DNA of 64,000 nucleotides, taken from assembly GCF_013385985.1 (NCBI RefSeq), contig NZ_JACAOY010000007.1, positions 184,522 through 248,521 on the forward strand, written 5' to 3'. The notes below the pieces were generated by a model. The model made no database searches. It was not told the origin of the DNA and was given only the letters and a program-made list of their open reading frames with translations. Shown here piece by piece: positions 1 through 64,000 of this stretch. Positions within the stretch are counted from its first letter, which is position 1; each line of letters begins with the position of its first letter. The stretch comes from Pseudomonas sp. B6002. GTDB taxonomy: Bacteria; Pseudomonadota; Gammaproteobacteria; Pseudomonadales; Pseudomonadaceae. Both the position numbers and the translations under genes were made by a program.

Positions 1-268
1 TCAACAAGCGTTCCTCGGTGATACCCTGCTTGAGCAGGCGCGGCAAGTGAATGCTGTTGATCTGCATCAAGCCGATGTCACGCGTGCCGTTGCGGTTGGC
101 GTGGTTTACCGCTTGCGTGCGATAACCCGACTCCACGGCAGCGATGGCCTGTAGCAGCTCGGGCTCAAGGTCATAGCGGCTGGCAGCCTCGTTCCAGCAG
201 TTGGCCAGCGCTTGATTGCCGCCCAGGCACGCCACCAGCAACAGGCTTTTGCTCCAGGTACTAGCCAT
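1..268 (-). CDS. iagB: IagB/IpgF-type lytic transglycosylase, partial (runs off the window)
   Basis: The reading frame starts at an ATG at 268 and is still open at base 1, giving 89 residues. The N-terminus looks like a Sec signal peptide (hydrophobic stretch LLLVACLGG, then ALA/NC). It continues with the start of a lysozyme-like SLT fold: the catalytic glutamate in AAVESGY and the GLMQINS motif are both visible. Proteins of this size and type locally open peptidoglycan for assembly of type III secretion or pilus machines. The start codon overlaps the stop of the upstream winged-helix gene, so the two are translationally coupled. The order HilA-like regulator then IagB is that of Salmonella SPI-1. 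The C-terminus lies outside the window. Confidence 0.85.
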   Translation of the reverse strand, partial: MASTWSKSLLLVACLGGNQALANCWNEAASRYDLEPELLQAIAAVESGYRTQAVNHANRNGTRDIGLMQINSIHLPRLLKQGITEERLL

Positions 269-629
269 TGCTGGCTTGCCCACAGGCGGAACACACACCC
301 CGCTTTTCAGCCTGCACCGGGCAGGTAAAGCGATAACCCCGGCCGTAGATCGTCTTGATAAACCCCTTGTCGGTCTTCAAGTGCTTGCGCAACGCGTAAA
401 TGCACCGCGTCAGCGACTCCTCGGCCACTTCGCCCCGAGGCCACGCCTGCTCCAGCAAACGGTCCTTGGTCATCAGCGCGCCACCGGAGCCCAATAATAG
501 ACGCAGAACCTGGCCCTCCTTGGGAGGCAACTGAATATCCGCGCCCACTCCCGTCAACCGCCCATCGCCGTGCAAGGTCCAGCGATCAAACACGAGGGAC
601 GTCGACACTCCATCACTTGCGACGGCCAT
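261..629 (-). CDS. short HilA-like winged-helix DNA-binding protein
   Basis: The protein has 122 residues. Nearly all of it is an OmpR/PhoB-type winged helix: the LPPKEGQVLRLLL helix, the LLEQAWP segment, recognition helix around LTRCIYALRKHLK, and the wing TIYGRGYRF. There is no receiver domain and no C-terminal ATPase/TPR part. HilA, which activates SPI-1 type III genes, has the same N-terminal domain but is about 550 residues, so this is either a minimal paralogue or a truncated remnant. The ATG at 629 is preferred because GAGG lies six bases upstream; an in-frame GTG at 635 is the alternative. It overlaps iagB by eight bases. The target promoters are unknown. Confidence 0.75.
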   Translation of the reverse strand: MAVASDGVSTSLVFDRWTLHGDGRLTGVGADIQLPPKEGQVLRLLLGSGGALMTKDRLLEQAWPRGEVAEESLTRCIYALRKHLKTDKGFIKTIYGRGYRFTCPVQAEKRGVCSACGQASNG

Positions 630-843
630 GCACACCTCTGTATTCGACTTTCGACATTGAAACCCTCATTGCCACTACTGGCTGCCCAATCAACGCCATG
701 ACTATAAAAACCTGTTCCGCAACCCACGCCAGGACAAAGCCGATTTACCCGTCGATTTTCAGAAGTACCCGGTAAGAAAATTCTCCACCCACGCCAAGGC
801 TCACCACTGCTCATTCATTTGCCCGCCAATACATCGAACGAAT

Positions 844-1647
844 TCAGGGGGGCGCTGGCTCGTTCGCCTGCTGGGGTACGTCCAACTCCGCCACCCATTG
901 CTTGATCAACTTGACCTGCGCCGGTGTGCCCCTGACCAGCAAACTGTTGATGTCGGGATAGGCAATGACGGCGAACCCCTTGTCGGCCAAAAGGTGCTTG
1001 CGGTTACGCACCAGCAAGGTCTCGATCATGGAGTTCATCCCCGGCACCGTAGGTTCATCTGCACCGGCCCCGGACTTACGGTCCGCCACAAAGTGATGGA
1101 GCACTGCCACCACCCCAAACGCCTGCTCGGGCACCTTTGCAGGCTGGCGATCCATCAATTGCGCCAACCGCAGCACGCGGTCGACATAGCTCGGCGGCCC
1201 GGACACATAGAACATGCGCTGCCCGCTCTCACGCAGAGGGAAGCGGGACTCATCCAGCCCTGTCCCTTGCATGAGGCTGCGCAGCCTGCTGACGGAAATA
1301 TGCCGGAGCACGACGGCCGAACGTCTAATCTCGGCAGCCTCGTAGAGGTACAGCGCTTGTCGGTCACGGTGCCAGATCAGCCCCTCCTGCCTGGCCAGAG
1401 CCTCCAACACCTGCTCGGGCGCAGCAAAATCGAACGATCCACTGACGCGCTTGCGATCCACCTGCCGGCTGACCACAACCGCAACCCCCAGAGGCCCGGA
1501 CAACGCGTTGAGTACGCTGCCCAGGCTTGCATCCTGCGTCTGATAGACCTCGCCCCAGGCCGCCGCGCAACAGAGCAGCAACACAGCACACAACACCCAC
1601 CGGCATAGCCAGTGACAGGTCAACGTTGCGGCGGAGTCAGCGTGCAA
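844..1647 (-). CDS. type III secretin N-terminal-ring protein lacking the pore domain
   Basis: The protein has 267 residues and a hydrophobic signal peptide (VLCAVLLLCCAAAWG). After it come the periplasmic ring domains of a type III secretin of the InvG class: an N0 domain at about 33-95, an N1 domain at about 105-170 with the characteristic MFYVSGPPSYVDRV, and a third ring domain at about 175-258. It ends with a TGA just after AELDVPQQ, the place where InvG-type proteins enter the outer-membrane secretin domain. Full-length members have about 500-560 residues. I read the other frames downstream and saw no continuation. The first codon is probably TTG at 1647, as no ATG is near. It may be a remnant or a dedicated ring protein. 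Confidence 0.7.
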   Translation of the reverse strand: MHADSAATLTCHWLCRWVLCAVLLLCCAAAWGEVYQTQDASLGSVLNALSGPLGVAVVVSRQVDRKRVSGSFDFAAPEQVLEALARQEGLIWHRDRQALYLYEAAEIRRSAVVLRHISVSRLRSLMQGTGLDESRFPLRESGQRMFYVSGPPSYVDRVLRLAQLMDRQPAKVPEQAFGVVAVLHHFVADRKSGAGADEPTVPGMNSMIETLLVRNRKHLLADKGFAVIAYPDINSLLVRGTPAQVKLIKQWVAELDVPQQANEPAPP

Positions 1648-1738
1648 AGTGGGTTTACCTCGGCGGTCTGGCGTAGAGAAGCGGCCATACTGAAAGGCAA
1701 GCGGCGCTCAATCTTGATGAAAAGCTGATGACATTGCG

Positions 1739-1754
1739 TGGCATGTGCCTTGCT
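1739..1754 (+). promoter_or_regulatory. sigma-54 promoter candidate for nasST
   Basis: The sequence TGGCATG-TGCC-TTGCT matches the sigma-54 consensus TGGCACG-N4-TTGCW with one mismatch and exact -24/-12 spacing. The predicted start lies about 15 bases upstream of the first leader hairpin. Nitrogen control through NtrC would fit the downstream genes. Confidence 0.65.
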
Positions 1755-1769
1755 ACACACTTGGCATCA

Positions 1770-1863
1770 GGGCCCACACCAACGTCGGAGCGGGCCTACG
1801 GACAAAGGCGTCGTTACCCTCCAATGGCCCATAGCGCCCGCCGAGGGAACGACGCTTTTTTTT
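1770..1863 (+). promoter_or_regulatory. NasT/ANTAR-type antitermination leader in front of nasST
   Basis: Two hairpins with six-base loops are followed by a terminator. The first loop, AACGTC (1781-1786), closes an imperfect stem built from GGGCCC/GGGCCT with two mismatches. The second loop, AAAGGC (1804-1809), closes a short bulged stem. Both loops have A at position 1 and G at position 4, the ANTAR-target signature. The second hairpin shares its bases with the left arm of the terminator: 1804-1815 pairs with 1848-1855 and is followed by a run of eight or more T. The two folds therefore exclude each other. NasT bound to the hairpins should favour read-through. Confidence 0.7.
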
Positions 1864-1883
1864 GAGAGAAAAGGTAGGTGTTG

Positions 1884-3110
1884 ATGAACGATTCGGTCGG
1901 CAACAGCCCGGTGAATAATCCACTGGCGTGGGTCAACGGCAGTGATGCTCCGGAAAAGAGCAGCCTGGACCTGGGTTTCATGGCGCTGACCGATTGCGCA
2001 TCGCTGGTGGTCGCCGCCACCCAGGGTTTCGCCCAACCCTACGGGCTGACACTGAACCTCAAGCGCCAGTCCTCCTGGGCCAACCTGCGCGACAAACTGG
2101 TCAGCGGTGAGCTGGACGCCGCCCATAGCCTGTACGGGCTGATCTACGCCGTACACCTGGGTATTGGCGGTGTAGCGCCCACCGAGATGGCGGTGCTGAT
2201 GGGGCTCAATCAAAACGGCCAGAGCATCAACCTGTCCCACGGTTTGCAACAGCAGGGCGTGACCACTCCCGAGGCACTGGATCGCCACGTGCACCAAAGC
2301 CGAACAAAACTGACCTTCGCCCAGACATTTCCCACGGGCACCCACGCCATGTGGCTGTATTACTGGCTGGCGAGCCAGGGCATCCACCCCTTGCAGGACG
2401 TGGACAGTGTGGTGGTCCCGCCGCCGCAGATGGTCGCGCACCTGCAGGCCGGGCGCATCGACGGTTTTTGTGTCGGTGAGCCCTGGTGTGCCAGCGCAGT
2501 CAAGCAACAACAGGGCTTCACCCTGGCGACCACCCAGGCGATCTGGCCCGACCATCCGGAAAAGGTACTCGGCTGTACCCAGGCGTTCGTCGAGCAATAC
2601 CCCAACACGGCGCGGGTGCTGGTGATGGCCATTCTTGAAGCCAGCCGTTTTATTGAAGAAAGCCAGGAAAACCGTCGCTCTACCGCACAACTGCTCAGCG
2701 CCCGCGACTACCTGGATGCCCCGCTCGACTGCATCGAACCCCGACTGCTGGGCACCTATGACGATGGCCTGGGCAACCAATGGCAAGACCCTCACGCACT
2801 GCGCTTTTTTGCCGATGGCGAGGTAAACCTGCCCTACCTGTCGGACGGCATGTGGTTCATGACCCAGTTCCGCCGCTGGGGTCTGTTGCGCGAAGACCCG
2901 GACTACCTGGGCGTCGCCCGCCATGTCCAGCAACTGGACCTGTACCGTCAGGCCGCCAGCGCGGTGGGCGTTTCAAGCAACCCCCAGGACATGCGCAGCA
3001 GCCAACTGATCGACGGCAAGGTCTGGGACGGCAGTAACCCCGCCGCCTATGCGCGCAGCTTCCGCCTGCACGCCATGGCCGACCACGCCAGCCGCCAAGC
3101 CTTGCGCTGA
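1884..3110 (+). CDS. nasS: NasS, nitrate/nitrite sensor of the NasST system
   Basis: The 408-residue protein belongs to the CmpA/NrtA family of nitrate-binding proteins but has no signal peptide or lipobox, so it acts in the cytoplasm. Family landmarks include GFMALTDCASLVVA near the start and GRIDGFCVGEPW in the middle. In the established NasST model, NasS holds NasT inactive until nitrate or nitrite is bound. The codons GTG, TTG and ATG lie next to each other at 1878-1886; the ATG at 1884 is chosen because AAGGTAGG sits about six bases before it. nasT follows after 13 bases. The leader in front of nasS implies autoregulation. Confidence 0.92.
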   Translation: MNDSVGNSPVNNPLAWVNGSDAPEKSSLDLGFMALTDCASLVVAATQGFAQPYGLTLNLKRQSSWANLRDKLVSGELDAAHSLYGLIYAVHLGIGGVAPTEMAVLMGLNQNGQSINLSHGLQQQGVTTPEALDRHVHQSRTKLTFAQTFPTGTHAMWLYYWLASQGIHPLQDVDSVVVPPPQMVAHLQAGRIDGFCVGEPWCASAVKQQQGFTLATTQAIWPDHPEKVLGCTQAFVEQYPNTARVLVMAILEASRFIEESQENRRSTAQLLSARDYLDAPLDCIEPRLLGTYDDGLGNQWQDPHALRFFADGEVNLPYLSDGMWFMTQFRRWGLLREDPDYLGVARHVQQLDLYRQAASAVGVSSNPQDMRSSQLIDGKVWDGSNPAAYARSFRLHAMADHASRQALR

Positions 3111-3123
3111 CAGGAGCACGGAT

Positions 3124-3699
3124 ATGTTGCGAATCCTGTTGATCAACGACACACCGCGTAAAGTCGGCCGGCTCCGGGCCGCGCTGATTGAGGCAGGGTT
3201 CGAGGTCATTGATGAGTCGGGCCTGACCATCGACCTGCCGGCACGCGTCGAAACGGTGCGACCGGACGTGATCCTGATCGATACCGAGTCACCCGGGCGC
3301 GATGTGATGGAGCAAGTGGTGCTGGTCAGCCGCGACCAGCCACGGCCGATCGTGATGTTTACCGACGAGCACGACCCGAATGTGATGCGCCAGGCGATCA
3401 AGTCGGGCGTCAGCGCCTACATTGTCGAAGGCATTCAGGCCCAGCGCCTGCAGCCGATTCTCGACGTGGCCATGGCGCGCTTCGAGAGCGACCAGGCCCT
3501 GCGCGCCCAGCTCCAGGCGCGGGACCAGCAACTGGCCGAGCGCAAACGCATCGAGCTGGCCAAGGGCATGCTGATGAAAATGAAGAGCTGCAATGAGGAA
3601 GAGGCCTACACCCTGATGCGCCGCCAGGCCATGAGCCGCCAGCAGAAACTGATCCAGGTGGCCGAGCAGATTATCGCCATGAGTGAGCTGCTCGGCTGA
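3124..3699 (+). CDS. nasT: NasT, response-regulator-like ANTAR antiterminator
   Basis: The protein has 191 residues: an N-terminal receiver-like domain (MLRILLIND, then DVILIDTES carrying the usual aspartate position), a connecting helix with heptad character (about 120-138), and a C-terminal ANTAR domain (AKGMLMKMKSCNEEEAYTLM and following). ANTAR domains bind tandem hexaloop hairpins and prevent termination. Such hairpins occur upstream of nasS, nasA and nirB in this window, so all of its likely targets are local. The start ATG has AGGAGCACGG upstream. NasS is the expected inhibitory partner, and nitrate rather than phosphorylation is the expected signal. Confidence 0.93.
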   Translation: MLRILLINDTPRKVGRLRAALIEAGFEVIDESGLTIDLPARVETVRPDVILIDTESPGRDVMEQVVLVSRDQPRPIVMFTDEHDPNVMRQAIKSGVSAYIVEGIQAQRLQPILDVAMARFESDQALRAQLQARDQQLAERKRIELAKGMLMKMKSCNEEEAYTLMRRQAMSRQQKLIQVAEQIIAMSELLG

Positions 3700-3701
3700 T
3701 T

Positions 3702-3717
3702 TGGCTCAGCTCTTGCT
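3702..3717 (+). promoter_or_regulatory. sigma-54 promoter candidate for nasA
   Basis: TGGCTCA-GCTC-TTGCT has the TGGC and TTGCT cores at the correct spacing, with two mismatches in the -24 element. It starts just after the nasT stop and ends 15 bases before the first leader stem, the same geometry as upstream of nasS. Confidence 0.5.
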
Positions 3718-3731
3718 AAGCATTCATCACA

Positions 3732-3816
3732 GGTAACCAACGGCGGTTGCCCCTCCACGACAAAGACGTCGCACATCCGGTTTGCCCCCGCAAACCCGGT
3801 GGCGGCGTTTTTTCGT
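3732..3816 (+). promoter_or_regulatory. NasT/ANTAR-type antitermination leader of nasA
   Basis: The first hairpin has a seven-pair stem (3732-3738 with 3745-3751, one G-U) and loop AACGGC. The second has stem CGAC/GTCG (3758-3761 with 3768-3771) and loop AAAGAC. Both loops have A1 and G4. The terminator uses 3762-3772 paired with 3802-3813 around an inner GGTTTGC/GCAAACC hairpin and ends in a T run, so it competes with the second hairpin. A further hairpin, GGCCCCA/TGGGGCC, lies just after it at about 3820-3838. Confidence 0.7.
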
Positions 3817-3909
3817 TTTGGCCCCAGTGCATGGGGCCGGTGGGGCAGCCTTCGCCGGCTGTTCCATCACCCGGCCTTCTTACAAGACTCCCAACCGTTG
3901 AGGTGCGTG

Positions 3910-5121
3910 ATGAAATCAAGCTTCTGGAAATCCGGGCACACCCCGACCCTGTTTGCCGCGTTCCTGTATTTCGACCTGAGTTTCATGGTCTGGTACCTGC
4001 TGGGCCCGCTGGCGGTGCAGATCGCCGCCGACCTGCACCTGACCACCCAGCAGCGCGGCCTGGTGGTGGCGACGCCGATCCTGGCGGGCGCCGTCTTGCG
4101 CTTCCTGATGGGCATGCTGGCTGACAAGCTGTCGCCCAAAACCGCCGGGCTGATCGGCCAGGTGATCGTGATCGCCGCGCTGTTCGGCGCCTGGAAGCTG
4201 GGCATCCACAGCTATGAACAAGCCCTGTTGCTGGGCGTGTTCCTGGGCATGGCCGGTGCGTCATTTGCCGTCGCCCTGCCGCTGGCGTCCCAATGGTACC
4301 CGGCCGAACACCAGGGCAAGGCCATGGGCATCGCCGGCGCCGGCAACTCCGGTACCGTATTTGCCGCCTTGCTCGCACCCGTGCTGGCCGCAGCGTTTGG
4401 CTGGAGCAATGTGTTTGGCTTCGCGCTGATCCCGCTGGTGCTCACCCTGATCGTCTTTGCCTGGCTGGCGCGCAATGCACCGGAACGCCCGAAGGCCAAA
4501 TCCATGGCCGACTACTTCAAGGCCCTGGGCGACCGCGACAGCTGGTGGTTCATGTTCTTCTACAGCGTGACGTTTGGCGGTTTCATCGGCCTGGCCAGCG
4601 CCCTGCCCGGCTACTTCAACGACCAGTACGGCCTGAGCCCGGTCACGGCCGGCTACTACACCGCAGCCTGCGTGTTTGGCGGCAGCCTGATGCGCCCGCT
4701 GGGCGGCGCCCTGGCCGACCGTTTCGGCGGCATCCGCACCCTGCTCGGCATGTACAGCGTGGCGGCGATCTGCATCGCGGCGGTGGGTTTCAACCTGCCC
4801 AGTTCCTACGCGGCATTGGCGCTGTTCGTCTGCACCATGTTCGGCCTCGGCGCGGGCAATGGCGCGGTGTTCCAACTGGTACCGCAGCGCTTTCGCCGTG
4901 AGATCGGCGTGATGACCGGCCTGATCGGCATGGCCGGTGGGATCGGCGGTTTTGCCCTGGCGGCCGGCATGGGCGCGATCAAGCAAAGCACCGGCAGTTA
5001 CCAGATGGCGCTGTGGTTGTTCGCCAGCCTTGGCGTGCTGGCCTGGTTCGGCCTGCACGGGGTGAAACGCCGCTGGAGAACCACTTGGGGTTCGGCCGCC
5101 GTGACCGCTGCCCGCGTCTGA
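3910..5121 (+). CDS. nasA: NarK/NasA-family nitrate transporter (MFS)
   Basis: This 403-residue membrane protein has about twelve hydrophobic segments. It carries nitrate/nitrite-porter landmarks: the conserved opening FDLSFMVWYLLGPL, the RFLMGMLADK cytoplasmic loop, the glycine-rich AGAGNSGTVFAALLAP, and later FGLGAGNGAVFQLVPQRF. It should import nitrate for assimilation. The ATG at 3910 follows GAGGTG and begins directly with the N-terminal tail; an upstream in-frame ATG at 3799 lies inside the leader terminator and is rejected. The stop codon overlaps the start of the kinase gene by one base, so both are on one transcript under the NasT leader. Confidence 0.93.
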   Translation: MKSSFWKSGHTPTLFAAFLYFDLSFMVWYLLGPLAVQIAADLHLTTQQRGLVVATPILAGAVLRFLMGMLADKLSPKTAGLIGQVIVIAALFGAWKLGIHSYEQALLLGVFLGMAGASFAVALPLASQWYPAEHQGKAMGIAGAGNSGTVFAALLAPVLAAAFGWSNVFGFALIPLVLTLIVFAWLARNAPERPKAKSMADYFKALGDRDSWWFMFFYSVTFGGFIGLASALPGYFNDQYGLSPVTAGYYTAACVFGGSLMRPLGGALADRFGGIRTLLGMYSVAAICIAAVGFNLPSSYAALALFVCTMFGLGAGNGAVFQLVPQRFRREIGVMTGLIGMAGGIGGFALAAGMGAIKQSTGSYQMALWLFASLGVLAWFGLHGVKRRWRTTWGSAAVTAARV

Positions 5122-6791
5122 TGAGCCTGCAACTGAGCGTCGCCCACGCCAGCGCCATCGGCCCACGGGCAGAAAACCAGGACGCCCTGCGCGTGGTCAC
5201 GCCGGTCGCGGAACTGGCCGCCAGCAAAGGCTACCTGTGTGCATTGGCCGACGGTGTGAGCCAATGCGCCGATGGCGGGTTGGCTGCACGCTCGACCTTG
5301 CAGGCCCTGGCCTTGGACTATTACGCCACGCCGCAAACCTGGGGCGTGGCCCAGGCCCTGGAACGCCTGCTGCTCGCACAAAACCGCTGGCTGCAGGCCA
5401 ATGGCGGTGGCCAGCCGTTGCTGACCACCCTCAGCGCCCTGGTGTTTCGCGGCCAGCGCTTCACCCTGGCGCACGTCGGCGATTGCCGGGTTTATCGCTG
5501 GCTGGACGGCGAGCTGCAGCGCATCAGCGAAGACCATGTGTGGGAGCAACCGGGCATGCAGCATGTGCTCAAGCGCGCACTCGGCCTGGATCAGCACCTG
5601 GTACTGGATTTTCTCGACGGCGAACTGCGTTCGGGCGAATGCTTTCTGCTGCTCAGCGATGGTGTGTGGGCCACCCTGGGCGATCACAGCATCAGCACGA
5701 TCCTGCGTGAACAAACCGACCTCGACCTGGCAGTGAACACGCTGGTCAACGCCGCTCATTTGGCCGGCAGCCAGGACAACGCCAGTGCCCTGCTGGTGCG
5801 CATCGACGCACTGGGCGCCGCCACCCTCGGCGATGCCTTGGTGCAGTTGCAGCAATGGCCCTTGCCGCCGCCGCTGAAACCCGGGCAACGCTTTGAGGGC
5901 TGGCAGGTGGAGTGCGTGCTGGCGCAGAGCCGACAGTCGTTGCTGTACCGGGTACGCGATGCCCAGCAACAAGCCTGGCTGTTGAAAACCTTGCCGCTCA
6001 ACCGTGACGACGACAACGATGCCGGCCAGGCCTTGCTCTCGGAAGAGTGGTTTTTGCGACGGGTGGCCGGGCGCGCGTTTCCGGAAGTGCATGCCGCCAG
6101 CGGGCGTCAGCACTTGTACTACGTGATGCGCGAATATCCCGGGCAAACCCTGGCTGCGCTGTTCGAGCAGCAAGGCCCGCTGCCCTTGGCGCAATGGCAG
6201 TCCATCGCCGAGCGATTGCTGCGTGCCGTGGGCCTGCTGCATCGACGGCAGATCCTGCACCGCGACATCAAACCGGAAAACCTGCTGCTGGGGGACGACG
6301 GCGAACTGCGCGTGCTGGATTTCGGCCTGGCTTATTGCCCGGGCCTTTCTGAAGACCGTGCCCACTTGCTGCCCGGCACCCCGAGTTTTATCGCGCCGGA
6401 GGCCTTTGCCGGTGACCGTCCTACAGCACAGCAGGATTTGTACAGCGTCGGCGTCACCTTGTATTACCTGCTCACCGGGCAGTACCCCTGCGGTGAAATC
6501 GAGGCTTTCCAACGGCCGCGTTTCACCCAAGCTGTCAGCGCCAGCCGCTACCGCCCGGACCTGCCGGATTGGCTGCCACTCAGCTTGGAACGCGCGGTGG
6601 CCGCTCAACCCGCGCAGCGTTATGAAACCGCCGAAGAATGGCTGCTGGTGCTGGAGCAGGCGGACCGTCGCGAGCTGAGCGTGCGGCCACGGCCGTTGCT
6701 GGAGCGTGAACCGCTGAAGGTCTGGCAGACCCTGGCGGTGGCGTCGCTGCTGATCAATCTGGTGCTGCTGTATTGGTTACTGCACCACTAG
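5121..6791 (+). CDS. PP2C phosphatase - Ser/Thr kinase fusion with a C-terminal membrane anchor
   Basis: The protein has 556 residues. Residues 1 to about 230 are a PP2C-type phosphatase (RAENQDAL, ADGVS, VGDCRVYRW, SDGVWATL, SQDNAS). Residues about 255-510 are a Hanks-type kinase with the catalytic loop HRDIKPENLL, DFGLAY and the GTPSFIAPE activation segment; the lysine in WLLKTLP is the likely ATP-binding residue. The last 20 residues form one transmembrane helix, which would leave the catalytic domains in the cytoplasm. It overlaps nasA by one base. This phosphatase-kinase pairing in one chain is often found next to nasA in Pseudomonas. Its substrate is unknown; the position suggests nitrate uptake or reduction. 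Confidence 0.9.
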   Translation: MSLQLSVAHASAIGPRAENQDALRVVTPVAELAASKGYLCALADGVSQCADGGLAARSTLQALALDYYATPQTWGVAQALERLLLAQNRWLQANGGGQPLLTTLSALVFRGQRFTLAHVGDCRVYRWLDGELQRISEDHVWEQPGMQHVLKRALGLDQHLVLDFLDGELRSGECFLLLSDGVWATLGDHSISTILREQTDLDLAVNTLVNAAHLAGSQDNASALLVRIDALGAATLGDALVQLQQWPLPPPLKPGQRFEGWQVECVLAQSRQSLLYRVRDAQQQAWLLKTLPLNRDDDNDAGQALLSEEWFLRRVAGRAFPEVHAASGRQHLYYVMREYPGQTLAALFEQQGPLPLAQWQSIAERLLRAVGLLHRRQILHRDIKPENLLLGDDGELRVLDFGLAYCPGLSEDRAHLLPGTPSFIAPEAFAGDRPTAQQDLYSVGVTLYYLLTGQYPCGEIEAFQRPRFTQAVSASRYRPDLPDWLPLSLERAVAAQPAQRYETAEEWLLVLEQADRRELSVRPRPLLEREPLKVWQTLAVASLLINLVLLYWLLHH

Positions 6792-6850
6792 GGAGCAAAT
6801 CTCAACTCCAGTTTTTGCGCAAGCCCCGTAAACCCGGGTACAAGGCAACT

Positions 6851-6866
6851 TGGCACAACCGCTGCA
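6851..6866 (+). promoter_or_regulatory. sigma-54 promoter candidate for nirBD-nasC-cobA
   Basis: TTGGCAC starting at 6850 is followed by ACCG-type spacing and CTGCA, giving TGGCAC-N5-CTGCA. This differs from the consensus only at the first base of the -12 element. It lies about 30 bases upstream of the first leader hairpin. Confidence 0.6.
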
Positions 6867-6895
6867 TTAGCGGACACAACACCCCACATATAGCC

Positions 6896-6987
6896 GCCCC
6901 TTCAACGTCGAAGGGGCGAGCTTCCCGAGAGAACGGGACCAGGACAAAGGCGTCCTCTCTAGGTAACTAGCGGGGACGCCTTTTTTT
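6896..6987 (+). promoter_or_regulatory. NasT/ANTAR-type antitermination leader of nirB
   Basis: There are three hairpins with six-base loops. The first has a perfect eight-pair stem GCCCCTTC/GAAGGGGC and loop AACGTC (6904-6909). The second has stem TCCCG/CGGGA and loop AGAGAA (6928-6933). The third has stem AGGAC/GTCCT and loop AAAGGC (6946-6951). All three loops have A1 and G4. The left arm of the terminator, AAAGGCGTCC (6946-6955), pairs with 6974-6983 and ends in seven T. It shares bases with the third hairpin, so antiterminator and terminator cannot form together. The loops match those of the nasS and nasA leaders. Confidence 0.8.
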
Positions 6988-7025
6988 GTTTGCGCGTGAT
7001 TGGTCGAGCCATTGCGGAGAACGAC

Positions 7026-9479
7026 ATGAAAAAACTCAAATTGGTGATGATCGGCAACGGCATGGCCGGGGTTCGCACCCTTGAAGAATTGCTCAAGCTG
7101 AGCAGCGACCTGTACGACATCACCGTGTTTGGCGCCGAGCCGCACACCAACTACAACCGCATCCTGTTGTCGCCGGTGCTGGCCGGCGAGCAAACCTTCG
7201 AAGAGATCGTGCTCAACGACTTGAGCTGGTACCTGGACAACAACATCAAGCTGCTGCTCAACCGCAAAGTGGTGCAGATCGACCGCGTCAAACGCGTGGT
7301 CATCGCCGAAGACGGCACCGAGGCGGAATACGACCGCCTGCTGATCGCCACCGGTTCTACGCCTTTTATCCTGCCAATTCCCGGCAATACGTTGCAGGGT
7401 GTGATCGGCTACCGCGACATCGCCGACACCCAAGCCATGATCGACACCGCCAAGACCCACACCCACGCCGTGGTCATCGGCGGTGGCCTGCTGGGCCTGG
7501 AGGCCGCCAACGGACTGATGCTGCGCGGCATGCACGTCACCGTGGTGCATATCGGCGAGTGGCTGCTGGAGCGTCAGCTGGACAAGACCAGCGGCCAATT
7601 GTTGCAGACCGAGCTGGAAAGCCGTGGCCTGGTGTTTCGGCTGTGCGAGCAGACCCAGGCGCTGCATGACGCGGGCAACGGTCGCGTCGGCTCGGTACAG
7701 TTCAAGAACGGCGACATCATCCCCGCCGACCTGGTGGTGATGGCGGCAGGTATCCGGCCCAACACCGAGCTGGCGGAAAAATCCGGCATTCCCTGCAACC
7801 GTGGGATTCTGGTCAACGACACCCTGCAAACCTACGACCCGCGCATCTACGCCATCGGCGAGTGCGCCAGCCATCGCGGCATCGCCTATGGCCTGGTGGC
7901 GCCGCTGTTCGAGCAGGCCAAGGTCTGCGCCAACCACCTCGCACAGTTGGGCTTTGCCACCTACAAAGGCTCGGTCACCTCGACCAAGTTGAAGGTCACC
8001 GGCATCGACCTGTTCTCGGCCGGCGACTTCATGGGCGGCGAAGGCACCGAGACCATCACCCTCTCCGACCCGATTGGCGGCGTGTACAAGAAACTGGTGA
8101 TCAAGGACGACATCCTGGTCGGCGCCTGCCTGTACGGCGACACCGCCGACGGCGGTTGGTATTTCCGTCAGATCCGTGAGAACCACGCCATCGGCGAGAT
8201 CCGCGATCACTTGATGTTCGGCGAAAACGCCTTGGGCGATGTCGGCCATCAAGGCCAGGACAAAGCCATGAGCATGGCCGACAACGCCGAGGTCTGCGGT
8301 TGTAACGGCGTGTGCAAGGGCACCATCGTCAAGGCGATCCAGGAACAGGGGCTGTTCAGCGTCGACGAAGTGAAAAAACACACCAAGGCTGCCAGCTCCT
8401 GCGGCTCCTGTGTCGGCCTGGTCGAGCAGATTTTGATCAACACCGTGGGCGGCGCGGCCGACGTCAAGCCGAAAAGCGAAAAAGCCATCTGCGGCTGCAG
8501 CGACCTCAACCACGGGCAGATCCGCCAGGCCATCCGCGACCAGCACTTGCTGACCATCGCCGGCACCATGAGCTACCTGAACTGGCGCACGCCCAACGGC
8601 TGCGCCACCTGCCGCCCGGCCTTGAACTACTACCTGATTTCCACCTGGCCCGGCGAAGCCAAGGACGACCCGCAATCGCGCCTGATCAATGAACGGGCTC
8701 ACGCCAATATCCAGAAAGACGGCACCTATTCCGTGGTCCCACGGATGTGGGGCGGCGTGACCAACCCGTCGGAGTTGCGGCGCATCGCCGATGTGGCCGA
8801 CAAGTACAACGTGCCGATGGTCAAGGTCACCGGCGGCCAGCGCATCGATCTGCTGGGGATCAAAAAGCAGGACTTGCCTGGCGTGTGGAAAGACCTGGAC
8901 ATGCCGTCCGGCCATGCCTATGGCAAATCCATCCGCACCGTGAAGACCTGCGTCGGCAGCGAGTTCTGCCGCTTCGGCACGCAGAACTCCACGCAACTGG
9001 GCATCGAGTTGGAGCATGACCTGTTCAACATGTGGTCGCCGCACAAGGTCAAGTTGGCGGTGTCCGGTTGCCCACGCAATTGCTCGGAAGCAGGCATCAA
9101 GGACGTAGGCATTATCGGTGTCGACTCCGGTTGGGAGATGTACATCGGTGGCAACGGCGGCATCAAGACCGAAGTCGCGGAGTTCTTCGTCAAGCTGAAA
9201 ACCGCCGAAGAAGTGCGCGAGTACAACGGCGCCTTCCTACAGCTGTACCGCGAAGAAGCCTTCTACCTTGAGCGCACCGTGCACTACCTGCAACGGGTGG
9301 GCATGGAACACATCAAGAAGGCCGTGCTGGAAGACCCGGCCCGCCGTCAGGCCCTTAACGAGCGCCTGCAATTCTCGCTGTCGTTCGAGCAGGACCCGTG
9401 GAAGGAGCGCCTGGAACAACCGCTGCTGAAGAAGGAGTTCGAGGTTATCCCCGTCAAACAACTGGAGGTGCTGGTATGA
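7026..9479 (+). CDS. nirB: assimilatory nitrite reductase, large subunit
   Basis: The 817-residue enzyme reduces nitrite to ammonium with NAD(P)H. Domains in order: FAD/NAD(P)-binding oxidoreductase (GNGMAGVRTLEELL at the start, VVIGGGLLGLEAA near 160), two BFD-like [2Fe-2S] segments (CGCNGVC ... CGSCVGLV, and CGCSDLN ... GCATCRPALN), then the ferredoxin-like and sirohaem/[4Fe-4S] module (TCVGSEFCRFG and SGCPRNCSEAGIKD). The ATG at 7026 follows GGAG; an in-frame codon at 6990 falls in the terminator and is rejected. nirD overlaps by four bases. The leader terminator makes expression dependent on NasT. Confidence 0.96.
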   Translation: MKKLKLVMIGNGMAGVRTLEELLKLSSDLYDITVFGAEPHTNYNRILLSPVLAGEQTFEEIVLNDLSWYLDNNIKLLLNRKVVQIDRVKRVVIAEDGTEAEYDRLLIATGSTPFILPIPGNTLQGVIGYRDIADTQAMIDTAKTHTHAVVIGGGLLGLEAANGLMLRGMHVTVVHIGEWLLERQLDKTSGQLLQTELESRGLVFRLCEQTQALHDAGNGRVGSVQFKNGDIIPADLVVMAAGIRPNTELAEKSGIPCNRGILVNDTLQTYDPRIYAIGECASHRGIAYGLVAPLFEQAKVCANHLAQLGFATYKGSVTSTKLKVTGIDLFSAGDFMGGEGTETITLSDPIGGVYKKLVIKDDILVGACLYGDTADGGWYFRQIRENHAIGEIRDHLMFGENALGDVGHQGQDKAMSMADNAEVCGCNGVCKGTIVKAIQEQGLFSVDEVKKHTKAASSCGSCVGLVEQILINTVGGAADVKPKSEKAICGCSDLNHGQIRQAIRDQHLLTIAGTMSYLNWRTPNGCATCRPALNYYLISTWPGEAKDDPQSRLINERAHANIQKDGTYSVVPRMWGGVTNPSELRRIADVADKYNVPMVKVTGGQRIDLLGIKKQDLPGVWKDLDMPSGHAYGKSIRTVKTCVGSEFCRFGTQNSTQLGIELEHDLFNMWSPHKVKLAVSGCPRNCSEAGIKDVGIIGVDSGWEMYIGGNGGIKTEVAEFFVKLKTAEEVREYNGAFLQLYREEAFYLERTVHYLQRVGMEHIKKAVLEDPARRQALNERLQFSLSFEQDPWKERLEQPLLKKEFEVIPVKQLEVLV

Positions 9480-9793
9480 ACTGGCTGGATATCTGCGCCC
9501 TCGACGACATCAACACCCTGGGATCACGCATCATCCACGGGCCCAAGGGTGATATCGCGATTTTTCGTACCAGTGACGATGAAGTCTTCGCACTCGATGA
9601 CCGTTGCCCGCACAAAGGTGGCCCGCTGTCCCAAGGCCTGATCTACGGCAAGCGCGTGGCCTGCCCGTTGCACAACTGGCAGATCGACCTCGCCTCCGGC
9701 GAAGCCCAGGCGCCGGATATCGGTTGCGCTCACCATCACCCGGCCCGCGTGGAAAACGGCCGCGTGATGCTGGCCCTGCGGGACGCGGTGTGA
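9476..9793 (+). CDS. nirD: nitrite reductase small subunit (Rieske-type)
   Basis: The 105-residue protein carries a Rieske-like fold with the cluster ligand pairs CPHKGGPL (about 44-51) and CPLHNW (about 62-67). Both Cys-His pairs are intact, so a [2Fe-2S] centre is expected. It works with NirB. ATGA overlaps join it to nirB upstream and to the nitrate reductase gene downstream, so the three are co-translated. Confidence 0.93.
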   Translation: MNWLDICALDDINTLGSRIIHGPKGDIAIFRTSDDEVFALDDRCPHKGGPLSQGLIYGKRVACPLHNWQIDLASGEAQAPDIGCAHHHPARVENGRVMLALRDAV

Positions 9794-12501
9794 TGAACCG
9801 CCAGACCACCGCCTCTACCTGCTGCTACTGCGGCGTAGGTTGCGGCGTGTTGATCGAACATGACGGCGAGCAAATCATTGGCGTGCAAGGCGACCCCGAC
9901 CACCCGGCGAACTTCGGCAAGCTGTGCAGCAAGGGCTCCAGCCTGCACCTGACCGGTGATTTATCCGCCCGCGCCTTGTACCCCGAGTTGCGCCTGGGCA
10001 AAGGCCTGGCGCGCACCCGCACCGATTGGGACACCGCGCTGGAGCACGCGGCCAACGTGTTCGCCCAGACCATCGCCGAACACGGGCCGGACAGTGTGGC
10101 GTTCTATATCTCCGGGCAATTGCTCACCGAGGACTACTACAGCTTCAACAAGCTGGCGCGGGCGCTGGTGGGCACCAACAACATCGATAGCAACTCGCGG
10201 CTGTGCATGTCTTCGGCGGTGGTCGGCTACAAGCGCAGCCTGGGCGCCGACGCACCGCCGTGCAGCTATGAAGACCTGGAGAGCAGCGACTGCGTGATGA
10301 TCGTCGGCAGCAACATGGCCTACGCGCACCCGGTGTTGTTCCGACGCCTGGAAGAAGCCAAGGCGCAGCGCCCACAGATGAAAGTGGTGGTGATTGATCC
10401 ACGTCGCACAGACACCTGCGACTTGGCTGACCTGCACCTGGCGATCCTGCCGGGGACGGACGTCGCGCTGTTCCATGGGATCCTGCACCTGCTGCTGTGG
10501 GAAGACTGGATCGACCGTGCGTTTATCCAGGCGCATACCGAGGGGCTGGCCGAGCTGAAACGCCTGGTGCATGACTACACGCCGCAGATGGTCACGCAGC
10601 TGTGTGGCATCAGCGTCGAGCAACTGCGCTTGTGTGCGGAATGGGTCGGCACCTCCAGCAGTTTTCTGTCGTTGTGGTGCATGGGGCTTAACCAGTCCAC
10701 GGCGGGCAGCGCTAAAAACAGTGCACTGATCAACTTGCACCTGGCCACCGGTACGATTGGCCGGCCCGGCTGCGGGCCGTTTTCCCTGACCGGCCAGCCG
10801 AATGCCATGGGTGGGCGCGAGACGGGCAGTTTGTCGAACCTGTTGCCCGGGCATCGTGAGGCCGCCAACCCTGAACATCGCGAACAAGTCGCGAGGTATT
10901 GGGGAATTGATTCGTTGCCGGCGTCTACCGGGTTCACGGCTGTCGAGCTGTTCGAGCAGGTCCAAGCCGGCAAGGTCAAGGCACTGTGGATCGCCTGCAC
11001 CAACCCGGCGCAATCACTGCCAGACCAGAACCGTGTGCGCGAAGCCTTGGCCGCCTGCCCCTTCGTGGTGTTGCAGGAGGCGTTTCGCACCACCGAGACC
11101 GCCGCCTACGCCGACCTGCTGTTGCCCGCCGCCAGTTGGGGGGAGAAGGAAGGCACGGTGACCAACTCCGAGCGGCGTATTTCCCACGTGCGCCGCGCTA
11201 TCGTCCCACCGGGAGAAGCGCGGCCGGACTGGGCGATTACCGTGGATTTCGCCCAGCGCCTGGAGCGCCGCCTGCGTCCGGAAATGAGCAGCTTGTTTGC
11301 CTTTGAACAGCCCGCTCAGATTTTTGACGAATACAAAATGCTGACCCGTGGCCGTGACCTGGACTTGTCGGGCATCAGCCACGCCTTGCTTGATTGTATC
11401 GGCCCGCAGCAATGGCCGTTCCCCCAGGGCGCCGAGGGCGGCACCCCACGCCTGTATACCGACGGTGTGTTCCCGACCGAGAGCGGGCGGGCACACTTTA
11501 TCGCCGATCCTTACCGCGCCGCCAAAGAGCAGCGCGATTCACGCTTCCCGCTGACGCTGATTACCGGTCGCTTGCGTGACCAGTGGCATGGCATGAGCCG
11601 CACCGGCACGGCGGCGCAGTTATTCGGGCATGTCAGCGAAGCGCTGTTGAGCCTGCACCCGGATGAGTTGCGGCGGCACCGCTTCAAAGAAGGCGACTTG
11701 GTCAACCTGAAAAGCCGTCGCGGCCAGGTGATCGTGGCGGTCAGCAGTGATGACAGCGTGCGCCCGGGGCAGGCATTTCTGCCCATGCATTGGGGTGATC
11801 GTTTTCTCAAGGGCGGCGTGAATGCGCTGACCCAGCCGGCGTTTGATCCCCTGTCCAAACAACCGGAACTCAAGCACAGCGGCGTGCGCCTGGAGGCGGT
11901 GCAACTACCGTGGCAGCTGTTTGCGTTGATCGAAGGCGATGTGCAGCAACACTTCGAAGCCCTGCGCCCGCTGTGCGAGGGTTTTGCCTACGTCAGCCTC
12001 AGCCTGGCCGGGCGGGAGCGGCCCGCATTGTTGATACGCGCAGCCCATAGCGAGGCGCCCGACCTGCAACTGTTGACCCGAATCGATGAACTGCTGGGCC
12101 TCAACGACGGGCCGGTGATGGCGTACGACGACCCGCGCCGCTCGATCGGCAAGCGCGTGAAGATCGAAAAAGGCCGCATCACCGCCTTGCGTCTGGCCGG
12201 AGAAACCTTGGCCCGGCATTGGTTGCAAAGCCTGTGGCTGGAAGGCCGCGCCGACGATCAACTGCGGCGCTGGCTGTTGGCACCGTTGAGCGCGCCTCCG
12301 GGTGGGGCGGCGGCAAGCAGCAAGGTGTTGTGCAACTGCAAGAACGTCAGCGAAAACGCCGTGTGTGCCGGTGTCGCCCGTGGCCTGAGCCTGGACGGGC
12401 TCAAGCGGGAACTGGGGTGTGGTACGCAATGCGGCTCCTGTGTACCGGAAATCAAACGTCTTTTGGCCAGCAGCCCGCAGCCAATCGCGATCAGTGTGTA
12501 A
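9793..12501 (+). CDS. nasC: assimilatory nitrate reductase, catalytic subunit
   Basis: The 902-residue enzyme belongs to the molybdopterin oxidoreductase family. It begins with the [4Fe-4S] motif CCYCGVGCGV plus a downstream cysteine in KLCSKGS. The molybdenum-ligand region NSRLCMSS and the bis-MGD-binding segments (GLNQSTAG, LTGQPNAMGGRETG, ERRISHVRRA) are present. The dinucleotide-binding C-domain contains RLRDQWHGMSRTG. A BFD-like [2Fe-2S] domain is fused at the C-terminus (CNCKNVSE ... CGTQCGSC), probably the electron entry point. No signal peptide: a cytoplasmic assimilatory enzyme. It overlaps nirD by the ATGA type arrangement (TGATG). Confidence 0.95.
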   Translation: MNRQTTASTCCYCGVGCGVLIEHDGEQIIGVQGDPDHPANFGKLCSKGSSLHLTGDLSARALYPELRLGKGLARTRTDWDTALEHAANVFAQTIAEHGPDSVAFYISGQLLTEDYYSFNKLARALVGTNNIDSNSRLCMSSAVVGYKRSLGADAPPCSYEDLESSDCVMIVGSNMAYAHPVLFRRLEEAKAQRPQMKVVVIDPRRTDTCDLADLHLAILPGTDVALFHGILHLLLWEDWIDRAFIQAHTEGLAELKRLVHDYTPQMVTQLCGISVEQLRLCAEWVGTSSSFLSLWCMGLNQSTAGSAKNSALINLHLATGTIGRPGCGPFSLTGQPNAMGGRETGSLSNLLPGHREAANPEHREQVARYWGIDSLPASTGFTAVELFEQVQAGKVKALWIACTNPAQSLPDQNRVREALAACPFVVLQEAFRTTETAAYADLLLPAASWGEKEGTVTNSERRISHVRRAIVPPGEARPDWAITVDFAQRLERRLRPEMSSLFAFEQPAQIFDEYKMLTRGRDLDLSGISHALLDCIGPQQWPFPQGAEGGTPRLYTDGVFPTESGRAHFIADPYRAAKEQRDSRFPLTLITGRLRDQWHGMSRTGTAAQLFGHVSEALLSLHPDELRRHRFKEGDLVNLKSRRGQVIVAVSSDDSVRPGQAFLPMHWGDRFLKGGVNALTQPAFDPLSKQPELKHSGVRLEAVQLPWQLFALIEGDVQQHFEALRPLCEGFAYVSLSLAGRERPALLIRAAHSEAPDLQLLTRIDELLGLNDGPVMAYDDPRRSIGKRVKIEKGRITALRLAGETLARHWLQSLWLEGRADDQLRRWLLAPLSAPPGGAAASSKVLCNCKNVSENAVCAGVARGLSLDGLKRELGCGTQCGSCVPEIKRLLASSPQPIAISV

Positions 12502-12511
12502 GGGGAACAAC

Positions 12512-13255
12512 ATGAGTGCAAAAGTCTGGTTGGTGGGCGCAGGCCCCGGTGACCCCGAGCTGTTGACCCTCAAGGCGGTGCGCGCCCTGCGTGAGGCCGA
12601 TGTGGTGCTGATCGATGACCTGGTCAACCCGGCCGTGCTGGAGCACTGTGCCGGTGCGCGGGTGATCACCGTTGGCAAGCGCGGTGGTTGCCGCTCGACC
12701 CCGCAGGATTTTATCCATCGCCTGATGCTGCGCTATGCCCGCCAAGGCAAGTGCGTGGTGCGGCTTAAAGGGGGTGATCCGTGCATTTTTGGCCGGGGTG
12801 GCGAAGAAGCGACCTGGCTGCGTGAACACGGGGTGGAGGTGGAGCTGGTCAACGGCATTACCGCCGGCCTGGCGGGGGCAACCAATTGCGCTGTTCCACT
12901 GACCTTGCGCGGTGTGAGCCGTGGCGTGACGCTGGTGACGGCGCACACCCAGGATGACAGCCGCCTGAACTGGCGTGCACTCGCAGAAGGCGGCACGACA
13001 TTGGTGGTGTACATGGGGGTGGCCAAGCTTGAGGAGATTCGCCAGCAATTGCTCGACGGCGGAATGGCCGCCGATATGCCGGTGGCGATGATCGAGAATG
13101 CATCACTGCCCCAGCAACGGGAATGCCGTAGCAACCTGTTGCATCTGCATGAAGATGCGCAGGCATTTGCCCTGAAGAGCCCGGCGATCCTGGTGATCGG
13201 CCGCGTTGCCGCTTCTGCTCAAGCCGCTTGCACCGTTGCGGTCGCCAGCGCCTGA
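12512..13255 (+). CDS. cobA: uroporphyrinogen-III C-methyltransferase
   Basis: The 247-residue enzyme methylates uroporphyrinogen III at C-2 and C-7 to give precorrin-2, the entry to sirohaem, the NirB cofactor. Family motifs: VGAGPGDPELLTLKA at the N-terminus, LKGGDPCIFGRGGEE at about 88-102, and the GITAG segment. It is a stand-alone SUMT, without the CysG dehydrogenase/chelatase domain. It starts ten bases after the nitrate reductase stop with AGGGG as ribosome-binding site, and closes the nirBD-nasC operon, so cofactor and enzyme are made together. Confidence 0.93.
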   Translation: MSAKVWLVGAGPGDPELLTLKAVRALREADVVLIDDLVNPAVLEHCAGARVITVGKRGGCRSTPQDFIHRLMLRYARQGKCVVRLKGGDPCIFGRGGEEATWLREHGVEVELVNGITAGLAGATNCAVPLTLRGVSRGVTLVTAHTQDDSRLNWRALAEGGTTLVVYMGVAKLEEIRQQLLDGGMAADMPVAMIENASLPQQRECRSNLLHLHEDAQAFALKSPAILVIGRVAASAQAACTVAVASA

Positions 13256-13270
13256 GGCAAATTCAAGGCG

Positions 13271-13302
13271 AAAAAAAGCCCGGCCTAAGCCGGGCTTTTT
13301 TC
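13271..13302. terminator. bidirectional rho-independent terminator between cobA and oprF
   Basis: A-run, GCCCGGC, CTAA loop, GCCGGGC, T-run: a perfect seven-pair GC stem flanked by A on the left and T on the right. It can end both the nir operon (plus strand) and oprF (minus strand). Confidence 0.92.
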
Positions 13303-13315
13303 TACCACTCAGTAA

Positions 13316-14299
13316 TTACTGAGCAGCTTGAGCTTCTACCGAGGCTTCTACGCGACGGTTGATAGCACGGCCTGCTTCAGTTGCGTTGTCAGCAACTGGA
13401 CGGGATTTACCGTAGCCAACCGAGCTAACGCGGTTAGGAGCGATACCGTCTTTGACCAGAACTTGCTTAACAGCGTCAGCACGACGCTGGGACAGCTTCT
13501 GGTTGTAAGCGTCTGGACCTACGGAGTCAGTGTGACCTTCAACCACGGTGGTGGTTTGTGGGTACTGCTTCATGAAGTCGGCCAGGTTTTTCACGTCGCC
13601 GTAGCTGTTAGGCTTAACAACGGACTTGTCGAAGTCGAACTTAACGTCCAGCTCAACACGAACAACCTGAGCAACTGGAGCTTCTGGCTCTGGAGTTGGC
13701 TCTGGAGCTGGTGCTGGGGTAGGAGCTGGAGCAACTGCGCCAGCGTTGCCGCCGAAGTTCACACCCAGGCCAACCAGTGCGGAGTAGTCCCACTTGCCGT
13801 TGTCCAGGTTGTAGTCAGACTCAACACCAGCACGGGCGAACAGGTTGTTGGTGAAGTAGTACTTCACACCAGCGCCAGCGATAGCCAGGGTCGACTGGTC
13901 GCGACCGCTGTGGCCGTCAGCCTGTACGTTGGTACGGGATTGGTGACCGAAACCACCTTCTACGTATGGACGCAGGGAATCAACACCGGCCTGACCGAAG
14001 TGGTACTGAGCAGTCACGCTGCCAGTGTCACCTTTGATCTTCTGGTTGCCAGTACCGTCGTTCGAACGGGTGTGGTTGGTGGTGTCGTAGTTCAGGTTGA
14101 TCGACACGTCGTCGGTCAAGAAGTAACCGATGCTTGCGCCAGGGTTGAAGCCGTCTTCGATGTGCTTGACGCTATCGTTGTACTGCTTCTTGTAGAACAG
14201 CTGGCCTTCAACTGCGCCTTGGCCTTGTGCCAGAGCGCCGAAAGAAGTGGCAGCAATAAGAGAACCAATGGCAAAGCCCAAGGTGTTTTTCAGTTTCAT
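13316..14299 (-). CDS. oprF: OprF, major outer-membrane porin/OmpA-family protein
   Basis: The 327-residue precursor starts with a signal peptide (cleavage likely after FGALA, before QGQGAVEGQ). An eight-strand beta-barrel domain extends to about residue 180, followed by a proline/alanine-rich hinge (about 187-206) and a C-terminal OmpA-like peptidoglycan-binding domain (VVEGHTDSVGPDAYN, LSQRRADAV, GYGKSRP, NRRVE). It anchors the outer membrane to the wall and forms pores. Unlike P. aeruginosa OprF, I find no cysteines in the linker region. It lies 107 bases downstream of sigX, the ECF sigma factor known to drive oprF. Confidence 0.96.
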   Translation of the reverse strand: MKLKNTLGFAIGSLIAATSFGALAQGQGAVEGQLFYKKQYNDSVKHIEDGFNPGASIGYFLTDDVSINLNYDTTNHTRSNDGTGNQKIKGDTGSVTAQYHFGQAGVDSLRPYVEGGFGHQSRTNVQADGHSGRDQSTLAIAGAGVKYYFTNNLFARAGVESDYNLDNGKWDYSALVGLGVNFGGNAGAVAPAPTPAPAPEPTPEPEAPVAQVVRVELDVKFDFDKSVVKPNSYGDVKNLADFMKQYPQTTTVVEGHTDSVGPDAYNQKLSQRRADAVKQVLVKDGIAPNRVSSVGYGKSRPVADNATEAGRAINRRVEASVEAQAAQ

Positions 14300-14406
14300 C
14301 CGTTAAATCCCCATCTGGTGATTGTAAAGCAGTCCCACAAACCGGGGGACAACTCGGCGACAAGTCTAACAGAACTTGCCTACACGTAAGAGATATTTGC
14401 CACGCA

Positions 14407-14997
14407 CTAAGTTTCAGTCTCGCCCGCAAATTTCTCACGTAATTTATCAAGAGCACGTTTGTAACGCATTTTTGTAGCACTCAAACCCATATGCATGATG
14501 TCAGCGATTTCCTGAAACTCCAGTTCTGCGACAAATCGTAGCACCAGAATTTCGCGGTCAATCGGGTTCACATGCACCAACCAGCGATCAAGTCCGCCCT
14601 TTTCCTCGGGTGCTGGCGCCTTCTCTTCAGACGCTTCCTCGAGGGGGTCAAGACTCAACGCGTCCATCAAGCGACGCTTTCGCCGTTCCTTGCGATACTG
14701 CGTGATGCACTCGTTGTACGTGATGCTATATAGCCATGTCTTGAACTTCGATTTGCCCTCGAAGTTCTTCAGGCCATACAGCACCTTGAGCATCACTTCC
14801 TGACAGACATCATCCGCATCTCTATCGTTCCCTAAATACCTTGAACAAACGTTGAACAGAGTGCGTTGATATCTGCGCATCAATTCTTCGTACGCGCGTG
14901 TTACGTGAAACAGCTCCGTGTGCGAGCGCGCGACCAACTCCTCATCAGAGAGCTCACGGGGGTCATAGCGCGTGGACAGCGTTTGGGCTTTATTCAA
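14407..14997 (-). CDS. sigX: ECF sigma factor SigX
   Basis: The 196-residue protein has region 2 (HVTRAYEELMRRYQRTLFNVCSR opens it; DADDVCQEVMLKVL and FKTWLYSITYN follow) and region 4 (HVNPIDREILVLRF, FQEIADIMHM, TKMRYKRALDKLR). A charged linker with EEASEEKAPAPEEKG joins them. SigX controls oprF and membrane-fluidity genes in Pseudomonas. No anti-sigma gene lies beside it; the upstream mechanosensitive channel gene cmpX and crfX are the usual neighbours. Confidence 0.94.
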   Translation of the reverse strand: MNKAQTLSTRYDPRELSDEELVARSHTELFHVTRAYEELMRRYQRTLFNVCSRYLGNDRDADDVCQEVMLKVLYGLKNFEGKSKFKTWLYSITYNECITQYRKERRKRRLMDALSLDPLEEASEEKAPAPEEKGGLDRWLVHVNPIDREILVLRFVAELEFQEIADIMHMGLSATKMRYKRALDKLREKFAGETET

Positions 14998-15084
14998 AAC
15001 AAGTCGTGCCGACAGTCAGGTCAATGTCCGCTACAGCCCGGCTACCCGGGTTTGCGGCGGCGTACATTAGCAGGGTTTGCCGGG

Positions 15085-15909
15085 TTAGCGGCTACTGACC
15101 TGCTGCTCCAGGAGGATCCGGTTGGACAGCGACACCAGGTCGCCGTCATCGGTCAGCACCGTCGTCTTGACTGTGCCGATCTCCTCGATCTGTCCTTCGA
15201 CCTCGCCTATACGCACCTGTTGCCCAACCTGATACAGCTCACGCACATAGATTCCCGCAAGAATCTGCCCGGCAATTTCCCGGCTTCCCAACCCCATGGC
15301 CAGCGCAACGGCCAGACCAACGGTAATCAAAACGATCACGATCACGTGGTTGAGCAGGTCAGTCTTGACCTCCAACTGGCTGATCGCGACCGAAATACTG
15401 ATGATGATGACCAACCCCTGGGCAATTCGCCCAAGGCCGGCAGCATAGTCCAACCCCACGCCTTCAGCGGCGCCGCGCACCAGCCCATTGGCCAGTTGCG
15501 CCAGCAAAACACCTACCAGCAGTACCAGCGCGCCGCCGAAAACCTTCGGCAAATACAGTGCCAGCATGTCGAGCGTAGCTGAAACTCGCTCAAGTCCAAG
15601 GGATTGAGCCGCAGAAACCAGAAAAATAAGTAGAACGAACCAATAGACGATCTTGCCGATCAAGGTGGAAATCGGCACTTGCAGGCCGGCACGTCCCAGC
15701 AGCTTGGTCAGGCCGGTGCCTGCCATCAAGCGATCCAGGCCGAGTTTTGCAAGCAATTTGGACAGCAGGGTGTCGAGCAGCTTGGCCACGACAAAGCCCA
15801 GCAGTACCAGGACCAAGGCACCAAACAGGTTGGGAATGAAGTTCGCCACCTTGGTCCACAATGCGGTCATCGCGGTGACCAGGCTCTGGGTCCAGAGATC
15901 AAGTTCCAT
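15085..15909 (-). CDS. cmpX: CmpX, MscS-like small-conductance channel family protein
   Basis: The 274-residue membrane protein has four to five hydrophobic segments (FIPNLFGALVLVLLGFVVAKLL, VYWFVLLIFLVSAAQSL, LPKVFGGALVLLVGVLLAQLA, GLVIIISISVAI, VIVIVLITVGLAVALAMG). They are followed by an MscS-type beta domain with GQQVRIGEVEGQIEEIG. It is expected in the inner membrane and is linked to membrane stress and SigX activity. The ATG at 15909 is chosen over a TTG six bases upstream that overlaps the crfX stop; it gives the length usual for the family. Confidence 0.9.
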   Translation of the reverse strand: MELDLWTQSLVTAMTALWTKVANFIPNLFGALVLVLLGFVVAKLLDTLLSKLLAKLGLDRLMAGTGLTKLLGRAGLQVPISTLIGKIVYWFVLLIFLVSAAQSLGLERVSATLDMLALYLPKVFGGALVLLVGVLLAQLANGLVRGAAEGVGLDYAAGLGRIAQGLVIIISISVAISQLEVKTDLLNHVIVIVLITVGLAVALAMGLGSREIAGQILAGIYVRELYQVGQQVRIGEVEGQIEEIGTVKTTVLTDDGDLVSLSNRILLEQQVSSR

Positions 15910-15911
15910 AT

Positions 15912-16157
15912 TCAATCAGCCTTATCAGCAGTGCGAGCAAGAGGTTTACGACGGGACACCGGCGATACGTGGGCCGAACCATTGTTCAGGGCCATCATCA
16001 ACGCCGGCAGCCAACGACCGAGCAGGCCGAACAGGTCACCCGCCCCTACCTGACGGTTGGCGGTTTTCAACACGCGGCCCAGGCAGGCATCGTCATCCCG
16101 GTTGGATGGCGAGGCATTGAGCATGTCACGCAAAGACTGTTCGAACGGATCGTGCAT
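15912..16157 (-). CDS. crfX: CrfX, small protein of the sigX region
   Basis: The 81-residue protein begins MHDPFEQSLRDMLN and has no clear enzyme motif. Two mildly hydrophobic helices (GDLFGLLGRWLPALMMALN) sit in the middle, and the tail is basic. It is recognised from its size, start and position between cmaX and cmpX. GAGAGG precedes the ATG by about five bases, which rejects the longer TTG start. The gene ends two bases before cmpX begins. Its function is not established. Confidence 0.82.
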   Translation of the reverse strand: MHDPFEQSLRDMLNASPSNRDDDACLGRVLKTANRQVGAGDLFGLLGRWLPALMMALNNGSAHVSPVSRRKPLARTADKAD

Positions 16158-16243
16158 AAAGACCTCTCGCAAGTGATTTAAAAGACGAGGGTAAAATTCT
16201 TGGGGTCACATGGGACCTTTCCTACGTTCAGGTCATATTCAGG

Positions 16244-17239
16244 TCAAACCCAGCGTAATCGTCGAAAAAGCCACCATTGTCCGAGCGCAACTGCCACCAT
16301 CATCAGGCAGGCAATCACGAATCCGTAGGGGCTGGCGGAGAACGGAATACCGCCCACATTGATGCCCAGCAAGCCGGTGAGAAAACTCATCGGCAGGAAG
16401 ATCCCGGTAATGATGCCGAAGCGGTACATGGTGCGGTTCATGCGCACGCTCAAGCGCCGGTCTTCAGCCTCCAGCACAAGCCCCACGCGCTCCCGGGTCA
16501 ATTCAAGCTCTTCCAGGTAGCGGGTCAGGCTGTTGTTCAATTCGTTCCAATAGTCGGCATCGTCGTCACAAAACCACGGCAATTTGATTCGCGTCAGCTG
16601 GGCAAAAATATCCCGCTGCGGCGCGAGGAATCGCTTCAGCCCAGCGGCTCGCCGACGGATCTGCAAAACGTTGCCATGCTCCGGGGTATACCGTTCGTCG
16701 GCATCGAGTTTTTCTTCTTCGGAATCGACGATTTCAGACAGCTCAGTGACCAGGTCCTGCACTTTATGGGTCAGGTACTGCGCCATATAAAGGATGAGTT
16801 CCGAAGCGGTTTTCGGCCCTTTGCCGTCCGCCAGCTGCACCAGCAGCTCGTCAGTGGCGCGCAAGGGGCGCAGACGCAGGGAAATCACACGATTGGCCGC
16901 CGCAAAGATCCGCACCGAGACCATGTCTTCCGGCTCGGCGCCCGGGTTGAGGTTGATCCCGCGCAGAAACAGCAGCAATTCGTCATCCGGCAGCGGCAAC
17001 AAGCGCGGGCGGGTGTTTTCTTCCAGCAGCAGGTCACAGGCGAACTCGCTCAAGCCACTGGACCGGCGCAGCCAGGTCTGGGTCTGCGGATGGCTGCGAT
17101 CCCAATGCAGCCACAGGCTTTCCTGCGGTTGCAGTTGCAGGTCGTCTAGCTCAGTCCGGGCAATCGAACGCGCGCCGCCTTTACCGTCCAGCACCAGGGC
17201 ATGCACCAGCCCCCATTGCGCGTTTTCTTCCTCGAACAT
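16244..17239 (-). CDS. cmaX: CmaX, CorA/ZntB-family divalent metal transporter
   Basis: The 331-residue protein has a long cytoplasmic domain (residues 1 to about 265, including an extended helix with RRAAGLKRFLAPQRD) and two C-terminal transmembrane helices. The second-to-last helix is followed by the family signature GIN (LGINVGGIPF). The short loop and the basic tail FRRLRWV fit CorA/ZntB proteins, which carry Mg or Zn as pentamers. The ATG at 17239 has AAGGGG upstream and is preferred to a GTG two codons earlier. It is the first gene of the cmaX-crfX-cmpX-sigX-oprF series. Confidence 0.9.
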   Translation of the reverse strand: MFEEENAQWGLVHALVLDGKGGARSIARTELDDLQLQPQESLWLHWDRSHPQTQTWLRRSSGLSEFACDLLLEENTRPRLLPLPDDELLLFLRGINLNPGAEPEDMVSVRIFAAANRVISLRLRPLRATDELLVQLADGKGPKTASELILYMAQYLTHKVQDLVTELSEIVDSEEEKLDADERYTPEHGNVLQIRRRAAGLKRFLAPQRDIFAQLTRIKLPWFCDDDADYWNELNNSLTRYLEELELTRERVGLVLEAEDRRLSVRMNRTMYRFGIITGIFLPMSFLTGLLGINVGGIPFSASPYGFVIACLMMVAVALGQWWLFRRLRWV

Positions 17240-17264
17240 CCTCACCCCTTTGGTCTGCAGCGGT

Positions 17265-17756
17265 TTATTCAGGCATTTTCAGCGGGCTTGGCGACACGAT
17301 CACGCCGTTATTGTCGGCATACACGTACTCACCCGGACGGAATGTCACGCCGGCAAAGGTCACGACCACGTTCAGGTCGCCAATGCCGCGCTTGTCGGTC
17401 TTCATCGGATGCGTCGCCAGTGCCTGCACCCCCAGGTCGGTCTGGGCAATGACATCAACATCGCGGATGCAACCGTAGATCACCATCCCTTCCCAGCCGT
17501 TTTTCGCGGCTTTCTCGGCGATCATGTCACCCAGCAACGCGCGGCGCAGGGAGCCGCCACCGTCCACCACCAGCACTTTGCCGGCGCCCGGCAGGTCGGC
17601 TTGCGACTTGACCAGGGAGTTGTCTTCGAAGCACTTGATGGTGACGATCTCGCCACCAAAGGAATCTCGGCCGCCGAAATTGCTGAACATCGGCTCAAGC
17701 ACCTGCACCAGTTCAGGGTAGGCGTCGCACAGGTCGGGGGTCACGTAATGGTTCAT
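17265..17756 (-). CDS. rraA: RraA, regulator of RNase E activity
   Basis: The 163-residue protein starts [17 protein letters not shown] and contains the family motifs [33 protein letters not shown] and [12 protein letters not shown]. RraA trimers bind RNase E and inhibit it. Pseudomonas members are also often labelled 4-hydroxy-4-methyl-2-oxoglutarate aldolase because of the shared fold. The ATG at 17756 follows AAGGAA. It ends 25 bases before cmaX starts. Confidence 0.92.
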
Positions 17757-17944
17757 TGAAAAATTCCTTTCTGGCAAAGAGGTGTCTTTCGAAAGAAGCG
17801 CCAGGCACAGCGGGGGCAGACCTTCCCATCCCCAACGACGCAACGCAATAGCCACTGCGCGACTGAATATGACCAGAAGCGTTTAACGCGTCATATCTTA
17901 GCCGCAACCACACACGAGTGAAACGCCCTTGGCAGAGCGCTTCG

Positions 17945-18934
17945 TCAAACCGTTGCCGCCACCTCCGATTGTGCCCCGAATAAAGGTGTCAGTGGATCTT
18001 TCAACCACTGCGCCACCAATGGCCAGACTTCGGCTTGGGCAGCCTTGCTGACGAGCATCTCCACATGGCCGAAATCCCCGGTAAACCCTTGCTGGCGACC
18101 CAGGCACAGGTATTGACGGTGCTCTGAACCGACTTGCTCGAACAACTTGCGACACGCCCAGTCCGGGTCTTGCTGGTCACCCGCAGCGCTCACCGCCAGC
18201 AGCGGCACATCGACCTCTGCCAAGCCTTTCCACCAATCGTTCTTGCCTTCGCCAAAGCGGCCAAACAGGCCGTTCCAGCGCATGGCCTCGATCATCACGC
18301 CGGCCGGTTCATCCTCCGGGCCGCGCTTGAGGCGTGAGCCGGACACCTCGCCAAAGCGCTTCAACAACAAGCGGCCCGTCCACTCCACCGGCGGCAGTTT
18401 CAACGGCCAATGGGTGCGGCTGACCTGGCTGCCAAACAACGCCACCGACGCCACTGCCGGCGCACCCAAGTGCTGCCCACCAAGGGCTGCTGCCAGGCTG
18501 ATGCCGCCCAGGGAATGGCCGATCCAATGGGGCACCTGCGCACTTTGCTCGCGCACAAACGCGCCGATCGCCGGCAAATCGTAACGCGCGTAGTCGGCCA
18601 CGCGGTTGCGGGCGTAGTCATGATTGCGCTTGGACAGGCCATGGCCGCGCATTTCCGGGATCCAGACATCAAACCCCAACCGCGCCAGGTAAGCGCCCAG
18701 GCCGATGCCTTTAGGCGAGTACCAGAAGCGCCGGTTGGAAAAACTGCCGTGCAATAAAATAACCGGGATGCCCCGGTTTTCCGGGACATCGGCCAGGCCC
18801 AAGCGGGTCACGGCCAACTCGACGGTACCGTCGGGGCTGTTACCGGGCTTGAGGCGGTACACATCTTCACTCAGGTCGCCACGACGTTCAGCGCTGATCA
18901 AGGCGACGGGAAACAGGTTGCTGCTGCTTTGCAT
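17945..18934 (-). CDS. alpha/beta-hydrolase (esterase/lipase type)
   Basis: The 329-residue protein has the hydrolase-fold oxyanion region LLHGSFSNRRFW, the nucleophile elbow GHSLGG (serine near 150), a later acidic position around DQQDPDW and a catalytic histidine candidate in GDFGHVEML. There is no signal peptide. An adjacent esterase is the usual neighbour of rraA and ppsA in Pseudomonas. The ATG at 18934 is used; an in-frame TTG at 18949 would add five residues. The substrate is unknown; MRGHGLS recalls epoxide-hydrolase-like and polyester/lipid esterases. Confidence 0.8.
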   Translation of the reverse strand: MQSSSNLFPVALISAERRGDLSEDVYRLKPGNSPDGTVELAVTRLGLADVPENRGIPVILLHGSFSNRRFWYSPKGIGLGAYLARLGFDVWIPEMRGHGLSKRNHDYARNRVADYARYDLPAIGAFVREQSAQVPHWIGHSLGGISLAAALGGQHLGAPAVASVALFGSQVSRTHWPLKLPPVEWTGRLLLKRFGEVSGSRLKRGPEDEPAGVMIEAMRWNGLFGRFGEGKNDWWKGLAEVDVPLLAVSAAGDQQDPDWACRKLFEQVGSEHRQYLCLGRQQGFTGDFGHVEMLVSKAAQAEVWPLVAQWLKDPLTPLFGAQSEVAATV

Positions 18935-18995
18935 AATGCTCTTGCACAAAAAAGGGCGGCGTCCGCAAGGATTCCCGCCCTGTACAGATAAGAAT

Positions 18996-19022
18996 GCCGG
19001 TCACCCTGTGAGAGTGACCGGC
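18996..19022 (-). terminator. GC-rich hairpin downstream of ppsA
   Basis: GCCGGTCAC and GTGACCGGC form a perfect nine-pair stem with a nine-base loop 18 bases after the ppsA stop. The minus-strand tail (ATTCTTATC) is only weakly T-rich, so termination is plausible but not certain. Confidence 0.55.
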
Positions 19023-19040
19023 ACTTTTGACGTAACGACC

Positions 19041-21416
19041 TTAGACGGACGCTTGGCCTTCTGCCAGGAAGAACCAGGTCTCCAGCACGGAGTCGGGGTT
19101 CAGCGAGACGCTTTCGATGCCCTGCTCCATCAGCCATTTGGCCAGGTCAGGGTGGTCGGAAGGGCCTTGGCCGCAGATGCCGATGTACTTGCCGGCCTTG
19201 TTGCAGGCCTGGATGGCATTGGCCAGCAGCTTCTTGACCGCAGGGTTACGCTCGTCGAACAAGTGGGCAATGATCCCCGAGTCGCGGTCCAGGCCCAGGG
19301 TCAGCTGGGTCAGGTCGTTGGAGCCGATGGAGAAACCGTCGAAGAATTCCAGGAACTCTTCGGCCAGGATCGCGTTGGACGGCAGCTCGCACATCATGAT
19401 CACGCGCAGGCCGTTTTCACCACGGGTCAGGCCATTTTCGGCCAGCAAGTCCACCACCTGGCTCGCCTCGCCCAGGGTGCGCACGAACGGCACCATGATC
19501 TCGACGTTGGTCAGGCCCATCTCGTTGCGCACGCGCTTGAGGGCACGGCACTCGAGTTCGAAGCAATCGCGGAACGATTCGCTGATGTAACGCGAAGCAC
19601 CACGGAAGCCCAGCATCGGGTTTTCTTCTTCCGGCTCGTAGAGCTTGCCGCCGATCAGGTTGGCGTATTCGTTGGACTTGAAGTCCGACAGACGCACGAT
19701 GACCTTTTTCGGGTAGAACGCCGCCGCCAGGGTGCTGATGCCTTCGACCAGTTTCTCGACATAGAAGCCGACAGGGTCGTTGTAGCCAGCAATGCGCTTG
19801 TCGACGCTTTCCTTGAGGTCCAGCGGCAGGCCGTCGTAGTTCAGCAAGGCCTTGGGGTGCACGCCGATCATGCGGTTGATGATGAACTCCAGGCGGGCCA
19901 GGCCCACACCGGCGTTCGGCAACTGTGCGAAATCAAAGGCGCGGTCCGGGTTGCCGACGTTCATCATGATCTTGAACGGCAGGTCCGGCATGGCATCGAT
20001 GGAGTTTTGCTTGATATCAAAGCCCAACTCGCCTTCGAAGATGAAACCGGTGTCGCCTTCTGCGCAGGAGACGGTAACGCCCTGGCCATCTTTGAGCAGT
20101 TGGGTGGCGTTGCCGCAGCCCACGACCGCCGGGATGCCCAGTTCACGGGCGATGATCGCCGCGTGGCAAGTACGCCCGCCACGGTTGGTGACGATGGCGC
20201 TGGCGCGCTTCATCACCGGTTCCCAGTCCGGGTCGGTCATGTCGGAGACCAGTACGTCACCTGGCTGGACTTTGTCCATTTCGGACACGTCCTTGATGAT
20301 CCGCACCTTGCCGGCGCCGATGCGCTGGCCAATGGCGCGACCTTCCACCAGCACGGTGCCGGTTTCTTTCAGCAGGTAGCGTTCCATGACGTTGGCCGAG
20401 GTGCGGCTCTTCACGGTTTCAGGACGGGCCTGCACGATGTACAGCTTGCCGTCGTCACCGTCCTTGGCCCATTCGATGTCCATCGGGCACTTGTAGTGCT
20501 TTTCGATGATCATCGCTTGCTTGGCCAATTCGCTGACTTCAGCGTCAGTCAGGCAGAAACGCGCGCGTTCGGCCTTGTCGACTTCAACGGTTTTTACCGA
20601 GCGACCGGCCTTGGCCTCGTCGCCGTAGATCATCTTGATTGCCTTGCTGCCCAGGTTACGGCGCAGGATGGCCGGGCGACCGGCCTCAAGGGTGTGCTTA
20701 TGCACATAGAATTCGTCGGGGTTGACCGCGCCTTGTACGACGGTTTCGCCCAGGCCGTAGGCGCCGGTGATGAACACCACGTCACGGAAGCCCGATTCAG
20801 TATCCAGGGTGAACATCACGCCGGCCGTACCGGTTTCCGAACGCACCATGCGCTGCACACCAGCAGACAAGGCCACCAGCTTGTGGTCGAAACCCTGGTG
20901 TACGCGGTAGGAAATGGCGCGGTCGTTGAACAGCGAGGCGAACACTTCCTTAGCCGCACGGATGACGTTTTCCACACCGCGGATGTTGAGGAAGGTTTCC
21001 TGCTGGCCGGCGAAGGAGGCGTCCGGCAAGTCTTCGGCGGTGGCCGAAGAGCGCACGGCAACGGCCATGTCCGGGTTGCCAGCCGATAAAGTGGCGAAGG
21101 CGGTACGGATTTCTTCGTTGAGCTTCTCGGGGAACTCGGCTTCCATGATCCATTGGCGGATCTGGCTGCCGGTCTTGGCCAGGGCGTTGACGTCGTCGAC
21201 GTCCAGGGCGTCCAGCGCGGCGTGGATCTGGGCGTTGAGGCCGCTCAGCTCGAGGAAGTCGCGGTAGGCCTGGGCCGTGGTGGCGAAACCACCGGGGACC
21301 GAGACCCCAGCGCCTGCAAGATTACTGATCATCTCGCCGAGGGATGCGTTCTTGCCCCCCACATGCTCTACATCATGGACGCCGAGCTTATCGAGGGAAA
21401 CTACGTACTCTACCAA
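19041..21416 (-). CDS. ppsA: phosphoenolpyruvate synthase
   Basis: The 791-residue enzyme makes PEP from pyruvate, ATP and water. The N-terminal ATP-grasp domain has [11 protein letters not shown] and the [18 protein letters not shown] region. The swivelling phosphohistidine domain has [13 protein letters not shown] (catalytic His near 420). The C-terminal TIM barrel has [10 protein letters not shown], the EIMVPFVRT strand and [12 protein letters not shown] with the active-site cysteine. Divergent ppsR, 178 bases away, encodes the bifunctional kinase/phosphorylase that controls it. Confidence 0.97.
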
Positions 21417-21594
21417 GGTGATCTCTCCACTTTCTGTGTTGGAAAAGCTCAGGACGCCGGCTGCTCAGTAGGAGCGTTCGCCAGCGTTTGTGGCCTGGAC
21501 CTGGAAAATAAGTGAGAATGCGGCCCACTGCGGGACGGCAAAATCGCGCCTATCATATCCAAGATTCGTCATCAGCTTAAGGCCCAGGGCTCAA

Positions 21595-22413
21595 ATGAAA
21601 CGATCTGCTTTCTTTATCTCCGACGGCACCGGCATTACAGCCGAAACATTGGGTCAAAGCCTGCTCGCGCAGTTCGAAAACATTACCTTCGCCAAATTCA
21701 CACGGCCCTATATCGACAGCGTGGATAAAGCGCGGGCCATGGTACAACAAATCAATCTGGCGGCCGAAAAAGACGGTTTTCGTCCGATCATTTTCGACAC
21801 CATCGTCAACCAGGACATTCGTGAGATTCTCGCAACGTCGAATGGTTTCATGATCGACATCTTCTCCACGTTCCTGGCGCCACTGGAACAGGAGCTGAGC
21901 GAACACTCCTCCTACTCCGTAGGAAAGTCCCATTCCATTGGCCACAACTCCAACTATATGGAGCGGATCGAGGCGGTGAACTTCGCCCTCGACAACGACG
22001 ACGGAGCCCGCACCCATTATTACGACAAGGCTGATTTGATCCTGGTGGGCGTGTCGCGCTGCGGCAAAACGCCCACCTGCCTGTACATGGCCATGCAGTT
22101 CGGTATTCGTGCGGCCAACTACCCGCTGACCGAAGACGACATGGAGCACCTGACGCTGCCATCGGCCCTGCGCTCGCACCGGCACAAGCTGTTTGGCCTG
22201 ACCATCGACCCGGATCGCCTCACCTCCATTCGCAACGAACGCAAGCCCAACAGCCGCTACTCCAGCTACGCCCAGTGCGAATTCGAAGTGCGCGAAGTGG
22301 AAAATCTGTTCCGTCGCGAGAACATTGCGCACATCAATTCCACGCATTTTTCGGTGGAAGAGATTTCGGCGAAGATTTTGGTGGAGAAGGGTGTGGAGCG
22401 CAGGTTCAAATAA
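21595..22413 (+). CDS. ppsR: PEP synthase regulatory protein (PSRP, DUF299 kinase/pyrophosphorylase)
   Basis: The 272-residue protein has [15 protein letters not shown] at the N-terminus and a P-loop-like [16 protein letters not shown] at about 150-165. DUF299 proteins use ADP to phosphorylate a threonine beside the catalytic histidine of PEP synthase and reverse this with phosphate. The divergent arrangement with ppsA supports this role rather than the PPDK-regulator one. The start ATG at 21595 lies after the shared promoter region. Confidence 0.93.
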
Positions 22414-22432
22414 TTATGTTGCCCGGGCTGGC

Positions 22433-22518
22433 CTCTTCGCAGGCAAGCCAGCTCCCACATTTGACTGCATTCCAGAGTTGGATCTCGGTCAAATGTGGGA
22501 GCGGGCTTGCTCGCGAAG
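22433..22518. repeat. REPIN (two inverted REP sequences)
   Basis: The left arm gcaggcaagccagctcccac and the right arm gtgggagcgggcttgctcgc are inverted and about 35 bases apart, in the gap between the convergent ppsR and MocR genes. Confidence 0.85.
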
Positions 22519-22543
22519 AACGATAACGCGGTGAGCCTGTCGA

Positions 22544-23968
22544 TTACAGGTGAAACCGCCCGCCCCCCTGCCCCAGCGCGGTGGCCAACGCATCAAACCC
22601 CGCCCGCAGCAACTGATCATCCCCGGACGTATTGCAGATGCTCGCCCGAATAAACTGCGGCACCGCCGTCTGCCCCACGGCAAATGCCTCGGCAGTGGCG
22701 ATCAGGTAATTATTCTGCTTGAGCTCCGCCTCGATTTCCGACGCGCGCCAGGGCTCCGGCACTTCAATCCAGAAGTGCGGGCTGTTGAGGTGGGTGCGGT
22801 ATTGCAGGCCGTTCAACAGGTCTTTCACCAATGCCTTGCGCCGGCTGATCTCATTGATCTGCTGGCGCAGCAGGTATTCCGCCGTGCCGTTTTCGATCCA
22901 CTGGGTAGCCAGTTCGAGGGTCACCGGGGTGGCCATCCAGCACGTCGAGCGCAGCGCTGCCGAGATACGGCTGACCAGTGCCGGCGGCGCATGCACGTAC
23001 CCCACGCGCAACCCGGCTGACACCGCCTTGCTCAAGCTGCTGATCAGAATCGTACGCTCGGGCGCGAAAAAGCTCAGGGGTGGCGGGCGATCCTCCACCA
23101 GCACCCCGTGGGCTTCGTCTTCCAATATCAGCAGGTTGTGCTCACGGCAGACCTTGGCCAGGGCCTCCCGACGCGGGATCGACAGCACTGCCGTGGTCGG
23201 GTTCTGGATGGTCGGTGTGCAGTACAGCGCCGACACCCGGTGATTGCGGCAAACCTCATCCAGCGCGCCCGGCAGCACGCCCTCTTCGTCCATCTCCAGG
23301 CCGATCAGGCGCACGCCGAGCATACGCGCAGCGGTGATCAACCCGGGGTAAGTCAGTTGTTCGGTGACCACCGTATCGCCCGCCCGCAACAACGCCATCA
23401 TGGCGCACAACAAACCGTGCTGGCCGCCATTGACGCAGATGACCTGCTCGGGAATCGGGTGAAAGTCGCTCTGCACCAGCCACTGCGCGCCCGCCTCACG
23501 GTAGCGCGGCAAACCGGCGTCCGGGGTGTAGGCGCTGATGTCCTGGAGGAATTTGGCGTTGGTCGACAGGGTTTGGAAGCTCTGGGCCAGGAACACCGTT
23601 TCCTGACCCGGGATATGCATGTTGCGGCTCATGTCGAAGTATTGGCGCGGCTCCTCGCTGAAATTGCGAAAGCCTTCGTCGCGCTGGCGCTCCATCCCAC
23701 GCTTGCGCACGAATGTGCCGTCACCCACCCGCGCCACCACCAACCCCAGGCGTTCCAGCTCGCCGTAGGCCCGGCTGATGGTGCCGATCGTCACACCCAG
23801 ATTGTCGGAAAGCACCCGATGGGGCGGCAGTTTTCTTCCCGGTTCAATCAAGCCTTCGAGGATGCCCCGTTCCATGACATCGGACAGGCGCTTGTACTTC
23901 ACGCCCTGCCCGCTGGACAACCCCTCACGCATAATTGACACCATGTCAATATTTGTTTTGACAGCCAT
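22544..23968 (-). CDS. MocR/GntR-type regulator with aminotransferase-like domain
   Basis: The 474-residue protein has a GntR winged helix at about 20-95 (RLSDVMERGILEGLIEPGRKLP starts it; LGVTIGTISRAYGELERLG is the recognition region). It is joined to a fold-type-I PLP domain with TPTIQNPTTAVLS and the PLP-lysine segment ISSLSKAVSAGLRVGY (lysine near 320). MocR proteins sense an amino acid, amine or vitamin through PLP. It is divergent from the exporter and sulfur-carrier operon, 103 bases away, so it is the likely regulator of that operon. The effector is unknown; an amino-acid product or substrate of the operon is a reasonable guess. Confidence 0.88.
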   Translation of the reverse strand: MAVKTNIDMVSIMREGLSSGQGVKYKRLSDVMERGILEGLIEPGRKLPPHRVLSDNLGVTIGTISRAYGELERLGLVVARVGDGTFVRKRGMERQRDEGFRNFSEEPRQYFDMSRNMHIPGQETVFLAQSFQTLSTNAKFLQDISAYTPDAGLPRYREAGAQWLVQSDFHPIPEQVICVNGGQHGLLCAMMALLRAGDTVVTEQLTYPGLITAARMLGVRLIGLEMDEEGVLPGALDEVCRNHRVSALYCTPTIQNPTTAVLSIPRREALAKVCREHNLLILEDEAHGVLVEDRPPPLSFFAPERTILISSLSKAVSAGLRVGYVHAPPALVSRISAALRSTCWMATPVTLELATQWIENGTAEYLLRQQINEISRRKALVKDLLNGLQYRTHLNSPHFWIEVPEPWRASEIEAELKQNNYLIATAEAFAVGQTAVPQFIRASICNTSGDDQLLRAGFDALATALGQGGGRFHL

Positions 23969-24012
23969 CTTTCGCCCTAATAGTGTGCTTTTACGGGTTC
24001 AATCGCCGAATT

Positions 24013-24033
24013 TTACAACTCATTACAAGCTCA
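24013..24033. promoter_or_regulatory. direct repeat in the divergent promoter, candidate MocR site
   Basis: TTACAACTCA (24013-24022) is followed directly by TTACAAGCTCA, a ten-base period that puts the TTACAA halves on the same face of the helix. MocR proteins commonly bind direct repeats next to their own gene. The repeat lies about 40 bases before the exporter start. Confidence 0.4.
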
Positions 24034-24071
24034 ATATAGAGTTCAATTCCGGCTCAGGGAAGCAATAAACG

Positions 24072-25022
24072 ATGCCAATGTCCGCCGTTCTCGAAAACAC
24101 AACAAAAACAAATTCCCGGAAACAGTGGCTGGCTGGCCTCGTGACCAGTGTGATGTTTCTTATCGTGTGCCTGAGTTGGGGCACCACCTGGCTGGGCATC
24201 AAGATCGCCGTCGAAAGCGTGCCACCGCTGACGTCCGCAGGCTTGCGCTTCCTCATCGCCTTCCCGCTGTTTCTGTGTTTTGCCCTGGTGCGTCGCGAGC
24301 CGATCCTGTTTCCCCGTGAGAGCCGCTGGTTCTTCGTATTCGTGACCCTGTCCTACTTCAGCGTTCCCTATTACCTGCTCAACTACGGCGAGATGCATGT
24401 CTCGTCCGGCCTCACCGCCCTGCTGTTCAGCTGCATGCCGGTGTTCATCCTGATCTTCTCGGCGCTGTTCCTGCGCGAGCGCATCTACTTCTCCCAGGTC
24501 GTCGGCATCGGCATCGGTTTCGGCAGCCTCTACATGATCATCAAGAGCCAGGGCCTGCACCTGGACCACGCCGAGTTCTTCGGGGTGCTGGCAATCCTGA
24601 CCGCCGCGATCATGCATGCCCTGTGCTACGTCATTACCAAGCAGAAAGGCAGCGCCATCAGCGTGATCACCTACAACACCCTGCCCATCGGCATCGCCGG
24701 GCTGATGCTGTTCGTGGCTGGCCTGTGGTTCGAAACCCCGGCCTTCGACACCATCACCCTGCGCTCCTGGAGTGCGCTGTTCTACCTGGGGCTGGTGGCG
24801 TCGGTCGGCGGGTTTATCGTGTACTTCATGCTGCTCAAGCGCCTGAGCCCGATCATCCTGTCGTTCGTGTTCATCATCTTCCCGGTGTTCGCGGTGATCA
24901 TCGGCGCCTGGTACGAAGGCGTGGCGATTTCCCGTGACCTGATGCTGTACTCGGCCATCCTGCTGGCCGGTTTTGCGATCACCAAGTTGCCGATTGAAAA
25001 GCTCCTGGCCAAGAAACCTTGA
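24072..25022 (+). CDS. EamA/DMT-family transporter, probable metabolite exporter
   Basis: The 316-residue protein has ten predicted transmembrane helices in two EamA repeats (first LSWGTTWLGIKIAVE; second YVITKQKGSAISVITYN and on). Such proteins usually export amino acids and related metabolites; cysteine/O-acetylserine exporters belong to this superfamily. It is the first gene of the operon that continues with the sulfur-carrier fusion 26 bases downstream. AGGGA precedes the ATG at 24072; a second ATG at 24078 is possible. The context points to export of the pathway product. Confidence 0.85.
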   Translation: MPMSAVLENTTKTNSRKQWLAGLVTSVMFLIVCLSWGTTWLGIKIAVESVPPLTSAGLRFLIAFPLFLCFALVRREPILFPRESRWFFVFVTLSYFSVPYYLLNYGEMHVSSGLTALLFSCMPVFILIFSALFLRERIYFSQVVGIGIGFGSLYMIIKSQGLHLDHAEFFGVLAILTAAIMHALCYVITKQKGSAISVITYNTLPIGIAGLMLFVAGLWFETPAFDTITLRSWSALFYLGLVASVGGFIVYFMLLKRLSPIILSFVFIIFPVFAVIIGAWYEGVAISRDLMLYSAILLAGFAITKLPIEKLLAKKP

Positions 25023-25048
25023 CCCCCTCACCACCACGCGAGAGAAAC

Positions 25049-26911
25049 ATGGACGTCCTCCGCCCAAAAGCCCTTGAACAGATCTACGCCCACGCCAACC
25101 GCAGTTACCCCGAGGAATGCTGCGGCTTCATCTTCGCCGACGGCAGCGTGTACCTGGGCAGCAATATCCAGAATGAGCTGCACCGCAAGAACCCCGAGAT
25201 GTACCCGCGCAGCGCGGCCAACGGCTACACGTTTTCGGTGGCCGACACCCTGCTGATGAACAAGGCGTTTCGCAGCGACAACCCGGTGGTGGTGATCTAC
25301 CACTCGCACCCGGATGTCGGCGCCTATTTCAGCGATGAAGACCAGGACAAGGCCTTATTCATGGGCGAACCGATCTACCCCGTCAGCTACCTGGTGGTGG
25401 ACGTTCGCCAGGGCCAGACCCTGGGCTCAAAGCTGTTTGCCTGGGACGGCAGGCATTTCGCCCTCAACCCTTTCAACGACCTGCACACGGAGTTGTCCAT
25501 GAACGCTGTCTCTTTCCCCGACATTCTGGTTCGCGTGGCCAAGCTGCCGGAATCGACCCTTGAGGGCACCGGATCGACATTGCGCGAAGTCATTGAAAAC
25601 CTCTGCAGCAGTCACCCTCAGTTACGCCCGCACCTGTTCCACGAGAAGAACAACCAGCTCAAGGAACACTTCCTGTTCACCGCCGAGGAAGAACTGATCG
25701 GCGCCGACGATGCACTGCCGGAAAAAGCCCGGATCGAAGTGCTGCTCGCCACCTCGGGCGGCATGGACGTTGACGCGTTGAGTAATGAAGAGGTACAGCG
25801 CTACGTGCGCCACATCACCCTGCCCGGCGTTGGCCGCGAAGGCCAGTTGAACCTGAAGAAAGCCAAGGTGCTGATCATCGGCACCGGTGGCCTGGGCTCG
25901 CCCATCAGCCTGTACCTGGCGGCGGCCGGCGTCGGCACCCTGGGCCTGGTGGACTTCGACGTGGTGGAAAGCAGCAACCTGCAACGCCAGATCGTCCACG
26001 GCAACAGCACCCTGGGCCTGCCCAAAGTCGAGTCCGCCAAGGCGCGCCTGCAGGACCTCAACCGCCATATCCAGATCAACGCCCACGACACCGCCTTGAA
26101 CGCTGACAATGCCCTGGAACTGGTGGGCGCCTACGACCTGGTGATCGACGGCACCGATAACTTCGACACCCGCTACCTCGTCAACGACGCCTGCGTACAG
26201 CTCGGCAAACCCTTGGTGTACGGCGCCATCTACCGCTTCGACGGGCAGATCAGCGTACTCAACTACAAAGGCGGGCCCTGCTATCGCTGCCTGTTTCCCT
26301 CGGCCCCTCCCGCCGAACTGGCGCCCAATTGCAGCGCCGGTGGCGTGATCGGCGTGCTGCCCGGCGTGGTCGGGATGATCCAGGCCACCGAGGCCATCAA
26401 GTTGCTGATTGGCATTGGCGAGCCGCTGTCCGGTCGCCTGATGCGCTTCGACGCACTGGCGATGAAGTTCAGCGAAATCCGCTTCAAGCGCCGCGCCGAC
26501 TGCCCTTGCTGTTCCGCGCTGCGCCACAGCGAACCGTTCACGTCGGCGGTTTGCGCCGACGCCGTACCCGTCCAACCGTCCCTGGCCGAAGAGCGCTACA
26601 TCAAGCCCCGCGTGCTCAAGCAATTGCTCGAGCACCCGCGCAGTGCAGACGTGCTGGTGGATGTGCGCGACGCCAGCGAACTGGAGGTGTGCAAATTGCC
26701 AGGGGTGGTGCACATCCCCTTGGCCGAGCTGGATGGGCAACTCGACAGCCTCAGCCGCGACAACACCCATTACCTGATCTGCTACGCCGGGACCCGCGCC
26801 GAGCAAGCCGCCAGCACCTTGCTGGCGGCCGGCTTCGCCAACACCAAGGTCTTGCAGGGTGGCATGAAGCACTGGGTGCGCGACGTCGAACCCGACATGC
26901 CGTTGTACTGA
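25049..26911 (+). CDS. four-domain JAMM protease / ubiquitin-like sulfur carrier / E1-like activase / rhodanese fusion
   Basis: The protein has 620 residues. Residues 1-149: JAMM/MPN+ metalloprotease with Glu22/23 in EECCGF and the full HxHPx6SxxD motif at 85-98. Residues 151-238: MoaD/CysO-like beta-grasp domain ending TSGG. Residues 239 to about 490: ThiF/MoeB E1-like domain with GTGGLGSP at 278-285, an arginine-containing SSNLQRQIVH, paired zinc cysteines CYRC and CPCC, and NCSAGGVIGVLPGVVG. Residues about 515-620: rhodanese with catalytic Cys578 in CYAGTR. Both inner domains begin at a methionine (151 and 239), as if separate genes had been joined. The separate M. tuberculosis Mec+, CysO and MoeZ have these same activities: E1 plus rhodanese would make a carrier thiocarboxylate, and JAMM would release product or trim the carrier. 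A cysteine-synthase-like gene follows 15 bases later. The carrier C-terminus is not free unless the chain is cut after Gly238. Confidence 0.88.
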   Translation: MDVLRPKALEQIYAHANRSYPEECCGFIFADGSVYLGSNIQNELHRKNPEMYPRSAANGYTFSVADTLLMNKAFRSDNPVVVIYHSHPDVGAYFSDEDQDKALFMGEPIYPVSYLVVDVRQGQTLGSKLFAWDGRHFALNPFNDLHTELSMNAVSFPDILVRVAKLPESTLEGTGSTLREVIENLCSSHPQLRPHLFHEKNNQLKEHFLFTAEEELIGADDALPEKARIEVLLATSGGMDVDALSNEEVQRYVRHITLPGVGREGQLNLKKAKVLIIGTGGLGSPISLYLAAAGVGTLGLVDFDVVESSNLQRQIVHGNSTLGLPKVESAKARLQDLNRHIQINAHDTALNADNALELVGAYDLVIDGTDNFDTRYLVNDACVQLGKPLVYGAIYRFDGQISVLNYKGGPCYRCLFPSAPPAELAPNCSAGGVIGVLPGVVGMIQATEAIKLLIGIGEPLSGRLMRFDALAMKFSEIRFKRRADCPCCSALRHSEPFTSAVCADAVPVQPSLAEERYIKPRVLKQLLEHPRSADVLVDVRDASELEVCKLPGVVHIPLAELDGQLDSLSRDNTHYLICYAGTRAEQAASTLLAAGFANTKVLQGGMKHWVRDVEPDMPLY

Positions 26912-26926
26912 CCCGAGGGCTGAGCA

Positions 26927-27841
26927 ATGTTGCATAACTCGATTCTCGACGTGATCGGCCATACGCCGATCGTGCGCCTGGCACAGTTTTCCGAAGACCT
27001 CGGCATCGAGGTCTACGCCAAGCTCGAATCCCTTAACCCGGGCGGCAGCCACAAGGCGCGCGTCGCCCTGGGCATGATCCTCGACGCCGAGCGTCGCGGC
27101 GTGCTGATCCGTGATTCGGGGCAGACCATCATCGAACCCAGCGGCGGCAACACCGGCATCGGCCTGGTGATGGCCGGCAACGTGCTGGGCTACAAAGTGG
27201 TGCTGGTGATTCCCGACAACTACAGCCCCGAAAAACAGAAACTGCTGCGCCTGTACGGGGCCAAGGTGGTGCTGTCGGACAGCCGCCTGGGCAACAATTC
27301 CCACGGCGAAAAGTGCATGGAGCTGCAGCTGGAAAACCCCAGCTACGTGATGCTCAACCAGCAGCGCAACGGCGCCAACCCCCAGACCCACCGCGACACC
27401 ACCGCGCCGGAGATCCTCCGTGCGTTCGGCGAACAGCGCGTGGACTACTTCGTCAGCGGCATCGGCACCGGGGGTCATATCACCGGCATCGGCGAAACCC
27501 TCAAGGCGGCCTGGCCGGCGCTGCGCGTGATGGGCGTGGAGCCGGAGGAATGCGACCTGCTGAAAAACCAGCACGCGCCGCACCATATCCAGGGCCTGTC
27601 GATCGGCCTGATCCCGAGCATTCTCAACGTGGATGTGCTCGACGGCATGCTCAAGGTGTCGCGCCAGGCATGCATCGACATGATGAAACGCATCATGCGC
27701 ACCGACGCCATCAGCCTTGGCCTGTCCTCCGCCGCCAACATGGTTGCCATCGCCCAGTTGGCACCCGAACTGCCGCCTGAAACGGTGGTGCTGACCATGG
27801 TCTACGACAATGCCGACAGTTACCTGCCCAGTTTCGAATAA
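26927..27841 (+). CDS. cysteine synthase-like PLP enzyme (fold type II)
   Basis: The 304-residue protein aligns over its full length with O-acetylserine sulfhydrylase/CysM proteins. The PLP lysine is Lys43 in NPGGSHKARVA. The substrate loop is EPSGGNTGIGL and the phosphate-binding loop GIGTGGHITGIGE. Two departures stand out: the usual SVKDR is SHKAR and the usual PTSGNTG is PSGGNTG, both next to the active site. This suggests a different nucleophile or substrate, such as a protein thiocarboxylate, as for M. tuberculosis CysM with CysO. It lies 15 bases after the carrier fusion and 37 bases before the acetyltransferase-like gene. Confidence 0.85.
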   Translation: MLHNSILDVIGHTPIVRLAQFSEDLGIEVYAKLESLNPGGSHKARVALGMILDAERRGVLIRDSGQTIIEPSGGNTGIGLVMAGNVLGYKVVLVIPDNYSPEKQKLLRLYGAKVVLSDSRLGNNSHGEKCMELQLENPSYVMLNQQRNGANPQTHRDTTAPEILRAFGEQRVDYFVSGIGTGGHITGIGETLKAAWPALRVMGVEPEECDLLKNQHAPHHIQGLSIGLIPSILNVDVLDGMLKVSRQACIDMMKRIMRTDAISLGLSSAANMVAIAQLAPELPPETVVLTMVYDNADSYLPSFE

Positions 27842-27878
27842 CCGGTTTTCCAACCATTCAGAATGCGGGGGTGCCTCC

Positions 27879-28871
27879 ATGGGGGGCTTTATCGACATGC
27901 AACAGCTGCACGATGAGCTGCTCACCCACCTCATCAAAACCCTGACGCCGACGCAGATGAAGCAGCTGGAACCACACCTGGCCCCGCTGATCCAGAATGC
28001 CGCCCAGGCCGTGGCCGAGGACCTGATCGCCTACGCCTACCGCGACCCGGCGTCACGCGGGCGCGGCGAGTTGATCCTGGAGTCCTACGCTTCATTTAAA
28101 GCCGTGCTGTTCTATCGCCTGGCGCACCTGGTGTGGAACTTCCCCGACCAGACCAACGGCGTGTTTTCGCGCATCGCCCTCAAGCTCAGTAACCAGGGCA
28201 AGGTGCTCTCCGGTGCCGAAATCCACCCGGCAGCCCGCATCGGTCGGCGCTTCGTGCTGGACCACGGCTACGGCACGGTGATCGGCGAGACCTGCGAGAT
28301 CGGCAACGACTGCTACATCCTCTGCGGCGTCACCCTCGGCGCACGCGGCATCGCCAACAACCCGGATGGCAAGCGCCACCCGCGCCTGGGCAATAACGTC
28401 GAGGTCGGCTCCGGCGCCCGTGTGCTGGGCTATGTGCTGATTGGCGATAACGTGTTCATCAGCCCGTCCTGCGTGATCACCCAGGACGTGCCGGCGGGCA
28501 CCAAGGTCAAGGTGGTCAACCAGATCCAGCTGCAAAAAAATGATGAATCGGACCACAGCAATTATTTGGGCGCCTTTGCCCTGGATGAGCGCTTGCACGT
28601 GGTAGGCGAGGTCAATGCCAGCCATAAAGTCACGGTGCTGGACGCCGACTTCCACCCCTTGCCGGGGTTGATGCTCGAACCCACGGTAAAAGAGCGCCAT
28701 CACCTGCAATTTCGCCTGCGCCGCCTTGAATTCGGCAACCACCTGCCACGCCTGCCGCTGAACCTCAAAGTCAGCGGGCCGGAATTCGAAATCACCCTGC
28801 TCTCTCCCCCTGGCTTGAGCGCAATGGTGCGTCACCTGTTGCAAGCCAGCCCACTGATTGTCGGAGGTTGA
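27879..28871 (+). CDS. serine O-acetyltransferase-like protein with an extra C-terminal domain
   Basis: The 330-residue protein has an N-terminal helical region (1 to about 85) and a left-handed beta-helix of hexapeptide repeats (about 108-205) with the CysE-type catalytic DHGYGTVIGETCEIGND and GVTLGARG. This part resembles serine acetyltransferase, which makes O-acetylserine for cysteine synthase. A further stretch of about 115 residues (about 215-330), with LHVVGEVNASHKVTVLD and LNLKVSGPEFEITLL, is not part of ordinary CysE/EpsC proteins and is unassigned. The ATG at 27879 is preferred; 27897 is also possible. It ends two bases before the AlaX gene. Confidence 0.8.
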   Translation: MGGFIDMQQLHDELLTHLIKTLTPTQMKQLEPHLAPLIQNAAQAVAEDLIAYAYRDPASRGRGELILESYASFKAVLFYRLAHLVWNFPDQTNGVFSRIALKLSNQGKVLSGAEIHPAARIGRRFVLDHGYGTVIGETCEIGNDCYILCGVTLGARGIANNPDGKRHPRLGNNVEVGSGARVLGYVLIGDNVFISPSCVITQDVPAGTKVKVVNQIQLQKNDESDHSNYLGAFALDERLHVVGEVNASHKVTVLDADFHPLPGLMLEPTVKERHHLQFRLRRLEFGNHLPRLPLNLKVSGPEFEITLLSPPGLSAMVRHLLQASPLIVGG

Positions 28872-28873
28872 AC

Positions 28874-29602
28874 ATGTCTGTGCACACCATGGAGACCCTG
28901 GCGCTGTTCGACAGCGCGCCCTACCAGAACACCTTCAGCGCCCGAGTGATTGCGGTCGGCGAGCACGGCATTGCCCTTGAGCACACGCTGTTCTACCCCA
29001 CGGGTGGTGGCCAGCCAGGAGACACTGGCTACTTCACCCTGGCGGATGGCACGCGGGTCGAGGTGGTGGGAACGGTCCGCGACCCCGTGATGCGTTCGAT
29101 CATCTGGCACCAGGTGGAACATTGCCCTGGGCAATTGACCGTTGGAGCACAGGTGGACGCGGGCCTGGACTGGGAGCGCCGCTACCAGCACATGAAGATG
29201 CACACTTGCCTGCACCTGTTGTGCTCACTGATCGATGCGCCGGTGACCGGTTGCAGCATCAGTGCCGACAAAGGCCGCCTGGATTTCGACCTGCCGGAAA
29301 TGACACTCGACAAAGACAACCTCACCCACGACCTGAATGCGCTGATCCAGCAGGCTCACGCGGTCAACACCCTGTCGATGCCCGCCACGGAATACGCCAC
29401 CCTGCTGCAGATCACACGCACCCAGGCGGTGGCACCGCCAGTGATCCAGGGTTCGGTACGGGTGATCGAAATTGCCGGGATCGATATCCAACCGTGCGGC
29501 GGCACCCACGTGGCCAACACCGAGGAAATCGGCCGGGTGTTCTGCGATAAGATCGAGAAGAAGAGCAAGCACAATCGTCGGGTGATCCTGCGCTTTGAGT
29601 GA
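28874..29602 (+). CDS. AlaX-type alanyl-tRNA editing protein
   Basis: The 242-residue protein is a stand-alone version of the editing domain of alanyl-tRNA synthetase. Zinc ligands are visible as HMKMH (about 98-102) and CGGTH (about 208-212); the N-terminal glycine-rich FYPTGGGQPGD strand is typical. Such proteins remove serine or other wrong amino acids from tRNA-Ala. Here it is the last gene of a cysteine-like biosynthetic operon, two bases after the acetyltransferase-like gene, so it may protect the cell from mischarging by serine or by the product. The ATG at 28874 follows GGAGG. Confidence 0.88.
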   Translation: MSVHTMETLALFDSAPYQNTFSARVIAVGEHGIALEHTLFYPTGGGQPGDTGYFTLADGTRVEVVGTVRDPVMRSIIWHQVEHCPGQLTVGAQVDAGLDWERRYQHMKMHTCLHLLCSLIDAPVTGCSISADKGRLDFDLPEMTLDKDNLTHDLNALIQQAHAVNTLSMPATEYATLLQITRTQAVAPPVIQGSVRVIEIAGIDIQPCGGTHVANTEEIGRVFCDKIEKKSKHNRRVILRFE

Positions 29603-29610
29603 GCGACCGA

Positions 29611-29640
29611 GGCTAGCGTGGGTGTTGCCCCACGCTAGCC
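29611..29640 (+). terminator. strong hairpin at the end of the sulfur-carrier operon
   Basis: GGCTAGCGTGGG and CCCACGCTAGCC form a perfect twelve-pair stem with a six-base loop, starting eight bases after the AlaX stop. No T run follows directly, so it may terminate weakly or protect the 3' end. It also lies at the 3' end of the convergent coiled-coil gene. Confidence 0.65.
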
Positions 29641-29659
29641 AATACCCGAGGTTTACTTT

Positions 29660-30544
29660 TTATTGCTTGCTGACTTGCTGGGTCAGGTCGTCGAAGCGTT
29701 TTTCAAGCGTCGACATTGTCTGCTCGAAGTACTGTTCCATCCGATCGATCTGAGCCTCAAGATTCTGGTTTTCCTGCTTGAGGTAATCAATGCTGGCCGT
29801 TGCTGGCGCTGTTGGAGCATGGGTAGACGCGGCAGGCGTTTGGGCCGTTTCGTGCTCCGGTGAAGCCGTCTGGCCGGCGTCCGATTGAGCAGGAACCGTT
29901 TGGTCTTGAGGCGTACGGTTGTTGAGCAGTTGAGCCAAGTTATCCAAACGTTCCGTGAGGGTTTTCATCGCCGTATTGAAAACGTCGAGTAACCGCTTGA
30001 ACTCACTTTGTAGCCTGGTGATATCTGCTGACAGTTGGCCAACCCCTTGAGCGCTCTGAGCATCAGCAACCGGGGCCTGGGTAGCCGGTGTAGCAGCGGC
30101 GTCAGACGGCGCGACTTGCCCCTCGGCTTGCCGGTTCTCTGGCTGGGTCTGCGCAGCCACGGGCGCCTGCTCAGGCTTGGGGGCCGACGTACTGAGCTGC
30201 TGAGTCAGGCCTTCTATTTTGGTATTGAGCTCAGTGATCTTCGCCGAGAACTTTGAGATCAAGGCCTTGTACTTGGCGACAAGATTTTGATTTTTCTGCG
30301 TCAGTTCTGCCAACTCGCCTTGGGGCTCCGTGCCTTGAGGCTGCTGATTGACGATGCTGTTGTGCCTGGAAAACTGGCCACGTTGCTCTGCCCCCACCGG
30401 AGGGCGGGGCGGCATGGATTCAGTCGTGGTATTGGCCGGACCGGTGTTTGCAGCGGCAGGGTCACTGGAAGACGTGGGTTGCGGTTTTGGTTGCATTTCG
30501 TAGCGATATTGGGGCGCATACTGCTGATTATTGACACTGTTCAT
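29660..30544 (-). CDS. coiled-coil protein rich in Gln, Pro and Ala, function unknown
   Basis: I do not recognise this 294-residue protein. It has no signal peptide or membrane segment. The N-terminal 75 residues are disordered and rich in N, Q, P, S and T (MNSVNNQQYAPQYRYEMQPK and on). Three predicted coiled coils follow (about 85-135, 178-222, 258-293), separated by proline/alanine/glutamine linkers. Each coil has the pattern LxxKF/LxxRF with repeated TxLxxxxxxLxQ. The soft N-terminus and modular coils would suit a secreted or scaffold protein. The ATG at 30544 follows GAGAGG; a longer start is unlikely. A GGAAC-type promoter candidate lies about 80 bases upstream. Confidence 0.65.
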   Translation of the reverse strand: MNSVNNQQYAPQYRYEMQPKPQPTSSSDPAAANTGPANTTTESMPPRPPVGAEQRGQFSRHNSIVNQQPQGTEPQGELAELTQKNQNLVAKYKALISKFSAKITELNTKIEGLTQQLSTSAPKPEQAPVAAQTQPENRQAEGQVAPSDAAATPATQAPVADAQSAQGVGQLSADITRLQSEFKRLLDVFNTAMKTLTERLDNLAQLLNNRTPQDQTVPAQSDAGQTASPEHETAQTPAASTHAPTAPATASIDYLKQENQNLEAQIDRMEQYFEQTMSTLEKRFDDLTQQVSKQ

Positions 30545-30621
30545 AAAGCACCTCTCAGTTTCGCGGTTGGCCCGCGTGCAGGGTTTGTCAGACGATTTGG
30601 CTAACAAGTCATCCAACTACC

Positions 30622-30649
30622 TGATTGGCACGTATAGGAAACCAGTTCC
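30622..30649 (-). promoter_or_regulatory. ECF-type (hrp-box-like) promoter candidate
   Basis: On the minus strand, GGAACT is followed after 15 bases by CCAATCA. The HrpL box is GGAACC-N15/16-CCACNNA, so there is one mismatch in each half. It lies 78 bases upstream of the coiled-coil gene. Other ECF sigma factors also use GGAAC at -35. Confidence 0.35.
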
Positions 30650-30919
30650 CTGAGGCAGAGAAATCTACGTGGGTATTTGTTTCAGGGTAAAAAAACCGTC
30701 GATACCCAAGCCACGTTTCGTACAGGAAACTGACAGGAAATTTATGCGCTTGTAACATTCAGAAACGTACAATCCCGCCTGTGGCCATCCTCCCCTGATG
30801 CGCTGCAAACCGACCATGGAAAAGAGCGCCCGCCCATTCCCGGTGGGTCTTTCGAACAGAAGCTAAGCTCACCCCCATCGCACCTCTTTAGAACCTGAAC
30901 GCTGCAGGAATGACTGCCT
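30650..30919. other. intergenic region, mostly unassigned
   Basis: This stretch lies between the divergent coiled-coil gene and the ABC permease. It must hold the permease promoter. I see no strong inverted repeat, open frame or RNA-like structure in it, apart from a short GGGCGCTC-like GC patch near 30825. Confidence 0.4.
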
Positions 30920-32665
30920 ATGAACAAAGTGTTCCGCCACTACATCCCGGCGTCCACATTGCGCTTGCTGCCCAACCGTTGGGATTTGGTCGCCCTGCCG
31001 CTGGTAATCGGCTTCCTCCTGTTTTTCTCCATCACTGCCCGTGAAACCTGGGCGCCCATCACCACCCTGCAAAGCGAGGTCATTTCCCTCGACCCGGCCA
31101 ACCTGCCGGAATACGCGATGCGCACTACCCTGCGCATGCTCGCGGCGATGGTCGCAGCGTTGGTGTTCACCTTTTTGTACGGCACCCTGGCCGCCAAAAG
31201 CCGGCGCGCCGAGAAACTGCTGGTGCCGGTGCTCGACATCCTGCAATCGGTACCGGTGCTGGGGTACATCTCGTTCACGGTGACGTTTTTCCTGCTGCTG
31301 TTTCCCGGGCGCGTGCTGGGGGCCGAGTTCGCGGCGATTTTTGCGATCTTCACCAGCCAGGCCTGGAACATGACGTTCAGCTTCTACCAGTCGCTGCGCA
31401 TGCTGCCCCATGACCTGGTGGAAGTGTCCACCAACCTGCGGCTCTCCGGCTGGCAGAAGTTCTGGAAGCTCGACGTGCCGTTCGCCATGCCGGGGCTGGT
31501 GTGGAACATGATGATGAGCATGTCCGGGGGCTGGTTTTTCGTGGTTGCCTCCGAAGCCATCACCGTGGGCGACAAGACCATCACCCTGCCCGGCGTCGGC
31601 TCGTACCTGGCCTTGGCGATTGCCCAGAAAGACCTACACGCGGTGGGCTACGTGATCCTGGCAATGATCGCGGTGATCCTGATCTACGACCAGTTCCTGT
31701 TCCGCCCGCTGGTGGCCTGGGCCGACAAGTTCCGCATGGAAACCACCGCGTCCCAAGGCGACGCGCCGCAATCCTGGGTGCTGAACCTGATTCAACGCAC
31801 ACGCATCGTGCAGCGCATCCTGCGCCCCATCACCCGTGCGATCAGCCGTATCGGCAACAAGCGCTTCAGCCTCGCCGGCGGTGCATTCAAGGCATTGCCG
31901 GTAGAAACACCCGCCGCGTCAAAAGTGATCGACTGGGTGTGGGGCACGCTGATTGCCCTGATGGCCGCCTATGCGCTGTATCACATCGTGATGTACGTCG
32001 GCACCGAAGTGGGCCTGGCCGAAGTGGGCCACGTGCTGGTGCTGGGCCTGATTACCCTGCTGCGGGTGGCCGGGCTGATCCTGATCGCCTCGCTGATCTG
32101 GGTGCCCCTGGGCGTGATGATCGGTTTGCGCCCCAAGCTGGCAGAGAAGATCCAGCCACTTGCGCAGTTCCTCGCGGCGTTCCCGGCAAACCTGCTGTTC
32201 CCGGTGTTCGTCATCGTGATCCTGCACTACCACCTCAACCCGGATATCTGGCTGAGCCCGCTGATCGTGCTGGGCACCCAGTGGTACATCCTGTTCAACG
32301 TGATTGCCGGCGCCACCGCGTTCCCCAACGACTTCAAGGAAGCCGCTGCCAACTTCCGCATTCGCGGCTGGTTGTGGTGGCGCAAGGTGATGCTGCCGGG
32401 GATTTTCCCCTACTACGTCACCGGCGCCATCACCGCCTCGGGCGGGGCGTGGAACGCCAGCATCGTGTCCGAGTACGTGTCCTGGGGCCAGGACAATGTG
32501 GTCGCCCACGGGCTGGGCGCCTACATCGCACAAACCACGGCGGCCGGCGACTTCCCGAAGATCGCCCTGGGCGTAGTGGTGATGTCGATCTTTGTGGTGG
32601 CGTTCAACCGCGCGGTCTGGCGACCGATGTACGCCATTGCTGAAAACAAACTTCGTTTGAACTGA
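30920..32665 (+). CDS. ABC transporter permease, fused double-length (nitrate/sulfonate/taurine class)
   Basis: The 581-residue protein contains two BPD_transp_1 permease modules in one chain. The first (about 60-265) has the EAA-like loop VEVSTNLRLSGWQKFWKLDVPFAMPG in part; the second (about 370-575) has KEAAANFRIRGWLWWRKVMLPG. About twelve transmembrane segments are visible. One chain can therefore supply both halves of the pore. The ATPase gene follows after 14 bases. No periplasmic binding protein lies next to the pair, so the substrate cannot be read from the context. The ATG at 30920 follows GCAGGA. Confidence 0.85.
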   Translation: MNKVFRHYIPASTLRLLPNRWDLVALPLVIGFLLFFSITARETWAPITTLQSEVISLDPANLPEYAMRTTLRMLAAMVAALVFTFLYGTLAAKSRRAEKLLVPVLDILQSVPVLGYISFTVTFFLLLFPGRVLGAEFAAIFAIFTSQAWNMTFSFYQSLRMLPHDLVEVSTNLRLSGWQKFWKLDVPFAMPGLVWNMMMSMSGGWFFVVASEAITVGDKTITLPGVGSYLALAIAQKDLHAVGYVILAMIAVILIYDQFLFRPLVAWADKFRMETTASQGDAPQSWVLNLIQRTRIVQRILRPITRAISRIGNKRFSLAGGAFKALPVETPAASKVIDWVWGTLIALMAAYALYHIVMYVGTEVGLAEVGHVLVLGLITLLRVAGLILIASLIWVPLGVMIGLRPKLAEKIQPLAQFLAAFPANLLFPVFVIVILHYHLNPDIWLSPLIVLGTQWYILFNVIAGATAFPNDFKEAAANFRIRGWLWWRKVMLPGIFPYYVTGAITASGGAWNASIVSEYVSWGQDNVVAHGLGAYIAQTTAAGDFPKIALGVVVMSIFVVAFNRAVWRPMYAIAENKLRLN

Positions 32666-32679
32666 CGGGATGCGTCGTG

Positions 32680-34002
32680 ATGACTACCTCTACTGAACAC
32701 ACCGTCGACACCCCGGAAATCTACTCGCTGAAAAACGTGAACCGGGTGTTCGGCAAAGGCAAGGACGAGCTGCAAGTCCTCAGCGGCGTGGACCTGAGCC
32801 TGCACGAGGGCGAGATCGTCGGCATGCTTGGCCGTTCCGGCTCCGGCAAATCGACCTTGCTGCGCATCATCGCCGGCCTGATCCAGCCGTCGTCGGGCGA
32901 AGTCCGCTACCAGGGCGCCCCGCTCAACGGCCCGGCCGAAGGCGTGGCCATGGTGTTCCAGACCTTCGCCCTGTTCCCCTGGCTGACCGTGCTGGAAAAC
33001 GTGGAAGCCGGCCTGCAAGCCCTGCAGGTCGAGCGCAAGGAAACCCGCCGCCGCGCCCTGGCGGCCATCGACCTGATCGGCCTGGACGGCTTTGAAAACG
33101 CCTACCCGCGCGAGTTGTCAGGTGGTATGCGCCAGCGTGTGGGCTTTGCCCGGGGCTTGGTGGTCAACCCGACCTTGCTGCTGATGGACGAACCCTTCTC
33201 GGCCCTCGACGTGCTCACCGCCGAAACCCTGCGCACCGACCTGCTGGACCTGTGGAGCGGCAAGCAGCTGCCGATCAAGTCGATCCTGATCGTGACCCAC
33301 AACATCGAAGAAGCGGTGTTGATGTGCGACCGCATCCTGGTGCTGTCCTCCAACCCCGGCCGTGTGGTGGCCGAGATCAAGGTGCCGTTTGCCCACCCGC
33401 GCAACCGCCTCGACCCGACCTTCCGGCAGATGGTCGACGACATCTACGCACTGATGACCGACCGCCGCAGCGCCGATGCCAGCGCCGGCAAACCGGAACT
33501 GAAAATGGGCAGCCTGCTGCCGGAAGTGTCCACCAACCTGATGGCCGGCCTGATCGAAACCCTGGCCGCCGAGCCCTACAACGGCCATGCCGGTTTGCCC
33601 ACCGTGGCGGAACGCCGTCTGTTGGAAGTCGACGACCTGTTCCCGGTGGCGGAGATGCTGGAGCACCTGGGCTTCGCCGAACTCAAGGGCGCCGACATCA
33701 CCCTCACCGACGCCGGCAAGCTGTTCGCCGACTACGGCACCCAGGAACGCAAGACCCTGTTCGCCGAACATTTGATCCAGCACGTGCCATTAGCCGCGCG
33801 TATTCATCAGGTGTTGCTAGAGCGCAGCGGGCACCGTGCGCCACGGGTGCGTTTCGAGCAGGAACTGGAAGACTCGATGACCGAAGCCTTCGTGGAGAAA
33901 ACCCTGGAAAGCGTGGTGGCCTGGGGGCGGTATGCGGAGATCTTCTCCTATGACGACCATACCGAGACGTTCAGCCTGGAAGATGTTGAAGGCAGTATGT
34001 AA
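32680..34002 (+). CDS. ABC transporter ATPase with C-terminal AAA-associated domain
   Basis: The 440-residue protein has an ABC domain at 15 to about 260 with Walker A GRSGSGKST, signature LSGGMRQRVGFARG, and Walker B LLLMDEPFSALD. The sequence class is that of nitrate/sulfonate/bicarbonate importers (NrtD/SsuB). An additional domain of about 150 residues (about 285-435), with LVPEVSTNLMAGLIETLA-like opening and EDSMTEAFVEKTLESVVAWGRYAEIF, matches the AAA-associated domain seen in such ATPases. It may sense substrate or regulate transport. The ATG at 32680 is chosen over a GTG one codon upstream. It pairs with the fused permease. Confidence 0.85.
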   Translation: MTTSTEHTVDTPEIYSLKNVNRVFGKGKDELQVLSGVDLSLHEGEIVGMLGRSGSGKSTLLRIIAGLIQPSSGEVRYQGAPLNGPAEGVAMVFQTFALFPWLTVLENVEAGLQALQVERKETRRRALAAIDLIGLDGFENAYPRELSGGMRQRVGFARGLVVNPTLLLMDEPFSALDVLTAETLRTDLLDLWSGKQLPIKSILIVTHNIEEAVLMCDRILVLSSNPGRVVAEIKVPFAHPRNRLDPTFRQMVDDIYALMTDRRSADASAGKPELKMGSLLPEVSTNLMAGLIETLAAEPYNGHAGLPTVAERRLLEVDDLFPVAEMLEHLGFAELKGADITLTDAGKLFADYGTQERKTLFAEHLIQHVPLAARIHQVLLERSGHRAPRVRFEQELEDSMTEAFVEKTLESVVAWGRYAEIFSYDDHTETFSLEDVEGSM

Positions 34003-34027
34003 AAACCCTCGACCAACACCATCCCAA

Positions 34028-34099
34028 TGTGGGAGCTGGCTTGCCTGCGATAGCAATAGTGAATCCACTACCGCCATCGCAGGCAAGCCAGCTCCCACA
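34028..34099. repeat. REPIN
   Basis: tgtgggagctggcttgcctg and its inverted copy face each other about 30 bases apart, between the converging ATPase and prpD genes. Confidence 0.88.
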
Positions 34100-34133
34100 C
34101 AAGCCCAATTTCACAGTGGATCGGCGGTGTTTG

Positions 34134-35618
34134 TCAGATCACGAACAGGTCCATGAACCGGTTCACCGGCGTGGCCTCAAGCCGCGCCTGATCCTTGCAC
34201 AACGCAAAAATCTCCCCACTGCGCTGCGCGGTGAACCGCGTGGCCAGGTTGGCCTTGAACTTGTCTTCCAGCAACGGAATACCGTCCACCCGGCGACGGC
34301 GATGCCCGATCGGGTATTCCACCGCCACTTGCTCGGTGCTGGACCCGTCCTTGAAAAACACCTGCACCGCGTTGGCAATGGAGCGTTTGTCTGCCTCCAG
34401 GTACTCACGGCTGTAGCGCGGGTCTTCGACGATCACCATCTTGTCGCGCAGCTCATCGATGATCGGGTGCGCCGCGTGGAAATCATCTTCGTACTGCTCG
34501 GCCACCAGGTTGCCGAACGCCAGCGGCACCGCCGTCATGTATTGCAGGCAATGGTCGCGGTCAGCCGCGTTGGCCAACGGGCCTACCTTGGAAATGATGC
34601 GGATCGCCGACTCGTGGGTGGTGATCACGATGCATTCGATTTCATGCAAACGGTTTTTCACCAACGGATGCAATGTCACCGCCGCTTCGCAGGCCGTTTG
34701 CGCGTGGAACTCGGCCGGGAAGCTGATCTTGAACAGCACGTTTTCCATCACGTAGGTGCCGTAAGGCTGGGGCAGGCTGAACGCCCGCTTGCCCTCGGGC
34801 TTCAGCGCAAGGTCCTTGTTGGTGTGGCTGAACAGCACGTCGTAGAAGCCCCATTGCGGCGCGCTCAACACACCGGGAATGCCCATCTCGCCGCGCAGGG
34901 CGATATCCGCCAGGCGCACGCCACGGCTCGACGCGTCCCCCGCTGCCCAGGATTTGCGTGAGCCGGCATTCGGTGCATGACGGTACGTGCGCAACGCCTG
35001 CCCATCGACAAACGCGTGGGACAAGGCCGCCAGCAACTGCGCGCGGTTAGCGCCCATCAGCTTGGCGGTGACGGCGGTAGAGGCGACTTTCACCAGCAGC
35101 ACATGGTCGAGGCCAACACGGTTAAAGGAATTTTCCAGGGCAATCACACCCTGGATTTCGTGGGCCATGATCATCGCTTCCAGCACCGCGCGCACCGTCA
35201 GCGGGGCGTCGCCATTGGCCACGCGTTTTTGCGACAGATGATCCGCCACGGCGAGGATGCCGCCGAGGTTGTCCGAAGGGTGGCCCCATTCGGCAGCGAG
35301 CCAGGTGTCGTTGTAATCGAGCCAGCGCACGATACAGCCGATGTCCCACGCGGCCTTTACCGGGTCCAGGCGGAACGAGGTGCCCGGCACGCGAGCGCCG
35401 AACGGCACCACCGTGCCCTCGACGATCGGCCCCAGGTGCTTGGTGCACTCGGGGAAGCGCAGGGCCAGCAGGCCGCAACCGAGGGTGTCCATCAGGCAGT
35501 TGCGGGCGGTGTCCAGTGCCTCACGGGAATCGATCCGGTAGTTGAGGACGTAATCGGCAATGTCCTGCAGGACCTGGTCGTAGTCCGGGCGGTTGTTCTG
35601 GTCGACGTTGGCGCTCAT
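34134..35618 (-). CDS. prpD: 2-methylcitrate dehydratase PrpD
   Basis: The 494-residue protein belongs to the MmgE/PrpD family, with [21 protein letters not shown] at the start in part, then [20 protein letters not shown] and [20 protein letters not shown]. It dehydrates 2-methylcitrate to 2-methyl-cis-aconitate in propionate breakdown. It is the last gene of the operon, after a 190-base gap holding a REPIN. Because AcnD/PrpF upstream can do the same step by another route, its role here may be partly redundant. Confidence 0.94.
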
Positions 35619-35703
35619 GGCAGTACTCCAAGAAAGTTAGGGGTTGTTCCATCCTCAGGGTCAGGGTTGATGTTCCAGGGTGGGTCTGATTGCCCACCTT
35701 ATG

Positions 35704-35787
35704 TGTAGGAGCCGGCTTGCCGGCGATGAGGCCCTTTAGGCATGCGCCCCCTTCAAGGCCGCCATCGCCGGCAAGCCGGCTCCTACA
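35704..35787. repeat. REPIN, ggag-ccgg type
   Basis: tgtaggagccggcttgccgg and its inverted copy lie about 40 bases apart between prpF and prpD. This is a different REP family from the gtgggagctgg type. Confidence 0.88.
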
Positions 35788-35808
35788 GGTTTGGATCGGT
35801 GTAACGCA

Positions 35809-36999
35809 TTAGAAGGCGTCGCCGGGCACGCGCACGAAGCCTTCCATCAGCACGCGGGCACTGCGGCTCATGATGGCTTTCTTCACCACCCATTCACCGT
35901 CGACCTGGCTGGCTTCGGCGCCGACGCGCAACGTGCCGGACGGGTGCCCGAAGCGCACCGCGTTGCGCTCCACGCCACCGGCCGCCAGGTTGACCAAGGT
36001 GCCGGAAATCGCCGCCGCCGTGCCAATCGCCACGGCCGCCGTGCCCATCATGGCGTGGTGCAACTTGCCCATGGACAACGCGCGTACCAGCAGGTCGACA
36101 TCCCCCGCCTTGATCGCTTTACCGCTGGACGCCACGTAATCCAAAGGCTTAGCCACAAACGCCACCTTCGGCGTGTGCTGGCGCTGGGCCGCTTCGTCCA
36201 GGTGCTGGATCAAGCCCATGCGCAACGCGCCGTAGGCCCGCACGGTTTCGAACATCGCCAGGGCCTTGGGATCGCTGTTGATCGCGCCCTGCAGCTCGGT
36301 GCCGGTGTAGCCAAGGTCTTCGGCGTTGATGAAGATGGTCGGGATGCCGGCGTTGATGAGCGTGGCCTTGAAGGTGCCCACACCGGGTACTTCGAGGTCG
36401 TCCACCAGGTTGCCGGTGGGGAACATCGAGCCACCGCCGCCCTCTTCTTCCGCTGCCGGGTCCATGAACTCCAGCTGCACTTCGGCGGCCGGAAAGGTCA
36501 CGCCGTCCAGTTCGAAGTCGCCGGTTTCCTGCACCGCGCCCTCAGTGATCGGCACGTGGGCGATGATGGTCTTGCCGATATTGGCCTGCCACACGCGCAC
36601 CACGGCCACGCCGTTGTGGGGCACGCGAGCAGGGTCGACCAGACCGGCGCTGATGGCGAACGAACCGACCGCCGCCGACAGGTTGCCGCAGTTGCCGCTC
36701 CAGTCCACGAAGGGCTTGTCGATGGAGACCTGCCCGAACAGGTAATCCACGTCGTGGTCGGCGCGGGTGCTCTTGGCCAGGATCACCGTCTTGCTGGTGC
36801 TCGAGGTGGCGCCGCCCATGCCGTCGATCTGCTTGTCGTAGGGGTCGGGGCTGCCGATCACCCGCAACAGCAAGGCGTCACGGGCAGCCCCCGGCACCTG
36901 CGCCGACGGCGGCAGGTCCGTGAGGCTGAAGAACACGCCCTTGCTGGTGCCGCCACGCATGTAGGTGGCGGGGATCTTGATTTGCGCTACGTGTGCCAT
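35809..36999 (-). CDS. prpF: PrpF, AcnD-accessory isomerase
   Basis: The 396-residue protein starts MAHVAQIKIPATYMRGGTSK and has the family segments GMGGATSSTSKTVI, DWSGNCGNLSAAVG (with a conserved cysteine) and the mirror-image second half. It has the diaminopimelate-epimerase-like fold. PrpF is needed with AcnD and isomerises 2-methyl-aconitate. It starts nine bases downstream of acnD. Confidence 0.94.
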   Translation of the reverse strand: MAHVAQIKIPATYMRGGTSKGVFFSLTDLPPSAQVPGAARDALLLRVIGSPDPYDKQIDGMGGATSSTSKTVILAKSTRADHDVDYLFGQVSIDKPFVDWSGNCGNLSAAVGSFAISAGLVDPARVPHNGVAVVRVWQANIGKTIIAHVPITEGAVQETGDFELDGVTFPAAEVQLEFMDPAAEEEGGGGSMFPTGNLVDDLEVPGVGTFKATLINAGIPTIFINAEDLGYTGTELQGAINSDPKALAMFETVRAYGALRMGLIQHLDEAAQRQHTPKVAFVAKPLDYVASSGKAIKAGDVDLLVRALSMGKLHHAMMGTAAVAIGTAAAISGTLVNLAAGGVERNAVRFGHPSGTLRVGAEASQVDGEWVVKKAIMSRSARVLMEGFVRVPGDAF

Positions 37000-37008
37000 G
37001 GTGTCCTC

Positions 37009-39603
37009 TCAGGCTGTTGCCGCCGATTCCAGGAAGTCCTGGGCAAAACGTTGCAACACGCCGCCCGCCTCGTAGATCGACACTTCTTCAGCGGTGTCCA
37101 GGCGGCAGGTCACCGGCACTTCGACACGTTCGCCATTCTTGCGGTTGATCACCAGGGTCAGCTGCGCACGCGGGGTACGCGCGCCGACCACGTCATAGGT
37201 TTCGCTGCCGTCGATCTTCAAGGTGTGGCGGTCGGTGCCCGGCAGGAACTCCAGCGGCAACACGCCCATGCCCACCAGGTTGGTGCGGTGGATGCGCTCG
37301 AAACCTTCGGCGGCAATCGCTTCCACACCGGCCAGGCGCACGCCCTTGGCCGCCCAGTCGCGGGACGAACCCTGGCCGTAGTCGGCGCCGGCAATGATGA
37401 TCAGCGGCTGCTTGCGCTCCATGTAGGTTTCGATGGCTTCCCACATCCGCGTCACCTGGCCCTCAGGCTCGATACGCGCCAGGGAGCCCTGCTTGACCTT
37501 GCCGTTTTCCTGCACCATTTCGTTGAACAGTTTCGGGTTGGCAAAGGTGGCGCGCTGCGCGGTCAGGTGATCGCCACGGTGGGTGGCGTAGGAGTTGAAG
37601 TCGACTTCCGGCAGGCCCATTTTCGCCAGGTATTCGCCGGCAGCGCTGTCGAGCATGATCGCGTTGGACGGCGACAGGTGATCCGTGGTGATGTTGTCCG
37701 GCAGCACCGCCAGCGGGCGCATGCCCTTGAGCGGTCGCGCACCGGCCAGTGCGCCTTCCCAGTACGGCGGGCGACGGATATAGGTGCTTTGCGGGCGCCA
37801 GTCATACAGCGGCGCGACTTTGGGGCCGGTGTCTTCGTGGATGGCAAACATCGGGATGTAGACCTTGCGGAATTGCTCCGGCTTGACCGACGCCTTGACC
37901 ACCGCGTCGATTTCTTCGTCGCTCGGCCAGATGTCCTGCAGGCGGATTTCCTTGCCGTTGGCGTCCAGGCCCAGCACGTCTTTTTCGATGTCGAAACGGA
38001 TGGTGCCGGCAATCGCGTAGGCCACTACCAGCGGCGGTGACGCCAGGAAGGCCTGCTTGGCATACGGGTGGATACGCCCGTCGAAGTTGCGGTTGCCGGA
38101 CAGCACGGCGGTGGCGTACAGGTCGCGGTCGATGATCTCCTGCTGGATCACCGGGTCCAGCGCGCCAGACATCCCATTACAGGTGGTGCAGGCAAACGCC
38201 ACCACGCCGAAGCCGAGTTTTTCCAGCTCGTGGCCCAGGCCGGCTTCTTCGAGGTACATGGCCACGGTTTTCGAACCCGGGGCCAGGGACGATTTGACCC
38301 ACGGCTTGCGGGTCAAACCGAGCTTGTTGGCATTGCGCGCCAACAGGCCTGCGGCGATCACGTTGCGCGGGTTGCTGGTGTTGGTGCAACTGGTGATGGC
38401 CGCGATGATCACCGCGCCGTCAGGCATCTGGCCGGGCACTTCGTCCCACTGGCCGCTGATGCCTTTGGACGCCAGGTCACTGGTGGCGACGCGGGCGTGC
38501 GGGTTGCTCGGGCCGGCCATGTTGCGCACGACGCTGGACAGGTCGAAGGTGAGGCCGCGTTCGTATCGCGCACCTTTGAGGTCATCGGCCCACAGGCCGG
38601 TGTGGCGGGCGTATTGCTCGACCAGGGTGACTTGTTCGTCTTCGCGGCCGGTGAGTTTCAGGTAGGCGATGGTTTGCTGATCGATGTAGAACATCGCCGC
38701 CGTGGCGCCGTATTCCGGGGCCATGTTGGAGATGGTTGCACGGTCGCCCAAGGTGAGCGCCGAGGCGCCTTCACCGAAGAATTCCAGCCAGGCGCCAACC
38801 ACTTTCTGTTTGCGCAGGAACTCGGTCAGCGCCAGCACCATGTCGGTGGCGGTGATGCCCGGCAACAGCTTGCCGGTGAGTTCCACGCCAACGCTTTCTG
38901 GCAGGCGCATCCATGAGGCGCGGCCGAGCATCACGCTCTCGGCTTCCAGGCCTCCGACACCAATGGCGATCACGCCCAGCGCATCGACGTGCGGGGTATG
39001 GCTGTCGGTGCCGACACAGGTGTCAGGGAAGGCCACACCGTCACGCACCTGGATCACCGGCGACATTTTCTCCAGGTTGATCTGGTGCATGATGCCGTTG
39101 CCCGGCGGGATCACGTCGACGTTTTTGAAGGCCTTTTTGGTCCACTCGATAAAGTGAAAACGGTCTTCGTTGCGGCGGTCTTCGATGGCGCGGTTTTTCT
39201 CGAACGCGTCCGGGTCGAAACCACCGGCTTCGACGGCCAGGGAGTGGTCGACGATCAGCTGAGTCGGCACCACCGGGTTGACCTGCGCCGGGTCACCGCC
39301 TTGCTGGGCGATCGCATCACGCAGGCCGGCAAGGTCGACCAGGGCGGTCTGGCCGAGGATGTCGTGGCACACCACGCGCGCCGGGAACCAGGGGAAGTCG
39401 AGGTCGCGCTTGCGCTCGATCAGTTGGCTCAGGGACGCGTTGAGGGTGGCCGGGTCGCAGCGACGCACCAGGTTTTCGGCGAGTACGCGGGAGGTGTAGG
39501 GCAAGGTGGCGTAGGCGCCGGGGGTGATGGCCTCGACCGCCGCACGGGCGTCGAAGAAATCCAGGCGGCTGCCGGGGAGCGGTTTGCGAAATTCAGTGTT
39601 CAT
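37009..39603 (-). CDS. acnD: AcnD, Fe/S-dependent 2-methylcitrate dehydratase
   Basis: The 864-residue protein is an aconitase-family enzyme. Cluster cysteines are visible in VIIAAITSCTNTSNP and in ACTTCNGMSGALD. The swivel domain contains GADYGQGSSRDWAAKG and the GVLPLEFLPG segment. Position between prpC and prpF identifies it as AcnD rather than a housekeeping aconitase. It dehydrates 2-methylcitrate, with PrpF required for the pathway isomer. Translation starts at the ATG at 39603. Confidence 0.95.
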   Translation of the reverse strand: MNTEFRKPLPGSRLDFFDARAAVEAITPGAYATLPYTSRVLAENLVRRCDPATLNASLSQLIERKRDLDFPWFPARVVCHDILGQTALVDLAGLRDAIAQQGGDPAQVNPVVPTQLIVDHSLAVEAGGFDPDAFEKNRAIEDRRNEDRFHFIEWTKKAFKNVDVIPPGNGIMHQINLEKMSPVIQVRDGVAFPDTCVGTDSHTPHVDALGVIAIGVGGLEAESVMLGRASWMRLPESVGVELTGKLLPGITATDMVLALTEFLRKQKVVGAWLEFFGEGASALTLGDRATISNMAPEYGATAAMFYIDQQTIAYLKLTGREDEQVTLVEQYARHTGLWADDLKGARYERGLTFDLSSVVRNMAGPSNPHARVATSDLASKGISGQWDEVPGQMPDGAVIIAAITSCTNTSNPRNVIAAGLLARNANKLGLTRKPWVKSSLAPGSKTVAMYLEEAGLGHELEKLGFGVVAFACTTCNGMSGALDPVIQQEIIDRDLYATAVLSGNRNFDGRIHPYAKQAFLASPPLVVAYAIAGTIRFDIEKDVLGLDANGKEIRLQDIWPSDEEIDAVVKASVKPEQFRKVYIPMFAIHEDTGPKVAPLYDWRPQSTYIRRPPYWEGALAGARPLKGMRPLAVLPDNITTDHLSPSNAIMLDSAAGEYLAKMGLPEVDFNSYATHRGDHLTAQRATFANPKLFNEMVQENGKVKQGSLARIEPEGQVTRMWEAIETYMERKQPLIIIAGADYGQGSSRDWAAKGVRLAGVEAIAAEGFERIHRTNLVGMGVLPLEFLPGTDRHTLKIDGSETYDVVGARTPRAQLTLVINRKNGERVEVPVTCRLDTAEEVSIYEAGGVLQRFAQDFLESAATA

Positions 39604-39661
39604 CGTCAGGACTCGGTCACGGTAGTTACAAAAGGAGAACTGTCGACACTGGCTTTGCTTT

Positions 39662-39750
39662 CTGTGGGAGCTGGCTTGCCTGCGATGGCATCACTGCGGT
39701 GTGACAGGTACACCGAGTTGATCCCATCGCAGGCAAGCCAGCTCCCACAG
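39662..39750. repeat. REPIN
   Basis: ctgtgggagctggcttgcct and its inverted copy flank a central stretch of about 45 bases between prpC and acnD, inside the operon. Confidence 0.88.
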
Positions 39751-39786
39751 AAAAGCACATTTGCCCGTGTGCTCAGCTCATCCCAC

Positions 39787-40914
39787 TCAGCGACGTTCGA
39801 TTGGCACGAACTTGCGCTGTTCTACGCCGGTGTATTCGGCGCTTGGACGGATGATGCGGTTGTTGGCGCGCTGCTCGAACACGTGCGCGGCCCAGCCAGT
39901 CAGGCGCGAGCACACGAAGATCGGCGTGAACAGCTTGGTCGGGATGCCCATGAAGTGGTACGCCGAGGCGTGGTAGAAGTCGGCGTTGGGGAACAGCTTC
40001 TTCTGCTCCCACATGGTCTTGTCGATGGCTTCGGAGACCGGGAACAGCACCTTGTCACCCACTTCGTCGGCGAGCTTTTTCGACCAGCCCTTGATCACTT
40101 CATTGCGCGGGTCGCTGTCTTTGTAGATCGCGTGGCCAAAACCCATAATCTTGTCTTTGCGCGCCAGCATGCCGAGGGTGCCTTCGACGGCTTCTTCAGC
40201 CGAACCGAAACGCTCGATCATCTCCATTGCCGCTTCGTTGGCACCGCCGTGCAGCGGGCCACGCAGGGAGCCGATGGCGGCGGTCACGCAGGAATACAGG
40301 TCGGACAGGGTCGACGCACACACCCGGGCGGTGAAGGTGGAAGCGTTGAATTCGTGCTCGGCGTAGAGGATCAGCGAGACGTTCATCACTTTCACGTGCA
40401 GTTCGCTTGGTTTCTTGCCGTGCAGCAGGTGCAGGAAATGGCCGCCAATGCTGGGCTCGTCGGTCACGCAGTCGATGCGCTTGCCGTCGTGGCTGAAGCG
40501 GTACCAGTAGCACATGATTGCCGGGAAAGCAGCGAGCAGACGGTCGGTCACATCGCGCTGCACGCTGAAGTCTTTCTCGGGCTCGATATTGCCCAGGAAC
40601 GAGCAACCGGTGCGCATCACGTCCATCGGGTGGGCGTCGGCAGGAATGCGTTCCAGCACTTCCTTCAGCGCTTGGGGCAGGTCGCGCAGTTTGCTCAGCT
40701 TGGCGCTGTAGGCGGCCAGTTCGGCCTGGGTCGGCAGTTCGCCGTACAAGAGCAGGTAGGCGACTTCTTCAAATTGCGCATCGGCGGCCAGTTCGCGCAC
40801 GTCGTAGCCGCGATAGGTCAAGCCGGCACCGGCCTGGCCCACGGTGGACAGTGCGGTCTGCCCGGCGACCTGGCCACGCAGGCCGGCGCCACTCAGTACT
40901 TTTGCTTCAGCCAT
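39787..40914 (-). CDS. prpC: 2-methylcitrate synthase PrpC
   Basis: The 375-residue citrate-synthase-family enzyme condenses propionyl-CoA with oxaloacetate. It shows GLTYRGYDVRELA, HEFNASTFTARV, GPLHGGANEAAMEM (catalytic His) and MGFGHAIYKDSDPRN. The last aspartate/arginine set and the RLTGWAAHVFEQ segment complete the active site. It lies between prpB and acnD, separated from each by a REPIN. Confidence 0.95.
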   Translation of the reverse strand: MAEAKVLSGAGLRGQVAGQTALSTVGQAGAGLTYRGYDVRELAADAQFEEVAYLLLYGELPTQAELAAYSAKLSKLRDLPQALKEVLERIPADAHPMDVMRTGCSFLGNIEPEKDFSVQRDVTDRLLAAFPAIMCYWYRFSHDGKRIDCVTDEPSIGGHFLHLLHGKKPSELHVKVMNVSLILYAEHEFNASTFTARVCASTLSDLYSCVTAAIGSLRGPLHGGANEAAMEMIERFGSAEEAVEGTLGMLARKDKIMGFGHAIYKDSDPRNEVIKGWSKKLADEVGDKVLFPVSEAIDKTMWEQKKLFPNADFYHASAYHFMGIPTKLFTPIFVCSRLTGWAAHVFEQRANNRIIRPSAEYTGVEQRKFVPIERR

Positions 40915-40964
40915 GTCTGTTCTCCAATCTTGTATTTATAAGGAGGCCTTCGGTAATCGCGGCC

Positions 40965-41049
40965 CTGTAGGAGCCGGCTTGCCGGCGATTGGCCCTTGAA
41001 GGCTGCGCCCATTTCGAGGGCGCCATCGCCGGCAAGCCGGCTCCTACAG
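40965..41049. repeat. REPIN, ggag-ccgg type
   Basis: ctgtaggagccggcttgccg and its inverted copy are about 40 bases apart between prpB and prpC. Confidence 0.88.
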
Positions 41050-41064
41050 TTATGGGTAAGGCGT

Positions 41065-41958
41065 TTATTTCTTGGCGGCAAACAACGCGTCGAGCTTTTG
41101 CTCGAAGGTGTGGTAGTCGATGCGATCGTAAAGCTCCATGCGGGTCTGCATGGTGTCGATCACGTTCTGTTGGGTGCCATCGCGACGGATCGCGGTGTAG
41201 ACATTCTCGGCCGCCTTGTTCATGGCGCGGAAGGCCGAGAGCGGGTACAGCACGATGGAAACATCGGCAGATTTCAACTGTTCGGTGGTGTACAGCGGCG
41301 TCGCGCCGAACTCGGTGATGTTGGCCAGGATCGGTGCTTTCACACGGGAGGCGAACAGCTTGTACATCTCCAGTTCAGTGATGGCTTCCGGGAACACCAT
41401 GTCGGCGCCGGCCTCAATGCAGGCGGCGGCACGTTCCAGGGCCGATTCCAAACCTTCCACGGCCAGGGCGTCGGTGCGCGCCATGATCACGAAGCTGTCG
41501 TCGGTGCGCGCATCCACGGCGGCCTTGATGCGGTCGACCATTTCCTGCTGGGACACGATTTCTTTATTCGGGCGATGGCCGCAACGCTTGGCGCCCACCT
41601 GGTCTTCGATATGGATGGCGGCTGCGCCGAACTTGATCATCGACTTGACGGTGCGCGCCACGTTGAAGGCCGAGGAGCCGAAACCGGTGTCCACGTCCAC
41701 CAGCAGCGGCAGGTCGCACACATCGGTGATGCGGCGCACGTCGGTCAGCACATCATCCAGGCCGGTGATGCCCAGGTCCGGCACCCCGAGGGAACCCGCC
41801 GCCACCCCGCCACCCGACAGGTAGATCGCCTTGAACCCGGCACGCTTGGCCAGCAGCGCATGGTTGGCGTTGATCGCGCCGACCACCTGCAAAGGGTGCT
41901 CGCTGGCGACCGCATCACGGAAACGCTGGCCGGGTGTGCTTTTATTGTAGGAACTCAT
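41065..41958 (-). CDS. prpB: 2-methylisocitrate lyase PrpB
   Basis: The 297-residue enzyme cleaves 2-methylisocitrate to pyruvate and succinate. The isocitrate-lyase-family catalytic loop is present as [11 protein letters not shown], with LVDVDTGFG and IHIEDQVG binding magnesium and substrate. Its ATG overlaps the TGA of the regulator gene by the ATGA arrangement, so it is translated right after prpR. Confidence 0.96.
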
Positions 41959-42665
41959 GACTCACCTCTTTCAGGGGCGCCGCCGGGGAAATGACGGGCA
42001 ATGTTGCGTTTGGACGCGCCGATATGACGGCGCATCAGCAGTTCGGCCAGTTCACCGTCGCGATCGGCGATCGCGTCCAGTATGCGGTGGTGCTCGGCAA
42101 AGGCCTGGCGTGGACGATTGGGGGTGGCGGAGAACTGGATGCGGTACATGCGCACCAACTGGTACAGCTCGCCGCAGAGCATTTGGGTGAGGGTACGGTT
42201 ACCTGCGCCCTGGATGATCCGGTAATGAAAGTCGAAGTCGCCTTCCTGCTGGTAGTAACCGAGGCCGGCCTGGAACGCCTCGTCGCGCTCATGGGTGTGC
42301 AACACCTGGCGCAATTCTTCGATTTCGGCGTCGGTCATGCGCTCGGCGGCCAGGCGGCAGGCCATGCCTTCGAGGGATTCGCGGATTTCGTAGAGTTCGA
42401 TCAGCTCGGCATGGCTGAGCGACACCACCCGCGCGCCAACATGGGGGACGCGTACCAGCAGGCGCTGGCCTTCCAGGCGGTGGATCGCCTCGCGCAGCGG
42501 GCCACGGCTGATGCCGTAAGTACGCGCTAACTCCGGCTCGGAGATCTTGCTGCCGGGGGCGATCTCTCCCTTGACGATGGCGGCCTGGATACGGCGGAAG
42601 ACGTTCTCGGACATGGTCTGGGATTCGTCCGTCGTCGCCACCAAGGCTTCCGATTGATCCAGCAT
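41955..42665 (-). CDS. prpR: GntR/FCD-family regulator of the 2-methylcitrate operon
   Basis: The 236-residue protein has an N-terminal winged helix ([20 protein letters not shown] in part, [18 protein letters not shown]) and a C-terminal FCD ligand-binding domain ([20 protein letters not shown], histidines in FDFHYRII and HHRILDAI that can hold a metal). It is a FadR-class protein, unlike the sigma-54 activator called PrpR in enterics; the symbol is used in the Pseudomonas sense. The ATG at 42665 is chosen because an operator copy overlaps the sequence just upstream. It is the first gene of the operon and probably autoregulates. Confidence 0.85.
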
Positions 42666-42677
42666 ATTGTCGACACC
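42666..42677. promoter_or_regulatory. GntR operator copy, imperfect
   Basis: ATTGTCGACACC matches the perfect palindrome 62 bases upstream at ten of twelve positions. It touches the prpR start codon, a position suited to autorepression. Confidence 0.55.
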
Positions 42678-42738
42678 TTCAAAAGCAATTCCGCAAAAAC
42701 TAGCCAATAAGCGGTTGCGAGTCAAAGAATAAATCCAC

Positions 42739-42750
42739 ATTGTCGACAAT
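42739..42750. promoter_or_regulatory. GntR operator, perfect palindrome ATTGTCGACAAT
   Basis: The twelve-base palindrome has the ...TNGTNNACNA... form expected of FadR-class GntR proteins. It lies about 75 bases upstream of prpR in the region shared with the divergent protease gene. Confidence 0.7.
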
Positions 42751-42934
42751 CGTCTAATAACCCCTGCTGCACTTTATCGGGGCATGGCCGCCTGCCAGCG
42801 CTGGCGCCAAAAAAGCATCATGTTAGAATGCGGCCGCTTTTGCCTGACATCACTGGATGAAACGGCGCACAAGAGATTGCGCAGCAATGCCAGTCGCCAT
42901 GAATTGAACATTGCACTGCACTGCCTCAGGATTT

Positions 42935-43471
42935 ATGACACTCAAGCCCCTCCTTCTATTATTTTGCCTGCTGGCCCTCCCGAGCCTTGGCCTTGCTGCC
43001 GAGAAGACCGTGTATGGCCTGAACGAATACGCCCAGCTGGCGGGCATCGACCTGGAAGTGGCCGCCAAACTCGATACCGGCGCCAAGACCGCCTCGCTGA
43101 GCGCCCGCGACATCAAGCGCTTCAAGCGCAACGGCGAGTCCTGGGTGCGCTTCTACCTGGCCATCGACACCGCCCATTCCCACCCCATCGAACGCCCCCT
43201 GGCCCGCGTCAGCAAGATCAAGCGCCGCGCCGGTGACTACGACCCCGATGAGGACAAGAACTACACCGCCCGCCCCGTGATTGCGCTGGATATCTGCATG
43301 GGCACCGCTTTACGCAGCATCGAAGTGAACTTGACTGACCGTAGCGCATTCCAATACCCGCTGCTGATCGGCTCCGAAGCGCTCAAACGCTTTGATGCGC
43401 TGGTCGACCCCAGTCTTAAATACGCAGCAGGCAAACCTGCCTGCGCCGCCGACGCTCATACCGCCGAGTAA
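42935..43471 (+). CDS. secreted retropepsin-like aspartic protease (annotated family: 'ATP-dependent zinc protease')
   Basis: The 178-residue protein has a signal peptide (LLLLFCLLALPSLGLA/AEK). The core motif LDTGAKTASLSA is the DTGA(K)T of retropepsins, and later VNLTDRSAFQYPLLIGSEAL matches the conserved second half of the family. The Pfam name 'zinc protease' is therefore likely misleading. It is the first of three consecutive genes, followed after five bases by the transglutaminase-like membrane protein and then the ATP-grasp ligase. A periplasmic role is expected from the signal peptide. Confidence 0.8.
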   Translation: MTLKPLLLLFCLLALPSLGLAAEKTVYGLNEYAQLAGIDLEVAAKLDTGAKTASLSARDIKRFKRNGESWVRFYLAIDTAHSHPIERPLARVSKIKRRAGDYDPDEDKNYTARPVIALDICMGTALRSIEVNLTDRSAFQYPLLIGSEALKRFDALVDPSLKYAAGKPACAADAHTAE

Positions 43472-43476
43472 ACCGA

Positions 43477-45012
43477 ATGCGCTCTCTGACCCTGCACCTG
43501 AAAATCCTCATCACCATCCTGGTGGTGCTGGGTATTTCGGTCACCGCCTATCAGATCTTCGTGCTGGGGATCCCCGTTACCGAGGACGCCACTGACGACT
43601 TGTGGAACATCGACGCCAAGGTCGAGTTCGTCGCCAACCCGAAAGACCCGGTGAAGATCCAGATGTTCGTGCCGCCCCTGAGCCGCGACTTCGTCAGCCT
43701 CAACGAGAGCTTCATCTCCAACAACTACGGCGTGAGCGTCAACCGCACCGACGGCAACCGCAAAGTCACCTGGTCGGCACGCCGTGCCAAGGGCAACCAG
43801 ACCCTGTATTACCGCCTGGTGCTGACCAAGCGTTACAGCGGTGAAAAGATCAAGGTCAAGGGCCCGACCTTCCGCGACAGCATCGCCGTGGAAGGCCCCG
43901 AGAAGATCGCCGCCGAAGCCCTGCTGGCGCCGATCCGCCAGCACTCGGCCGACGTCGAGACCTTTATCAGCGAAGCCATCAAGCGCACCAACAACCTCAA
44001 CGACGACAACGTGAAGCTGCTGCTGGCGGGCGACCCGTCCACGCCGCACAAGGCCAAGATCGTCGAGTTGCTGCTGTCCATCGCCCACGTACCGGTGGAA
44101 AAAGTCCACACCATCCGCCTGGTCGCCGACCAGCCGCAAACCCCGGAACTGTGGCTGCGCAGCTTCAACGGCAACGATTGGCTGTACTTCAACCCGGAAA
44201 CCGGCGAGCAAGGCCTGCCGGCCGACCGCCTGCTGTGGTGGACCGGCGATGAAAACCTGATCACGGTGGACGGTGGCAAAAAGGCCATGGTGACCTTCAG
44301 CCTGAACAACAGCGAGATGAACGCCATCCGCCTGGCCAAGCTGACCGACGAGAACACCGACGCCAACTTCCTCGAATACTCGCTGTACGGCCTGCCGCTG
44401 CAGACCCAGCAGACCTTCATGATCATGGTGATGATCCCGATTGGCGTGCTGGTGATCCTGATCCTGCGCAACCTGATCGGCCTGCAGACCCTGGGCACGT
44501 TTACCCCGGTGCTGATCGCCCTGGCGTTCCGCGAGACGCAACTGGGCTTCGGGATTGTGCTGTTCACCATCATCACGGCGCTGGGCTTATCGCTGCGTTC
44601 GTACCTGGAACACTTGAAGTTGCAGATGCTGCCGAGGTTGTCGGTGGTGCTGACCTTCGTGGTGGTGCTGATCGCGGCTATCAGCCTGTTCAGCCACAAG
44701 CTGGGCCTGGAGCGCGGGTTGTCGGTGGCGCTGTTCCCGATGGTGATCCTGACCATGACCATCGAACGCCTGTCGATCACCTGGGAAGAACGCGGCGCCA
44801 ACCATGCGCTGAAAGTGGCGATTGGTACGCTGTTCGCGGCATCGCTGGCGCACATCATCATGAGCGTGCCGGAGCTGATCTACTTCGTGTTCACCTTCCC
44901 GGCGATCCTGCTGATCCTGGTGGGCTTCATGCTGGCCATGGGGCGTTATCGCGGCTACCGCCTGACCGAGCTGGTGCGTTTCAAGGCCTTCCTCAAAAGG
45001 GCTGACCAGTAA
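43477..45012 (+). CDS. inactive-transglutaminase-fused 7TM membrane protein
   Basis: The 511-residue protein has an N-terminal membrane anchor (LKILITILVVLGISVTAYQIFVLG in part) and a periplasmic transglutaminase-like region (about 30-310; I see no clear Cys-His-Asp triad). Seven transmembrane helices follow (about 320-495; FMIMVMIPIGVLVILIL to FPAILLILVGFMLAMG). This is the Transglut_i_TM/7TM_transglut domain pair. It overlaps the next start by one base (TAATG). With its neighbours it forms a conserved set of unknown function, perhaps a peptide-tagging or envelope-stress system. Confidence 0.8.
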   Translation: MRSLTLHLKILITILVVLGISVTAYQIFVLGIPVTEDATDDLWNIDAKVEFVANPKDPVKIQMFVPPLSRDFVSLNESFISNNYGVSVNRTDGNRKVTWSARRAKGNQTLYYRLVLTKRYSGEKIKVKGPTFRDSIAVEGPEKIAAEALLAPIRQHSADVETFISEAIKRTNNLNDDNVKLLLAGDPSTPHKAKIVELLLSIAHVPVEKVHTIRLVADQPQTPELWLRSFNGNDWLYFNPETGEQGLPADRLLWWTGDENLITVDGGKKAMVTFSLNNSEMNAIRLAKLTDENTDANFLEYSLYGLPLQTQQTFMIMVMIPIGVLVILILRNLIGLQTLGTFTPVLIALAFRETQLGFGIVLFTIITALGLSLRSYLEHLKLQMLPRLSVVLTFVVVLIAAISLFSHKLGLERGLSVALFPMVILTMTIERLSITWEERGANHALKVAIGTLFAASLAHIIMSVPELIYFVFTFPAILLILVGFMLAMGRYRGYRLTELVRFKAFLKRADQ

Positions 45013-45998
45013 TGTTCGGCTTCTGGAAGACCTGGAAGGCCCTGGAAGCGCGGGGGATCATGGGCATCAACCGGCGTAACGCCGACTACGTGCTCAAGTA
45101 CAACAAGCGCAGCCTGTACCCGATCGTGGATGACAAGATCATCACCAAGGAACGGGCCATGGCGGCGGGCATCCACGTACCGGAAATGTACGGGGTGATC
45201 AGCACCGAGAAGGAAATCGACAAGCTCGACGACATCATCGGCGGGCGCAGCGATTTCGTGATCAAGCCGGCCCAGGGCGCCGGGGGTGACGGCATCCTGG
45301 TGGTGGCCGACCGTTTTGAAGGGCGCTATCGCACGGTGTCTGGCAAGATCATCAGCCATGAAGAGATCGAACATCAGATCTCCAGCATCCTCACCGGCTT
45401 GTATTCCCTGGGCGGCCACCGCGACCGTGCGCTGATCGAATACCGCGTGGTGCCCGACCAGATCTTCAAGAGCATCAGCTACGAAGGCGTGCCGGACATC
45501 CGCATCATCGTGCTGATGGGCTACCCGGTGATGGCCATGCTGCGTTTGCCGACGCGCCAGTCGGGCGGCAAGGCCAACCTACACCAGGGCGCGATTGGCG
45601 TGGGCGTAGACCTGGCCACCGGCCTGACCCTGCGTGGCACCTGGCTGAACAACATCATCACCAAACACCCCGACACCACCAATGCGGTGGATGGCGTGCA
45701 ACTGCCCAACTGGGACGGTTTCATGAAACTGGCGGCCGGCTGCTACGAGTTGTGCGGGCTGGGTTACATCGGTGTGGACATGGTGCTGGACCAGGAAAAA
45801 GGCCCGCTGATACTCGAACTCAATGCTCGGCCGGGGCTGAATATCCAGATTGCCAACGATTGTGGCCTGACCTTGCGCACCCACGCGGTGGAAGCGCGAT
45901 TGGAAGAATTGAAGGCTGCGGGCGTGACGGAAACGCCGGAAGAGCGGGTGAGGTTTGTGCAGGAGATGTTTGGGCATATTCCGGCGGTAGAAGGCTGA
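45012..45998 (+). CDS. ATP-grasp ligase, alpha-L-glutamate ligase-like
   Basis: The 328-residue cytoplasmic protein has the ATP-grasp core (FVIKPAQGAGGDGILVV for ATP binding, RIIVLMGYPVMAMLRLPT, and the metal-binding end LILELNARPGLNIQ). The family is related to RimK and to sugar-transfer ATP-grasp proteins, so it probably forms an amide bond between a carboxylate and an amino acid. It is the third gene of the protease / transglutaminase-like / ligase set. The acceptor is unknown. Confidence 0.82.
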   Translation: MFGFWKTWKALEARGIMGINRRNADYVLKYNKRSLYPIVDDKIITKERAMAAGIHVPEMYGVISTEKEIDKLDDIIGGRSDFVIKPAQGAGGDGILVVADRFEGRYRTVSGKIISHEEIEHQISSILTGLYSLGGHRDRALIEYRVVPDQIFKSISYEGVPDIRIIVLMGYPVMAMLRLPTRQSGGKANLHQGAIGVGVDLATGLTLRGTWLNNIITKHPDTTNAVDGVQLPNWDGFMKLAAGCYELCGLGYIGVDMVLDQEKGPLILELNARPGLNIQIANDCGLTLRTHAVEARLEELKAAGVTETPEERVRFVQEMFGHIPAVEG

Positions 45999-46004
45999 CG
46001 GCCT

Positions 46005-46072
46005 CATCGCAGGCAAGCCAGCTCCCACAGGTTGACCGCTTTCCCATGTGGGAGCTGGCTTGCCTGCGATGG
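46005..46072. repeat. REPIN
   Basis: catcgcaggcaagccagctc and gagctggcttgcctgcgatg face outwards on both sides of a short loop, just after the ATP-grasp gene. Confidence 0.88.
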
Positions 46073-46199
46073 CTTTCGAACCAGCAACCGCTGAATCAGG
46101 ATAAGGCCTCAATCTGCTTATCCCCGACATCCCCTCTAGGACCAGAACCGACAGGGGACTACAATCCCCTCCCCCGCGCCATTAGCTGATCCACCCCGC

Positions 46200-47543
46200 A
46201 TGTCGACCTGTTCCGTACACCCGCTGCCCTACCGGGCCAACCCCGCCGCGTACTTCACGGCGATTCGTCACGCTCCTGGCGCGGTGCTGCTCGACAGCGG
46301 CCGGCCGGCCGCCGAACGCGGGCGTTATGACGTGCTCAGCGCCTGGCCGAATGCAACCTTGACGGTGGCGCCTGACGAAAGCGGCAGTGGTTTTCTGCAA
46401 CGCTTGCGGGCAAACCTCACGCTGCTGGGTGACGCGGCCTTGCCTGCCGGCTATGAACTGCCGTTTGCCGGCGGCTTGATCGGCTACCTGAGCTACGACT
46501 TTGGCCGGCACCTGGAACACATGCCCAATCTGGCCGCCGACGACCTGCACCTGCCGGACGCACGCTTCGGGCTGTATGCCTGGGCACTGATCAGTGATCA
46601 CCAGGCCCAGACCAGCCAGCTGGTGTTTCACCCGACCCTGGCCGACGGCGAACGGCAACGCCTGATCGCACTGTTCAGCACGCCTGCCACTGAGTCGAGC
46701 GCCAGCTTCCAGTTGCAGGGCACCATGGCGCCAGACCTCAGCGCCGAGGCTTACCGCCAGGCCATCGTGCGCATCCAGGACTACATCCAGGCCGGCGATT
46801 GCTACCAGGTCAACTTTGCCCAGCGTTTTCGCGCGCCGTGCGCCGGTGACCCGTGGGTGGCCTACTGCGCCCTGCGTGAGGCCTGCCCCACCCCGTTTTC
46901 CGGGTTCCAGAGCCTGCCCGATGACGGCGCGGTACTGAGCCTGTCCCCCGAGCGCTTCGTGCACATCAGCGAACGCCGCGTCGAAACCCGCCCCATCAAA
47001 GGCACCCGCCCCCGCGGCCTGACGCCCGAAGAGGACGCCGCCAACGCCGCCGAACTGCTGGCCAGCCCCAAGGACCGCGCCGAAAACCTGATGATCGTCG
47101 ACCTGCTGCGCAACGACCTCGGCCGCACCTGCCGCACCGGCTCGGTCAGCGTGCCGGAGCTGTTCAGCCTGGAAAGCTACCCCAACGTGCACCACCTGGT
47201 GAGCAGCGTTGTCGGCACGTTGGCCGACGACAAGGACGCCCTCGACCTGATCGCCGGCAGCTTCCCGGGCGGCTCCATCACCGGCGCGCCGAAGATCCGC
47301 GCGATGCAGATCATCGACGAACTGGAACCCACCCGACGCGGCCTGTACTGCGGCTCACTGGTGTATCTGGACGTGCGCGGCGAGATGGACAGCTCCATCG
47401 CCATCCGCAGCTTGCTGGTCAAGGATGGCCAGGTGTGCTGCTGGGGCGGCGGCGGGATCGTGGCGGATTCGGAGTGGGAGGCGGAGTATCAGGAGTCGCT
47501 GACGAAGGTGCGGGTGTTGTTACAAACACTGGAAAACCTGTAG
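46200..47543 (+). CDS. pabB: aminodeoxychorismate synthase component I
   Basis: The 447-residue enzyme converts chorismate with ammonia from PabA to 4-amino-4-deoxychorismate for folate. It has the chorismate-binding motifs YQVNFAQRF, LSLSPERFVH, PIKGTRPRG, NLMIVDLLRNDLGR, SFPGGSITGAPKIRAMQ and GGGIVADS. The PIKGT lysine is the residue typical of PabB rather than TrpE. thrH and cysH are close downstream, separated by higBA. Confidence 0.93.
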   Translation: MSTCSVHPLPYRANPAAYFTAIRHAPGAVLLDSGRPAAERGRYDVLSAWPNATLTVAPDESGSGFLQRLRANLTLLGDAALPAGYELPFAGGLIGYLSYDFGRHLEHMPNLAADDLHLPDARFGLYAWALISDHQAQTSQLVFHPTLADGERQRLIALFSTPATESSASFQLQGTMAPDLSAEAYRQAIVRIQDYIQAGDCYQVNFAQRFRAPCAGDPWVAYCALREACPTPFSGFQSLPDDGAVLSLSPERFVHISERRVETRPIKGTRPRGLTPEEDAANAAELLASPKDRAENLMIVDLLRNDLGRTCRTGSVSVPELFSLESYPNVHHLVSSVVGTLADDKDALDLIAGSFPGGSITGAPKIRAMQIIDELEPTRRGLYCGSLVYLDVRGEMDSSIAIRSLLVKDGQVCCWGGGGIVADSEWEAEYQESLTKVRVLLQTLENL

Positions 47544-47748
47544 CCCGCAGGCCCCTCCGGGCTCTGCTGCATTTGGTCAAGCAGCAAGAAAGATCCTGAT
47601 TCAGAACGCGTGTGGACGATGGGCAATCTGGAAGATAGCGTCCAGCTCCGACTGTCCACCCGCCGTTTGTGAGGGATCACATGAAGCGTCTGCTTACTCG
47701 TCAGAAATTGTTTCCGAGATTGCATACCACCCAGACCGCACCTATCAT

Positions 47749-47763
47749 CTCCCAAATTGGGAG
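47749..47763. promoter_or_regulatory. HigA operator candidate overlapping the higB ribosome-binding site
   Basis: CTCCCAA-A-TTGGGAG is a perfect seven-base inverted repeat ending ten bases before the higB ATG. Its right half supplies GGGAG of the ribosome-binding site. Such a position suits autorepression by the antitoxin. Confidence 0.6.
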
Positions 47764-47772
47764 GCTTAAGCG

Positions 47773-48075
47773 ATGCGCATAATCGCTCTATCCACCTTAC
47801 GAATTTTCTGGGAAAGCCGCTCAACTTATTCCGACGCCAAAACGCCACTGGTTGAACTGTATCGTCACATGGAAAAAGCGACTTACCCGACGCCGCAAGT
47901 GCTCAAGGCAGAGCTTAGAACGGCAAGCATCCTTAAAAGTGGCAGGGTTGTCTTCAACGTGGGCAGCAACAAATATCGAGTGATCATGGCAATCGATTAT
48001 CAGCGACAACTGGGGTTCATACGTTTCGTAGGCACTCATGCGCAGTACGATCAGATCAACGCGGAGACCGTGTGA
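47773..48075 (+). CDS. higB: HigB-family mRNA-interferase toxin
   Basis: The 100-residue basic protein belongs to the HigB (RelE-like) family, with MRIIALSTLRIFWESR, AELRTASILKSGRVVFNVGSNKYR in part, and the ending GFIRFVGTHAQYDQINAETV. HigB cuts mRNA at the ribosome. The toxin gene comes first and its TGA overlaps the antitoxin ATG by one base, the standard higBA order. The gene lies in an otherwise core pabB-thrH-cysH neighbourhood, so it is probably an insertion. Confidence 0.88.
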   Translation: MRIIALSTLRIFWESRSTYSDAKTPLVELYRHMEKATYPTPQVLKAELRTASILKSGRVVFNVGSNKYRVIMAIDYQRQLGFIRFVGTHAQYDQINAETV

Positions 48076-48431
48076 TGAACATCAAACCCATACATTCACA
48101 GGACGATCTGACCGCTGCGCTCGCGCGCGTGGAGCAGCTATGGGGAGCAGCCATTGGCTCGCCCGAGGGTGACGAGCTGGAAATCCTCGCCATACTCATC
48201 GAGAAATACGAGGCCGAACATTATCCAATGCCCCCTTCGGATCCGGTGGAGGCCATCAAGTTTCGGATGGAACAGATGGGCATGACCGCGCGCGATCTGG
48301 AACCGTTTATTGGTACCAGTGGGCGCGTGTCAGAAGTGCTGAACCACAAGCGCAAGTTGAGCCTGGCGATGATCAAGCGGTTGCATGAAGGCTTGCGTAT
48401 TCCTTATGAAAGTTTGCTGGCGGGGAGTTAG
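48075..48431 (+). CDS. higA: HigA-family antitoxin
   Basis: The 118-residue protein has an acidic N-terminal half and a C-terminal Xre-like helix-turn-helix (MTARDLEPFIGTSGRVSEVLNHKRKLSLAMIK region). It should neutralise HigB and repress the pair through the upstream inverted repeat. The ATG at 48075 overlaps the higB stop; the GTG one codon earlier is the alternative. Confidence 0.88.
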   Translation: MNIKPIHSQDDLTAALARVEQLWGAAIGSPEGDELEILAILIEKYEAEHYPMPPSDPVEAIKFRMEQMGMTARDLEPFIGTSGRVSEVLNHKRKLSLAMIKRLHEGLRIPYESLLAGS

Positions 48432-48455
48432 CAGGTAGGTTTGTAGTGACTGGGC

Positions 48456-48536
48456 TGGCCTCTTCGCGGGCAAGCCCGCTCCCACATTTTGATGTGTGAA
48501 CCCATTCAAGTGTGGGAGCTGGCTTGCCTGCGATGA
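48456..48536. repeat. REPIN, mixed arms
   Basis: The left arm gcgggcaagcccgctcccac and the right arm gtgggagctggcttgcctgc differ slightly, so two REP subfamilies are paired. It lies between higA and the convergent thrH. Confidence 0.82.
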
Positions 48537-48558
48537 GGCCACCAGCCCCACCAAAAAA

Positions 48559-49176
48559 TTACAGGCTCAACTGCCGATTCGAGGCCTTGATGAATTCTTT
48601 CTTCAAGTCCTCAAACGTGTGCACCGCCGGGAACTGCGGGAATTCGCGGATCACGTTCTCGGGCGCGTGGAACAGGATCCCACGGTCGGCCTCGCCAAGC
48701 ATGGTGGTGTCGTTGTAGGAGTCACCGGCCGCGATCACACGGTAGTAGAGGGTCTTGAAGGCCAGCACCGACTGACGCTTGGGGTCTTTCTGGCGCAGTT
48801 GGTAGCTCACCACCCTGTCGTTTTCATCCGTGATCAAGCGATGGCACAGCAAGGTCGGGAAGCCCAGCTGGCGCATCAGCGGCTGGGAGAACTCGTAGAA
48901 GGTGTCAGACAGGATCACCACCTGGAAGCGTTCGCGCAGCCAGTTGACGAACTCGATGGCGCCGTCCAGCGGCTTGAGGGTGGCGATCACTTCCTGGATA
49001 TCGGCGAGTTTCAGCCCATGTTCGTCGAGGATGCGCAGGCGTTGCTTCATCAACACGTCGTAGTCGGGAATGTCACGGGTGGTGGCCCGCAGGGATTCAA
49101 TACCGGTTTTTTCGGCGAAGGCGATCCAGATTTCCGGAACCAGCACCCCTTCCAGGTCGAGACAGGCAATTTCCAC
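48559..49176 (-). CDS. thrH: ThrH, phosphoserine phosphatase/homoserine phosphotransferase
   Basis: The 205-residue HAD enzyme has the nucleophile motif CLDLEGVLVP, motif II ILSDTFYEF, and motif IV AAGDSYNDTTML. ThrH hydrolyses phosphoserine and can transfer its phosphate to homoserine. The start is a GTG at 49176 preceded by GGGAG at the right distance; it gives the length usual for ThrH. An upstream open frame runs further but lacks family similarity. It is divergent from cysH. Confidence 0.9.
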   Translation of the reverse strand: MEIACLDLEGVLVPEIWIAFAEKTGIESLRATTRDIPDYDVLMKQRLRILDEHGLKLADIQEVIATLKPLDGAIEFVNWLRERFQVVILSDTFYEFSQPLMRQLGFPTLLCHRLITDENDRVVSYQLRQKDPKRQSVLAFKTLYYRVIAAGDSYNDTTMLGEADRGILFHAPENVIREFPQFPAVHTFEDLKKEFIKASNRQLSL

Positions 49177-49327
49177 AAGACACTCCCATTGGATGTTGTT
49201 AGTTGAGCGAGCAAAAGGACTGCCGAACTCTAGCGATTCAAGCTCGCCGCCGCAACGCAGGGCGGATTTTGATACCATCGCTCCCCTATAGAGCGCTCAG
49301 CGCCACTGACCTGTAGGAACCGTCCTG

Positions 49328-50062
49328 ATGAACCAAGCCTTCGACGTCGCTGAACTCGCCGCGACCTATGCCAACAAATCTGCCCAGGACATCCTCAAGC
49401 TGGCGTTCAGCCAGTTCGGCGATGACCTGTGGATTTCCTTCAGCGGTGCCGAGGACGTGGTGCTGGTGGACATGGCCTGGAAGCTGAACAAGAACGTCAA
49501 GGTGTTCAGCCTCGACACCGGCCGCCTGCACCCGGAAACCTACCGGTTCATCGAGCAGGTGCGCGACTTCTACAAGATCGACATCGAGCTGATCTCGCCG
49601 GACCAGAGCAAGCTGGAACCCTTCGTCAAAGAGAAAGGCCTGTTCAGCTTCTACAAGGACGGCCATGGCGAATGCTGCGGCGTGCGCAAGATCGAGCCGC
49701 TGCGCCGCAAGCTCTCGGGCGTTCGCGCCTGGGCCACCGGCCAGCGCCGCGACCAGAGCCCCGGCACCCGCAGCCAGGTAGCGGCGCTGGAAATCGACAC
49801 GGCCTTCTCGACTCCGGAACGCACCCTGTACAAGTTCAACCCGCTGGCGCAGATGACCAGCGAGGAGATCTGGGGTTACATCCGCATGCTGGAGCTGCCG
49901 TACAACAGCCTGCATGAGCGCGGCTTCATCAGCATCGGCTGCGAGCCGTGCACCCGCCCGGTACTGCCCAACCAGCACGAGCGCGAAGGCCGCTGGTGGT
50001 GGGAGGAAGCCACGCAGAAAGAGTGTGGGTTGCATGCGGGAAATATCATCAGCAAGGCTTGA
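49328..50062 (+). CDS. cysH: adenylyl-sulfate (APS) reductase
   Basis: The 244-residue enzyme has the PAPS/APS-reductase fold with [14 protein letters not shown] and TGRLHPET. The four [4Fe-4S] cysteines are present as ECCGVRK and GCEPCTRP, so it uses APS rather than PAPS. The catalytic cysteine is in KECGLHAG near the end. It supplies sulfite for cysteine synthesis. Confidence 0.95.
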
Positions 50063-50079
50063 AGCTGATGCGGTAAAAA

Positions 50080-50201
50080 TGTGGGAGCAGGCTTGTGTGG
50101 GAGCTGGGCTTGCCCGCGATGCAGGCACCTCGGTGTATCAGTGATACCGGGGTGACGCTATCGCAGGCAAGCCAGCTCCCACACAAGCCTGCTCCCACAT
50201 T
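50080..50201. repeat. long nested REPIN
   Basis: Outer arms aatgtgggagcaggcttgtg and its inverse enclose a second REP pair (gtgggagctgggcttgcccg / cgcaggcaagccagctccca). The whole element can form one long hairpin of about 120 bases after cysH. Confidence 0.82.
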
Positions 50202-50451
50202 TGTTTTGTGTTGGGCATTAAGAATGTACACATAGATGTAACCATCGGTGCCATTTATGTGTGCAATCCATATTCGTTCGCACCATTACGTAACACCTTC
50301 TCCCGCCTATATCTCTTGGTTGTAAACCACCCCCGTCCTGCTGAAAAATAAATACCTGTTCAATCGGTCAATTTATATCTCTTCTAATTCAGCCAGTTAT
50401 TAACCACACCTACAAAAACGAAATTAACCGATATTTTCATAGATCGAAAAC
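50202..50451. other. AT-rich intergenic region upstream of the NCS1 operon
   Basis: This stretch is clearly more AT-rich than its neighbours and holds no open frame I would support. It probably carries activator sites for the sigma-54 promoter that follows. I did not find a clean NtrC-type palindrome by eye. Confidence 0.5.
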
Positions 50452-50468
50452 TGGCACGCATGTGGCTT
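50452..50468 (+). promoter_or_regulatory. sigma-54 promoter for the NCS1 transporter operon
   Basis: TGGCACG-CATG-TGGCT has a perfect -24 box and one mismatch in the -12 box at exact spacing. It fits nitrogen-controlled expression of a purine/hydantoin uptake gene. Confidence 0.65.
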
Positions 50469-50482
50469 AAGGTGAAATGCGC

Positions 50483-50503
50483 TTTGTATACAATAAATAC
50501 AAA
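50483..50503. promoter_or_regulatory. palindromic operator candidate in the leader
   Basis: TTGTATACAA is a perfect ten-base palindrome, followed by TAAATACAAA, a half copy. It lies just downstream of the predicted start point, so a repressor bound here could block elongation or initiation. Confidence 0.4.
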
Positions 50504-50560
50504 ACATACATACACTTTGCCATCCGCGGCTCGCCTGCAGATGCGCTGGAGCTTGCCGGA

Positions 50561-52087
50561 ATGCGTACAAGCCTATCGAACCTCGCACTGGATCTGCCCT
50601 CCTCCGCCCTGAACCCCGAGGCCATCAGCCCCGGCCCGCTGGTGCTCAGCCCACGCCTGCACAACAAGGACCTGGCGCCCACCAAAGTGGAAGGCCGCCG
50701 TTGGGGGCGCTACAGCATCTTCGCGTTGTGGACCAATGACGTGCACAACATTGCCAACTATTCCTTTGCCATCGGCTTATATGCATTGGGCCTGGGCGGT
50801 TGGCAGATTCTGTTGTCTTTAGGCATCGGCGCGGCGCTGGTGTATTTCTTCATGAACTTGTCCGGGTATATGGGGCAAAAGACCGGCGTGCCGTTTCCGG
50901 TGATCAGCCGGATCAGTTTCGGTATTCATGGCGCGCAGATTCCGGCGTTGATTCGTGCGGTGATCGCGATTGCCTGGTTCGGTATCCAGACCTACCTGGC
51001 TTCGGTGGTTTTCCGCGTATTGCTGTCGGCGATTCACCCCGGGTTTGCCGACTATGACCACAACTCGATCCTGGGCCTGTCGACCTTGGGTTGGGCGTGT
51101 TTCGTGACGATCTGGTTCGTGCAGCTGGCGATTCTGGCCTACGGGATGGAAATGGTACGCCGCTATGAAGCCTTCGCCGGCCCGGTAATTCTGGTGACGG
51201 TGGCCTCGCTGGCCGGCTGGATGTACTTCCAGGTGGGCGGCAACATTGCCTGGTCGGTTCGCGAACCGCTGAGCGGCGGCGAGATGTGGCGCAACATCTT
51301 CGCCGGTGGTGCACTGTGGCTGAGCATCTACGGCACGCTGATCCTCAATTTCTGCGACTTCGCCCGCTCCTCGCCGTGCCGCAAGACCATCCAGGTTGGC
51401 AACTTCTGGGGCCTGCCGGTGAATATCCTGGTGTTTGCCGCCATCACCGTGCTGCTGTGTGGCGGGCAGTTTCAGCTCAATGGCCGGGTGATCGAAAGCC
51501 CGACTGAAATCATCGCGGCCATCCCCAATACCTTCTTCCTCGTGCTCGGCTGCCTGGCCTTTTTGATCGTCACCGTGGCGGTGAACATCATGGCCAACTT
51601 CGTCGCCCCGGCCTTTGTGCTGAGCAACCTGGCGCCCAAGTACCTGAACTTCCGCCGCGCCGGTCTGATCAGCGCGACCCTGGCAGTGCTGATCCTGCCG
51701 TGGAACCTCTACAACAGCCCGCTGGTGATCGTGTATTTCCTCTCCGGCCTGGGCGCACTGCTGGGGCCGTTGTACGGGGTGATCATGGTCGACTACTGGC
51801 TGATCCGTAAAAGCCGGGTGAACGTGCTGCAGCTGTATAGCGAAGACCCCCATGGCGACTATTTCTACAGTCGTGGGATCAACCTGCGTGCGGTGGCAGC
51901 CTTCATTCCAGCGGCGGTGATCGCCATTCTGCTGGCGCTGTTGCCGGGTTTTGCCAGCGTCGCACCGTTTTCCTGGATGTTTGGCGCCGGTATTGCAGGG
52001 CTGTTGTACCTGCTGATCGCCAAGCGCCAGCCGTACTACGCCGATGTCAGCGGCGAGAGCATTGCAGTCGATAACGTCAGTCACTAA
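50561..52087 (+). CDS. NCS1-family nucleobase/hydantoin/allantoin transporter
   Basis: The 508-residue membrane protein has twelve transmembrane segments and NCS1 landmarks: NKDLAPTKVEGRRWGRYSIF region, NDVHNIANYSFAIGL, GVPFPVISRISFGIHGAQIPALIR in part, and FCDFARSSP. The proton/sodium-linked family imports hydantoins, allantoin, uracil or cytosine. The ATG at 50561 fits the family length; the frame extends upstream through the leader but that sequence looks non-coding. The racemase-family gene follows after 13 bases, so a hydantoin or allantoin is a likely substrate. Confidence 0.88.
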   Translation: MRTSLSNLALDLPSSALNPEAISPGPLVLSPRLHNKDLAPTKVEGRRWGRYSIFALWTNDVHNIANYSFAIGLYALGLGGWQILLSLGIGAALVYFFMNLSGYMGQKTGVPFPVISRISFGIHGAQIPALIRAVIAIAWFGIQTYLASVVFRVLLSAIHPGFADYDHNSILGLSTLGWACFVTIWFVQLAILAYGMEMVRRYEAFAGPVILVTVASLAGWMYFQVGGNIAWSVREPLSGGEMWRNIFAGGALWLSIYGTLILNFCDFARSSPCRKTIQVGNFWGLPVNILVFAAITVLLCGGQFQLNGRVIESPTEIIAAIPNTFFLVLGCLAFLIVTVAVNIMANFVAPAFVLSNLAPKYLNFRRAGLISATLAVLILPWNLYNSPLVIVYFLSGLGALLGPLYGVIMVDYWLIRKSRVNVLQLYSEDPHGDYFYSRGINLRAVAAFIPAAVIAILLALLPGFASVAPFSWMFGAGIAGLLYLLIAKRQPYYADVSGESIAVDNVSH

Positions 52088-52100
52088 TCAAGGATTTTCC

Positions 52101-52829
52101 ATGCGTATCCTCGTGGTCAACGTCAACACCACCGAATCCATCACCGACACCATCGCCCAGCAGGCGCGGGCCGTGGCTGCGCCGGGGACCGAGATCGTCG
52201 GGCTTACCCCGTACTTCGGCGCGGAATCGGTGGAGGGCAATTTTGAAAGTTACCTGGCGGCCATCGCCGTGATGGACCGGGTGATGGCCTACGACCAGCC
52301 GTTTGACGCGGTGATCCAGGCCGGCTACGGCGAGCACGGCCGCGAAGGTCTGCAGGAGCTGCTGAACGTGCCGGTGGTGGACATCACGGAAGCGGCCGCC
52401 AGCACGGCGATGTTCCTGGGGCATGCCTACTCGGTGGTCACAACGCTGGACCGCACCGTGCCGCTGATCGAAGACCGCCTGAAACTGGCCGGGCTCTACC
52501 AGCGCTGCGCCTCGGTACGGGCCAGTGGCATGGCGGTGCTGGAGCTGGAAGAAGACCCGTTGGCCGCCATGGAAGCCATCGTGCGCCAGGCGGAGCTGGC
52601 CATCAGCGAGGACAAGGCCGAGGTGATCTGCCTGGGGTGCGGCGGCATGGCCGGGCTGGATGAACAGATCCGCCAGCGCACCGGCGTGCCGGTGGTGGAT
52701 GGGGTGACGGCGGCGGTGACCATTGCCGAGTCGTTGGTACGGTTGGGGTTGTCGACGTCGAAGATCCGCACCTATGCGACGCCGAGGCCGAAGAAAGTCA
52801 TTGGCTGGCCGGGGCAATTCGGGCGGTAG
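52101..52829 (+). CDS. Asp/Glu/hydantoin racemase-family protein with one catalytic Cys missing
   Basis: The 242-residue protein begins MRILVVNVNTTESITDTI and has the family segments VDITEAAASTAMFLGH and ICLGCGGMAGLDEQI. Hydantoin and allantoin racemases use two cysteines. The second is present here (in CLGCGGM), but the first, normally in an ACxGDPG-like loop, is glycine (QAGYGEHG). A Gly/Cys pair in these places is known from arylmalonate decarboxylase. The enzyme may therefore be a racemase with another acid-base pair, or a decarboxylase/isomerase. It is co-transcribed with the NCS1 transporter. Confidence 0.8.
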   Translation: MRILVVNVNTTESITDTIAQQARAVAAPGTEIVGLTPYFGAESVEGNFESYLAAIAVMDRVMAYDQPFDAVIQAGYGEHGREGLQELLNVPVVDITEAAASTAMFLGHAYSVVTTLDRTVPLIEDRLKLAGLYQRCASVRASGMAVLELEEDPLAAMEAIVRQAELAISEDKAEVICLGCGGMAGLDEQIRQRTGVPVVDGVTAAVTIAESLVRLGLSTSKIRTYATPRPKKVIGWPGQFGR

Positions 52830-52841
52830 ACCGAGTCGCCT

Positions 52842-52909
52842 GCATCGCGGGCAAGCCCGGCTCCCACAGGGGATCGCATTTCCCTGTGGGAGCTGGCTTG
52901 CCTGCGATG
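52842..52909. repeat. REPIN
   Basis: catcgcgggcaagcccggct and agctggcttgcctgcgatgg are inverted around a short CTCCCACAGGGG...CCCTGTGGGAG centre, between converging genes. Confidence 0.85.
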
Positions 52910-52934
52910 GCCGCGCCGCTGTCTACGGCCATGA

Positions 52935-53858
52935 TCAAACCGCGCTGAATCGCTGGCTCAACCGCTGCTCGGCAAATTGCTCGATGATGAAGTCCACAAA
53001 CGCCCGGGTCTTGCCGGGTAGCAGTTTATGTTCAGCGTAGTAAATGGAAATGTTGCCATCGTCGACATACCAGTCGGGCAACACCCGCACCACCGCGCCG
53101 CTGTCGAGAAACGGCACCGCCATCGGCATGCTCACCAGCGCAATGCCCAGGCCCTGGGCGCTGGCGCAGCAGGCGGCTTCGGAGTCACTCATGGTCATGC
53201 CGGGCTTGAGCACCAGCGGGCGCTGTTCGCGGTCACGGCCGGTCAGTTGCCACGTGCGGATGCGCCCGGTCTGCGGTGAACGGATCAGGATGCCCGCGCA
53301 GTGCGCGAGATCTTCCGGTGTGTTGACTGACGGGCGTTTTGCCAAATAGCTCGGCGCGGCCACCAACACCCGGTGCGCCGGAGTGAGTTTGCGCGCCACC
53401 ACCCCCTGGGGTAACTCAAAGCCTCCGCCAATGGCGGCGTCGAAACCCTGGCCAATCAGGTCCACCTGACGGTTATCAAAATGCCAGTCCGGGCTGATGT
53501 CCGGAAACCGTCCCATGAACTCACCCAGCAGCGGCACCACGTAACGGTTGCCGAACACCGTGCCCATGCTGACCTTGAGCGTCCCCACCGGCCGACCTTC
53601 GGCGCTGGCCAGGTTGGCCACGGCATTCTGGATGGTGGTGAGGCTGCCGCTGACTTCTTCCAGAAACAGTTTGCCAGCTTCGGTCAGGGTCAGGCGCCGT
53701 GTACTACGCTGGAACAGCCGCACACCCAGGCGCGCCTCAAGCTTGGCGACACTCTTGCCCACCGCTGCCGGGGTGAGGCTCAGGTGCCGGGCAGCTTCAG
53801 CGAAGCTGCCGCCTTCGGCGCTGCGCACAAAGCATTCGATACTGCCAAAGCTCTCCAT
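52935..53858 (-). CDS. LysR-family transcriptional regulator
   Basis: The 307-residue protein has an N-terminal winged helix (FVRSAEGGSFAEAARHLSLTP, in part, then KLEARLGVRLFQRSTRRLTLTEAG) and a type-2 periplasmic-binding-like effector domain. It is divergent from the SDR gene 126 bases away, which is therefore the likely target. The class with short RFPDISPDWHFDNRQVDLIGQG-like effector regions is often tied to oxidoreductase neighbours. Confidence 0.88.
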   Translation of the reverse strand: MESFGSIECFVRSAEGGSFAEAARHLSLTPAAVGKSVAKLEARLGVRLFQRSTRRLTLTEAGKLFLEEVSGSLTTIQNAVANLASAEGRPVGTLKVSMGTVFGNRYVVPLLGEFMGRFPDISPDWHFDNRQVDLIGQGFDAAIGGGFELPQGVVARKLTPAHRVLVAAPSYLAKRPSVNTPEDLAHCAGILIRSPQTGRIRTWQLTGRDREQRPLVLKPGMTMSDSEAACCASAQGLGIALVSMPMAVPFLDSGAVVRVLPDWYVDDGNISIYYAEHKLLPGKTRAFVDFIIEQFAEQRLSQRFSAV

Positions 53859-53984
53859 AACGCCCCACTCTAAACTTTTGGTTTACACAGACTATAGCAA
53901 TCGCGGTCTACCGGTGTACCGGGGTGAGGTTGATACTCGGCGCCATCAACAAGGCATTCCGCCTTGAACAGCTAGGAGATCGAC

Positions 53985-54731
53985 ATGACCACACATAACC
54001 TCAGCGGCAAAGTCGCCTTGATTCAAGGCGGTTCCCGCGGCATCGGCGCCGCCATCGTCAAGCGCCTCGCCGCGCAAGGTGCAGCGGTTGCTTTTACCTA
54101 CGTCAGCTCGGCCGCCAAGGCTGAGGAATTGCAGAACAGCGTGATCAGCGAAGGCGGCAAAGCCCTGGCCATTCGTGCCGACAGCGCCGATGCCGAGGCG
54201 ATTCGCAACGCCGTCAACAAAACCGTCGAAGCCTTTGGTCGCCTGGACATCCTGGTGAACAACGCCGGTGTGCTGGCCATCGCGCCGCTGGAAGACTTCA
54301 AGCTGGAAGACTTCGACCAGACCCTGGCGATCAACGTGCGTAGCGTCTTCATCGCCACTCAGGAAGCGGCCAAGCACATGGGTGACGGAGGCCGCGTAAT
54401 CAACATCGGCAGCACCAACGCCGAGCGCATGCCCTTTGGCGGTGGTGGCCCGTATGCGATGAGCAAGGCGGCGCTGGTGGGGTTGACCAAGGGCCTGGCG
54501 CGGGACCTGGGGCCACGGGGCATTACCATCAACAACGTGCAGCCTGGGCCGGTGGACACGGACATGAACCCGGCGGACAGTGATTTTGCCGAGAGTTTGA
54601 TTGGGTTGATGGCGATCGGGCGGTATGGGCATGTTGAAGAAATTGCCAGCTTTGTGGCCTACCTGGCAGGGCCGGAGGCCGGCTACATCACCGGTGCCAG
54701 CCTGACCATTGATGGTGGCTTCAGCGCCTAA
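53985..54731 (+). CDS. short-chain dehydrogenase/reductase
   Basis: The 248-residue SDR has the cofactor motif GGSRGIGAAIVK, NNAGVLAI, the catalytic tyrosine and lysine in YAMSKAALVG and the ending TGASLTIDGGFSA. It resembles FabG-like 3-oxoacyl reductases, with unknown substrate. The arginine after GGS and lysine region suggest NADPH. AGGAG precedes the ATG. It is divergent from the LysR gene. Confidence 0.88.
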   Translation: MTTHNLSGKVALIQGGSRGIGAAIVKRLAAQGAAVAFTYVSSAAKAEELQNSVISEGGKALAIRADSADAEAIRNAVNKTVEAFGRLDILVNNAGVLAIAPLEDFKLEDFDQTLAINVRSVFIATQEAAKHMGDGGRVINIGSTNAERMPFGGGGPYAMSKAALVGLTKGLARDLGPRGITINNVQPGPVDTDMNPADSDFAESLIGLMAIGRYGHVEEIASFVAYLAGPEAGYITGASLTIDGGFSA

Positions 54732-54756
54732 TACTTCAGGAACACTGCAAAACCCA

Positions 54757-54826
54757 ATGTGGGAGCTGGCTTGCCGGCGATGGCGCCCTCAAGATCGCTA
54801 TCGCAGGCAAGCCAGCTCCCACATTT
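54757..54826. repeat. REPIN
   Basis: aatgtgggagctggcttgcc and ggcaagccagctcccacatt are inverted about 30 bases apart, after the SDR gene. Confidence 0.87.
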
Positions 54827-54848
54827 TTTACGACCAGCGCATGACCCT

Positions 54849-54916
54849 TGTAGGAGCCCGGCTTGCCGGCGATGCCGGTATTAAGGACGCTATCGCCGGC
54901 AAGCCGGGCTCCTACG
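54849..54916. repeat. REPIN, second family
   Basis: tgtaggagcccggcttgccg and cggcaagccgggctcctacg are inverted; the element sits 23 bases after the preceding REPIN, so two families are placed side by side. Confidence 0.87.
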
Positions 54917-54927
54917 GTTTTAGGGTA

Positions 54928-55614
54928 TCAATGAAGCGGTGGCAAGCCGTAGGCCGCCAGGTCGAAGTCGGCGAGTTTGCGGATGATCTGGTCGGCGTGG
55001 TGGTACTTGCTGTCGGCCATGGCTTCATCGGGCACGGCGATGGCGGTCATGTGGGCCGCCTTGGCGGCGGTGACGCCGAACGGCGAGTCCTCGAACACCA
55101 GGCAATCCTCGGGCGCAACGCCCAGACGGCGGGCGGCGGTGAGGAAGATGTCCGGGGCGGGTTTGGCCGCGCCGACTTCCGGGTCGTCAGCGGTGACGAT
55201 GGTGTCGAACAGGCCAAACCACTCGCGATGCAACGTGGTCTTGTGGCCGAACGAGTTGCGCGACGAACTGGTGCCCACGGCAATCGGAATGTTGTGCGCC
55301 TTCAAGTGCCGCACCAACGCTTCGGCGCCAGGCATGCCCAAGGCCTTGGGGAAACGTTCGCTCATCAGCGGTTCGCGGATGGTCAGGAACTCAGCCGGAG
55401 TGATCGGCAGGTCCAGGGCCTTGACCACATAGTCGGCCAGGTCCTGGGCGCCACGCCCGATGATGTGCTGCTTGATCCCCCAGTCATAGGTACGGCCGTA
55501 GCGTTCGGCGATGATCTGCGTGACTTCGGTGTAGATGCCTTCTGTGTCCAGCAACAAACCGTCCATATCGAAAATCACGGCCTTGATCGGGCCGGCGGTA
55601 CGCGGTGCGTTCAT
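54928..55614 (-). CDS. HAD-superfamily phosphatase (beta-phosphoglucomutase/GPP-like)
   Basis: The 228-residue protein has motif I FDMDGLLLDTE, motif II VGTSSSR, motif III lysine in GAAKPAPDIFL, and motif IV VFEDSPFGVTAA. A cap domain lies between motifs I and II. Such enzymes dephosphorylate small sugar phosphates or pseudouridine phosphate. The ATG at 55614 is used. It stands alone between a REPIN pair and a convergently spaced SDR gene. Confidence 0.87.
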   Translation of the reverse strand: MNAPRTAGPIKAVIFDMDGLLLDTEGIYTEVTQIIAERYGRTYDWGIKQHIIGRGAQDLADYVVKALDLPITPAEFLTIREPLMSERFPKALGMPGAEALVRHLKAHNIPIAVGTSSSRNSFGHKTTLHREWFGLFDTIVTADDPEVGAAKPAPDIFLTAARRLGVAPEDCLVFEDSPFGVTAAKAAHMTAIAVPDEAMADSKYHHADQIIRKLADFDLAAYGLPPLH

Positions 55615-55716
55615 CAAACAGATCCTTGGGGAAGGACTAAAAGGATTCAGCACAATAACGGCCCGGCTCTCTTGCAAGCAACCGTTGTGACCATCGATGT
55701 GCTGTTTCCCAAGACC

Positions 55717-56565
55717 TTACTCGGGGAAATCCGCGCCCTCAGTCACCTCAGCCCACGCGTCGAAGTCAGCACTCAATGCCTCGACCTTGGTGCGTGCAAA
55801 CCCCAGCGCGGCCTTGCCCAGCAGCAAGCGCAACGGCGGTTGTTCGGCTTCCACCGCCTTGACGATGGCGATTGCGGCGCGCACCGGGTCGCCGGGCTGT
55901 TTTCCGCTGTAACTGCGTACGCGACTGGCCCGCGCCGCCGCCGTGTCGCGGTAGTCGTCGATGGTGTGAGCGGCCTCATTAGCCGAGCGCCCGGCCCAGT
56001 CGGTGCGGAATGGGCCCGGCTCTACCAGCAACACCTTGATCCCCAGCGGCGCGACTTCCCCTGCCAGGGCTTCAGACAACCCTTCCACCGCGAACTTGGT
56101 GGCATTGTAGAAACTCAGGGACGGGAACGCCGCAATCCCGCCCACCGAGGAGATATTCACCACGCTGCCCGAGCGCCGAGCCCGCATGCCGGGCAACACG
56201 GCACGGGTCATGGCGCTGAGGCCCCAGAAGTTGATGTCGAACATGCGGCGCACTTCAGCCAGGTCACTTTCCTCCAGCGCGCCGAAGTAACCAATACCGG
56301 CGTTGTTGACCAGCACATCGATGTGCCCGAAGTGCGCTTGCGCCGCTTGCACCGCAGCGTCGACCTGGGCCTGGTCGGTCACGTCCAGCGCCAATACCAA
56401 GGCGTTGTGTTCATGGCCGGCCACGATGTCCTGCACCTGTTGCGGGTTACGTGCGGTGACCACCGTCGGGTAACCGAGGCTGAGGGTGTGCAGGGCCAAC
56501 TGGCGCCCGAAACCGGTTGAACAACCGGTGATAAACCAGACAGGTTTTGCGGTGGAATGGGTCAT
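55717..56565 (-). CDS. short-chain dehydrogenase/reductase (classical, retinol-dehydrogenase-like)
   Basis: The 282-residue SDR has ITGCSTGFGRQLA for cofactor binding, VNNAGIGYFG, and the catalytic YNATKFAVEGLSE. The ATG at 56565 has GGAAAG upstream. It is divergent from the LysR gene that starts at 56664, 98 bases away, and probably regulated by it. The substrate is unknown. Confidence 0.87.
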   Translation of the reverse strand: MTHSTAKPVWFITGCSTGFGRQLALHTLSLGYPTVVTARNPQQVQDIVAGHEHNALVLALDVTDQAQVDAAVQAAQAHFGHIDVLVNNAGIGYFGALEESDLAEVRRMFDINFWGLSAMTRAVLPGMRARRSGSVVNISSVGGIAAFPSLSFYNATKFAVEGLSEALAGEVAPLGIKVLLVEPGPFRTDWAGRSANEAAHTIDDYRDTAAARASRVRSYSGKQPGDPVRAAIAIVKAVEAEQPPLRLLLGKAALGFARTKVEALSADFDAWAEVTEGADFPE

Positions 56566-56663
56566 GAAGGGGCTTTCCTCGTGGGGTGTGAAAAAAGTAT
56601 GCGCGTGGGTATTCTTGTGAAAAAGATGCATAATCCAAAAGCCCCTTTCGGAAAAACCACACA

Positions 56664-57560
56664 ATGGACACGCCGGATTTCCAGCAATTGCGCCTGTTCC
56701 TGCAGGTCGCCCGCGCCAAGAGTTTCACCCAGGCGGCCGATGCCGTGAGTCTGTCGGTTTCCACCGTCAGCCAGCGGGTCGGCGCCCTGGAAAAACAGCT
56801 GGGCGTGCGCCTGCTCAATCGCACCACCCGCAGCGTCAGCCTCACCGAAGCCGGTGCGCAACTGGTTGAACGCATTACCCCGCTGCTCGAAGAACTGCAC
56901 ACCAGCTTGCACAGCGTCGCCGCCGCCACCGTCGAGGCCAGCGGCACCTTGCGCCTGAACGTGCCCTCCACCGCCAGCCGCATGGTGTTGCAGCCGTTGC
57001 TGCAAGGGTTCTTGCGCAAACACCCGGGGATCAACCTGGAAGTGGCCGTGGATAACGCTTTGGTGGACATCGTCGCCCAAGGGTTTGATGCGGGTATCCG
57101 CTACGACCACGTGCTGGCCGAGGACATGGTGGTGATCCCCGTGGCCCGGCAACTGCGCTTTGTGATCGTCGCCACCCCGGGCTATTTGCAAGGCCGCACA
57201 GTCCCCACCCACCCGCATGATTTGCTTGAACATGAATGCGTGAACTATCGCAGCGCCCAAACCGGCCTGCTGCACCGCTGGGATTTTGAAAAGGACGGCA
57301 AGCCGCTGCGCGTGACGGTGAAGGGCCGGCTGGCCACCAACGACATTGAGCTGATGATCCGTGGCGCACTGGATGGCTTCGGTTTTGCCTATGTAGCGCG
57401 TTCCAGTGTCGAGCCCTACCTGCAATCCGGTGAGCTGGTGGAAGTCCTGGGCGACTGGATCACCCACAGCGCGCTGTACCTGTATTACTTCAATCGCAGC
57501 AACACGCCGAAAAAACTGCGCGTGTTCATCGACTACCTGCAACAAGAACTCAACGCCTGA
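56664..57560 (+). CDS. LysR-family regulator (divergent from SDR)
   Basis: The 298-residue protein has the LysR helix-turn-helix (FLQVARAKSFTQAADAVSLS, VGALEKQLGVRLLNRTTRSV in part) and the effector domain with AVDNALVDIVAQGFDAGIRY. It belongs to the large group of LysR proteins that control a divergent oxidoreductase gene. The ATG at 56664 lies at the beginning of the conserved DFQQLRLF helix. Confidence 0.88.
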   Translation: MDTPDFQQLRLFLQVARAKSFTQAADAVSLSVSTVSQRVGALEKQLGVRLLNRTTRSVSLTEAGAQLVERITPLLEELHTSLHSVAAATVEASGTLRLNVPSTASRMVLQPLLQGFLRKHPGINLEVAVDNALVDIVAQGFDAGIRYDHVLAEDMVVIPVARQLRFVIVATPGYLQGRTVPTHPHDLLEHECVNYRSAQTGLLHRWDFEKDGKPLRVTVKGRLATNDIELMIRGALDGFGFAYVARSSVEPYLQSGELVEVLGDWITHSALYLYYFNRSNTPKKLRVFIDYLQQELNA

Positions 57561-57591
57561 TGCCCGGCCGACCTCAACAGCGAGCCCCGAC

Positions 57592-57948
57592 ATGCTCTAT
57601 CGATTAGCCGCCGACGGCCTGGTGCTGTTCCATCTCTGCTTCATCCTGTTCGTGCTATTTGGCGGACTGCTGGCCCTCAAATGGCGGCCCGTGATGTGGC
57701 TGCACCTGCCGGCCGCCGCTTGGGGCGTGGCCGTGGAAGTGTTCCACCTGCCCTGCCCGCTCACTCGATGGGAAAACCTGTTTCGCCACCTGGCCGGCCA
57801 GGACGGTTATGGCGGCGGCTTTGTCGAGCACTACATCCTGGCGATGATCTACCCGGCCGGGCTGACCCCGAACATTCAGTTGGTGCTCGGGGCCGTGGTG
57901 TTGCTGATCAACGTCGCGGTGTATGTGCGCCTGATCAGACGGCCTTAG
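57592..57948 (+). CDS. DUF2784 membrane protein
   Basis: The 118-residue protein has three hydrophobic segments (LVLFHLCFILFVLFGGLLAL, MWLHLPAAAWGVAVEVFHLP in part, IQLVLGAVVLLINVAVYV) and the family motif CPLTRWENLFR. It is an inner-membrane protein of unknown role. It starts 31 bases after the LysR stop and its end overlaps the end of the convergent oxidoreductase gene by 14 bases. Confidence 0.82.
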   Translation: MLYRLAADGLVLFHLCFILFVLFGGLLALKWRPVMWLHLPAAAWGVAVEVFHLPCPLTRWENLFRHLAGQDGYGGGFVEHYILAMIYPAGLTPNIQLVLGAVVLLINVAVYVRLIRRP

Positions 57949-58903
57949 GCAAGCAGCCCAGGCCGCTCAAGGTGGCCTCGACTGCCTGCTCCAACGGGGT
58001 GTGCGGTTCTTTGCCAAGCACCTCGACGAGGCATGTGTTGTCCATGCGCAGCGGGGTGCGCCACAGGTAACGCATCTCCTGCAGTTCGCGGAAGGTCACC
58101 ACAAAGGGCGCCGCCAGCTTCAACAGCCACCAAGGGAAACTGCCTACGCGGGGCTGCTGGCCTGTCCTGCGCAACACCACGCGCTGGATGGTCCGCGTCA
58201 TCTGCGTGCCGTCGGTGTCGGTATGCCCGGCCATATGAAAACGCGCAAAGGCAGCGAGGCTGGCACGGCGGGCCAGCAACTCGACTATCGTGCGTGCCAC
58301 GTCCGGCAGGTACGCCCATTGATGGAGCAGGCCCGGGGCGCCCGGATAGCTGATGGTGTGCACCGGCTTGCCAGGCTTGACCAGGCCCTGGGAAAACCAG
58401 CTGTTCGCGGCGCGTTCACCAAAAAAGTCCCCGGCGCGCAGGATCAAGACGCGAGCGCCATGACCAGAAGCCTCTTGCAGGCGTTGCTCCAATTGCACAC
58501 GGATCGCGCCCTTGCGCGTTTGCGGGTGCTGGGGCGAGTCTTCGTGCAACACGGGAAAGGCATCCGGTCCGTAGTTGTAGACCGTGCCGGGCAACACGAT
58601 GGTTGCGCCTTCTGCGATGGCGGCGGCGATGGTGTTGTCGATCATCGGCAGCACGAGTTCTGCCCAGTTTCGATAACCCGGTGGGTTCACGGCGTGAACG
58701 ATAACCTCGCAACCACGGGCGGCGGCCAGTACCTCGTCCCGGTTCAGCGCATCGCCTTTGAACCAGGTGAACGCCGTATTCTGGGCACGTGCCTTGTCCA
58801 CATCGCGGGTCAACGCACACACTTCCCAACCGGCCGCTTTCAGCTGTCGCGCCACTTCACCGCCAATCCCTCCTGTTGCGCCCAATACCAGCACTTTGCT
58901 CAT
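57935..58903 (-). CDS. NAD(P)-binding epimerase/dehydratase-like protein
   Basis: The 322-residue protein has the extended-SDR cofactor motif VLGATGGIGGEVARQL, a VNPPGYRNW loop and the YNYGPDAFPV segment where the catalytic tyrosine lies. The substrate is unknown; NmrA- or epimerase-like activity is possible. The ATG at 58903 follows GGAGGCGGTG. It is divergent from the LysR gene starting at 59001, which probably controls it. Confidence 0.85.
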   Translation of the reverse strand: MSKVLVLGATGGIGGEVARQLKAAGWEVCALTRDVDKARAQNTAFTWFKGDALNRDEVLAAARGCEVIVHAVNPPGYRNWAELVLPMIDNTIAAAIAEGATIVLPGTVYNYGPDAFPVLHEDSPQHPQTRKGAIRVQLEQRLQEASGHGARVLILRAGDFFGERAANSWFSQGLVKPGKPVHTISYPGAPGLLHQWAYLPDVARTIVELLARRASLAAFARFHMAGHTDTDGTQMTRTIQRVVLRRTGQQPRVGSFPWWLLKLAAPFVVTFRELQEMRYLWRTPLRMDNTCLVEVLGKEPHTPLEQAVEATLSGLGCLPKAV

Positions 58904-59000
58904 CACCGCCTCCCACCTTTGTCTGTTGTTGGCGCCAGTGTGTGCGTGCCCCTGCTGCATATAAATTGCCGAAGATCGCCCAGTCGCTATACATTTATGC

Positions 59001-59885
59001 ATGGCATTGAATATCGGATGGGAGCTTTACCGGTCGTTCCTCGGCGTGCTTCAGGAAGGATCGTTGTCGGGGGCCGCACGGCTGCTCGGCATCACACAGC
59101 CCACGGTCGGCCGGCATATTGCCGCGCTGGAATCGGCATTGGGCGTGGTGCTGTTCACCCGCTCGCCCACCGGCCTGTTGCCGACGGCGATGGCACATAC
59201 CCTGCGCGGCCACGCAGAAACCATGGCCCGCACCGCCGCCGCCCTGGAACGGGTGGCCTCGGCCCAAGGCGACGACGTACGCGGCGTGGTGCGGGTGTCC
59301 GCCAGCGAAGTGGTCGGCGTTGAGGTATTGCCGCCGATCCTCAGCCAATTGCGCCAACAACACCCTCACCTCAAGGTCGAGTTGACCCTGACCAATCGCC
59401 TGAGCGACCTGTTGCAACTGGAAGCCGATATCGCCGTGCGCATGGTCCGACCGAGCCAGGAACAATTGCTGGCAAGGCGCGTAGGCCTGATCGAAGTGGG
59501 CCTGCATGCCCGCGATGATTACCTGGAACAACACGGCACGCCCCAGCAGATGCAGGACCTGGCCCATCACTCGGTGATCGGCTTCGACCAGGAGAACGCC
59601 TTTATCCGCAGCCTGGCGATCAAAGGCTTCGAACGCAGTGCCTTTGCCCTGAGCAGTGACAGCGACCTGGCGCAACTGGCGCTGATCCGCGCCGGTGCCG
59701 GTATCGGCGGCTGCCAGGTGCTGTTGGCCAAGCGCGACCCGCGCCTGCGCCGGGTGCTGGCGCCGGGGTTCTCGATCCAGCTGGACACCTGGGTGACCAT
59801 GCACGAAGACCTGCGCAACAGCCCGCGCTGCCGGGTGATGTTCGATGCGCTGGTGGAGGGTTTGCAGCGTTACGTACAGGATTGA
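59001..59885 (+). CDS. LysR-family regulator (divergent from epimerase-like gene)
   Basis: The 294-residue protein has a LysR helix-turn-helix (FLGVLQEGSLSGAARLLGIT, in part; VGRHIAALESALGVVLFTRS) and an effector domain with LEADIAVRMVRPSQEQL. It is the third LysR/oxidoreductase divergent pair within 6 kb. The start at the ATG at 59001 gives a normal N-terminus. Confidence 0.88.
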   Translation: MALNIGWELYRSFLGVLQEGSLSGAARLLGITQPTVGRHIAALESALGVVLFTRSPTGLLPTAMAHTLRGHAETMARTAAALERVASAQGDDVRGVVRVSASEVVGVEVLPPILSQLRQQHPHLKVELTLTNRLSDLLQLEADIAVRMVRPSQEQLLARRVGLIEVGLHARDDYLEQHGTPQQMQDLAHHSVIGFDQENAFIRSLAIKGFERSAFALSSDSDLAQLALIRAGAGIGGCQVLLAKRDPRLRRVLAPGFSIQLDTWVTMHEDLRNSPRCRVMFDALVEGLQRYVQD

Positions 59886-59939
59886 GACAGCTTCACTGGT
59901 AAAGAATCAGTCTCCCTCAATCCGTTCGTAGACGCCCCC

Positions 59940-60518
59940 ATGTCCGAAGCCTTCGAAGTCCCCAGCCCCCACGAAAAACACATCGAACACACCACCGAAC
60001 ATGCCCACGGCCGAGGGGACAATTTCGCCAGCCGCATTGCGGTGATGACTGCGCTGATGGCCACCCTCGGCGCCATGCTCAGCTATCAGGCCGGCTCCAC
60101 CGAAAGCGAAGCGGCGATGGACAAGAACAACGCCGCCATCATCAAGACCGAAGCCGCCAACCAGTGGAATTACTACCAGGCCAAATCCAGCCGGCAGAAC
60201 CTGGCGGAACTCGCCACCCACATCCCGGGCGTGGATGCCGCGCATTACAAGGATGAGATCGAGCGCTACAAGGGCCAGAAGGAAGACGTGCGCAAACAGG
60301 CTGAGAAGCTGGAAGCCACGTCGAAGGAATGGGACCAGAAGTCCGAAGAGGCCCTGCACCAGCATCACCGCTGGGCCCAGGCGATGACCGCGATCCAGAT
60401 CGCGATTTCCCTGGCCGCGATTACCCTACTCACCAGACGAGAGTGGCTAAAACGAATGTCCTACACCGCCGCGGGCGTGGCCGTCGTCCTGGGCAGCCTG
60501 GCCTGGTTGCACATCTAA
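59940..60518 (+). CDS. DUF4337 membrane protein
   Basis: The 192-residue protein has one transmembrane helix near 32-48 (AVMTALMATLGAMLSY), a long charged helical region (about 50-140; KSSRQNLAEL, YKDEIERYKGQKEDVRKQAEK in part) and two close helices at the end (AMTAIQIAISLAAITLL and TAAGVAVVLGSLAWLHI). The N-terminus is rich in histidine (EKHIEHTTEHAHG). Function unknown. Confidence 0.82.
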   Translation: MSEAFEVPSPHEKHIEHTTEHAHGRGDNFASRIAVMTALMATLGAMLSYQAGSTESEAAMDKNNAAIIKTEAANQWNYYQAKSSRQNLAELATHIPGVDAAHYKDEIERYKGQKEDVRKQAEKLEATSKEWDQKSEEALHQHHRWAQAMTAIQIAISLAAITLLTRREWLKRMSYTAAGVAVVLGSLAWLHI

Positions 60519-60555
60519 CCCAACCCACGTTCTGCTGCACGTTTGCCCACGTAAC

Positions 60556-60690
60556 TGTAGGAGCCGGCTTGCCGGCGATAGCGACGGTACAGCAAACAGG
60601 GATGTTGCCTGACCCACCGTAATCGCCGGCAAGCCGGCTCCTACAGGTGCGTTTTCGCGCTCAGGAGTTGGGCTCTTTCTTACATCGCTA
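60556..60690. repeat. REPIN with spacer, first copy of a 135-base tandem unit
   Basis: The unit holds an inverted REP pair (tgtaggagccggcttgccgg and its inverse) followed by about 45 bases of unique spacer ending tcttacatcgcta. The whole unit is repeated directly next to it. Confidence 0.88.
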
Positions 60691-60825
60691 TGTAGGAGCC
60701 GGCTTGCCGGCGATAGCGACGGTACCGCAAACAGGGAGTTTGCCTGACCCACCGCAATCGCCGGCAAGCCGGCTCCTACAGGTGCGTTTTCGCGTTCAGG
60801 AGTTGGGCTCTTTCTTACATCGCTA
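60691..60825. repeat. REPIN with spacer, second copy of the 135-base tandem unit
   Basis: It begins again with tgtaggagccgg and keeps the same spacer. Only a few substitutions separate the two copies, so duplication is recent or the copies are kept alike. Confidence 0.88.
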
Positions 60826-60874
60826 TATAGTAAAAGGAATAACGAAAAACCCAGCCCAACGCGAGGAACCATCG

Positions 60875-61534
60875 GTGACTGCACAACCCAAAGAAGCCGT
60901 GGGCGCCGCCTACAGTATCGACTCCATGCGCTTCGCCCAGGCCATGACCTGGAAAGCCATCGACCACCTCGCCCAACGCATCCGCCCGGGTATGCTCGAA
61001 TCCGAAGCCCGCGAGCTGGGCAAGCAGGTGCTCGCCGAGCTCGACATGCAACGCATCTGGCACCCGTTGCTGGTGCGTTTCGGCGCCAACACCCTCAAGG
61101 CCTTCAACCAGCGCTCCGAAGGTGACCCGGTGCTGGGCGACAACGATATCTTCTTCATCGACATGGGCGCCGTGTGGCAAGGCCACGAAGGCGATGCTGG
61201 CGCCACCTTCACCACCGGCACCGACCCGGAAATGATCGCCTGCGCCAGCGCCGCCAAGACCCTGTTCGACCGCGTGCAATCGCGCTGGAAAAACCAGCAA
61301 GTGGTTGGCCTGGAACTCTACCGCTACGCCGAAGAGCAAGCGCAGGCCATGGGTTGGCAACTGAACCTGGACATCAAGGGCCACCGCGTCAGCGACTTCC
61401 CTCATGCGATCCACCGTGGCGGCGACCTCGGTGATTTCGAGCACTACCCCAATGCCGGCCTGTGGATCCTGGAAATCCAGATCGCCCACCCGAGCAAGCC
61501 TTACGGCGCTTTTTACGAAGACCTCCTCGCTTAA
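60875..61534 (+). CDS. M24-family (Xaa-Pro peptidase/creatinase-like) protein
   Basis: The 219-residue protein has the pita-bread fold of M24 peptidases: metal-ligand candidates in FFIDMGAVW and EGDAGATF (two aspartates), a histidine-containing loop GHRVSDFPH, and glutamate in WILEIQIAH. It lacks the N-terminal domain of prolidases. The start is GTG at 60875 with GAGGA eight bases before it; the frame runs upstream through the REPIN but that part is not coding. The GGCT-like gene follows after nine bases. The metal set is not fully certain, so it may be non-peptidolytic. Confidence 0.78.
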   Translation: MTAQPKEAVGAAYSIDSMRFAQAMTWKAIDHLAQRIRPGMLESEARELGKQVLAELDMQRIWHPLLVRFGANTLKAFNQRSEGDPVLGDNDIFFIDMGAVWQGHEGDAGATFTTGTDPEMIACASAAKTLFDRVQSRWKNQQVVGLELYRYAEEQAQAMGWQLNLDIKGHRVSDFPHAIHRGGDLGDFEHYPNAGLWILEIQIAHPSKPYGAFYEDLLA

Positions 61535-61543
61535 GGAATAGAA

Positions 61544-61897
61544 ATGGAACGCTCCACCGCCTACCCCGAACTGCTGTTTTCCTACGGCACCTTGCAGGAC
61601 AAGGCCGTACAACTCGCCAACTTCGGGCGCGAACTGGTCGGGCAGCAGGACGCGATGCTGGGCTACGCACAAAGCTGGGTAGAAATCACCGACCCCGCCG
61701 TGTTGGCCACCAGTGGCAAGACCCATCACCCCATCGTGGCCCCCACCCGCGAGCAAGGCGCCAGCGTCGAAGGTACGGTGTTTCAGATCACCGCCGAGGA
61801 GTTGGCGGCGGCGGATGCCTATGAAGTATCGGACTACAAGCGCGTGGCCGTGCCGTTGGCATCGGGGCTCACGGCCTGGGTGTACGTGAAGGCGTGA
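61544..61897 (+). CDS. gamma-glutamylcyclotransferase-like (AIG2/GGCT fold) protein
   Basis: The 117-residue protein has the substrate-binding FSYGTLQD motif at about 13-20 and the glutamate of DAYEVSDYKRV at about 91-101, the expected acid/base. The fold acts on gamma-glutamyl amines or peptides. It starts nine bases after the M24-like gene, so the two probably form an operon for peptide turnover. Confidence 0.85.
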   Translation: MERSTAYPELLFSYGTLQDKAVQLANFGRELVGQQDAMLGYAQSWVEITDPAVLATSGKTHHPIVAPTREQGASVEGTVFQITAEELAAADAYEVSDYKRVAVPLASGLTAWVYVKA

Positions 61898-61998
61898 AGA
61901 TGAAACTTTCGGGGCAATGATTTCAATCTGCCATTGTGGCGATTAAAGTGGCGCGCTTTCGAGAATTGGATCTCGATTTTTTGCCCATGGAGTTACCC

Positions 61999-62334
61999 GT
62001 GAAGTACATCAGTAAAGTCGCTGCAGCCGCCGTTCTTGGTTTTGCCCTCGCTGGCTGCACCGGCACCGCCATCAAGTCCCCGCAGTACGACAGCAACCAA
62101 TACACCGTTCTGGGCCACAGTGAAGCAAGCGCCACCGGCATCATGCTGTTCGGCATCATCCCGATCGGCCAGAACAGCCGTTTCGTGCGCGCTCAAGACG
62201 CCGCCATCAAGGCCAAGGGCGGCGATGCGCTGATCAACACCCAAGTGCAGGAAAACTGGTTCTGGGCCTGGGTACTCAGCGGTTACACCACCAAGATTTC
62301 CGGTGATGTGATCAAACTGAAAACCGCGCAATAA
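61999..62334 (+). CDS. small lipoprotein
   Basis: The 111-residue protein has a lipoprotein signal peptide (KYISKVAAAAVLGFALAGC) with the lipobox LAGC. The mature part contains GHSEASATGIMLFGIIPIGQ and GGDALINTQVQENW. The GTG at 61999 is chosen because GGAG lies seven bases upstream and the signal peptide begins there; an ATG at 61987 is possible. The residue after the cysteine is threonine, which suits outer-membrane sorting. Function unknown. Confidence 0.82.
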   Translation: MKYISKVAAAAVLGFALAGCTGTAIKSPQYDSNQYTVLGHSEASATGIMLFGIIPIGQNSRFVRAQDAAIKAKGGDALINTQVQENWFWAWVLSGYTTKISGDVIKLKTAQ

Positions 62335-62403
62335 ATAGGCCGCCGCCAGGGTTTTAACCCCGGCAAGCGACGTATCATGGGCCAAGACTTTCGAGGATGG
62401 CCC

Positions 62404-63444
62404 ATGAACCTCAGCATCGTTTACGCCCTCGCAGCCGCCGCTCTGTTCGGCGCCAGCACCCCACTGGCCAAAAGCCTTGGCCTGGGTCTCTCCCCCATAC
62501 TGTTGGCTGGCCTGCTCTACCTGGGCAGCGGCATCGGGCTCACCGGCGTACGCCTCCTGCGGGATCGCGGCTGGAAACCCACCGGACTGACGCCCTCCGA
62601 ATGGCCCTGGCTACTCGGCGCCATCGCCTTCGGCGGCATCCTCGGGCCCGTCGCGCTGATGTTCGGTCTCACCCGCACCGCAGGCGCCACCGCCTCCCTG
62701 ATGCTCAACCTCGAATCGGTACTCACCGCCGTCATCGCCTGGCTGGTCTTCAAGGAAAACGCCGACCGCCGCATCGTGCTCGGCATGCTCGCCATCGTAT
62801 TGGGCGGCGTGGTGCTGTCCTGGTCCGACGGCGGCGGCAACAGCCATGGCTGGACCGGCCCGTTTGCCGTAGCCCTGGCCTGCCTGTGCTGGGGCATCGA
62901 TAACAACCTGACGCGCAAGGTCTCGGCGTCAGACGCCCTGTTTATTGCCGGCGCCAAAGGCCTGATCGCAGGGCTGGTGAACACCAGCCTGGCGCTCTAC
63001 CTCGGCGCGCAAATACCGGTGACGGCGCAACTGCTGCCGCTCCTGCTGGTGGGCTTTCTGGGGTACGGCATCAGCCTGGTCATGTTCGTATTGGCACTGC
63101 GCGGGCTGGGCAGCGCGCGCACCGGCGCCTACTTCTCCACCGCCCCTTTTCTCGGCGCTGCGGTGGCCTTGCTAGTGTTGGGTGAGTCGGTTTCCGTGGC
63201 GTTCTGGATTGCGTCGGCACTGATGGCCGTGGGGGTGTGGCTGCACCTGACCGAGCGACATGCCCATGAACACCAACACGACGCCACGGAACATGGCCAT
63301 CGGCATGTGCACGACGAACATCATCAGCACGAACACGCGTTCGAGTGGGACCCGGCGCAGCCCCACAGCCATGTGCACGTGCACAGCCCGTTGCGGCACA
63401 GTCATGCGCATTTTCCGGATGTGCATCATCGGCACCGGCATTGA
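62404..63444 (+). CDS. EamA/DMT-family transporter with a histidine-rich tail
   Basis: The 346-residue protein has ten transmembrane helices in two EamA repeats (GASTPLAKSLGLGLSPILLA in part; CLCWGIDNNLTRKVSASDALF in part). After about residue 285 comes a 60-residue soluble tail with more than 20 histidines in HxH and HxHxH groups (HAHEHQHD, HVHDEHHQHEHAF, HSHVHVHS). This tail is typical of metal-handling proteins and points to a metal or metal-complex substrate, or to a metal-sensing role. Confidence 0.85.
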   Translation: MNLSIVYALAAAALFGASTPLAKSLGLGLSPILLAGLLYLGSGIGLTGVRLLRDRGWKPTGLTPSEWPWLLGAIAFGGILGPVALMFGLTRTAGATASLMLNLESVLTAVIAWLVFKENADRRIVLGMLAIVLGGVVLSWSDGGGNSHGWTGPFAVALACLCWGIDNNLTRKVSASDALFIAGAKGLIAGLVNTSLALYLGAQIPVTAQLLPLLLVGFLGYGISLVMFVLALRGLGSARTGAYFSTAPFLGAAVALLVLGESVSVAFWIASALMAVGVWLHLTERHAHEHQHDATEHGHRHVHDEHHQHEHAFEWDPAQPHSHVHVHSPLRHSHAHFPDVHHRHRH

Positions 63445-63492
63445 GGCGCTTTTTCTCGATTCAACTTCGGCTTATTCACAAGACCTATAACA

Positions 63493-63870
63493 ATGAAAAT
63501 ACTGTTCGCCGCTTCGCTGGGGCTTATGTCACTGGCCCAACTGTCACTGTCCTTTGCAGACACCATGAATGGCAAGACGATCTACCTGCAACGCTGCGCC
63601 ATGTGCCACGGCGCCGATATCAAGGGCACAGGGCCGCTGGCCAACAAGAGCAACCCGCCGACGCCAAACCTGACGACGCCTGCGTTCAAACAGCGGCTGA
63701 ATGACTATCCGGGGGTTATTGTTTCGTCGGTGATACTTCGTCCCAATGGGGACTTGATTCCGAGGACGTTGCGGGAGAATGGGGTGAAGGTGGCGCCGTT
63801 CGCGTGGACGGTCAGGGATTTTCGGGATTTGAATGAATATATGGTGAGGGTGATTTCCAGGAGTCGGTGA
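63493..63870 (+). CDS. c-type cytochrome, single haem
   Basis: The 125-residue protein has a signal peptide (FAASLGLMSLAQLSLSFA/DTM) and one CxxCH motif (CAMCHGAD, about residues 36-43). It would be exported and carry one haem c. The distal methionine is not clearly recognisable; the only late methionine is in YMVRV. The electron partners are not apparent from the neighbours. Confidence 0.85.
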   Translation: MKILFAASLGLMSLAQLSLSFADTMNGKTIYLQRCAMCHGADIKGTGPLANKSNPPTPNLTTPAFKQRLNDYPGVIVSSVILRPNGDLIPRTLRENGVKVAPFAWTVRDFRDLNEYMVRVISRSR

Positions 63871-63926
63871 CTGCTGGATAGCGGGTATGGCGTTGATGTG
63901 GGGGAGTTTTTCCGGATGCCAGAAAC

Positions 63927-63970
63927 CACAAACCCCCGATCTTCTCTAGGAAAATCGGGGGTTTGTGTTT
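63927..63970. terminator. rho-independent terminator after the cytochrome gene
   Basis: CACAAACCCCCGAT and ATCGGGGGTTTGTG form a perfect fourteen-pair stem with a 13-base loop; GTTT and then TTTACTT follow. The flanks allow action on either strand. Confidence 0.85.
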
Positions 63971-64000
63971 ACTTAATGTGGCGGTGAAGGAGAGATTCGA

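Follow-up and report, generated by a model that had tools for sequence, protein, structure and literature searches.

A Pseudomonas operon encoding a JAMM-UBL-E1-rhodanese fusion with an internal, invariant Gly-Gly: a putative carrier-based route to cysteine

The sulfur carrier CysO of Mycobacterium tuberculosis has a free C-terminus, and the carrier pathway in which it serves includes an acyl shift. The chemistry of CysO, MoeZ, CysM and Mec+ in this organism is described as a protein-bound cysteine pathway (PMC3227635). In P. aeruginosa, operon PA2100-PA2106 is annotated with a regulator, an exporter, a JAMM protein, a MoeB-like protein, a cysteine synthase, an acetyltransferase and an AlaS-domain gene (PMC9431628, PMC9866376, PMC13256707, PMC12800425). 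Iyer et al. 2006 had listed ThiS/MoaD, E1-rhodanese, JAB and cysteine synthase for this species (row 4c, Paer; PMC1779556), and this row presumably corresponds to locus tags PA2100-PA2106. Cleavage after the Gly-Gly of ubiquitin-like (UBL) proteins in longer chains is likewise known: MoaX is cut at Gly82-Ser83, as its activity requires, by a protease then unidentified (PMC4326299), DRJAMM cleaves the MoaD-MoaE fusion DR2607 (PMC8832034), and CsRpn11 cleaves a ubiquitin precursor after Gly-Gly (PMC6043591). We found no biochemistry on any member of this operon type in the literature. Here we describe such an operon from Pseudomonas sp. B6002, contained in a window of 64,000 nucleotides (contig NZ_JACAOY010000007.1), in which the carrier Gly-Gly is internal to the chain and yet invariant, a position on which the preliminary description of this DNA did not remark.

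Organization and distribution of the operon

The features of the locus are collected in Table 1. All open reading frames lie where the preliminary description placed them, with the exporter gene before the fusion gene, the regulator gene divergent, and the synthase, SAT (serine acetyltransferase)-like and AlaX genes closely packed behind the fusion; the gaps along the series from exporter to AlaX are 26, 15, 37 and 2 bases. For the SAT-like gene the ATG at 27879 was chosen as the start, the mechanical reading frame opening at 27810; the relatives' start codon at this position is no independent test of the choice.

Table 1. Features of the operon and its control region (positions in the window)
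Feature	Position	Strand	Basis
MocR-type regulator (GntR domain + aminotransferase-like domain), divergent	22544..23968	-	Pfam GntR + Aminotran_1_2
Intergenic control region	23969..24071	.	alignment, 70 distinct intergenic sequences
EamA-type metabolite exporter	24072..25022	+	PF00892, E 1.5e-42
JAMM-UBL-E1-rhodanese fusion, 620 aa counted from ATG	25049..26911	+	ORF + Pfam
JAMM (Prok-JAB) protease domain, residues 1-140	25049..25468	+	PF14464
CysO-like UBL (sulfur carrier), residues 153-238, C-terminal LATSGG	25505..25762	+	profile match
G237-G238 / M239-D240 junction, carrier to E1, predicted cleavage site	25757..25768	+	inference
ThiF/MoeB-type E1, four zinc cysteines, residues 252-487	25802..26509	+	PF00899, E 9e-82
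Rhodanese domain, active-site Cys578	26612..26881	+	PF00581, E 2e-14
Cysteine synthase-like PLP enzyme, CysK-type, PLP Lys43	26927..27841	+	PF00291, E 3e-72
SAT-like enzyme, 330 aa, extra C-terminal beta-rich domain (~residues 229-322)	27879..28871	+	cysE model; structure model m8f448963e109
AlaX-type trans-editing protein (alanyl-tRNA editing domain)	28874..29602	+	AlaXM model; zinc-site residues intact

A search for the same domain order and neighbours, proposed earlier as a check, finds the full arrangement in all 75 named loci, 74 of them from Pseudomonas; UBL, E1-rhodanese, JAB and cysteine synthase thus share one predicted operon in 75 of 75. The JAMM domain is fused only in fluorescens-group relatives, the UBL-E1 fusion being more widespread, and since the split relatives carry the JAMM as a separate protein its tethering is not essential. 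The order from JAMM to AlaX recurs in loci L094 (same genus), L095-L097 (same order, other families) and L100 (same class). Because the proteins of relatives with this kept order are only ~40-60% identical, the gene order is not due to chance. A MocR match is missing from the stretches of L097 and L100, and an EamA match from that of L100, whereas AlaX is present even there; the neighbouring genes tested are not common to the distant loci. Spread by plasmids was considered and set aside, a search of 72,556 plasmid records having given no match to the JAMM-UBL part at E 1e-10.

The fusion protein and its internal Gly-Gly

Pfam and profile searches agree with the earlier reading of one 620-residue chain carrying JAMM, UBL, E1 and rhodanese in that order. 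The Pfam hits are Prok-JAB at residues 7-119 (E 5e-16), ThiF at 252-487 and rhodanese at 522-611, with a weak ThiS-like hit at 160-238 (E 0.009, under the Pfam cut-off). Among the matches of a profile built from 23 UBL segments are 4n6e_B (a ThiS/MoaD family protein; E 1e-8), 3dwg_C (9.5 kDa antigen cfp10A; E 1e-5) and SAMP1. Since 4n6e_B and 3dwg_C are both, as we take them to be, CysO proteins, the label of a MoaD/CysO-like domain ending in SGG is right. The JAMM metal and catalytic residues are complete (E23, H85, H87, S95 and D98 in 92 of 92 aligned rows), and the paired zinc cysteines of the E1 and the rhodanese cysteine are likewise present as described: Cys411 and Cys414 in all 92 rows, Cys485 and Cys488 in 91 and Cys578 in 90, the remaining rows being gapped. 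The structure model of the whole chain is poor (mean pLDDT 57.4, pTM 0.35), and we therefore make no statement on the geometry of cleavage in cis.

SAMP/Urm1-like systems are likewise composed of an E1-rhodanese-type enzyme, a UBL and a JAMM, and with SAMP1 among the profile matches one could imagine a protein modifier, the UBL being conjugated to proteins and removed by the JAMM. We regard this as very improbable: a cysteine synthase and a SAT stand alongside in all 75 named loci, and the operon proteins contain no Pfam match to an E2 family. The PADLOC E1-E2 matches are generic and lie on the E1 part, where the best, at 73.2 bits, falls below the 274.3 bits of Pfam ThiF. An antiphage ubiquitin-like system was discarded on the same matches, the best 25 of 32 PADLOC matches of the chain being E1-E2 models on the E1 part, and the three other proteins scanned gave no PADLOC match.

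The E1 starts directly after the carrier Gly-Gly, and ATSGG stands before this start in all 92 loci, L077 and L100 included. All four Gly codons occur at both Gly positions (90 loci counted) and the residues are nevertheless invariant, a pattern that a dead linker would not be expected to show. In 90 of 92 loci the next residue is M, I or L, and the one after it is D, again in 90 of 92, the exceptions being L097 and L100. We infer from this arrangement that the carrier must be cut free of the E1 before it can act in cysteine building; proteolytic freeing would be expected for a Gly-Gly that is internal but invariant, most simply by the JAMM, and the precedents of MoaX, DRJAMM and CsRpn11 make cleavage after it plausible. 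An internal start yielding a free E1 was rejected as an alternative: the codon after Gly-Gly is ATG in only 49 of 90 loci, and the carrier would still not be freed. The genome's two other ThiS-family matches sit on other contigs. We found no report of self-processing of such a fusion in the open-licence literature.

The synthase, the acetyltransferase and the accessory genes

The operon synthase had been called CysM-like, but the cysK model gives it 292 bits and the cysM model 222 (below both curated cut-offs), and it shares the CysK-type PHxIQG motif with the genome's own CysK-like enzyme, the motif being absent from its CysM-like enzyme. By these model scores and own-genome comparisons it appears nearer to CysK, and the label was dropped. 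Lys43 is present in 90 of 91 rows, the other being gapped. Its substrate is probably O-acetylserine, as suggested by the linked SAT. The SAT-like protein reaches 148.5 bits with the cysE model (cut-off 210.65), keeps D128 and H129 in all 91 rows, and its structure model (63.9) matches SATs; further matches of the model to immunoglobulin-fold and MHC-like chains (E ~0.01 or worse) were taken as meaningless.

A C-terminal Gly-Gly is also seen in the SAT-like protein, in 82 of 91 rows (among the named loci, in 73 of 75), the nine without it being L028, L079, L135, L137 and L141 and the distant L095, L096, L097 and L100. We rejected a second carrier tail because the codons read GGAGGN, Shine-Dalgarno-like, before the alaX ATG in 80 of the 82; the distance between the first base of the SAT stop codon and the first ATG is 4-7 bases in 81 and 11 bases in one, and L135 reads the same GGAGG in a different frame, as MED. 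By its codons this end is the predicted overlapping ribosome-binding site of alaX. The UBL Gly-Gly passes the codon control that the SAT tail fails.

The nearest NCBIfam model of the regulator is EhuR (446.5 bits, cut-off 480). Repeated TCAAT boxes at 23969..24071, largely kept across the Pseudomonas loci shown, may form its operator. The main text of a MocR regulon paper contains the word "cysteine" in two unrelated passages only (PMC5320631). The exporter matches the O-acetylserine/cysteine exporter model weakly (39 bits; cut-off 472). AlaX gives 200.7 bits with the AlaXM model (cut-off 300) and keeps its zinc-site residues H114, C208 and H212 in 91 of 91 rows and H110 in 90. Members of the AlaX family remove serine that AlaRS has wrongly attached. 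AlaX is not required for cysteine synthesis, which counts against a cysteine-forming operon, and such synthesis accounts for neither AlaX nor the exporter. The constant presence of a tRNA editor hints at a product or substrate that threatens translation.

By annotation in the papers rather than by sequence comparison, the locus corresponds to the uncharacterised PA2100-PA2106: MocR to PA2100/MdrR2, EamA to PA2101, the synthase to PA2104, SAT to PA2105 and AlaX to PA2106. By annotation, the comparable gene set suggested earlier for P. aeruginosa does exist (PMC9431628, PMC9866376, PMC13256707). A cysE mutant of this species requires cysteine for growth on sulfate and on thiosulfate despite PA2105 (PMC13256707), and a mutant in both cysK and cysM is auxotrophic with late recovery only (PMC12800425); the operon therefore does not supply cysteine in growth amounts under those conditions, and in these mutants it is then off, too weak, or making something else. 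The carrier-based sulfur pathway put forward earlier is well supported by the anatomy (CysO-type UBL with invariant Gly-Gly, E1-rhodanese, JAMM, synthase and SAT); the further proposal, production and export of cysteine, goes unsupported in view of this auxotrophy. N-acetylcysteine raises the expression of PA2100-PA2103, the opposite of end-product repression, which also counts against cysteine formation; the response is mainly one of zinc starvation, and these four genes carry no Zur mark in the table (PMC9431628).

An alternative is a different product, for instance a serine or cysteine analogue acting as a signal or antimetabolite, or another small amino acid or thiol, secreted by EamA, with AlaX as self-protection against tRNA mischarging. 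An exporter, an own regulator and a tRNA editor in one unit, the retention of AlaX in L100, the uncovered cysteine need of the P. aeruginosa mutants, and CysK-, CysM- and CysE-type genes exceeding their models' cut-offs elsewhere in the genome all favour it; we still consider it doubtful, for the operon holds no further tailoring enzyme, none is added by neighbours common to the distant loci, and cysteine alone can account for every enzyme step. A response to serine or thiol overload is quite unlikely: MocR would sense excess serine or cysteine, SAT and the CysK-type enzyme drain serine, EamA export O-acetylserine or cysteine, and AlaX remove Ser-tRNA(Ala). The serine consumption by SAT, the editing activity of the AlaX family and the N-acetylcysteine induction fit this, but it needs no sulfur carrier, E1, rhodanese or JAMM, parts that retain their catalytic residues throughout.

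Proposed pathway and comparison with known systems

We consider it reasonably likely that this operon forms cysteine by a carrier-based route and is expressed conditionally. MocR would turn it on with an amino acid or thiol signal. The chain would be made as JAMM-UBL-E1-rhodanese and, because the E1 directly follows the Gly-Gly, its carrier could not be activated until the JAMM, in cis or between chains, cuts G238-M239 to give a JAMM-UBL with a free Gly-Gly end and a free E1-rhodanese. By homology, the E1 would adenylate this end and Cys578 would pass on sulfane sulfur to form a thiocarboxylate. SAT would supply O-acetylserine, from which the CysK-type enzyme would form aminoacrylate that takes its sulfur from the carrier, as in the M. 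tuberculosis pathway; after an acyl shift the cysteine would remain attached to the Gly-Gly end until the tethered JAMM recut the same position, now Gly238-Cys, to free it. With one position cut twice, a single protease would both mature and recycle the carrier fixed to it. EamA may export the product or O-acetylserine, and AlaX may remove serine or the product from mischarged tRNA. Of this scheme, the sequence analysis itself establishes which parts are present and in what order, that their key residues are intact, and that the internal Gly-Gly is invariant. A bolder and unlikely version makes the operon a self-contained secreted-metabolite cassette, in which the self-cleaving fusion builds a cysteine-like amino acid for export rather than for growth, AlaX gives the producer immunity at the tRNA level, and the attached release protease recuts the position of the maturation bond in each cycle.

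Apart from the synthase and SAT, one gene thus holds the whole carrier-based sulfur-transfer cycle, with a predicted self-processing step, and the counterpart operon is unexplained in P. aeruginosa, where cysteine synthesis is under study as a drug target. Like the M. tuberculosis system (PMC3227635), the locus has a CysO-like carrier with a (here internal) Gly-Gly, a complete JAMM, an E1-rhodanese with its active-site Cys and a PLP cysteine synthase; unlike it, the carrier proteins are fused, and MocR, EamA and AlaX are added. The comparison drawn earlier stands as an analogy, except that the synthase, judged by model scores and PHxIQG, is CysK-type with a SAT and not an O-phosphoserine CysM. 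The PDTC and quinolobactin siderophore clusters share the UBL, E1-rhodanese and JAMM core (PMC1779556, row 4a), but the operon has a cysteine synthase and SAT instead of a CoA transferase/AMP ligase, and the eight proteins of 22544-32665 gave no Pfam match to a CaiB-like CoA transferase or AMP-acid ligase. It differs from PA2100-PA2106 and row 4c, which names four parts only (PMC1779556), in the fusion of JAMM to UBL-E1-rhodanese in fluorescens-group loci. MoaX (PMC4326299) and DR2607 (PMC8832034) likewise hold a UBL Gly-Gly that needs release from a longer chain; they belong to molybdopterin synthase and their protease is separate, whereas here the candidate protease lies in the same chain.

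Operon layout and domain content

The operon lies in a genome of 6.68 Mb, and its five co-directional genes are separated by only 26, 15, 37 and 2 bases. In the single fusion chain JAB, ThiF and rhodanese give strong Pfam matches and the ThiS/MoaD-like part a weak one (19 of the 23 members of the profile built for this ubiquitin-like sulfur carrier, UBL, match Pfam ThiS at E 0.01). The 23-segment UBL profile itself matches 4n6e_B (E 1e-8), 3dwg_C (E 1e-5) and SAMP1; we take 4n6e_B to be CysO from an Amycolatopsis and 3dwg_C to be CysO from M. tuberculosis. Conservation was read from 92 alignment rows, comprising 75 named loci (L005-L079) and 17 further genome stretches, some from near relatives; 91 of the 93 UBL-E1-rhodanese rows, window included, are distinct. 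The tested catalytic residues are intact in 90-92 of the 92 rows for the chain and in 90-91 of 91 rows for the other enzymes, the remainder being mostly gaps.

Features of the operon and its surroundings (window coordinates)
Feature	Position	Description
Operon	22544-29602	divergent MocR regulator; then, co-directional, EamA exporter, JAMM-UBL-E1-rhodanese chain, cysteine synthase-like, serine acetyltransferase (SAT)-like and AlaX-type genes
MocR-EamA gap	23969-24071	repeated TCAAT boxes; candidate MocR operator
Fusion chain	25049-26911	620 residues
SAT C-terminal domain	28563-28844	SAT residues about 229-322; beta-rich; PPGL motif kept in 20 aligned sequences; no Pfam match
alaX Shine-Dalgarno-like GGAGG	28860-28876	inside the last two SAT codons
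Neighbouring gene	29660-30616 (-)	coiled-coil-like, Gln/Pro/Ala-rich protein; matched in only 18 of 92 stretches

Distribution and the two domain joints

In a scan of the species genomes, 156 stretches were confirmed; the best 80 of these include 75 named loci, of which 74 are from Pseudomonas and one is from Vreelandella. Each of the 75 has the complete part set in one order and a divergent MocR gene. With the window's own genome counted, 25 of 248 sampled family genomes and 2 of 369 sampled class genomes contain the JAMM-UBL part at E 1e-12; the order sample holds full-length chain matches in three genomes of the window's genus (G211, G251 and G290), together with UBL-E1-rhodanese relatives in G061, G288, G209 and G128. 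The distribution is therefore patchy. Matches to ppsA and ppsR occur in 65 of 92 stretches, and none of the four tested neighbour genes was found at the more distant loci, some of whose stretches are short.

JAMM is joined to the remaining domains only in close relatives. Among the 25 family genomes JAMM and UBL share one unbroken long frame in 11, a frame of 260 in one (G864) and are split in 13; among the named loci (best 80 of 156 stretches) 65 of 75 have one shared frame. Two of the other ten, L064 and L077, resemble broken fusions, and in L072 the JAMM and UBL-E1 genes overlap in different frames. We take the joining of JAMM to be a probable late frame fusion. The fusion-gene frame breaks in three of the 75 named draft assemblies (L062, L064, L077), through real breaks or sequencing errors. 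The UBL-E1 joint is wider, with ATSGG continuing into the E1 start in all 92 loci; the frames of L100 and L140 break further on.

A smaller variant, a cysteine synthase-like gene with a UBL-E1-rhodanese gene, occurs in another family of the order (L098 and L099, about 2900-5760). Its UBL tail, AIAGG, is more CysO-like, L099 has a short ORF between the two genes that is JAMM-like by position, and no SAT or AlaX match lies within either stretch. In L140 (genome G736) the UBL-E1 frame is shortened, AlaX is matched only in part, and synthase and SAT have no match in the stretch, suggesting a decaying copy and hence that the operon is dispensable.

Probable cysteine chemistry and the P. aeruginosa counterpart

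The synthase had been described preliminarily as CysM-like; its sequence instead places it as CysK-type, and the best E. coli match of its counterpart PA2104 is likewise CysK (34.3%; Table 1 of PMC12800425). Since a SAT gene adjoins it, the synthase is likely to use O-acetylserine as substrate. Elsewhere in the genome the cysKM model finds genes at 422, 410 and 297 bits (the first two above cut-off), aligning as CysK-, CysM- and CBS-like, respectively, and a CysE scores 257 bits; the operon would therefore be an extra route. A further SAT-like gene (G000:C4:471147-471635) reaches 169.5 bits to cysE, below cut-off. An apparent conserved Gly-Gly at the SAT C-terminus in most Pseudomonas loci was rejected as false conservation, arising from the overlapping alaX GGAGG.

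For PA2100 (MdrR2), the regulator of the counterpart operon, earlier work cited in PMC9431628 reportedly dealt with its control of efflux pumps. The comparable P. aeruginosa gene set, mentioned in the preliminary description, does exist by annotation. Iyer et al. 2006 (PMC1779556) list a P. aeruginosa neighbourhood of the same make-up as uncharacterised and suggest sulfur transfer coupled to cysteine production. In later papers, an RpoH regulon table includes PA2101-PA2104 and PA2106 (PMC9866376), N-acetylcysteine raises PA2100-PA2103 (PMC9431628), and residual thiosulfate growth of a cysM mutant is tentatively ascribed to PA2104 and/or PA1061 (PMC12800425). On both sulfate and thiosulfate a P. 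aeruginosa cysE mutant is auxotrophic for cysteine (PMC13256707), which counts against a cysteine supply role of the operon. The open-licence literature yielded no functional work on PA2101-PA2106 taken together as an operon, or on the fusion. Carrier-based cysteine chemistry is reasonably likely for the operon.

The internal Gly-Gly and its predicted cleavage

The carrier of MoaD/CysO-type systems requires a free Gly-Gly carboxylate (PMC4326299, PMC3227635). At the joint of the fusion chain LATSGG leads directly into MDVDA, after which comes the conserved E1 start LSNEE. Were the UBL merely a docking domain, its Gly-Gly should be expected to drift, and no such drift is seen. Because ATSGG is invariant in 92 of 92 loci while GGC, GGT, GGG and GGA all occur at both Gly sites (90 loci counted), we infer that cutting after the internal Gly-Gly would be obligatory. 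JAMM would be the natural agent, being the only protease recognised in the operon and belonging to enzymes that cut such junctions elsewhere; in the case of MoaX the protease was not identified (PMC4326299). In the fused form the carrier would, after the cut, stay tied to JAMM, the protease that would later release its cysteine. The fusion thereby gives a sharp prediction, self-processing. The operon is real, conserved and of a known kind, with the all-in-one fusion in close relatives.
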